This document shows positions 1-26,113 of a stretch of DNA of 26,113 nt, piece after piece. The translations under genes and the position numbers were made by a program. The notes under the pieces are model-generated. The model ran no database searches and was not told where the DNA came from. It saw nothing but the letters and a program-made list of their open reading frames with translations. Each line of letters starts with the position of its first letter. The stretch's first letter is position 1. The stretch comes from a virus. The stretch is taken from positions 1 to 26,113 of IMG/VR virus record IMGVR_UViG_3300006924_000141; one strand, 5' to 3'.

Positions 1-2
1 AC

Positions 3-782
3 TTCCATTACCTCCGTCCAGTATGGCAGCGTCACACCGAAAAGGATGCACTTGTAGGCGTTTCTATGACCGGTATTGCTTCAGGTCGCATCCTCGATCT
101 CGATATGGCAGCAGGCGCTGCTGTAGTCAAGGAAGAGAACGCTCGCGTTGCAGACCTTCTAGGAATTAGACCAGCTGCCCGTACTACCTGCGTCAAGCCT
201 GCAGGAACTACTTCACTAACTCTAGGTACCTCTTCCGGTATCCACGCTTGGCACAACGATTACTACATTCGTCGTATCCGCGTTGGCAAGAACGAAGCAA
301 TCTACTCTTACCTCTCAGAGTACCACCCAGAGTTGGTTGAGGACGAGTACTTCCGACCACACGACACCGCTGTTATCTCAGCTCCGCAGAAGGCACCAGA
401 GGGCGCTATTCTACGCTCTGAGACCGCTCTTGAGCTCCTAGAGAGAGTTAAGCGCGTCAGTGTTGAGTGGGTCAGAGGCGGCCACAGAAGCGGCCAGAAC
501 ACACATAATGTTTCTGCTACAATTAACATTAAGGAACACGAGTGGGATGAGGTTCGCGACTGGATGTGGGCAAACCGCGCACACTACAACGGCCTATCAG
601 TGCTCCCTCACGACGGGGGCAGCTACATCCAAGCTCCCTTTACCGACAGCACAAAGGAAGAGTATGAGGAAATGCTCAAGCACCTTACAGAAGTAGACGT
701 CCGTAACATCATCGAGACGCAGGACGATACTGATCTTGCAGGCGAGATTGCTTGCGGCCCATCAGGGTGTGATCTAATCTAA
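3..782 (+). CDS. nrdJ: Adenosylcobalamin-dependent ribonucleoside-triphosphate reductase, C-terminal part (5' end outside window)
   Basis: The frame is open from base 3, so the window starts inside the gene; about 259 codons remain. Class II (B12-dependent) reductases turn ribonucleotides into deoxyribonucleotides without oxygen, using a thiyl radical generated from adenosylcobalamin. Visible hallmarks are the phosphate-binding stretch KPAGTTSLTLGTSSGIHAWH, followed by NDYYIRRIRV, and the C-terminal ACGPSGCDLI. The final Cys-x4-Cys matches the redox-shuttle cysteine pair at the C-terminus of the monomeric Lactobacillus leichmannii-type enzyme (family knowledge). The radical cysteine and the B12 site lie upstream of or outside the visible part. 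A glutaredoxin encoded at 18252 could be its electron donor (inference). The gene is followed directly by an HNH endonuclease gene. Confidence 0.92.
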   Translation, partial: FHYLRPVWQRHTEKDALVGVSMTGIASGRILDLDMAAGAAVVKEENARVADLLGIRPAARTTCVKPAGTTSLTLGTSSGIHAWHNDYYIRRIRVGKNEAIYSYLSEYHPELVEDEYFRPHDTAVISAPQKAPEGAILRSETALELLERVKRVSVEWVRGGHRSGQNTHNVSATINIKEHEWDEVRDWMWANRAHYNGLSVLPHDGGSYIQAPFTDSTKEEYEEMLKHLTEVDVRNIIETQDDTDLAGEIACGPSGCDLI

Positions 783-810
783 GGTTTATTGGCATTCTCG
801 TACCTCACAA

Positions 811-819
811 ACTATTTAT
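811..819 (+). promoter_or_regulatory. ACTATTTAT motif, candidate phage-specific promoter element (copy 1)
   Basis: The sequence CAAACTATTTATTAATAT lies in the gap between the reductase stop and the HNH start, 24 bases before the ATG at 844. The same nine-base core occurs before genes at 20169, 21497 and 26004. No sigma70-type -35 hexamer is visible here. Its promoter role is an inference from position and repetition. Confidence 0.4.
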
Positions 820-843
820 TAATATAAACCTGTGGGGTGCGAA

Positions 844-1398
844 ATGCCAAAACTCAAAGATTTAAGTGGTAAGAGATTTCATAATTTGCTGGTACTAGAG
901 CGGGCTAGCGCAAACAGACAAGGCTCAGCAACTTGGCTGTGCCAGTGTGATTGCGGTAACCAGAAGGTCTACTCTAGTGACCATCTTACAAGAAAGAGAG
1001 GTCCTGTTAAAAGCTGCGGATGCAAGATGACAAAAAGGGGTCCAGATCACCCACAGTGGAATGGTCACGGAGAGATTAGCGGAAGATGGTTTTACCATCA
1101 CGTAACTCGTGAAAGATTTCAAGGTGACAGAACTAGGGTTCCGGTCGAGGTAACCATCGAACAGATCTGGGACCTCTTCTTGAAGCAGGAAAGGAAGTGT
1201 GCGCTGACTGGTATGGAGCTGACAATTAGCCCCACAGCCCAATACAACGACGCTTCAATTGACAGAATCGATAGCTCAAAAGGATATGTAATTGACAACA
1301 TTCAGTGGGTACATAAGCACGTTAATATGATGAAGAGAACATATTCACAAGATTATTTTATAGCTATGTGTAAGAAGGTAGCCGAGCACAATGAATAG
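844..1398 (+). CDS. Free-standing HNH homing-type endonuclease
   Basis: The 184-aa product has an N-terminal zinc-knuckle region (CQCDCGN, then SCGC about 30 residues later) and a C-terminal HNH nuclease region. The latter shows CALTGMEL, then SIDRIDSSKGYVIDN and IQWVHKHVNMMK, the D-R-I-D..GY..DN..W pattern of phage HNH/intron-type endonucleases. Such enzymes nick or cut a specific site and spread themselves by recombination. I chose ATG 844, preceded by GGGG at 834-837. A GTG at 832 is in frame but would absorb the ribosome binding site. Its position directly behind the reductase gene is typical of free-standing homing endonucleases, which often sit beside conserved genes such as nrd; the neighbouring gene may be its target (inference). 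Confidence 0.85.
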   Translation: MPKLKDLSGKRFHNLLVLERASANRQGSATWLCQCDCGNQKVYSSDHLTRKRGPVKSCGCKMTKRGPDHPQWNGHGEISGRWFYHHVTRERFQGDRTRVPVEVTIEQIWDLFLKQERKCALTGMELTISPTAQYNDASIDRIDSSKGYVIDNIQWVHKHVNMMKRTYSQDYFIAMCKKVAEHNE

Positions 1399-1415
1399 AA
1401 CTAATTAGAATAAAT

Positions 1416-1450
1416 CGCCCTCGGATATTGTCAAATGTATCCGAGGGCGT
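1416..1450 (+). terminator. Perfect 12-bp hairpin after the HNH gene; terminator or operator
   Basis: CGCCCTCGGATA (1416-1427) and TATCCGAGGGCG (1438-1449) are exact inverse complements around a 10-base loop. The bases that follow (TTATATTAT) are a poor U-run, so termination could be inefficient. The loop also contains TTGTCA, which fits a -35 for the next gene (see promoter at 1428-1456). Confidence 0.6.
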
Positions 1451-1456
1451 TATATT
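1428..1456 (+). promoter_or_regulatory. Candidate sigma70-type promoter overlapping a hairpin
   Basis: TTGTCA (1428-1433), a 17-base spacer and TATATT (1451-1456). The -35 lies in the hairpin loop and the spacer contains the right arm. Transcription would start near 1463, almost at the ribosome binding site of the gene at 1474, so the leader would be extremely short. This makes the call tentative. Confidence 0.35.
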
Positions 1457-1473
1457 ATCAATGGAGCAAAACG

Positions 1474-1671
1474 ATGTTTGGGAAATCAATTAAAGAAATG
1501 GTTGGCTTTACGCTAGGTGTTGTATTTGGCAGTGTTATCGCTACTATCACAACACACTATGCTTACTTGCTAATGCACGGCAGCCCACAAGTTACTGAGC
1601 TGCTACAGATTAATGAATGCCTCATTGAAAGGCATCAGGAACTCAATGGAGAAGGTAATGTCAGAAATTAA
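1474..1671 (+). CDS. Small predicted membrane protein
   Basis: A 65-aa product of unknown function. The start is ATG 1474, with GGAG at 1463-1466 seven bases upstream; the longer frame from 1435 would run through the hairpin and is rejected. After a short basic N-terminus (MFGKSIKE) comes one hydrophobic stretch of about 25 residues (MVGFTLGVVFGSVIATITTH and the following YAYLLM), then a hydrophilic tail rich in Glu, Gln and Asn. This suggests a single membrane span. The gene overlaps the GroES-like gene by 14 bases, suggesting co-translation. It could be an accessory lysis or membrane protein, but nothing in the sequence proves this. Confidence 0.65.
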   Translation: MFGKSIKEMVGFTLGVVFGSVIATITTHYAYLLMHGSPQVTELLQINECLIERHQELNGEGNVRN

Positions 1672-1930
1672 GGTACACAACAAGAGAGTCCTCGTTCAGC
1701 TTGTAGAGAAAGAGCAGAAAGAGAAGGGCTTTTTTCTAATGCCAGAGACAGCTGAAGATAAGTCAGAGTGGACGCTCGCCTTGGCTATCGACGTTGCAAG
1801 AGAAGAAGATGCACACCTAGTAGACCGTATGGTACTATTCCCAACTCATATGTTGGAGACTTTTGAGCACGGCGGAGAGACTTTCCACTTCGTTCAGGAG
1901 AACTACATTGTGGCGTCTTTCGCGGAGTGA
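1658..1930 (+). CDS. groES: GroES-like co-chaperonin (cpn10)
   Basis: A 90-aa protein with the layout of the 10-kDa chaperonin that caps GroEL rings. It has an N-terminal strand KRVLVQLVEKEQKEKG, a mobile-loop-like segment GFFLMPETAEDKSE whose FFL would occupy the place of the GroEL-binding hydrophobic tripeptide (IVL in E. coli), a central part where RMVLFPTH resembles the GD-x-VLF segment, and the closing E-x-YIVASFAE, which resembles the GroES C-terminus (DILAVLE-like). I start it at ATG 1658, six bases after GGAG; ATG 1646 is an alternative. A GroEL gene lies 21 kb downstream in the same window, supporting the assignment. It is divergent enough that the fold call rests on pattern, not on strong identity. 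Confidence 0.75.
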   Translation: MSEIKVHNKRVLVQLVEKEQKEKGFFLMPETAEDKSEWTLALAIDVAREEDAHLVDRMVLFPTHMLETFEHGGETFHFVQENYIVASFAE

Positions 1931-1935
1931 TATAG

Positions 1936-2790
1936 GTGTCTAAACTAGATAGACATATTTATAAAACTTCAGAAGTAGTGATTGGTGGCTGTCTGGCCAC
2001 CTTTCTTTTTGCTTATTATACGGGCAAGAAGGTAGCGTTTGTGGAAGCACAGCCACCTTTCCTATTTGATGAAGTAGCTGGTAACGCAATTCCGGGGATT
2101 GAGCCAAACTTCGGACATACCTTCCCAGCCGTACAAGTGTGGGAATATTTGCTATTTGCTCTGGGAATGAATGGGCAAATAATTGGCTCTGACTTGAATC
2201 GCTCTATTCGTGTGGATGATGGTATGTTAAAGATCACCACAGAGTATTCAAGGATGACAAGAGTGGAATTTGAAAAGCTATGGGTGTTTGACCCCCGGCA
2301 GGTCAAGGGCCTGCCTCCAGCAAGAAAGATTAAGAAGAATCTTAACAGAGTGATTGACTGGGTGAATGTCAAGAAAGGCAGCAACCACACCCACACATTC
2401 CACCAGAATGAAGATAAGTTTATGAACAAAGTGTGGTGGTATAACTCTCCACGTTTTGATAACAGTAATCTTAAAGACTGTGTGGTCGAGTCGTATCTTA
2501 CCGACGAGCAAGTAAGAGACTTTGACTATTCAGAAACCATCGTGCGTATGGCACTCGAAGAGCTGTACAAAGACAAGGAAATTACAAAATACCCTAGACT
2601 AGACCACGCAGAACGTGTTATAATAGAGGACATTGATTATGTTTTCGACACACAGGAAAATGTAGAGCACGTAAGGCCCGATGCAGACTACATTATTGAT
2701 CAATGGAAATCTGAAGAGGTCAGTCCATATGTCAAGTTTTTTCCATCTAGCAGGTATAGTTCCGGTCGCATCACCGCCGACAGGGTATAA
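1936..2790 (+). CDS. Unknown protein with N-terminal Rossmann-like (dinucleotide-binding-like) segment
   Basis: A 284-aa product starting at GTG 1936, eight bases after GGAG (1924-1927). Residues about 13-36 (VVIGGCLATFLFAYYTGKKV then AFVE) resemble the beta-alpha-beta of FAD/NAD-binding oxidoreductases, ending in the acidic residue that usually holds the ribose. However, the glycine motif is degenerate (GGCLAT instead of GGGxAG). A later stretch, VRPDADYIID, resembles the end of such folds, where a D-Y-(I/V)-I-D segment is common. A flavoprotein of the UDP-galactopyranose mutase or glucose-inhibited-division type is conceivable, but the binding site may be dead. It overlaps the next gene by 62 bases, so the two are probably made together. 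Confidence 0.55.
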   Translation: MSKLDRHIYKTSEVVIGGCLATFLFAYYTGKKVAFVEAQPPFLFDEVAGNAIPGIEPNFGHTFPAVQVWEYLLFALGMNGQIIGSDLNRSIRVDDGMLKITTEYSRMTRVEFEKLWVFDPRQVKGLPPARKIKKNLNRVIDWVNVKKGSNHTHTFHQNEDKFMNKVWWYNSPRFDNSNLKDCVVESYLTDEQVRDFDYSETIVRMALEELYKDKEITKYPRLDHAERVIIEDIDYVFDTQENVEHVRPDADYIIDQWKSEEVSPYVKFFPSSRYSSGRITADRV

Positions 2791-3580
2791 TCTGCCTTGG
2801 GACGATTGCCTGATCCCAATCGCACCTGACTATCTGGCAATTGACAATGCTATCTATCAGGCAGCAATGGCAGGCTGTGAGACAATCTGGGTTGTTGGCA
2901 ATATGGAAACCGTTCCGCTTGTAAGAAAGCGCATCGGTGATTTTATTTATGACCCAACGACAATTGGCAGCAATCCTTTTTCAAAGAATCCCGACAAGCA
3001 CAGAAGACTGGTGTCAATCTATTATGTCCCGATCACGGAGTTTGAAGGACATAGGTCAAATTGTCTTCCTTGGTCCATCATCAAGGGGGCGGAATTTGCA
3101 AACGACATTAGTGGCGCAATCAGCAAGTGGACAAGACCTAAGATGTTCTGGGTCTCTTTTCCGTATGGCATCACGGAGCCAAAGCATCTTCGTGAGTTTC
3201 GAAAGAGCATTTCGAAGGAGCAGAATACTTTTCTTCGTTATGATGAGGAAACAGTACTCGATGGCAAGCATCTTCCCTTTACATTTGGCCAAGAAGACTT
3301 AGCAAGGTTCTTAGAGCATTTTAGAGAGTATGAGAACCAAATGTCAATAAACAGTCAAGACGAGGATGAATACTTTACAGAGAAGGCCACCCTTGGTATA
3401 ATAGTAAAAGAAAGCGAGATGAACATAGACAACGTTATCGACTTGTCTTGGTATCATCAGATTGACAGTTGGGACAACTATCGAAGCTTTCTATCAGATA
3501 GCGAGACTAGAGAAGTAAAGAGTCCCGGCAAAATATTTATCCACTATAAAGAGTGGAACCCTATTTCGGAGGAATTGTGA
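2729..3580 (+). CDS. Conserved phage protein resembling sugar-nucleotidyltransferases
   Basis: A 283-aa product from ATG 2729, with GAAGAGG eight bases upstream. The N-terminus (HLAGIVPVA, then LPWDDCLIPIAPDYLAIDNA and AGCETIWVVGN) has the order of a nucleotidyltransferase: a first beta strand with a loop, the substrate stretch, then an A-G-(C)-x-x-I-W/V-V strand. The usual G-G-x-G-T-R loop is replaced by AGIVPVASPP, so catalysis is uncertain. IYYVPI and CLPWSIIKGAE in the middle are features I associate with a conserved family in large marine phages. The C-terminal third (after about residue 200) is acidic and unrecognised. The gene lies inside a coupled run with the Rossmann-like gene and the zinc-ribbon gene. 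Confidence 0.55.
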   Translation: MSSFFHLAGIVPVASPPTGYNLPWDDCLIPIAPDYLAIDNAIYQAAMAGCETIWVVGNMETVPLVRKRIGDFIYDPTTIGSNPFSKNPDKHRRLVSIYYVPITEFEGHRSNCLPWSIIKGAEFANDISGAISKWTRPKMFWVSFPYGITEPKHLREFRKSISKEQNTFLRYDEETVLDGKHLPFTFGQEDLARFLEHFREYENQMSINSQDEDEYFTEKATLGIIVKESEMNIDNVIDLSWYHQIDSWDNYRSFLSDSETREVKSPGKIFIHYKEWNPISEEL

Positions 3581-4002
3581 AGACTTGGAACGAACCCGGA
3601 CGTGGCCGCAAGGGCTGCCCAAAGTGTGGTATTTATATCGGTGTTAGGTCTATGAAGTGCCAGTGTGGCTTTTCTTGGATCATTGAGCCACGTAAGCCAG
3701 CGCCAAAGAAGAAGGTTGCGGCTACACAAGAGTCCGGCTCTAGCGGCGAAGGCTCAGGTCTTAGCCTTATTCACGCACCTCCCGGCTTCTGTCCGGTCGA
3801 ACTTAAGGGCCTTGAGACAGAGCAGGTCCGTCAGTGGCTCAAGGAGCTAGTGAAGTTCCACCTCGCAAACAAGCAGCTGCTTAAGCCTTACGCAGCAAAA
3901 TACTATGGTCGCCTGTTTTACGGAGTCTTTACAGACGAGTACTTTGAACTGTCGCAGAAAATTGATACAATGGCTGTGGAGGTAGGTCTATATGTCGACT
4001 GA
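3577..4002 (+). CDS. Zinc-ribbon protein of unknown function
   Basis: A 141-aa product. I chose GTG 3577 because GGAGG lies at 3568-3572; the start overlaps the stop of the previous gene by four bases. The N-terminus carries a treble-clef or zinc-ribbon pattern (CPKC at about 14-17 and CQCGFSW at about 29-35). It is followed by a low-complexity Lys/Ala/Gly/Ser linker (about 42-65) and a helical C-terminal domain containing TEQVRQWLKELVKFHLANKQ and YYGRLFYGVF. It overlaps the polymerase gene by 11 bases and may be a replication accessory or DNA-binding factor, which is inference from position only. Confidence 0.7.
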   Translation: MKTWNEPGRGRKGCPKCGIYIGVRSMKCQCGFSWIIEPRKPAPKKKVAATQESGSSGEGSGLSLIHAPPGFCPVELKGLETEQVRQWLKELVKFHLANKQLLKPYAAKYYGRLFYGVFTDEYFELSQKIDTMAVEVGLYVD

Positions 4003-7000
4003 AAGAACACAACCAACAATCCCATTCGTGGGACTTCACGCACACAGCGTAGCAGGATCGATCTTCGATGCGCTAGGCTACCCAAGCGCCCATATGGATT
4101 TCGCATATGAAAACGGTATGAACGCGCTAGCTCTGACCGACCACGGAAATCAAAATGGTTTGGCACATCAGGTTCTCCACGCCAAGAAGATGATGGAGGC
4201 TGGCAAGGAGTTCAAGCCCATCTTCGGATGCGAAGCTTACTTTATTCCTTCACACGAAGAGTGGAAGACTGATTACGAAGAAGTAATGGCCGACAAGAAG
4301 AAGGCACAGGCAGCCAAGCGTGCCGACACTAGCGGCGCAACTGTAGAGGACGAGAACGCCAGTAAGAAGGCGGCCAAGAGCGTCCTTAACCGACGTCGAC
4401 ACCTTATCCTTCTGGCGCAGAATCAAACTGGTCTTGAGAACTTGTTCAAGCTGGTTTCCGATTCATACCGAGACGAAAACTTCTACCGCTATCCTCGCGT
4501 TGATTATAAGATGCTACAGGAGCACTCTGAAGGCATCATCGCGGCCTCCGCTTGTTTGGGTGGGGTCTACGCTGGATGTTTGTGGGAGAACCGCGAGGAG
4601 GGCGATGAGGCTGTCCTAGCGGCTATGCGACAGGTCACCGAGCGTATGATCTCTATCTTTGGAGATCGGTGGTATGGTGAGCTACAGTGGAACAACGTGC
4701 CAGAGCAGCATCAGCTAAACAAGTTTATTATTCAGATGCACGAAGAGTACGGTATTAAGCTTATTTCTACTGCAGACTCTCACTACCCTTCGAAGGAGGC
4801 TTGGAAGGATCGCGAGCTTTACAAGCGTCTAGGCTGGCTAGGAAAGGGTCGCCCACAATGGGCAGACGAGACAGAGCTCCCTGAGAACGTCGACGAGATC
4901 GGCTATGAGCTTTACCCAAAGAATGGCGACGAGATGTGGGCGGCATACCAGAAGTACTCTGCCGAATGCGACACAGAGTATGATGATGAGCTAGTGATGA
5001 ATTCCATCACAGAGACTTACAGCATTGCCCACGACCGTATCGAAACATTCACGCCTGATAATACAGTCAAGCTCCCCTCTTTCGTTGTCCCGGCAGGCGA
5101 GACCGAAGATAGCGCACTAGAGAAGTTCTGTATGGAAGGTCTCCGCGCAAAGAATCTACACACCAACAACGAGTACACAGAGCGTCTTCGTTACGAGCTT
5201 GGCGTTATCTCTAGCCGTGGATTCTCAAAGTACTTCTTGACTATGAATGAGATCGTAAAGATTGCAAACGAGAGTATGATCACAGGTCCGGGTCGCGGTT
5301 CTGCAGCTGGCTCGCTTGTTGCATATGCCCTTGACATCACGCAGGTCGACCCGATCAAGTACGGCCTACTCTTCTCCCGGTTCCTTCGCACAGATGCAAA
5401 GGACTACCCAGATATTGACTTTGACGTTTCTGACGCAATGGGTATCAAGGATATTCTTATTGAGCGCTGGGGCGACAATGTAGTTGCTCCAATCTCAAAC
5501 TGGAATACTTTGCAGCTCAAGTCACTAATTAAGGACATCTCTAAGTTGTATGGCATCCCTTACACAGAGGTAAACAAGGTCACAGGCGTGATGATGCAGG
5601 AGGCCACGCCCCTCGCAAAGAAGAAGCACGGCATCAAGGCTGGTATCTACGCCCCGACTTTTGAAGAGGTAAAGGAGTTCTCTACTTCTCTACAAAGCTT
5701 CTTGAGTAAGTACCCAGATGTCGCACACCATATCGACGCACTATATGGGCAGGTTCGCTCTTGTTCACGTCACGCTGGTGGTGTTGTTATCGGTGAAGAT
5801 CTTGATCGCCGTATGCCACTTATCTCTTCTAAATCCGTTCGACAGACTCCTTGGTCGGAGGGCCAGAACGTCCGTCACTTGGAGCCGATGGGTTTCATTA
5901 AGTACGATCTCTTGGGCCTAGCAACACTTCGTATGTTCGAGGGAGCTATCACAAACATCTTGAAGCGCCGTCACGGTATTCAAGAGCCAACGTTCCAAGA
6001 CATTCGTAAGTTCTACGATGAGAACTTGCACCCTGATGTGCTCGACCTAAACGATAGCAAAGTATACCGTAATGTCTTCCAGAAGGGCAACTGGGCTGGC
6101 ATCTTCCAGTTCACAGAGCGCGGAGCGCAGGCATTGTGTCAGAGCGTCAAGCCAAAGAATATCATTGACCTTTCGGCTATCACTTCTATTTATCGTCCGG
6201 GTCCTTTGTCTGCAAACGTCGATAAGGACTTCATCAACGCCCGCCGCGCTCCGGGTATGATTACTTACTTCAACGAGAAGCATCGGGAGACCACAGAAGA
6301 GACTTATGGATTTCTTATCTTTCAGGAGCAGATTGCTCTTCTTGCTCACCAGTTGGGTAAGAACATCTCTCTTGACGAGGGCAATTCACTTCGTAAGGTT
6401 CTAACCAAGAAGGGAACAGGCAAGACCAAGAAGGTTCTTGCTTCGCTCTATGGCCGCTTTGTTGATGGTTGTGTTGAGAAGGGAATGAAGGCTTCCGATG
6501 CCGAAGACCTCTGGCGTAAGTTTGAGTTCTTCTCTGGTTACGGTTTCAACAAGTCTCACGCTGTTTCATACTCAATCATCTCGTATCAGTGTGCTTGGCT
6601 GTTCACATACTTCCAGCAGGAATGGCTTTGTGCATTCTTGGACAAGGAGCCAGAGACCCGAAAGGAGAAGGCAATCAATATTGCAAAGTCCTATGGCTAC
6701 CACATCGAGCCTCTAAACATCAATACATCAGGCGTTTCTTGGGAAGTTAGCGAAGACGGTACATCATTTATTCAGCCGCTTACAAGTGTCAAGGGCCTAG
6801 GAGATACAGCAATCGAGCAGATTTTCAAGGGCCGACCTTTCCAGAAGGTTGAGGACTTCTTGTTCAATGAGAATATGCGATACTCCAAGCTCAACAAGAA
6901 GGCTCTAGATGTGCTATGCCGCAGCGGCGCACTTAACAATCTTATGGACGATAGGTTCTCAGGCAGAAAGCACTTCTGGTCGGCTATCGCAGTTGATCGG

Positions 7001-7441
7001 CCTCGTAAGCCAAAGAACTTGGACGAGAATATTACGCTCTATGAACCAGAAGGCGACTTCACTAAGGAAGAGGAAATCCAGTTCTTGGTCGAGCTTACAG
7101 GCCAGTTCCCTCTGAACAGGGTGATCGATAGCCAGATTCTTGATAAGCTCGACAATATGAATGTTGTACCTATCTCTGAGCATCAGAACGGCTACGGCTT
7201 GGTCTGGTGTATTCCAAGAAAGATTGTTGTGCGAACAACATCAACTGGCAAAGAGTACTTCCAAGTGGACGTAACCGACATAAACTCTTGCGATATTCGA
7301 ATTCGATGCTGGGGAATTGACACCGGTATGGGCGATATGCTAGAACTCAACAAGCCATATATGTTGAAGCCACAGTACAATGCCCAGTGGGGCTTTTCTA
7401 CACGAGGCCGTATCGGCAAGCTCTGGAAAAAGCTATCCTGA
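3992..7441 (+). CDS. dnaE: DNA polymerase III alpha subunit, DnaE type, with PHP domain
   Basis: This 1149-aa replicative polymerase copies the phage genome. GGAGGT (3978-3983) precedes ATG 3992. The N-terminal PHP domain shows H16-A-H18, D50-H51, E81, H137 and a later ADSHY. These are the metal ligands found in DnaE proteins with an active PHP proofreading nuclease. A Lys/Ala-rich insert sits at about 88-132. The C-family polymerase core has GPGRGSAAGS (432-441), PDIDFD with D474, D476 and D478, and KYDLLGL with D639; the latter two supply the catalytic acids. HAGGVVIGEDL and a helix-hairpin-helix region rich in KGLG follow. A C-terminal beta-rich part (after about 1080) could be the OB fold. 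Phages more often use family A or B polymerases, so a complete C-family enzyme is notable. No separate epsilon or clamp gene is seen in this window. Confidence 0.95.
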   Translation: MSTERTQPTIPFVGLHAHSVAGSIFDALGYPSAHMDFAYENGMNALALTDHGNQNGLAHQVLHAKKMMEAGKEFKPIFGCEAYFIPSHEEWKTDYEEVMADKKKAQAAKRADTSGATVEDENASKKAAKSVLNRRRHLILLAQNQTGLENLFKLVSDSYRDENFYRYPRVDYKMLQEHSEGIIAASACLGGVYAGCLWENREEGDEAVLAAMRQVTERMISIFGDRWYGELQWNNVPEQHQLNKFIIQMHEEYGIKLISTADSHYPSKEAWKDRELYKRLGWLGKGRPQWADETELPENVDEIGYELYPKNGDEMWAAYQKYSAECDTEYDDELVMNSITETYSIAHDRIETFTPDNTVKLPSFVVPAGETEDSALEKFCMEGLRAKNLHTNNEYTERLRYELGVISSRGFSKYFLTMNEIVKIANESMITGPGRGSAAGSLVAYALDITQVDPIKYGLLFSRFLRTDAKDYPDIDFDVSDAMGIKDILIERWGDNVVAPISNWNTLQLKSLIKDISKLYGIPYTEVNKVTGVMMQEATPLAKKKHGIKAGIYAPTFEEVKEFSTSLQSFLSKYPDVAHHIDALYGQVRSCSRHAGGVVIGEDLDRRMPLISSKSVRQTPWSEGQNVRHLEPMGFIKYDLLGLATLRMFEGAITNILKRRHGIQEPTFQDIRKFYDENLHPDVLDLNDSKVYRNVFQKGNWAGIFQFTERGAQALCQSVKPKNIIDLSAITSIYRPGPLSANVDKDFINARRAPGMITYFNEKHRETTEETYGFLIFQEQIALLAHQLGKNISLDEGNSLRKVLTKKGTGKTKKVLASLYGRFVDGCVEKGMKASDAEDLWRKFEFFSGYGFNKSHAVSYSIISYQCAWLFTYFQQEWLCAFLDKEPETRKEKAINIAKSYGYHIEPLNINTSGVSWEVSEDGTSFIQPLTSVKGLGDTAIEQIFKGRPFQKVEDFLFNENMRYSKLNKKALDVLCRSGALNNLMDDRFSGRKHFWSAIAVDRPRKPKNLDENITLYEPEGDFTKEEEIQFLVELTGQFPLNRVIDSQILDKLDNMNVVPISEHQNGYGLVWCIPRKIVVRTTSTGKEYFQVDVTDINSCDIRIRCWGIDTGMGDMLELNKPYMLKPQYNAQWGFSTRGRIGKLWKKLS

Positions 7442-7443
7442 GC

Positions 7444-7472
7444 TTGACTTTAAAAATTTTTACTGGTACAAT
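7444..7472 (+). promoter_or_regulatory. Consensus-like sigma70 promoter with extended -10
   Basis: TTGACT (7444-7449), a 17-base spacer, then TGG directly ahead of TACAAT (7467-7472). It lies in the 54-base gap after the polymerase gene and drives the gene at 7496, whose AGGAGG follows about 18 bases downstream. The same layout recurs at 17223. Confidence 0.8.
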
Positions 7473-7495
7473 AGAAAAGTCCGTAGGAGGAACAA

Positions 7496-7933
7496 ATGGG
7501 AATTGAAGATACAATCGAAGTTGGGCGGATTGTCCAACTAGAAAACGGCCAGAGCAGCATTCGCTTGCGTCGTGATTTTTATGAATTGTTGGCTGGACTT
7601 GCCGACAGGTTTGCTGACGAAGGCGAAGAAGCAGACATCGAGGATGGCACAATCACCGCAGATGTGCTTACACCGTTCTTGCAGAATGCTCTCCGCGAAG
7701 TTGGCATCCTCGGCGGTCTCACAGAGCCGCAAGCTTATGACCTTGTTGGTATGTATGTCGACCTTTGCCTAAACGATGAACGCCTTCACGAAGAGCTCTC
7801 AGCGAAGAGATTCACAGAAGTGTTGGAAGCAAGCCTTTTCGCTCTTGATTTGGACTTCTCGCTCCCAGAGAACGCAGGGCAGTCAATTCTAGACTCGCTA
7901 GCTAGCCAGAGGTTCTTTCAGCTTCTAGGCTGA
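7496..7933 (+). CDS. Hypothetical acidic helical protein
   Basis: A 145-aa product that I do not recognise. A strong ribosome binding site (AGGAGG at 7485-7490) and its own promoter suggest good expression. The protein is acidic and mostly helical, with a cluster of Asp/Glu at about 41-50 (ADEGEEADIEDG) and a hydrophobic C-terminal helix ending SQRFFQLLG. No cysteine pairs, signal peptide or known motif are evident. A hairpin terminator follows, so it may form a single-gene transcript placed between the polymerase and the HAD/DUF3310 pair. Confidence 0.65.
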   Translation: MGIEDTIEVGRIVQLENGQSSIRLRRDFYELLAGLADRFADEGEEADIEDGTITADVLTPFLQNALREVGILGGLTEPQAYDLVGMYVDLCLNDERLHEELSAKRFTEVLEASLFALDLDFSLPENAGQSILDSLASQRFFQLLG

Positions 7934-7940
7934 CACAAAG

Positions 7941-7964
7941 CCCCCGCCTTATGGCGGGGCATTT
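7941..7964 (+). terminator. GC-rich hairpin, probable terminator
   Basis: CCCCGCC (7942-7948), loop TTAT, GGCGGGG (7953-7959), followed by CATTTATAAAA. The stem is strong but the U-run weak. The hairpin separates the gene ending at 7933 from the one starting at 7980. Confidence 0.6.
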
Positions 7965-7979
7965 ATAAAAGGTGGTATT

Positions 7980-8300
7980 ATGTTTGACGATCTTAATGAT
8001 TTGGAAATTCAGTTGATCCTTGTTAGCCTTGAGGGCTCTGTTGCCAACTGGGCCGCGTGCGTGGAGGAGAAGCAATATCCGAGGGGCTTTAACGAGGAGA
8101 CAGCAATTGAGACCTTGAAGATGCTCACAAATCTTGCAGACAAGTTGGCACTTCGATACCACAGACGCATTGCTGATGACGCGGCGGCCTTTGAGAAAGA
8201 GATTTTCGGTGACCTTGATCTAGACGAACTAGTATCACAGGTCTTCCCGTCTAGCTTCGGGCCACAAGGAGGGCAGAGTAATGATGACGACTGGAACTAG
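7980..8300 (+). CDS. Hypothetical protein
   Basis: A 106-aa product starting at ATG 7980 with AAGGTGG just upstream. It is predicted mainly helical with an amphipathic run (IETLKMLTNLADKLALRYHR) and an acidic, Gly/Gln/Asp-rich tail ending SNDDDWN. I do not recognise it. Its last 20 bases overlap the HAD gene, whose GGAGGG lies within this gene, so the two are translationally linked. Confidence 0.65.
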   Translation: MFDDLNDLEIQLILVSLEGSVANWAACVEEKQYPRGFNEETAIETLKMLTNLADKLALRYHRRIADDAAAFEKEIFGDLDLDELVSQVFPSSFGPQGGQSNDDDWN

Positions 8301-8772
8301 CGTTTCGTTTGATTACGACAATACGCTCATCCGATACGAATATGTAAAGGACGAGGCAGGCAATGTCATCGATGCAGTCTACCGCGAGCCGCACCTAGGC
8401 AACATTCGCCTTATGCAGCAGTTAGCCAACGACGGCTACAGAGTTATCATTGTCACCGCAAGAGAGCAGGGCCTATCTTTTCCGAAGCACGATAAGTCCC
8501 CAAAGCCAGAAGAACTTGTCAAGGCTCTTAGGCTTCCAGTCGATGACATTTACTACACAGCCAACAGCTGCAAGATCGACACGCTTATGGAAAACAATGC
8601 CACTCTTCACTTTGACGACTGTGAAGTACAATGCTTGGATATGCTTAAGCATAAACAAAAGACCGGCCTAGGCCCGCTTCCTATTTTGGTCGATGCCCCG
8701 AGAGGTATTAATAACTTCCTGAAGCGCAAATTTAAGAAACTTATTGAGGAACGAAATGAAAGAAGCAGTTGA
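8281..8772 (+). CDS. HAD-superfamily phosphatase-like protein
   Basis: A 163-aa product; GGAGGG (8268-8273) precedes ATG 8281. Motif I is SFDYDNTL near residue 9 (D-x-D-x-T with the nucleophile and acid Asp). Motif II is VIIVTAR, and a later LHFDDCEVQ supplies the acidic metal site. This is the C0/C2-type layout of short HAD hydrolases, which dephosphorylate nucleotides, sugars or nucleic-acid ends. In phages such proteins are often polynucleotide 3'-phosphatases or 5'-nucleotidases, but this one lacks a kinase domain. It overlaps the DUF3310 gene by 17 bases. A nucleotide-metabolism role is inferred from the neighbours. Confidence 0.8.
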   Translation: MMTTGTSVSFDYDNTLIRYEYVKDEAGNVIDAVYREPHLGNIRLMQQLANDGYRVIIVTAREQGLSFPKHDKSPKPEELVKALRLPVDDIYYTANSCKIDTLMENNATLHFDDCEVQCLDMLKHKQKTGLGPLPILVDAPRGINNFLKRKFKKLIEERNERSS

Positions 8773-8986
8773 CCACCCAAGCCATTATCAGAGTGGCGAA
8801 TTAGATGAGGACGGAACTTCAAAATACGAGGCCATCAAAGTTATTGAAGCTTGGGGTCTTGACTTTCATCTCGGTAATGTGGTAAAATATATTTCTAGGG
8901 CGGGAAAGAAAAGCGAAAACGCCTTAGAAGATATGCAGAAAGCAAAATGGTATCTTGACCGCTGGCTTGAAGTCAGGGGAGGATGA
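8756..8986 (+). CDS. DUF3310 family protein (phage, unknown function)
   Basis: A 76-aa product from ATG 8756, with GAGGA five bases upstream. The family signature is clear: DHPSHYQSG at the N-terminus, then YEAIKVIEAWGLDFHLGNVV and KYISRAGKK, and a closing AKWYLDRWLE. DUF3310 proteins are widespread in phages and are sometimes annotated as nucleotide kinases without biochemical proof. The conserved H-P-x-H-Y and K-Y-(I)-x-R-x-G-K residues are all present, so the copy looks intact. The protein lies in a DNA-metabolism neighbourhood. Confidence 0.85.
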   Translation: MKEAVDHPSHYQSGELDEDGTSKYEAIKVIEAWGLDFHLGNVVKYISRAGKKSENALEDMQKAKWYLDRWLEVRGG

Positions 8987-9027
8987 AGTGAACATTTTTA
9001 TGGACTTTTTAAACTAATTAAAATAGC

Positions 9028-9050
9028 CGACATACGACGCACTTATGTCG
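9028..9050 (+). promoter_or_regulatory. Hairpin in the leader of the gene at 9071
   Basis: CGACATA (9028-9034) and TATGTCG (9044-9050) form a perfect 7-bp stem with a 9-base loop. The stretch ahead (9001-9024) is A/T-rich and could hold a promoter, but no convincing -35/-10 pair is visible. There is no U-run after the hairpin, so it may be a 5'-UTR element or operator, not a terminator. Confidence 0.4.
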
Positions 9051-9070
9051 CAGAAGCAAGGAGTTTTAAG

Positions 9071-9715
9071 ATGAAAACGATTATTGAGAACTGGCAGAGG
9101 TTTTTGAACGAGTCCAGCCTTTCGCGTATCCACCAGCATATGACTGAACACGATACTGCTGTCATCACCGCATTCCGTGATGATCCCTTTGATGACGAAA
9201 AGTGTAGCGATAAGAGCAATGTCTCAACTGACACGGAAATGAGCCCAAAGGAAGCCAATCTTGAGCGTAACCGGCAACTCAAGGCAGCCCTTCTCCAGAT
9301 GGGTTATGGCGTGACTGCTGTTGATGGTAACTATGTTGAGAAGTATGGAACACCAGAGGCGGTTGAAGTAGGCGAGAACTCGTTCTTCGTAGTAAATCTT
9401 CAAGATGATGCTGACTTCACAAAGAACATTGTAAAGCTTGGCAAGCTATTTTGTCAGGATTCTGTTCTTATTATTCCAAAGGGCGGCAAGACAGCATACC
9501 TTCACGGAACAAATGATGGCGACTTCCCCGGCCTTGACCAGAAGTATGATACTGGCGATTTCATTGCTGGAAAAGAAGCAGAGTTTATGACCCGTGTTGG
9601 TGGCCGACCATTCACTTTCACGGAAGGGAAGGAGCCTGTACTTGAAACCTTGCAGGATCACAGCAAGAACTCACGTTGGGTTATCCGAAAGATTTATAAC
9701 AAGATTATGGGTTAA
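9071..9715 (+). CDS. Conserved phage protein, possibly DUF3293-like
   Basis: A 214-aa product; AAGGAG precedes the ATG. It begins MKTIIENWQRFLNE, a kind of N-terminal helix seen on several proteins of large marine phages. The body contains NRQLKAALLQMGYGVTAVDG, ENSFFVVNLQDD and DSVLIIPKGGKTAYLHGTN, a mixed alpha/beta pattern found in many phage hypothetical proteins. The order of its elements (an ENxELKxxL helix, then G-Y-x-V..G, then SFFV) recalls the DUF3293 domain, but I cannot confirm that. No catalytic motif is obvious. It precedes thyX by 31 bases. Confidence 0.6.
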   Translation: MKTIIENWQRFLNESSLSRIHQHMTEHDTAVITAFRDDPFDDEKCSDKSNVSTDTEMSPKEANLERNRQLKAALLQMGYGVTAVDGNYVEKYGTPEAVEVGENSFFVVNLQDDADFTKNIVKLGKLFCQDSVLIIPKGGKTAYLHGTNDGDFPGLDQKYDTGDFIAGKEAEFMTRVGGRPFTFTEGKEPVLETLQDHSKNSRWVIRKIYNKIMG

Positions 9716-9746
9716 GAACCGCTGATTTGAGATAAGGGGAAGAACA

Positions 9747-10394
9747 ATGAAGAACACAGTTGAACTACTCGGAACTTACGGCGACGACCTTACGCACGCT
9801 TGCTCAGCTTGGACATCGACCAGTCGTAATCTTACGCCCAACAAGTTGGCGCGTGTAGACAAGTTGTTGAATATGCTAGCTCGCGAAGGCCATATGACTC
9901 CGTTCGAGAAGAGCACGCTTCACTTCTTGGTATCAACAGATATTGCCAGCCACATTCATTTGCTTAAGCACCGAGTGGGCGTGAGCATCAACGCGGAGTC
10001 TGCTCGTTACAAAGAGTTTAAGATCGATAAGTATTACGTCCCGCAGGACTGGCCACAGGAAGAGCAAGATAATCTTGAGGCTTTCATTAAGGACGCCTAC
10101 GACCGCTACCACGGCTGTATTGAGCGCCTTGAGGAGCAAGGCTACCCTCGTAAGCGCGCCAAGGAAAGCGCTCGCCTCTACCTTCCTTACGGAATCCAGA
10201 TCACTTGCGACATTATGTTCAACTGGCGTTCCTTCGCTCACTTCCAGAAGCTTCGCAACGACGAGCACGCACAGGTAGAGATCCGCGAGATTGCTGCTGA
10301 AATGCTGCGCTTGGTCGAAGAGCGCGCCAACTTCCCATACACCATTGCTGCTATGCGCAATTGCGGTATGGTGCCTCTGGAGAGCGAAGAATGA
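9747..10394 (+). CDS. thyX: Flavin-dependent thymidylate synthase
   Basis: This 215-aa enzyme makes dTMP from dUMP using FAD, NADPH and methylene-tetrahydrofolate. GATAAGGGGAA precedes the start. Visible hallmarks are GHMTPFEKSTLHF (48-60), with the His and Glu of the substrate site, and the ThyX signature region KHRVGVSINAESARY (74-88). The canonical signature is R-H-R-x7-S; here the first Arg is Lys and the spacing to the SARY serine is eight, a variant I associate with cyanophage-type ThyX. The C-terminal part includes ITCDIMFNWRSFAHFQKLR and HAQVEIREIA. The last five residues, LESEE, are encoded by a junction sequence that is repeated in the following genes. Together with NrdJ and dUTPase it completes a dTTP route. 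Confidence 0.93.
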   Translation: MKNTVELLGTYGDDLTHACSAWTSTSRNLTPNKLARVDKLLNMLAREGHMTPFEKSTLHFLVSTDIASHIHLLKHRVGVSINAESARYKEFKIDKYYVPQDWPQEEQDNLEAFIKDAYDRYHGCIERLEEQGYPRKRAKESARLYLPYGIQITCDIMFNWRSFAHFQKLRNDEHAQVEIREIAAEMLRLVEERANFPYTIAAMRNCGMVPLESEE

Positions 10395-10600
10395 AAGTCG
10401 GCGATAAGGTTGTGAAGATCGGGTATGAATTCCCAAGTGGAGTGCCCGAAGGCACTCTTGGGGTTGTAGCAGAAGCTTTCGGTGAGCACCTAAGAGAGGA
10501 TCCCCTAGAGTATCGTAAACAAGTCTGCGTAAGCTGGGCAAATGGGGTAGGTGAATGGACTCATCTTGGATATGTTGAACTTCTGGAGAGCGAAGAATGA
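10391..10600 (+). CDS. Small SH3/KOW-like protein, cassette gene 1
   Basis: A 69-aa product starting inside the thyX stop (ATGA). It begins MKVGDKVVKIG, then GTLGVVAEAF and VCVSWANGVGEW, and ends VELLESEE. The MKVGD-x-V...G-x-V...V-x-W-x-(D/N)G pattern is that of small beta-barrel (SH3/KOW-like) phage proteins, often of unknown role. Genes at 10818 and 11284 share the MKVGD start, so the three are probable paralogues. The function is unknown. Confidence 0.75.
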   Translation: MKVGDKVVKIGYEFPSGVPEGTLGVVAEAFGEHLREDPLEYRKQVCVSWANGVGEWTHLGYVELLESEE

Positions 10601-10821
10601 TTGAGTGGAAAGAAACTAATGGTGACTTTACTGCTGTGTGTTCTTATGATACACTCACAGAATCTTACACTGTTGAAGTCACACATACAGATGGCAGGCA
10701 AGATAGCGCAACTTGGGTTCGGATGGGCTATGAGCCCAGATTTGGAATGGATGATCAGGACGCTCAAAGATCAATCCGTGAATCTGAAAGGATTTGTGTT
10801 AGAATGGAGAGCGAAGAATGA
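10597..10821 (+). CDS. Small hypothetical protein, cassette gene 2
   Basis: A 74-aa product whose ATG overlaps the previous stop, with GGAG of the junction repeat eight bases upstream. The N-terminal half alternates polar and hydrophobic residues (GDFTAVCSYDTLTESYTVEV), suggesting a beta-sheet. The C-terminal half is charged (DAQRSIRESERICVRMESEE). It does not share the MKVGD start of its neighbours, but it has the same ESEE ending. An overlapping frame at 10601-10831 is judged spurious because it lacks the junction-derived start. Confidence 0.7.
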   Translation: MIEWKETNGDFTAVCSYDTLTESYTVEVTHTDGRQDSATWVRMGYEPRFGMDDQDAQRSIRESERICVRMESEE

Positions 10822-11024
10822 AGGTCGGTGATAGGGTTCGTCTTTCGCATTTCCACGGCTCTCTTACAGATCATTACCGTGCTTCACGAGCAGATGTAGG
10901 CGTAATCAAAAGCATTGAGGAAGAACCAGAACCAAATGTCCTAACACGATGTATTGAAGTCTTGTGGGATGACGGCATTAGTTGGCACTTTCGGCATAGG
11001 CTTGTTTTGGAGAGCGAAGAATGA
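10818..11024 (+). CDS. Small SH3/KOW-like protein, cassette gene 3
   Basis: A 68-aa product starting MKVGDRVRLSHFHG, with DVGVIKSIEE, CIEVLWDDGISW and the end LVLESEE. It is the closest relative of the gene at 10391 in layout: a beta-strand, a G-V-I/V strand, then V-x-W-(A/D)-x-G. This suggests tandem duplication followed by divergence. It is translationally coupled by ATGA overlaps on both sides. The function is unknown. Confidence 0.75.
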   Translation: MKVGDRVRLSHFHGSLTDHYRASRADVGVIKSIEEEPEPNVLTRCIEVLWDDGISWHFRHRLVLESEE

Positions 11025-11287
11025 AAAGATACTTTGCTAAACCCGACACTTGGTTCAAGGAAGGAACCGAAGCATTCTACGAAGAAGAAATGTTTCCAAT
11101 TGGAACTCTATTTGATGAAGACGGCATTTCACGCGGGTCAGCAATCTACCGAGGAACTTATGTTATTGGCCCAAATGAGGGTTACGACACCTATTGGCAC
11201 AGCAAAGGCTATAAAGAAGGCGACGAAGTTGAGATGAGAGAGCACTGCTGTAATAGCGAGTTTTATGTTTTGGAGAGCGAAAAATGA
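11021..11287 (+). CDS. Small hypothetical protein, cassette gene 4
   Basis: An 88-aa product beginning MKRYFAKPDTWFKEGTEAFY and ending FYVLESEK. It is rich in Tyr, Phe and acidic residues, with GTYVIGPNEGYDTYWHSKGY in the middle and REHCCNSEFYVLESEK at the end. The phrase KEGTEAFYEEE...GTLFDEDG suggests a small beta-rich fold. I do not recognise the family. Start and stop are both formed by copies of the junction repeat. Confidence 0.7.
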   Translation: MKRYFAKPDTWFKEGTEAFYEEEMFPIGTLFDEDGISRGSAIYRGTYVIGPNEGYDTYWHSKGYKEGDEVEMREHCCNSEFYVLESEK

Positions 11288-11487
11288 AAGTCGGTGATCT
11301 TGTAAGACCAAAAAGTAAGTGGGACGAAAACTTCAAAAAGAAAAAACACAGTGTTGGTATTCTTATAGACATTGAAAAAGACTTCTATCGCCACAACGAT
11401 TATTTTCAAGACCGTCTGACTGTTTGGTGGATTCAGACCGATATGATTTCAAAGGAGCCTACTGCCTATGTGGAGGTTATGAAATGA
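11284..11487 (+). CDS. Small SH3/KOW-like protein, last gene of the cassette run
   Basis: A 67-aa product starting MKVGDLVRPKSKWDENFKKK, with SVGILIDIEKD, LTVWWIQTD and the end AYVEVMK. It shares the MKVGD start and strand order with the genes at 10391 and 10818, but its 3' end no longer carries the junction repeat. The array therefore ends here. It overlaps the next gene by four bases. Confidence 0.75.
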   Translation: MKVGDLVRPKSKWDENFKKKKHSVGILIDIEKDFYRHNDYFQDRLTVWWIQTDMISKEPTAYVEVMK

Positions 11488-11852
11488 GCAGGGAAGAGCA
11501 AATCGCAAAGGAAATCGCTCAAATGTCTGACGATGAAGTTATCCAAAATGCAAAAAAGTATTTCCCTGAATCTGCTGCAACTGCTGTTATGAAGCGTATG
11601 CTCACCAAATACGGACGCTTGGATGAACAAGTTTATTTTCTTGAGATTCTTCGTCTTGAATCTCTTTGTCGCAGAGCGGCAGAGGAGATCAAAATGCTTG
11701 ACGACATTATCATTGATTACGAAGAGGGAAATGCGAGCATTCCAAAGAGAGAGGATGGTTGCTATGGTTATGCTTCTGTAAATCTGCTTTCAAGACTTGA
11801 CGGACGGATTGGTGGGTGGTATACTATGGCTGAGCCAAACGAGGAGGGGTGA
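11484..11852 (+). CDS. Hypothetical helical protein
   Basis: A 122-aa product from ATG 11484, with GGAGG upstream at 11472-11476; a longer in-frame start at 11424 is rejected because it lies deep inside the previous gene. It starts MSREEQIAKEIAQMSDDEVI and has a second helical stretch with LRLESLCRRAAEEIKMLDDI, suggesting a coiled-coil or helical bundle. No known motif is visible. Its stop overlaps the next start. Confidence 0.65.
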   Translation: MSREEQIAKEIAQMSDDEVIQNAKKYFPESAATAVMKRMLTKYGRLDEQVYFLEILRLESLCRRAAEEIKMLDDIIIDYEEGNASIPKREDGCYGYASVNLLSRLDGRIGGWYTMAEPNEEG

Positions 11853-12088
11853 TGAGCGCCGACAAGACTGAGACAAAGAAGAGATTGTTCCATCTTCATT
11901 ACGACCCATACGAAGTGGATTGGGGCGCTCTTCCACCAGAGGTCTTCGACCAATACACAAATGCCTGTGAAGAGGTTGAGAACCCTGTGATTGTTGAATC
12001 CACACCAAAAAAGAAGCAAAGCCACTTTGAGAAGTTGTATCATATGAATCTTCTCGTGAACGAAAAAAAGGTTGACACAGAGACCTAA
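11852..12088 (+). CDS. Small hypothetical protein
   Basis: A 78-aa product; AGGAGGGG immediately precedes ATG 11852, which shares its A with the TGA of the upstream gene (a GTG at 11849 would be inside the ribosome binding site). It contains HLHYDPYEVDWGALPPEVFD and a lysine-rich C-terminal half (STPKKKQSHFEKLYHMN). I do not recognise it. The promoter of the downstream RNA region begins within its last codons. Confidence 0.65.
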   Translation: MSADKTETKKRLFHLHYDPYEVDWGALPPEVFDQYTNACEEVENPVIVESTPKKKQSHFEKLYHMNLLVNEKKVDTET

Positions 12089-12100
12089 ATACGCTATACT
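12072..12100 (+). promoter_or_regulatory. Consensus sigma70-type promoter upstream of a structured RNA region
   Basis: TTGACA (12072-12077), exactly 17 bases, TATACT (12095-12100). The expected start near 12106-12107 falls on the first base of the long-range helix described for the RNA candidate. The -35 overlaps the end of the preceding gene. This is the best -35 match in the window. Confidence 0.85.
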
Positions 12101-12106
12101 ATGAAC

Positions 12107-12303
12107 ATAGAGTGAGGCGGTATTACGCAGGGTTCTACTGAGACGATATACGACCCGGTTCAAGGAATAAGAGTCTAACAAAGGAATACTTGAACACCTG
12201 TGGGTTTAGCCCCACCACTCTATTGCATAATGAAGTTACCCCTCTTGTAGCGGGTGGGACTGGAAACAGTCAGTTAGGTGGGTTGGTTGCCTAACACCTT
12301 TTT
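12107..12303 (+). ncRNA. Candidate structured RNA (non-coding RNA or riboswitch-like leader)
   Basis: This is the longest gene gap in the window (12089-12316) and holds no plausible open frame, but many paired segments. ATAGAGTG (12107-12114) pairs with CACTCTAT (12216-12223) and encloses three elements: a possible GGGT/ACCC stem (12130-12156), GTTCAAG (12158-12164) with CTTGAAC (12189-12195), and GTGGG/CCCAC (12200-12215) lying directly against the closing helix. After it come ACCC/GGGT (12238-12255), GACTG-GAAA-CAGTC (12258-12271, a GNRA-type tetraloop) and GTTAGG/CCTAAC (12273-12295) followed by ACCTTTTT, a possible terminator. The promoter start coincides with the closing helix. I cannot assign a known family. 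It is not a tRNA or a tmRNA by any pattern I can see. Confidence 0.55.
12273..12303 (+). terminator. Possible intrinsic terminator at the end of the RNA candidate
   Basis: GTTAGG (12273-12278) can pair with CCTAAC (12290-12295); alternatively AGGTG (12276-12280) pairs with CACCT (12295-12299). Five T residues follow at 12299-12303. The two mutually exclusive pairings would suit either simple termination or an on/off switch for the gene at 12317. Confidence 0.45.
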
Positions 12304-12316
12304 GGGAGAGAAGAAA

Positions 12317-12640
12317 ATGAGCGATGAGTTTGTAGATAAGAAAGGTATTCGTTGGCGTCCTAAAGAAATGCTCGATAACTTGTCGCAGCGTCTCGAAACA
12401 GCCAAAGCATTTCACAAAGTTGCCGTAAGAGAAAGAGACTATGAAAGAACTCTCTGCGACCGATACAAAAAAGAACTGTACGAACTTCGCTCACTTTACG
12501 AAGGTGTTCTTTCTCGCATAAACAAGCTGGAAGACGACACAAGAGCAGCGATAGAGTTTGCCGACCTCGCAGAAGACGATAGGGGAGCAGAAATGATCTT
12601 GGAATTCTGCGATGACATTACAAAGTTGGTTGGAGAGTGA
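12317..12640 (+). CDS. Hypothetical coiled-coil protein
   Basis: A 107-aa product from ATG 12317, with GGGAGAG upstream at 12304-12310; an in-frame start at 12278 would lie in the RNA hairpin region. Long charged helices dominate (NLSQRLETAKAFHKVAVRER, RYKKELYELRSLYEGVLSRI), giving a coiled-coil look. The function is unknown. It heads a run of ten coupled small genes downstream of the structured RNA, so the RNA may control this run. Confidence 0.65.
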   Translation: MSDEFVDKKGIRWRPKEMLDNLSQRLETAKAFHKVAVRERDYERTLCDRYKKELYELRSLYEGVLSRINKLEDDTRAAIEFADLAEDDRGAEMILEFCDDITKLVGE

Positions 12641-12643
12641 GAA

Positions 12644-12904
12644 ATGGATAAGATCGCAAAAGTAATGTTTCATAAAGGCGACTTTGGAATCTGCCGAGCA
12701 GCTATCATACAGGCAGAAGAATACTGGAAAGCAGCAATAAACGACGAAGAAATGCGACCCGCAGGTTGGGCAGAAGAAGATTGTACGAATATTGTCAAGA
12801 ACCTGCAAATGGTGAAAGAAAAGATTGACTTGGTTCTCGGAATGGACTATAATGACATTAGACAAGAAACTTGGGATAGTCTTGTAGAGGATGTTAGCAA
12901 ATGA
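12644..12904 (+). CDS. Small hypothetical protein
   Basis: An 86-aa product starting three bases after the previous stop, with GGAG at 12632-12635. It is helical and acidic, with EEYWKAAINDEEMRPAGWAE and VKNLQMVKEKIDLVLGMDYN. No recognised motif. Its last four bases (ATGA) overlap the next gene. Confidence 0.6.
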   Translation: MDKIAKVMFHKGDFGICRAAIIQAEEYWKAAINDEEMRPAGWAEEDCTNIVKNLQMVKEKIDLVLGMDYNDIRQETWDSLVEDVSK

Positions 12905-13281
12905 AAACAGTTAGTTCTATTGTTCAATCAGAGATTCTTCAACAACTGCTGGAAAACCAAAGGCGTTTTGCCGAGGTTGCTAAACCTCCTCTCTATCCCA
13001 AGACTTGGAAGGAGTTTCGCAATCGAGAACTCGCAAACTATATGAGTCGTGAAAGGGGAAAGAAGCGTCTTCGTAAGAAGAAGGCTCTCAAGAGAATGCG
13101 AGAAGTCTGGGGTTTCTATCTTCTCACTCGACCAGTAAGCCATTTTGTGAACTACCAAGAGTTGGGAAGAAAACTGTTTCCAGTTGAACCACTTCCAGAT
13201 GGTGCAAAGCCCATTTACAGCAATCACACTGATAACGAAAGGCATCGCATCGCAGAGATTATCAGAGGGAAGATCAAATGA
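12901..13281 (+). CDS. Hypothetical basic protein
   Basis: A 126-aa product with a strongly basic centre (RERGKKRLRKKKALKRMREV, about residues 50-69), which suggests nucleic-acid binding, between a helical N-terminus and a C-terminus ending HRIAEIIRGKIK. There are no cysteine pairs. ATGA overlaps on both sides show coupled translation. The family is not recognised, and DNA or RNA binding is inference from charge alone. Confidence 0.6.
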   Translation: MKTVSSIVQSEILQQLLENQRRFAEVAKPPLYPKTWKEFRNRELANYMSRERGKKRLRKKKALKRMREVWGFYLLTRPVSHFVNYQELGRKLFPVEPLPDGAKPIYSNHTDNERHRIAEIIRGKIK

Positions 13282-13568
13282 GTTCTAGCATCGAAATCAA
13301 AACAGACGGCTGCAAGTCTCTTTACCTTGATATAAATACCACAGGCGTAGAGTTTGAGGCTTGGAATCAAGATTATCCAGAAGCGGAACTTATTACGATG
13401 TGGTTTGATCTGAAAGATAAGGAAGATCGAAAGGCAATCAAGAATCTTATTTCACATCTCCAACATCAGTTGCAGGTTCACGAAACACCCCCTTATTCTA
13501 CTTGTCCTTCTTGTTCTTGGCTAAAAAGAGAGCGAGGTGTTGAAGCCTGTGAGGAGCATAGCAAATGA
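13278..13568 (+). CDS. Small hypothetical protein with a Cys pair
   Basis: A 96-aa product. The N-terminal two thirds look beta-rich then helical (CKSLYLDINTTGVEFEAW; KAIKNLISHLQHQLQVHE). The C-terminus has CPSCSW and later EACEEH, a possible incomplete zinc site (C-x2-C ... C ... H). I do not recognise it. It is coupled to both neighbours by ATGA overlaps. Confidence 0.6.
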   Translation: MSSSIEIKTDGCKSLYLDINTTGVEFEAWNQDYPEAELITMWFDLKDKEDRKAIKNLISHLQHQLQVHETPPYSTCPSCSWLKRERGVEACEEHSK

Positions 13569-13969
13569 TTGGAACAGCAAAGAGGCTTGTTGAATGTCGT
13601 TATTTCCGGTGGCTTCCGGGTATGCGAGACTTGGGTGGAAACTTCTATCTTGGTCAAAGGGCAAATGCACCAGAAGGTGTTCATATGTGGGCCGGTTTTG
13701 ATAGGGGAAGTTGGGAATGGAACGAAACCGAGTTTGGACTACCAGACCTTGAAGACCCCGCAACCCTTGGATGCGTTCTTGCTTTGGTTCGCAACGCTTG
13801 GAAAGACGACGGCATTGCGTGTGTGACGGGTTCTTACACCGCAGAGTCAGGTTACAGGTTTCGCATCGTTGGCGGAATGCACCAAGATACAAAGTTCTTT
13901 ATGATGAGCCAAAAGCATTACCTCTCAGAAGGTGAGGCACTTGCTGCTGCTTTGGAGTTAGCAGGATGA
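13565..13969 (+). CDS. Hypothetical protein, beta-rich
   Basis: A 134-aa product, Gly-, Trp- and Tyr-rich, for example GNFYLGQRANAPEGVHMWAG and GSWEWNETEFGLPDLEDP. It has a single helix containing TLGCVLALVRNAWKD and a C-terminal helix LSEGEALAAALELAG. The composition suggests a compact beta-sheet domain. The family is not recognised. A shorter overlapping frame at 13569 is a shadow. Both ends overlap neighbours by four bases. Confidence 0.6.
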   Translation: MIGTAKRLVECRYFRWLPGMRDLGGNFYLGQRANAPEGVHMWAGFDRGSWEWNETEFGLPDLEDPATLGCVLALVRNAWKDDGIACVTGSYTAESGYRFRIVGGMHQDTKFFMMSQKHYLSEGEALAAALELAG

Positions 13970-14160
13970 AAGAAAGTATTATTGTCCTTTCGGATGACGC
14001 TGTGATTATAGACGGTAGATTATTTACCGCCAACACCTATCCAAATAGTTGTCCAAAGTGTTATAGTGAGATATATTGGAGCAAGCAAGATGGCTTTTAC
14101 CCCAGACCCGGTTGCGTAAAATGTGACATATGGTTTGACAAAGTTTATTGTAAGCCGTGA
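13966..14160 (+). CDS. Small zinc-ribbon-like protein
   Basis: A 64-aa product with CPKCYSEIYW and, about 20 residues later, CVKCDIWFD, a C-x2-C...C-x2-C pattern that should bind one zinc ion. The N-terminus (MKESIIVLSDDAVIIDGR) is probably two beta strands. Phage zinc ribbons of this size are often regulators or inhibitors, but nothing here shows the partner. Confidence 0.65.
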   Translation: MKESIIVLSDDAVIIDGRLFTANTYPNSCPKCYSEIYWSKQDGFYPRPGCVKCDIWFDKVYCKP

Positions 14161-14168
14161 GGAAATAA

Positions 14169-14351
14169 ATGACTAACGAAGATTTTAACAAGAATATGAG
14201 CAGAATGTTCTTTCGTCTTGGAAATGCTTTCCGTGATGTAAGAGACAATATGATCGAAAACTTTGGAAGAGAAAACGATACATCAGAACTTCTCTTTCGC
14301 CTTGAAGAAGTTTGCGATATTATGATTGAGAATTATGGGGAGGAAAAATGA
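14169..14351 (+). CDS. Small hypothetical helical protein
   Basis: A 60-aa product with GAGGAAAT just ahead of the ATG. It is entirely helical in appearance (NKNMSRMFFRLGNAFRDVRD, then LLFRLEEVCDIMIENYGEEK). The motif DNMIENFG is echoed by DIMIENYG near the end, suggesting an internal duplication of a helix. The function is unknown. Confidence 0.6.
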   Translation: MTNEDFNKNMSRMFFRLGNAFRDVRDNMIENFGRENDTSELLFRLEEVCDIMIENYGEEK

Positions 14352-14638
14352 ATAACCCTTGTAACGAAATCTGTATTGGGAAGGTGGATGATGTGGTTGA
14401 GTGGTGGCAGATCAACTCCTACAATGCCGGTTACCACAGAGGACTAAACACAGAATACCATAATATTCCAATCAATATTCTTTTCACCAAGTGGATTGCT
14501 GATGTTCGCAGACCAGCATCAGAAGCACTTGATATTGTTGCCTTCGAGAAAGGTTACAACGACGGCATTGAAGATTACGAAGAGTCTATGAAAGGCGATA
14601 AAGACGTAGCAGCAACTACAGCAGGTTGGGAAGAGTAA
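14348..14638 (+). CDS. Small hypothetical protein
   Basis: A 96-aa product beginning MNNPCNEICIGKVDDVVEWW. It contains SYNAGYHRGLNTEYHN and, about 55 residues later, FEKGYNDGIEDYEE; the A-G-Y-x-x-G / K-G-Y-N-D-G pair looks like two related helix-loop units. It overlaps the previous gene by four bases and its TAA runs into the next ATG. The family is not recognised. Confidence 0.6.
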   Translation: MNNPCNEICIGKVDDVVEWWQINSYNAGYHRGLNTEYHNIPINILFTKWIADVRRPASEALDIVAFEKGYNDGIEDYEESMKGDKDVAATTAGWEE

Positions 14639-15096
14639 TGGATATTAGACTAGAAAACAACAAAGACACTTTTCGCGGAAGAGGCAAAACCATCGAGGAG
14701 TTGAAAGAACAACTTGGTGCTCTAAAGTCTATTATTCGCCAAACCTACAAGGCGATTGGCTGCTCTGACGATATTATCGAAGGAGAAGATTGGGGAGGTT
14801 TGCCTTCAAGGGTTGCTTGTCTCAAAGCGGCTGTTGATCTTGGAACCCATCAAGAACTGGATATTCTTCACGACCGTCCTCACAAGGAAGTAGGAAGGGG
14901 AAGAGCGGCAAGGGTCCATAGAGTTCCAACTGCTGATGAGATGGTCGCGGCTCAACAAATGACTGCACCAACAAGGCTGGAAATTGAATGGAGAAACATT
15001 CAAAAAGTGAACGAAGACACTACAAAATGGTATACCTGCGCTCATTGCGATGCGGGCTACCCAGATCAAGAATGTACTTGCAAGGAAGACAAATAA
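14638..15096 (+). CDS. Hypothetical protein with C-terminal Cys/His cluster
   Basis: A 152-aa product from ATG 14638 (TAATG overlap); the frame extends upstream to 14626 but that part lies in the previous gene. A helix with TIEELKEQLGALKSIIRQTY is followed by a basic linker (GRGRAARVHRVP). The C-terminus has YTCAHCDAGYPDQECTCKED, which offers C-x2-C and C-x-C ligands for a zinc site. It may be a small nucleic-acid- or protein-binding factor; the family is unknown. Confidence 0.6.
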   Translation: MDIRLENNKDTFRGRGKTIEELKEQLGALKSIIRQTYKAIGCSDDIIEGEDWGGLPSRVACLKAAVDLGTHQELDILHDRPHKEVGRGRAARVHRVPTADEMVAAQQMTAPTRLEIEWRNIQKVNEDTTKWYTCAHCDAGYPDQECTCKEDK

Positions 15097-15299
15097 TGTG
15101 GGAACTTTGGGAATGGAACGGCCATTACATCAAGGGCAAGAAACTAAAAAGGTCCAAGACAAAGAAAACCGTTTTTGATTATGCCGAGAAGAATCTTGAG
15201 TATGTAAAGATTGCAGAAGGCTTGCCCGGAGAATGGTATCTTGAAAACCGCATTGGGCTCGCAGTTGGAATGATTATTGACAATAGGAAGAAGAAATGA
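15096..15299 (+). CDS. Small hypothetical protein
   Basis: A 67-aa product starting in the TAATG overlap. It is Trp-rich at the start (MWELWEWNGHYIKGKKLKRS), with a basic run and a basic end (IIDNRKKK). An overlapping reading of the same frame from 14988 would lie inside the previous gene. It is not recognised. Confidence 0.6.
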   Translation: MWELWEWNGHYIKGKKLKRSKTKKTVFDYAEKNLEYVKIAEGLPGEWYLENRIGLAVGMIIDNRKKK

Positions 15300-15499
15300 A
15301 GAACACATTGAAAGCAGTAATTATGGAGCTAGAAGCAAAAGAAGCAAAGGCACAAGCAACCATTGAGCTTTATCTCAACAATGCAGTTGCCATTGCAGAC
15401 CACAGCGAAATCCTTGATGAGATCACCAAGTGGGCGAGCTTTGGTGCCGAAGCGCGAGACACGAGAGAGTATTTGCTATCAGAGTTTGGAGAGGACTGA
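15296..15499 (+). CDS. Small hypothetical helical protein
   Basis: A 67-aa product, almost fully helical and Ala/Glu/Lys-rich (LKAVIMELEAKEAKAQATIE). It closes the block of small genes. It is coupled upstream by ATGA and ends one base before the methyltransferase start, while its last codons contain the methyltransferase ribosome binding site (GGAGAGG). Confidence 0.6.
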   Translation: MKNTLKAVIMELEAKEAKAQATIELYLNNAVAIADHSEILDEITKWASFGAEARDTREYLLSEFGED

Positions 15500-15500
15500 A

Positions 15501-16238
15501 ATGGATAAGGGATACAGCTTGCATTTGGGCGATTGCCTAGAGATTATGGAAAGCATCGAGACAGATTCAGTAGATATGCTTCTCGTTGACCTCCCATATG
15601 GCACCACACGATGCCGTTGGGATCAGGTTATCCCTCTAGACAAGCTCTGGCCACACTACAACCGCATTGTAAAACATAATGGCGCTATGGTATTCACAGC
15701 CGCCCAGCCTTTCACAAGCGTCCTCGTAAGCTCTAACATTAAGAACTTTCGATACAATTGGGTGTGGGAGAAGTCTAAGGCTACCGGTTACCTAAACTCT
15801 AAGCGTATGCCACTTAAGGCTCACGAAGACATTTGTGTTTTCTATCGCAAGCTCCCAACATACAACCCACAGATGTGGCAGGGCACTCCATACAATAAGG
15901 GCCAAGCGTTGCGCGAGACAGATGTGTACGGAGCACAGACCAGCGTCCTCGTCAAGAACGACACCGGCCTTCGCTACCCAAGAACAGTGCAATACTTCAA
16001 GACTGCTGAGTCAGAGGGCGACTCGCAGCACCCAACGCAGAAGCCGCTATCGCTTATGGAGTATATGATCAAGACGTATACCAACGAAGGCGATGTTGTG
16101 CTTGACAATGCGATGGGGTATGGTACAACTGGTGTGGCAGCGCTTAACACAAACAGGAAGTTTATCGGTATCGAGCTAGACAAAGAGTGGTATGATCGTG
16201 CCGAACAACGGATCCAGAGTACCTTGACATCTACTTGA
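15501..16238 (+). CDS. DNA methyltransferase, N6-adenine or N4-cytosine type (beta-class)
   Basis: A 245-aa product from ATG 15501; GGAGAGG lies at 15488-15494. The catalytic motif IV is DLPYG (30-34), next to GTTRCRWD. The AdoMet-binding motif I is D202-NAMGYGTTG near the C-terminus, where family members usually have DPFxGSGTT. The order IV then I marks the beta class of N4/N6 methylases. A recognition segment lies between (about 90-175). HPTQKPLSLMEYMI is the conserved stretch ahead of motif I. No restriction enzyme gene is adjacent, so it is an orphan enzyme that probably protects phage DNA or marks it. DLPY rather than NPPY or SPPY does not settle the target base. Confidence 0.9.
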   Translation: MDKGYSLHLGDCLEIMESIETDSVDMLLVDLPYGTTRCRWDQVIPLDKLWPHYNRIVKHNGAMVFTAAQPFTSVLVSSNIKNFRYNWVWEKSKATGYLNSKRMPLKAHEDICVFYRKLPTYNPQMWQGTPYNKGQALRETDVYGAQTSVLVKNDTGLRYPRTVQYFKTAESEGDSQHPTQKPLSLMEYMIKTYTNEGDVVLDNAMGYGTTGVAALNTNRKFIGIELDKEWYDRAEQRIQSTLTST

Positions 16239-16267
16239 CATTTAAAACTCTCCTCCTGTGGTATACT
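16235..16267 (+). promoter_or_regulatory. Candidate extended -10 promoter ahead of uvsE
   Basis: TGG directly precedes TATACT (16262-16267). TTGACA occurs at 16235-16240, but the spacing is 21 bases, longer than the 16-18 preferred. A second TTGACAT lies 11 bases further upstream (16224). The extended -10 can compensate for a poorly placed -35; the two TTGACAT copies may instead be a binding site. Confidence 0.5.
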
Positions 16268-16289
16268 AAGAAAGTAAGGAGGAAAGAAA

Positions 16290-17219
16290 ATGCTCTCTGT
16301 AGAAAACATCGGCTATGCGTGTATTAATCTCGAACTCAACGAGCGACCAAAGAAGCACCGTGTCACGACCAATCGTGCTATGGTGCGTCGTACTTTTGAC
16401 AAGAAGGGCGTAGCTTACGCTTCTGATTTGGCATACCACAACGTTCAAGATCTCTACAAGATCCTTCAGTGGAACGAGGCCAACAATTTCAAGTTCTTCC
16501 GCTTGTCCTCGAATCTTTTTCCTTGGCATTCTCAGTACGACTGGGAAGAGATGCCTATGCACGACCGAATCGTCGAGTGGCTTCAAATCTGCGGCAACTA
16601 TGCCAAGCAGCACGGCCATCGCCTGACCACGCACCCCGGCCCATTCAACAAGTTGACCAGCGCTGACGAGCGTATCATCAACAACACAGTCCGAGATCTA
16701 GAGGCACACGGCTGGATGTTTGACCAGATGGGCCTTCCCCGCTCGCCATTTGCAAAGATCAACATTCACGTCGGCGCTACCTATGGTGACAAGCAGATGG
16801 CCTGCGACAACTTCTGCAGAAACTTCGAGCGCCTTTCTGATTCTGTCAAGTCGCGACTCACTGTAGAGAATGACGACAAGGCTAGCCTTTACTCTACCAG
16901 AGAGCTCTACGAGATGATCTACGAACGTATCGGTATCCCTATCGTTCACGACGTTCACCACCACAAGTTCTGCACGGGTGGTCTCTCACAGGAAGATGCT
17001 ATGCAGATGGCAGCATCCACTTGGGGCGATGTCCGCCCAGTAATCCACTACTCTCAGTCTCGTGCCATCGAACACAATGATCCGAAGATCAAACCACAAG
17101 CACACTCCGACTCCTACTGGGAGCCAGTTGAAACATTTGACATTGACGTGGATGTGATGCTTGAAGCTAAGCACAAAGAGAAAGCCGCATATGCAATGCG
17201 CGGAATGTTGTTCGGATAA
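16290..17219 (+). CDS. uvsE: UV damage endonuclease UvsE/UVDE
   Basis: A 309-aa TIM-barrel endonuclease that nicks DNA 5' of UV photoproducts and starts an excision repair route independent of UvrABC. AGGAGGAAA precedes ATG 16290. Family landmarks in order are N-terminal IGYACINLEL, NFKFFRLSSNLFPW, HPGPFNKL, KINIHVGATYGDK, LTVENDDK, IPIVHDVHHHKF, VIHYSQSR and QAHSDSYW. The conserved Asn, Glu, Asp and His residues that bind the metal cluster are visible in these segments. The length is close to bacterial UvsE proteins. It stands between the methyltransferase and the dut cluster with its own promoter candidate, as expected for a repair gene expressed separately. Confidence 0.93.
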   Translation: MLSVENIGYACINLELNERPKKHRVTTNRAMVRRTFDKKGVAYASDLAYHNVQDLYKILQWNEANNFKFFRLSSNLFPWHSQYDWEEMPMHDRIVEWLQICGNYAKQHGHRLTTHPGPFNKLTSADERIINNTVRDLEAHGWMFDQMGLPRSPFAKINIHVGATYGDKQMACDNFCRNFERLSDSVKSRLTVENDDKASLYSTRELYEMIYERIGIPIVHDVHHHKFCTGGLSQEDAMQMAASTWGDVRPVIHYSQSRAIEHNDPKIKPQAHSDSYWEPVETFDIDVDVMLEAKHKEKAAYAMRGMLFG

Positions 17220-17222
17220 TAG

Positions 17223-17251
17223 TTGACTGAAAGAAATTAATTTGGTATAAT
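17223..17251 (+). promoter_or_regulatory. Consensus sigma70-type promoter with extended -10
   Basis: TTGACT (17223-17228), 17 bases, TGG-TATAAT (17246-17251). It lies in the 58-base gap after uvsE and should drive the run from 17278 through at least the IMPDH-like gene. The leader is about 20 bases and contains AAGGAG. Confidence 0.85.
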
Positions 17252-17277
17252 AACTTTAGAAAGAAAAGGAGTGACTT

Positions 17278-17538
17278 ATGTCCCACAATGATGAAACACG
17301 CGCAAAGATGATTGAGTACATTCGAATCCTGAAGTCCATTGAGGATGAGATGGAACCTTACAAGGAGGCCAAGCGCGAGCTTCGCTCCGATTTCACCAGC
17401 AACGGCTGGTTGACCAAGGAAGATATTTCTCACATCACTCGCGCTTACCGTATGCTCAAAAAGAATGAGAGTATCGATGAACTCGTTGAAGCCTACGCAG
17501 CACTCACAAGTGTGCGAGGGGGCTCCGATGATGCTTGA
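17278..17538 (+). CDS. Hypothetical helical protein, first gene of the dut run
   Basis: An 86-aa product with AAGGAGTGA upstream. It is a helical, charged protein with MIEYIRILKSIEDEMEPYKE then AKRELRSDFTSNGWLTKEDI and a further helix RAYRMLKKNESIDELVEAYA. The helix-loop-helix layout with a central SNGW loop is reminiscent of GapR (DUF2312) DNA-binding proteins, but the typical basic residues are not conserved enough for me to assign it. It overlaps the dUTPase start by 11 bases. Confidence 0.65.
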   Translation: MSHNDETRAKMIEYIRILKSIEDEMEPYKEAKRELRSDFTSNGWLTKEDISHITRAYRMLKKNESIDELVEAYAALTSVRGGSDDA

Positions 17539-17983
17539 GTATGTAGCGCTACCACACTGCCAACACAAGCCAACCCGCGCTAATCCATCTGATGCGGGTC
17601 TGGATCTTAAGTTCAACCCAAAGGACGGGGCACCAGCTGTTCTTCGCTCCGGCGAGTCCGCTATTCTCGCAACTGGTCTTAAGTTTGGAATCCCGCACGG
17701 TTTTATGATGCAGATTATGAACCGTTCTGGCAATGCAGCCAAGCGCTCCCTCTTTGTGGGCGCTTGCGTTGTCGACGCAGGCTATGATGGCGAGGTGTTC
17801 GTAAACCTCCACAACTTCAGTAAGATGAGTCAGACCATCAACCCCGGCGACAAGATCGCACAGGGCGTTGTAATTCCTGTCTTGCCAGTGCGTTTTGTGG
17901 AGACTTCTGTTAGCGACCCTTACTGGTACCCAATTGCTATCTCTGATCGTGGCGATGGCGCTCTAGGGAGCACAGGACAATGA
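17528..17983 (+). CDS. dut: dUTPase (dUTP diphosphatase), trimeric type
   Basis: A 151-aa enzyme that hydrolyses dUTP to dUMP, keeping uracil out of DNA and supplying ThyX. ATG 17528 and ATG 17531 are both possible after GAGGGGG; the earlier frame to 17465 lies in the previous gene. All five family motifs are present: SDAGLDL (I), NRSGNAAK (II), CVVDAGYDGEV (III), GDKIAQGVV (IV) and the C-terminal RGDGALGSTGQ (V), which closes over the active site. Motif III carries the catalytic Asp and motif V ends at the very C-terminus as in other trimeric dUTPases. It overlaps the next gene by ATGA. Confidence 0.95.
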   Translation: MMLEYVALPHCQHKPTRANPSDAGLDLKFNPKDGAPAVLRSGESAILATGLKFGIPHGFMMQIMNRSGNAAKRSLFVGACVVDAGYDGEVFVNLHNFSKMSQTINPGDKIAQGVVIPVLPVRFVETSVSDPYWYPIAISDRGDGALGSTGQ

Positions 17984-18255
17984 ATCGTAAGCAGCGCAGA
18001 GCATTGAAGAAGGACAAGGGTTCTTCCGAACTTGATTCGCATATGGCTTTGTTTGGTAAGCTGCCAGATCAGTGCCTAGCTTGTGACAAGTCCTTCGACA
18101 AGAAGGATCGCGATATGGTTATGTCTTGGTCGGTGGTTGTACACCAGAGCACAGAAGAGGTTCGCCTCTACTGCCCAGACTGCTGGGACCGAGCCAACAG
18201 CATTGTAGCAGAGATGAAGGAACGTATTGAAGCAAGAATGGAAGGTGAAGAATGA
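17980..18255 (+). CDS. Conserved small phage protein with a zinc site
   Basis: A 91-aa protein with basic start MNRKQRRALKKDKG. LPDQCLACDKSFDKKDRDMV and VRLYCPDCWDRA provide C-x2-C and C-x2-C ligands for one zinc ion, and MVMSWSVVV lies between. I recognise this layout (MNRKQRRA... CxxC ... MSW.VVV... LYCPxCW) from many large phages, where the function is unknown. It is coupled by ATGA overlaps to dUTPase and glutaredoxin, so it is part of the nucleotide-metabolism transcript. Confidence 0.75.
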   Translation: MNRKQRRALKKDKGSSELDSHMALFGKLPDQCLACDKSFDKKDRDMVMSWSVVVHQSTEEVRLYCPDCWDRANSIVAEMKERIEARMEGEE

Positions 18256-18572
18256 GTTTTCAGCCAAGATTTAAAATGTACATCAAGCCTACTTGTCCAT
18301 TCTGTATTGAGGCACGCCGCATCATTGTAGAAGAGCTCCAGATGGGAGTAATGTCGGAAGACGTCACTGATGATAAGCTTCTCCGTGAGCGTCTAAAGCA
18401 AGAGACAGGTGTCAATACAGTGCCACTAATTTATTTTGGCGATCAGTTTATTGGCGGCTGCACCGATCTCAGGGCAGCTATCGATAGCGGAGAAATGGAA
18501 AAATACATTCTCAGAGAAGAGAATACTTACCTTAAAAATGAAATCAGCTTTTTGCGAAGGAGTATCGGATGA
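18252..18572 (+). CDS. grx: Glutaredoxin
   Basis: A 106-aa thiol-disulfide oxidoreductase. The active site is C15-P-F-C18 (PTCPFCIEA). NTVPLIYFGDQFIGGCTDL follows, with the cis-proline and the GG-C-(D/T)-DL glutathione-binding end typical of glutaredoxins. Residues about 80-106 form an extra charged helix (EKYILREENTYLKNEISFLR) not found in minimal glutaredoxins. It could supply electrons to the class II reductase, whose C-terminal Cys-x4-Cys pair appears at the start of the window (inference). Many phages pair such a gene with their nrd genes. Confidence 0.9.
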   Translation: MSFQPRFKMYIKPTCPFCIEARRIIVEELQMGVMSEDVTDDKLLRERLKQETGVNTVPLIYFGDQFIGGCTDLRAAIDSGEMEKYILREENTYLKNEISFLRRSIG

Positions 18573-18724
18573 GTAAGAGAAACAGCACATCGGCTTGGAA
18601 GCCTAAGAAGCAGTGCAAGAAGACCTCAATCGGTCGTGGTCGTGGAACTCGTTACAAGGCGAAGGCATCTAACGGCACAGTGCCGAAGGGCTACCGTAAG
18701 CGTTACCGAGGGCAGGGCCGATAA
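18569..18724 (+). CDS. Small basic conserved phage protein (51 aa)
   Basis: A short gene from ATG 18569 (overlapping the glutaredoxin stop, AAGGAG upstream) to TAA 18722-18724. Its product is very basic: MSKRNSTSAWKPKKQCKKTS, then IGRGRGTRYKAK, and the end YRKRYRGQGR. It is recognisable as a small Lys/Arg-rich protein found in many large phages, with K-K-Q-C-K-K-T-S and a final R-Y-R-G-Q-G-R, function unknown. The charge suggests RNA or DNA binding. The next gene starts immediately after its stop, and its ribosome binding site (GAGGGCAGGG) is inside this gene. Confidence 0.75.
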   Translation: MSKRNSTSAWKPKKQCKKTSIGRGRGTRYKAKASNGTVPKGYRKRYRGQGR

Positions 18725-19780
18725 ATGAACTTTTTCAGTAAGGAGCCAGCACTATCATTTGACGATGTGCTCTTGCTCCCACAACATTCAGATATTGTTT
18801 CTCGCTCAGAGGTCTCTATGGCATACGAGCTAGAGAACATTGAGGGCCACATCTTTAGGCTACCAGTGGTCTCTAGCCCTATGGACACAGTTACCGAGTT
18901 CGAGACAGCCAAGCAGATGTTTGAGTCTGGCGGCTTTGGTATCGTTCATCGTTACCTCTCAGAGATAGAGCAGAAGAATATCTCTCTAAAATGTGCAGAG
19001 CAGGGCATCATTGCAGGCTTTGCAGTGGGAACTGGCTCACAGGATCGTGAGCGTGCAAGGTTCCTTATTGAAGATGGCCTCGCGGAAATCATTTGTGTTG
19101 ATGTCGCACACGGCCATCATATTGCGGCTGCCGAGATGGTATCTTTCCTATCAAAGAACTGGGGCGACCAGATTCATATTATGGCAGGGAATGTAGCAAC
19201 TCTAGAAGGGTTTAACTTCTTGGCAGACGCAGGGGCACACTCTGTTCGCGTTGGTATTGGCGGTGGCTCTATCTGCTCCACAAGGATTCAGACAGGCCAC
19301 GGCTGCCCAACATTGCAGAGCGTAATTGATTGTGCAAAGTCAGACCGTGACGCACTTTTGATTGCAGATGGTGGTATCCGTACAGCTGGCGACATTGTAA
19401 AGGCTCTAGGCGCAGGCGCAGACCTAGTAATGCTTGGTTCAATGTTGGCAGGTACCGACTGCAGCCCCGGCGACATTATTGAGCACGATAATGGCGAAAA
19501 GTGTATGGAGTATCGAGGTATGGCTTCACGCCGAGCACAGACAGCTTGGCGCGGCAAAGTTGCTTCCAAAGAGGGAGTTGCAAGCCATATCCCATACAAG
19601 GGCGAGCTAGAAGCGGTCATTGCAGATATTCAGGATAGACTACGTTCTGGGCTATCTTACAGCGGAGCCCGTAGCATTGAGCAGTTCCAGAATACTGCAC
19701 TATTTATTATGCAAACTAGCGCAGGCTGTAGAGAGAGTAATACTCACATTTCCAGCCTTGCAAAGGGTGTACGGGATTAA
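18725..19780 (+). CDS. IMP dehydrogenase/GMP reductase family protein without CBS domains
   Basis: A 351-aa (beta/alpha)8-barrel enzyme of purine interconversion. Features in order: [42 protein letters not shown], the substrate loop [15 protein letters not shown] with catalytic C184, [20 protein letters not shown], then [10 protein letters not shown] (262-270). No CBS pair interrupts the barrel, as in GMP reductase. However, GMP reductases have an essential Glu in Y-G-M-S-S-E-S, and here it is Arg (GMAS-R269). YRGM-x-S and [11 protein letters not shown] resemble IMP dehydrogenase, whose mobile flap seems shortened and lacks the Arg-Tyr pair. The activity (GMP or IMP supply) is therefore uncertain, but the family is not. 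Confidence 0.85.
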
Positions 19781-20100
19781 TGTCGAAGATTGGTACTTCA
19801 AGCAAGAAAGTGGTCTTCTATGAGTCGGACAAGAAATACGCTGACTTTCGTATTGCTTTAAAGACTGATGGCTTTACTCAAGCCAACTTTATGAGGACTA
19901 TCATCCACGCCTACATCAGGCGTGACAAAGACTTGATGCCGTTTATCGAAAAGATGCTCAAGAAAGAGGTAGATGTACCTAGGGCTTGGGTAAGACAGTC
20001 TAGAATGAAGAGAGAATCGGCTGAAGAGAAAATGAAGAACTTGGGCCTTTCAGATACCGAGATCGATAACATTTTCGACCTTATTGCTGATCAAGAATAA
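19780..20100 (+). CDS. Conserved phage protein, possible ribbon-helix-helix-like
   Basis: A 106-aa product starting in the TAATG overlap. SSKKVVFYESDKKYADFRIA and then LKTDGFTQANFMRTIIHAYI form a strand followed by helices. The order (beta-strand, G-x-T-x-x-x-F-x-R-x-I-I helix) resembles ribbon-helix-helix DNA-binding proteins. The C-terminus (KMKNLGLSDTEIDNIFDLIA) is acidic. I recall similar proteins in large phages, but I cannot name a function. It ends the nucleotide-metabolism run. Confidence 0.65.
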   Translation: MSKIGTSSKKVVFYESDKKYADFRIALKTDGFTQANFMRTIIHAYIRRDKDLMPFIEKMLKKEVDVPRAWVRQSRMKRESAEEKMKNLGLSDTEIDNIFDLIADQE

Positions 20101-20125
20101 AAAAAGTCATTATACACTAAAAAGA

Positions 20126-20134
20126 ACTATTTAT
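20126..20134 (+). promoter_or_regulatory. ACTATTTAT motif, candidate phage-specific promoter element (copy 2)
   Basis: GAACTATTTATTATG lies 34 bases before the ATG of the acidic scaffold-like gene, in a 68-base gap. The neighbouring TTATACAC (20110-20117) could be a -10-like element but lacks a matching -35. The core matches the copies at 811, 21472 and 25974. Confidence 0.45.
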
Positions 20135-20168
20135 TATGAAAACCGAGAAGGTTTAGGAGAAATTCGCA

Positions 20169-20795
20169 ATGTCTAAGAAGAATCTTTTGAATGAATCACA
20201 GATTCGTAAGTTTATGAAGTACGCTAATATCAGCTCCCTAGCAGACACCTTCATCAGCGAAGGCTACGATATGTCCGAAGAGGAAGTAGTAGCTGAAGAA
20301 GAGATGGGTGCCGCGATGGCCGAGATGGATATGGCTGATGGCGATATGCCAGCTATGGACGATATGGATCTCGATGCTGACGTAGAGGCTGCTGACGCTG
20401 CCGACGCTGGCGTTATGGATAGCGAGGACGAGGTTGCTGACTTTGTTGGTGAGCTAATCGACGTTATCGAGAAGGCCACTGGTGTTAAGCTCTCAATGGA
20501 GCGCGCAGACGACGCTGACGATATGGCTGATGAGGACGCTGCCGAAGATGCCGAAGAGGCTATCGAAGATCTCGCTGACGAGATGGCAGACGAGGCTGAA
20601 GCTGAAGCTGCTGCTGATGACGCCGAAGAGGCTGCTGACGAAGACGAGGACGAGGCCGCAGAGGTCGAGCTCGACGAGACCGTCACCCGCATCGCCGAGA
20701 GCGTAATGGCCCGCATCAACGACGCCAAGGCCAAGAGAGCATCCGTTGAGCAGATTGCAGAGAACATCGTCAATCGTATTCTTAACAACGACTGA
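20169..20795 (+). CDS. Very acidic protein, candidate scaffold or prohead core protein
   Basis: A 208-aa product with AGGAGAAAT upstream. The first 30 residues (MSKKNLLNESQIRKFMKYAN) are ordered-looking and basic. Residues about 38-175 are almost only Asp, Glu, Ala and Met (for example AADDAEEAADEDEDEAAEVE), giving a strong negative charge and probably disorder. The last 30 residues form a normal helix (VTRIAESVMARINDAK, VEQIAENIVNRIL). Charged middle parts and helical ends are typical of phage scaffolding or core proteins, and a ClpP-like protease gene follows, as in many capsid modules. The N-E-S-x-I-R-x-F-M start recalls proteins of large marine phages. It has its own terminator. Confidence 0.6.
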   Translation: MSKKNLLNESQIRKFMKYANISSLADTFISEGYDMSEEEVVAEEEMGAAMAEMDMADGDMPAMDDMDLDADVEAADAADAGVMDSEDEVADFVGELIDVIEKATGVKLSMERADDADDMADEDAAEDAEEAIEDLADEMADEAEAEAAADDAEEAADEDEDEAAEVELDETVTRIAESVMARINDAKAKRASVEQIAENIVNRILNND

Positions 20796-20806
20796 TTTTT
20801 AAAACA

Positions 20807-20835
20807 TTGCACTCTAGAAGGCACTGTGTTATTAT
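20807..20835 (+). promoter_or_regulatory. Candidate promoter with -10 in the terminator loop
   Basis: TTGCAC (20807-20812), a 17-base spacer, TATTAT (20830-20835). The -10 lies in the loop of the terminator hairpin and the predicted start (about 20842) is in its right arm. Transcripts started here would lack the left arm and so escape termination, giving clpP an independent promoter. Confidence 0.4.
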
Positions 20836-20856
20836 TATAGCACAGTGCCTTTTTTA
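20818..20856 (+). terminator. Strong intrinsic terminator after the acidic gene
   Basis: AAGGCACTGTG (20818-20828) and CACAGTGCCTT (20841-20851) pair perfectly (11 bp) around a 12-base loop, followed by TTTTTT (20850-20855). This is the most convincing terminator in the window. Confidence 0.9.
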
Positions 20857-20876
20857 TTGGGACTAGGGAGCTGACT

Positions 20877-21470
20877 ATGGACGAAGAGACAGTAACAGTT
20901 GAGACTACACCAGAGGAGCTAGCAAAGCTTCTGCAGCCAGAAGAAGAGGAGCTAACCCCTATCCTTCTTCTTGGCGAAATTAACGATGATAGCACCACTG
21001 GCGTGCTTTCTTCTTTGATTATCAATCGAGGTATCGCAGCGAAGTCGGAAAAGGAATTGGAGTTGGAATTCTTTATCAACTCTGAGGGTGGCTCTGCTTA
21101 TGAGATGTTTGCAATTGTTGATACTATGAAGTATGCTCAAGAAGTCTTTCCTATCAAGACTGTTGGTCTAGGAAAGATTATGTCTGCTGGCGTTCTCCTG
21201 TTAGCAGCCGGAACGCCGGGGCGCCGATTCATTGGTCGGTCTTCCCGTGTTATGGTTCACAACGTTCTCTCTGGACAGCAGGGATCCCTAGCCACACTCC
21301 AGAATGAATTCAACGAAGTGAAGAAGATTCAGGAGATGTACATTGAGAAGTTGGCAGAGTTCTCCAATCTTAACGTAAAGCAGATCAAGAGAATCTTAGC
21401 CAAGAACCAGAACATTTATATCTCAGCTGAAAAGGCTATTGAGTACGGGATTGCAGATCACATTCTGTGA
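20877..21470 (+). CDS. ClpP-like serine protease with altered catalytic Asp
   Basis: A 197-aa protein of the ClpP/crotonase fold. AGGGAG precedes the ATG. The N-terminal 30 residues are acidic (VETTPEELAKLLQPEEEE). EFFINSEGGSAYEMFAIVDT corresponds to the first part of the barrel. The catalytic Ser is S103 in KIMSAGVLL (ClpP: AASMGAFLL) and the His is H128 in VMVHN (MIHQ). The third residue, Asp in the D-R-F-L-S of E. coli ClpP, aligns with N179 in NQNIYISAEKAIEYGIADH. Phage proteases of this type cleave prohead proteins; the acidic scaffold-like gene upstream makes that plausible. A true ClpP partner role with host ClpX is also possible. Confidence 0.8.
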   Translation: MDEETVTVETTPEELAKLLQPEEEELTPILLLGEINDDSTTGVLSSLIINRGIAAKSEKELELEFFINSEGGSAYEMFAIVDTMKYAQEVFPIKTVGLGKIMSAGVLLLAAGTPGRRFIGRSSRVMVHNVLSGQQGSLATLQNEFNEVKKIQEMYIEKLAEFSNLNVKQIKRILAKNQNIYISAEKAIEYGIADHIL

Positions 21471-21471
21471 G

Positions 21472-21480
21472 ACTATTTAT
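21472..21480 (+). promoter_or_regulatory. ACTATTTAT motif, candidate phage-specific promoter element (copy 3)
   Basis: GACTATTTATATT begins one base after the ClpP-like stop and ends 16 bases before ATG 21497. The gap is only 26 bases and includes the ribosome binding site, so a promoter here would leave a very short leader. Confidence 0.45.
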
Positions 21481-21496
21481 ATTGAGGTGATTTACT

Positions 21497-22957
21497 ATGA
21501 GTGATTTTGATTGGGGCAAGGCCATTGACCAGAAGTTCAATGCAAGCCGTAACAATTTGATCGAGACCCTAGGTCGTATTATTGATAACGTTCTCCTAGA
21601 AAGAGCAGACAATGTGCCCGGTGGCGAGTCTCCTTTCAATGATGAGGACTTTTCTATCCCTCTTCCAAAGCTTCGCATCTCTGAGGCTTGGGGCAAGATG
21701 GGAACCGAAGACCGTGCAATTATTGAGAACTACTCAAAGAACATTCCCGGTGGAACCTTTGAGCAGAAGATTGAATCACTAAATGCAATTCTTACTGAAG
21801 GTGTTGCAAGTGGGAATATCTCCCAGATTATTTCTACTATGGTTATCTGCGAGATCCTTTCTTCTATTCTCCGTGACTTCACAGAGTCAGCAGGTGGGTT
21901 TATCTTCGAGGGCTTCTTGGCAGGTCTCTTTGGCGGCAAGTCAATCCAGATTTACACCCCGGAAGACATTGAAGGAATGGACGCATCAGGCAAGCCTATT
22001 ACAGATGTTATCTTGGGCGACAAGCACTATTCTTTGAAGCTTCTTGGGCCAACTACTGGTGTCAAGGGATCCTTCCAGAATATGGTTAACCACTTTAAGG
22101 CTGTCGACCACATTGTATATCTTGATGCTCGTCGTATCAATAAGGATCAGGGCCTAGAGTTCCTAGAGTTCGAAATCACATTGGAGAACTTTGTCGACGT
22201 ATTTGTTACCCCCGTGCTTAAGCAGGTTACTGCTGGTACTGAGAAGGGCAAGCTAATTCGCGACATCGAGAAGGCAACCGACTTCCAGAGCGCACTTAAG
22301 CAATTGGTTGACGCTGGCAAACCAATTAAGACTATCGCATTTGACAAGGTTCCTCGCGAGCTTGGTCTTTCAATTAAGCGCCTCGACTACTCCCCAGCGA
22401 TTGAGGAGAAGCGTATCTCAGGCGCAGCTATGGACGAGGCTATTACAGCGATCCTAGAAGCAGACCCAGAGGTGCTACAACAGTACGCTCCATACGGTAT
22501 CGCATATGCAGATACTAAGTTTGAGGGCACCAAGGCCGAGAAGCTTTTCGGTTCTTACGGTAATGTTGAAAAGTATGCACGTCTTATGGACTCTGGCGAC
22601 AAGCAGGCTGCTCTAGAACATCTTTCTACTTTGCCCGGATTCACCGAGCAGCAGCAGTTTGAGTTCACCAGACAGCAGGCGGACAACATTGCAGGCGCAC
22701 GCTCTGTAGGTACACTTATGATTGGCGACAGCTATATGAAGGCAGCTTGGTCTAGCTATGCTGATTCACTTTCAAGAACTATCGGCCCAGTCTATCAGGA
22801 GCTAAAGCAGTTCACTGATGACCTTAGCCGTTACGTCCTAGGTGCTGGTGAAGGTAATGAGACAGACCGTAAGCAGTATGCTATGGATGCCGTCAATGAC
22901 GCAAAGCGTCTATCAGCGGCAACAGAGAACGCTGTTAAACAGATGGAAGAAAAATAA
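21497..22957 (+). CDS. Conserved large phage protein, possible PD-(D/E)XK-like segment
   Basis: A 486-aa product with GAGGTGA upstream. I do not know its function. Residues about 138-195 read FIFEGFLAGLFGG, then ITDVILGDKHYSLKLLGP and VKGSFQNMVNHF. An E...D-V-x7-(S)-L-K pattern like this is what PD-(D/E)XK nucleases show (acidic helix residue, Asp, then S-x-K after a strand). I recall similar FExFLAxLxGG segments in marine phage proteins. The rest is helical, with a long C-terminal part (EQQQFEFTRQQADNIAGARS; FTDDLSRYVLGAGEG). It could be a structural protein instead; the position between the ClpP-like gene and groEL allows both. Confidence 0.6.
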   Translation: MSDFDWGKAIDQKFNASRNNLIETLGRIIDNVLLERADNVPGGESPFNDEDFSIPLPKLRISEAWGKMGTEDRAIIENYSKNIPGGTFEQKIESLNAILTEGVASGNISQIISTMVICEILSSILRDFTESAGGFIFEGFLAGLFGGKSIQIYTPEDIEGMDASGKPITDVILGDKHYSLKLLGPTTGVKGSFQNMVNHFKAVDHIVYLDARRINKDQGLEFLEFEITLENFVDVFVTPVLKQVTAGTEKGKLIRDIEKATDFQSALKQLVDAGKPIKTIAFDKVPRELGLSIKRLDYSPAIEEKRISGAAMDEAITAILEADPEVLQQYAPYGIAYADTKFEGTKAEKLFGSYGNVEKYARLMDSGDKQAALEHLSTLPGFTEQQQFEFTRQQADNIAGARSVGTLMIGDSYMKAAWSSYADSLSRTIGPVYQELKQFTDDLSRYVLGAGEGNETDRKQYAMDAVNDAKRLSAATENAVKQMEEK

Positions 22958-22961
22958 AATA

Positions 22962-22990
22962 TTGACTCCTTGACTCTCTTGCATTATAAT
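22962..22990 (+). promoter_or_regulatory. Consensus sigma70-type promoter upstream of the groEL leader
   Basis: TTGACT (22962-22967), exactly 17 bases, TATAAT (22985-22990). A second TTGACT at 22970 is too close to act as the -35. The expected start is near 22997, about 20 bases before a terminator-like hairpin. Confidence 0.85.
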
Positions 22991-23016
22991 GAATAATGTA
23001 AGGGAGGCCATCGAAG

Positions 23017-23056
23017 ACCTCTCTGGAGATTATCTCCCGAGAGGTTTTTCTTTTTT
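23017..23056 (+). terminator. Leader hairpin with U-run between the promoter and groEL; attenuator or terminator
   Basis: ACCTCTC (23017-23023) pairs with GAGAGGT (23039-23045). After one mismatch, GGAGA (23025-23029) pairs with TCTCC (23033-23037) around loop TTA. TTTTTCTTTTTT follows. This is a strong intrinsic terminator lying downstream of the promoter, so transcripts must pass it to reach groEL. Upstream GAGG (23004-23007) could pair with CCTC (23018-23021) and compete with the stem, which is the layout of an attenuator. Confidence 0.8.
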
Positions 23057-23098
23057 AACCTCCAAGTCTAAAAACAACAATAACTTCAAGGAGTTGAA

Positions 23099-24682
23099 AT
23101 GACTAACAAGATGGTATACGCACACGACGATGAACTACAGGCCAAGATCGTTTCTGGCGTCAATCATTTGGCAGACTACGTAGCATCTACACTTGGGCCT
23201 CGTGGTCGCAATGTTATTATTCACCGTGACGGGAAAGATCCTATTATTACCAAGGACGGCGTTACAGTAAGTGAGCACGTTCACTTGATCGATCCTTTCG
23301 AGAACGCAGCAGTACACGTAATCAAGCAAGCTAGCCGCAAGTCTAACTCAGAGGCTGGCGATGGCACCACAACTGCTACCGTTCTTTCCCGTGCAATCCT
23401 TGTCGAGGCTTTCCGGCACATCACTGCAGGCGCGAGCCCAATCGAGATCAAGCGCGGTATTGAAGTTGCAGTCACTGATATTGTGGCAGCACTCAAAGAC
23501 ATTGCAGAGCCAATCTCCTCAGAAGAGAGCATTGAGCACATTGCAAGCATTTCAGCTAACAATGATCGCACTATCGGTCGCCTTGTTGCAAAGGCAGTCC
23601 TAGCAGCCGGTAAGGACGGCAGCCTTATTATTGAAGAGGCTCGCTCAGTCGACACTACCCTTGACCTTATCGAGGGCTTCCGATTCGATTCTGGCTATGC
23701 AGCATCAGCATTTATCAACGATGAGCGTCGAGGCGCTGTTGTTTATGAGAAGCCATTTATTCTTGTAATCGACGATAAGATCACCGAGGTACAGCAGATC
23801 CTTCCAGTCCTAGAGCCAGTAGCACGCGAGGGCCGACCTTTGGTTATTGTTGCGTCTGAGCTAGAAGGACAAGCACTCGCAGCACTTATTATGAACACAA
23901 TGCGTGGTTCTATGAAGGTTGCGGCTGTCAAGGCTCCACGCTATGGCCACGAGCGCCGCAGTATTATGCAGGACCTTTGTGTCGCAACAGGCGCGAAGTT
24001 CTTTTCTAAGGCCAACCAAGAGGGCCTAGACAAGTTCCAGCTTGTTGACCTCGGTCAGGCTGACAAGGTAGAGATTCTAAAGAACGGAACTACTTTCATC
24101 GGTGGCCACGGCGACTGGGCTCTAACCGAGCGTCGCATTGACTCACTCAAGGTTGAGCTTGAGCAGACTGATAACCTTAAGGAATGTGAAACAATTCAGG
24201 AGCGTATCACACGACTTGCATCTGGCGTTTCAGTAATTAAGGTAGGCGCGCCTACAGAAGTAGAAATGATTGAAAAGAAGCATCGCATTGAAGACGCTGT
24301 AGAGGCCGTAAAGGCCGCTATGGACGAGGGCATTGTTCCGGGTGGTGGTACCCCTCTTCTTCGTGCAACTAACCTCCTAGAGGCCCGTGAGCTCCCACAG
24401 GACCAAGCTCTGGGCTACAGCGCCGTACTCAAGGCTTGTGCTGCTCCAATTCGCCAGATGGCAAACAACGCTGGCACTTCACCAGATATTGTTTTGAAGA
24501 CAGTGCAAGATCTTCTAGTAGAGAACGGCTGGGGTTGGAACTTCGCTACAGCAGAACCGGGAGACCTTCTAGAGCTTGGTGTTGTTGATCCTGTCAAGGT
24601 TACACGTTGCGCCCTACAGAACGCAGCATCAGCAGCAGGAACTCTTATCACAACTGGCCACGCCATTATGGAGGTCAAGTGA
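23099..24682 (+). CDS. groEL: GroEL-type chaperonin
   Basis: A 527-aa class I chaperonin (E. coli 548); CAAGGAG precedes the ATG. It folds proteins in an ATP-driven double ring together with a GroES cap. The equatorial domain has TLGPRGRNVII, GDGTTTATVL (87-96) and the closing GIVPGGGTPLL. The hydrolysis Asp is D399 in IEDAVEAVKAAMDEG. The apical region includes YAASAFINDERRGAVVYEKP and MKVAAVKAPRYGHERRSIMQ. The protein ends ITTGHAIMEVK and lacks the Gly-Gly-Met tail of bacterial GroEL. It is complete and the active residues are intact. A GroES-like gene is at 1658. Phage chaperonins are known for a few large phages and are thought to serve capsid proteins. Confidence 0.97.
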   Translation: MTNKMVYAHDDELQAKIVSGVNHLADYVASTLGPRGRNVIIHRDGKDPIITKDGVTVSEHVHLIDPFENAAVHVIKQASRKSNSEAGDGTTTATVLSRAILVEAFRHITAGASPIEIKRGIEVAVTDIVAALKDIAEPISSEESIEHIASISANNDRTIGRLVAKAVLAAGKDGSLIIEEARSVDTTLDLIEGFRFDSGYAASAFINDERRGAVVYEKPFILVIDDKITEVQQILPVLEPVAREGRPLVIVASELEGQALAALIMNTMRGSMKVAAVKAPRYGHERRSIMQDLCVATGAKFFSKANQEGLDKFQLVDLGQADKVEILKNGTTFIGGHGDWALTERRIDSLKVELEQTDNLKECETIQERITRLASGVSVIKVGAPTEVEMIEKKHRIEDAVEAVKAAMDEGIVPGGGTPLLRATNLLEARELPQDQALGYSAVLKACAAPIRQMANNAGTSPDIVLKTVQDLLVENGWGWNFATAEPGDLLELGVVDPVKVTRCALQNAASAAGTLITTGHAIMEVK

Positions 24683-24966
24683 GTCGTTTCGAAATTAAGT
24701 TCTCTGTAGACGAGGACAACCTATTCACAGAGATCTTGAACATCTGTGATTCACGCTGGGCTACAGGCGAAGAAAGCATTCAAGAGTTGCAGAGTCTTAT
24801 CGGAACTTCTCTTGAAGCAGAGCATCCAGCCGAAGCTCTTCAACATCTACATAATCTTCGTGCAACTTTGTTCGACCTCGATGCCCTTTGTGAAGATGTT
24901 GCCGGCATTTTGACCGGCTACGTAGAGCACAAGGAGAATCGGGGGGTGCCAGATGGAGAAGGGTGA
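24679..24966 (+). CDS. Hypothetical protein overlapping groEL
   Basis: A 95-aa product. I chose GTG 24679 because GGAGG (24670-24674) lies just upstream, although only four bases away; the frame goes back to 24607 inside groEL. It begins (M)SRFEIKFSVDEDNLFTEI and continues helical and acidic (LHNLRATLFDLDALCEDVAG). The start (one strand, then D-E-x-x-L helix) is simple. No family is recognised. It is translationally coupled to groEL. Confidence 0.55.
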   Translation: MSRFEIKFSVDEDNLFTEILNICDSRWATGEESIQELQSLIGTSLEAEHPAEALQHLHNLRATLFDLDALCEDVAGILTGYVEHKENRGVPDGEG

Positions 24967-25183
24967 TCTAGTTTACATTCCTTCAAATACGCCTCTACGT
25001 CAGTATGACGACTCTGGTGTATTTATTACCAAGGAGATCCAGCTAGACAAGCCAACTGTCGGTATCTTCAAGCGAAGAAATAACGAACACTTCTTACCAG
25101 AACAATCAGAGATCTGGCTTGGAGAGACAGGTGGCCAATACTGGTGGGTATCTGAGCAGAATATTTATAAGCAGAACGCATAG
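24953..25183 (+). CDS. Small SH3/KOW-like protein
   Basis: A 76-aa product from ATG 24953, with GGGGGGTG about five bases upstream. MEKGDLVYIPSNTPLRQYDD, TVGIFKRRNNEH and GQYWWVSEQNIYK follow the small beta-barrel plan (GD-x-V ... G-(I/V) ... W). It resembles the MKVGD proteins at 10391, 10818 and 11284 in plan, but its sequence differs more. The function is unknown. Confidence 0.65.
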   Translation: MEKGDLVYIPSNTPLRQYDDSGVFITKEIQLDKPTVGIFKRRNNEHFLPEQSEIWLGETGGQYWWVSEQNIYKQNA

Positions 25184-25191
25184 GAGATAAA

Positions 25192-25476
25192 ATGTTTGAT
25201 CGTAATATGGCTAAGTTTGTAGAGGTTTGTGAAGGCGGATATGACCGTGAAGAGAAGTCACTTCGTGAAGTCCTAATCAACCCCAACTATGTTGCAGCAG
25301 TTGTTCCTTGTACACACACCGAGACACAACTTCAAGAAGGCCGCCTTCCAGAAGGACTAAACCCAGCACAGAAGTTCAGTAGAATCATTCTTGCCGATGG
25401 CCGCACCCAGCACGTAGTTGTTGGCGACGTTGCAGCTGTAGAGCTCCGGTTGCGCCTGCGGTTGTTGCGAGGGTGA
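25192..25476 (+). CDS. Conserved small phage protein, FlbD-like layout
   Basis: A 94-aa product; TAGGAG (25181-25186) precedes ATG 25192. It reads MAKFVEVCEGG, then LREVLINPNYVAAVVP and SRIILADGRTQHVVVGDVAA. The order (strand, I-N-P-x-x-V-x-x-V, strand, D-G-R, strand with V..D/E) is that of FlbD-like small beta proteins, which many phages carry with unknown role. The C-terminus (VELRLRLRLLRG) is unusual and Leu/Arg repetitive. Probably a cofactor or ligand-binding fold; not certain. Confidence 0.65.
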   Translation: MFDRNMAKFVEVCEGGYDREEKSLREVLINPNYVAAVVPCTHTETQLQEGRLPEGLNPAQKFSRIILADGRTQHVVVGDVAAVELRLRLRLLRG

Positions 25477-25477
25477 T

Positions 25478-25621
25478 ATGGACGAGGAACTAATGTTCGA
25501 AACCTTCTTGACTATGAAGGACAGAGAACTAGATGAACTTTTTGAAATTATTGCAGAATCATTTGACAATCCAGAGGATGTTCTGCTATTCTTGATGTCA
25601 GTAAGAATGGGAGTTGCGTGA
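25478..25621 (+). CDS. Short hypothetical protein (47 aa)
   Basis: ATG 25478 follows GAGGGTGAT with the previous stop inside it; the frame ends TGA at 25619-25621, overlapping the next ATG. The product MDEELMFETFLTMKDREL then continues acidic and helical to FLMSVRMGVA. A good ribosome binding site and tight coupling on both sides support a real gene. The function is unknown. Confidence 0.6.
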   Translation: MDEELMFETFLTMKDRELDELFEIIAESFDNPEDVLLFLMSVRMGVA

Positions 25622-25968
25622 TGGAACAGAGAATTACTAACAAGCCTTGGGGACACGAAGTCCTGTGGGCACATACTAAAGACTATGTAGGAAAGATCCT
25701 ATTCATTAAAGATGGTTGCCGCCTTTCTCGTCAATACCACGAGCGCAAGGAAGAGACCATTATTGTTCTTGAGGGAACACTTCGACTTGAGGTAGGCCCT
25801 GCAGGCGCTGGAGTAATCCACCTAGAGCCCGGACAGTCTTTTCATATCGAGCCTTTGATGACACATCGCTTCTGTGCGGACAACGGAGACGTCCGGCTTG
25901 CAGAGGTCTCTACGCCAGAACTAGAAGATGTTGTAAGATTGGAAGACGATTGGGGCAGATCCTCATAG
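25621..25968 (+). CDS. Cupin protein, phosphomannose isomerase-like
   Basis: A 115-aa single-domain cupin from ATG 25621; a GTG at 25618 is also in frame. NKPWGHEVLWAHT, GKILFIKDGCRLSRQYHERK and EETIIVLEGTLRLEV form the first cupin motif (G(X)5HXH(X)3,4E(X)6G-like: QYHERKEETIIVLEG). PGQSFHIEPLMTHRFCA is the second (PxG...H). The residues that bind the metal (His, Glu, His) are present. This is the C-terminal, isomerase-like half of ManC/type II phosphomannose isomerases. It could act on sugar phosphates for glycosylation or be a small binding protein. Phages with sugar-modifying genes often carry such cupins. Confidence 0.8.
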   Translation: MEQRITNKPWGHEVLWAHTKDYVGKILFIKDGCRLSRQYHERKEETIIVLEGTLRLEVGPAGAGVIHLEPGQSFHIEPLMTHRFCADNGDVRLAEVSTPELEDVVRLEDDWGRSS

Positions 25969-25973
25969 AGCAA

Positions 25974-25982
25974 ACTATTTAT
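25974..25982 (+). promoter_or_regulatory. ACTATTTAT motif, candidate phage-specific promoter element (copy 4)
   Basis: CAAACTATTTATACTGTA begins just after the cupin stop and ends 21 bases before ATG 26004. AGGAG follows at 25990. The neighbouring bases (CAAACTATTTAT) match copy 1 best. Confidence 0.45.
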
Positions 25983-26003
25983 ACTGTATAGGAGATTTTC
26001 ATT

Positions 26004-26113
26004 ATGACTCGGAACCTCAGTGACGCAAAGTGGCGTCGTTTTGTTATTGCAGAATCAATCCGCAGCCTTATCACAGAGGGCCTAGGTGACATCGGCTTGG
26101 CAGACCAAGAGCA
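26004..26113 (+). CDS. Start of an unidentified gene (runs off the window)
   Basis: Only 36 codons are visible, from ATG 26004 (AGGAG at 25990-25994): MTRNLSDAKWRRFVIAESIR, then SLITEGLGDIGLADQE. The N-terminal pattern (a basic first helix, then an E-S/E-G helix end) recalls the starts of the proteins at 20169 and 9071. This may be a structural gene, but too little is present to classify it. Confidence 0.6.
   Translation, partial: MTRNLSDAKWRRFVIAESIRSLITEGLGDIGLADQE

Follow-up and report, generated by a model that had tools for sequence, protein, structure and literature searches.

A terminator between the promoter and groEL of a virus record may discriminate between RNAs by where they began

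Why would a promoter positioned to express groEL be followed, before groEL is reached, by a strong intrinsic terminator? We examined this question in a 26,113-base virus record, analyzed over its whole length and hereafter called the window. Its gene products include a DNA polymerase, a thymidylate synthase, an IMP-dehydrogenase-like protein, a head maturation protease and GroEL. The original prediction for this DNA had proposed that groEL is controlled by attenuation, that a short RNA of about 60 bases arises separately from the promoter, or that the promoter is a relic. Its identification of groEL itself is borne out by the match listed below. From 5′ to 3′, the locus contains:

21473-21480, plus strand: CTATTTAT, candidate phage late promoter of gene X, suggested by motif enrichment upstream of genes
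21497-22957, plus strand: gene X (486 aa), with homologues directly 5′ of groEL in many relatives; the origin of the read-through RNA in the proposal developed here
22962-22990, plus strand: groEL promoter of sigma70 type, TTGACT-17-TATAAT, 11/12 match; predicted RNA start about 22997
22970-22997, plus strand: second, overlapping promoter-like site, TTGACT-16-AATAAT, 10/12 match; predicted RNA start about 23004
23013-23056, plus strand: predicted intrinsic terminator, with its hairpin at 23013-23049 and T-run at 23045-23056
23088-23093, plus strand: Shine-Dalgarno sequence AAGGAG, judged from the sequence to be in present use by groEL, 5 nt 5′ of the ATG
23099-24682, plus strand: groEL (527 aa; PHROG 5725, E 1.2e-141; Pfam PF00118)

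For comparison we assembled 170 distinct leaders from groEL searches of environmental viral contigs. In the tree, the nearest groEL relative is L164 (72% identity, branch support 100), followed by L002/L004 and then L003/L015. Even the closest groEL matches among annotated phages fall below 60% identity, and none of these phages matched the groEL leader region at the DNA level. The best relatives in the gene X search reached 51-58% identity; the gene X product is conserved, has no Pfam or PHROG match, and its gene adjoins that of the head maturation protease. One contig, L085, is 99.9% identical to window positions 11725-20769 and ends at 20769, before the groEL leader; its start lies beyond the window's upstream edge.

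The promoter can be judged from its counterparts. A sigma70-type promoter (at least 9/12) ending no more than 45 nt from the start codon was present in 147 of the 170 leaders, at promoter-to-start-codon distances of 9-37 nt in the first 129; as a null, shuffled upstream regions give a promoter of at least 10/12 within 45 nt in about 3% of cases. Because so many groEL leaders have one there, we take the window's promoter to be real. It is most likely the ancestral groEL promoter, and its conserved function, as read from these leaders, would be groEL expression. The consensus promoter originally placed at 22962-22990 therefore holds up, both in its match and in the conservation of its homologous position, and the idea of a relic is contradicted by an intact element that is near-universal at the homologous site. 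This element is among the two best promoter matches in 13000-26113, a region that has 31 promoter-like sites (shuffles: 15.0 +/- 4.4), and it contains TTGACTC twice, 8 bp apart. Like all RNA starts given here, the start at about 22997 is predicted, in this case from the usual spacing of 6-7 nt after the -10. What sets the window apart is its unusual spacing, with the -10 ending 108 nt 5′ of the groEL start codon. Between the hairpin and groEL (23057-23098) there is no promoter of at least 10/12, and the rest of the leader after the terminator has no special fold (z 0.2). Two leaders, L002 and L174, count as lacking a promoter because a GIY-YIG-like endonuclease gene is inserted in groEL. This homing endonuclease gene (L174:153-836, L002:1816-2580) lies between an early groEL fragment and a second, full groEL start; in this arrangement the endonuclease gene and the second groEL start each have the CTATTTAT motif ahead.

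The terminator consists of a G+C core, CCUCUC/GAGAGG (23018-23023/23039-23044), inside which a U-C mismatch is followed by GGAGA/UCUCC closing a UUA loop, and of outer A-U and G-U pairs that lengthen the hairpin to its full extent. Its minimum free energy of -23.9 kcal/mol (z -2.8) was reached by 1 of 200 shuffles, and the hairpin ranks among the two strongest terminator-like hairpins in the 26 kb; on one and the same measure it scores -19.1, against -13.5 for the best in 20 shuffled windows. Directly 3′ of it lies TTTTTCTTTTTT; neither strand of the window has another T-run of this kind. A stock terminator scan missed the hairpin because of the U-C mismatch, but the locus combines what defines an intrinsic terminator, a stable G+C-containing hairpin (about -20 to -24 kcal/mol) and an immediate T-run. 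The hairpin with its U-run, and the order of promoter, terminator and groEL, are thus as originally described and far beyond shuffled sequence.

Among the 170 leaders, a convincing terminator between promoter and groEL is found in the window alone; L092 has one weak match (-7.6 kcal/mol), 5′ of a promoterless distant groEL homologue. Since no other groEL leader has a terminator in between, we place its gain in the window's lineage, and on these sequences it is most likely a lineage-specific addition rather than conserved groEL regulation. The simplest history, we infer, is that a segment of about 85 nt, carrying the terminator and the new Shine-Dalgarno sequence AAGGAG, entered between an old Shine-Dalgarno sequence and groEL. 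The same promoter-hairpin order before groEL, which the original prediction would have sought in related phages, occurs in none of them; similar overlaps precede a different gene.

Three further elements, one of them unreported by the original prediction (P1), bear on how such a leader could function:

22974-23006, plus strand: hairpin P1, 14 bp with a 5-nt loop, over the -10; complete only in RNA from upstream
23000-23007, plus strand: AAGGGAGG, in the 3′ arm of P1 and a strand of the alternative pairing; placed after the -10 like the Shine-Dalgarno sequences of relatives
23001-23024, plus strand: competing, antiterminator-like hairpin AGGGAGG/CCUCUCU in promoter-started RNA, -9.7 kcal/mol

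P1 pairs 22974-22987 with 22993-23006 and covers the end of the -10, and RNA started at the predicted 22997 lacks its 5′ arm. It is unusually stable (z about -4, to -4.3; 0-2 of 1000 shuffles as stable), and only two hairpins on the plus strand of the window have at least 14 uninterrupted pairs and a loop of 3-8 nt: P1 and a terminator at 20816-20853. Its 3′ arm includes AAGGGAGG, about 91 nt from the groEL ATG, which by its position is probably the old groEL Shine-Dalgarno sequence. In L164 a hairpin begins at the same position relative to the promoter. Compared with the window, seven of its nine outer pairs are changed on both sides, one on one side and one not at all, and all nine still pair despite the eight changes; this covariation rests on two sequences, the window and L164. 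The 3′ arm in L164 is the groEL Shine-Dalgarno region adjoining the ATG, and read-through RNA would therefore hide the groEL ribosome-binding site there. Across 110 relatives there is no general excess of hairpins over groEL promoters (mean z 0.2), apart from single cases such as L063, L164 and L046. In the leaders of L063 and L046, as in L164, a strong hairpin over the -10 engages the ribosome-binding site or its vicinity, but only in read-through RNA. Elsewhere in the window, a 13-bp hairpin at 1416-1449 (z -5.2) contains in its loop TTGTCA, the -35 of a 10/12 promoter whose -10 lies just 3′ of the hairpin, with a gene next; it makes a third case of a strong hairpin at a promoter-like site.

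The AGGGAGG strand has two alternative partners, the 5′ arm of P1, present in read-through RNA only, and CCUCUCU in the 5′ arm of the terminator. The original prediction had noted a GAGG/CCTC alternative pairing; this exists, but its extent is actually 7 bp (23001-23007 with 23018-23024). We followed the competition by computing partition functions of the growing RNA. In promoter-started RNA, the competing hairpin predominates until the RNA end reaches 23043. With the end at 23042, the outer terminator stem has a probability of 0.014 in promoter-started versus 0.98 in read-through RNA; at 23043 the values are 0.35-0.37 versus 0.95-1.0, and from 23044 onward the stem is equally formed, at more than 93%, in both. 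The gain from closing the stem between 23042 and 23044 is 3.2 kcal/mol for the promoter RNA versus 6.3 kcal/mol for the read-through RNA. About 4% of shuffled leaders compete with or delay the terminator as much as the real one does, so the alternative pairing may have arisen by chance, the old Shine-Dalgarno sequence being rich in purines and the terminator arm in pyrimidines.

The originally proposed attenuation is therefore upheld in part. The leader has the anatomy, including a pairing that excludes the terminator hairpin and competes with it, but taken by itself the 7-bp pairing falls far short of the terminator in stability (-9.7 versus about -23 kcal/mol), and compensatory conservation in relatives is absent, terminator and alternative pairing occurring in the window alone among the 170 leaders. 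From the modeled folding, attenuation appears plausible only jointly with P1, which would make termination depend on where the RNA started.

Whether RNA from upstream would be late RNA turns on the promoters of the neighboring genes. The motif [AC]TATTTA occurs no more than 75 nt upstream of 46/61 acidic genes (at 20169 in the window), 31/132 X genes and 9/169 groEL genes; sigma70 promoters precede 138/169 groEL genes versus 1/61 acidic genes. In the window, CTATTTAT has six copies on the plus strand, at sites that include 812, 20127, 21473 and 25975, and none on the minus strand, and CTATTTA is enriched about 9-fold upstream of genes. From this distribution, CTATTTAT / [AC]TATTTA is probably the late promoter of these phages.

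Our tentative preference is for a terminator that senses the origin of the RNA, stopping late read-through while RNA from groEL's own promoter partly escapes. The sigma70 promoter of groEL would sit inside hairpin P1, with the acquired terminator further 3′. Late gene X mRNA would carry both arms of P1, and P1 would sequester AGGGAGG; with P1 formed, the 5′ arm of the terminator would be free, and read-through transcription would stop at the T-run. RNA from about 22997 would instead pair AGGGAGG with CCUCUCU, delaying the terminator until the polymerase nears the end of the T-run, and a share of polymerases would read into groEL. The net effect would be a groEL gene closed to late read-through and partly open to its own promoter, damped by the terminator. 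This reading infers a terminator active in the host, a termination efficiency set by where the RNA began, and late transcription as the source of the upstream RNA. Because the terminator wins in both RNAs once base 23044 is out, escape would rest on kinetics: the hairpin must close while the polymerase is in the T-run, and a delay of 2-3 bases could therefore release some polymerases. The full three-hairpin leader is known from one sequence.

Simpler forms of such a device may exist after the acidic gene of relatives, where a terminator and a sigma70 promoter are both present in 61 of 105 distinct stretches. In 46 of the 105, the terminator hairpin overlaps the promoter, which places the predicted RNA start inside or beyond the 5′ arm; the remainder of the 61 have the terminator 5′ of the -10 (14 cases) or the whole hairpin downstream (one, L171). 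In these overlapping cases, RNA begun at the promoter is missing some or all of the 5′ arm, so that the full terminator cannot form: the full hairpins have energies of -11.7 to -23.5 kcal/mol, versus 0 to -11 for RNA from the predicted start, which usually loses the base of the stem adjoining the T-run. The stems vary by subgroup (AACCACT, AAAGACTGTG, AAGGCTGTG, ATAACCATCG and others) at a constant register, in loci that include L006, L008, L014, L151, L164 and about 40 others. In relatives the element precedes a gene for a small protein (about 133 aa, hydrophobic N-terminus), which the window does not have. A similar element lies ahead of the window's protease gene (20807-20856), with TATTAT in the terminator loop and a promoter that is weak, 8/12 in all. 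In 1.25 Mb of locus sequence, strong terminators occur 20-110 nt 3′ of a promoter several times more often than the 6.6 cases expected if the two were independent, an excess inflated by shared ancestry and by the intergenic clustering of both.

Promoters over terminators are thus common here, and the groEL leader resembles an extended form of the device. More guardedly still than for groEL itself, we suggest that a large environmental tailed-phage clade uses one-way terminators, hairpins over or beside sigma70 promoters, which would stop polymerase from the upstream late gene and let pass polymerase that starts at that promoter. Most would be simple overlaps, like the 46 after the acidic gene. 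The groEL leader would be a more intricate case: its hairpin across the promoter would govern a distinct terminator further downstream, with one strand common to both. In open-access text we found no published description of such promoter-overlapping terminators.

A serious possibility, to which we give slightly less credence, is that an ordinary terminator was gained after gene X as insulation against late transcription, that its position 3′ of the promoter is an accident of insertion, and that the alternative pairing has no role and groEL expression is simply reduced by a fixed factor. This would account for a terminator confined to one lineage and fully favored in both RNAs from base 23044, and for an alternative pairing within reach of shuffled sequence; neighboring late genes, too, are insulated by other terminators. 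However, P1 and the compensatory changes in the L164 hairpin are signs of selection on where the RNA begins, and a terminator 5′ of the promoter, an order that exists after the acidic gene in some relatives, would insulate at no cost to groEL. We hold the origin-sensing terminator only moderately above plain insulation, because the delay is a kinetic argument and some 4% of shuffles match it.

Antitermination by a phage or host protein, acting at the promoter or on the leader RNA to let polymerase through, is improbable. The order of strong promoter, early terminator and gene is that of lambda PR′-tR′ with Q (PMC6606751) and of the alpB promoter with AlpA (PMC7969949), in which a terminator likewise lies shortly 3′ of a strong promoter. 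The TTGACTC repeat could be read in the same sense, but its first copy coincides with the -35. A lambda Q-type, -10-like pause element, as defined in PMC6606751, is absent from 22997-23012, the predicted first transcribed bases if RNA starts at about 22997 (AATAAT ends at about +1). No Q-like protein was found among the 20 window proteins searched, in a record that is perhaps partial.

We consider it just as improbable that the promoter serves to make a distinct functional small RNA, about 50-60 nt long and terminated at the hairpin, while groEL is expressed otherwise. Against the fitting distance from promoter to T-run and the lack of a visible groEL promoter in 23057-23098 stands the direct feeding of groEL by this promoter in the great majority of leaders (147/170). 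No relative with the same RNA was found, and no Rfam 15 family matches at its threshold in the window: matches in 22900-23130 are far below threshold, and the weak his/phe-leader matches, also well under it, include his-leader ones on both strands. The separate RNA of about 60 bases that had been predicted would rather be a by-product, given that the promoter's conserved function appears to be groEL expression.

Very unlikely is a reading of P1 as a palindromic DNA operator where a repressor would bind over the -10, with the terminator a separate matter: Watson-Crick complementarity in DNA extends to 12 of the 14 arm positions and the -10 is covered, but both mismatches are G-U pairs in RNA, the L164 arms differ in sequence in the same register, unlike a shared operator, and there is no CIRCE element. 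A leader peptide was rejected, as the 37-codon ORF (ATG 22989 to TGA 23102) spans the terminator, begins 5′ of the predicted RNA start and lacks a Shine-Dalgarno sequence, and no start codon lies at a suitable distance from AAGGGAGG.

How does this leader compare with known systems? It shares with CIRCE/HrcA control of bacterial groE an inverted repeat between promoter and groEL, but in the window a T-run follows the repeat, and the CIRCE sequence TTAGCACTC-N9-GAGTGCTAA gave 0 matches with up to three mismatches. Attenuators such as the trp and his leaders and riboswitches have the same succession of strong promoter, leader, alternative pairing, intrinsic terminator and gene; unlike them, the window has no leader peptide ORF with a ribosome-binding site and no known ligand fold, and the proposed signal is the RNA start point. 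The closest parallel is T4 gene e, where an inhibitory structure present only in upstream-initiated RNA has been proven at the level of translation (PMC3014915); the same start-inside-hairpin logic has been proven for I-TevI (PMC2988022). In gene e, as in soc, I-TevI and segB, the promoter lies within the hairpin sequence and only the upstream RNA carries the fold. A 5′ arm before and a 3′ arm after the predicted RNA start are found both in P1 and in L164, whereas a 3′ arm that hides the ribosome-binding site is found in L164 and not in the window, which uses AAGGAG at 23088; the L164 groEL leader thus looks like the gene e arrangement. The window differs from gene e, whose early RNA is blocked in translation and late RNA freed: the blocked RNA would be the late one, the promoter is of sigma70 type, and the proposed effect is on transcription termination.

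If the preferred reading is true, the groEL leader would be a protein-free terminator that discriminates between polymerases by their start site, through nothing other than the layout of promoter and hairpins, and would be the counterpart of the T4 gene e trick at the level of transcription. Such a terminator would offer a testable part for insulated expression, and it would explain how late and sigma70-driven genes are kept separate in these compact phage genomes.
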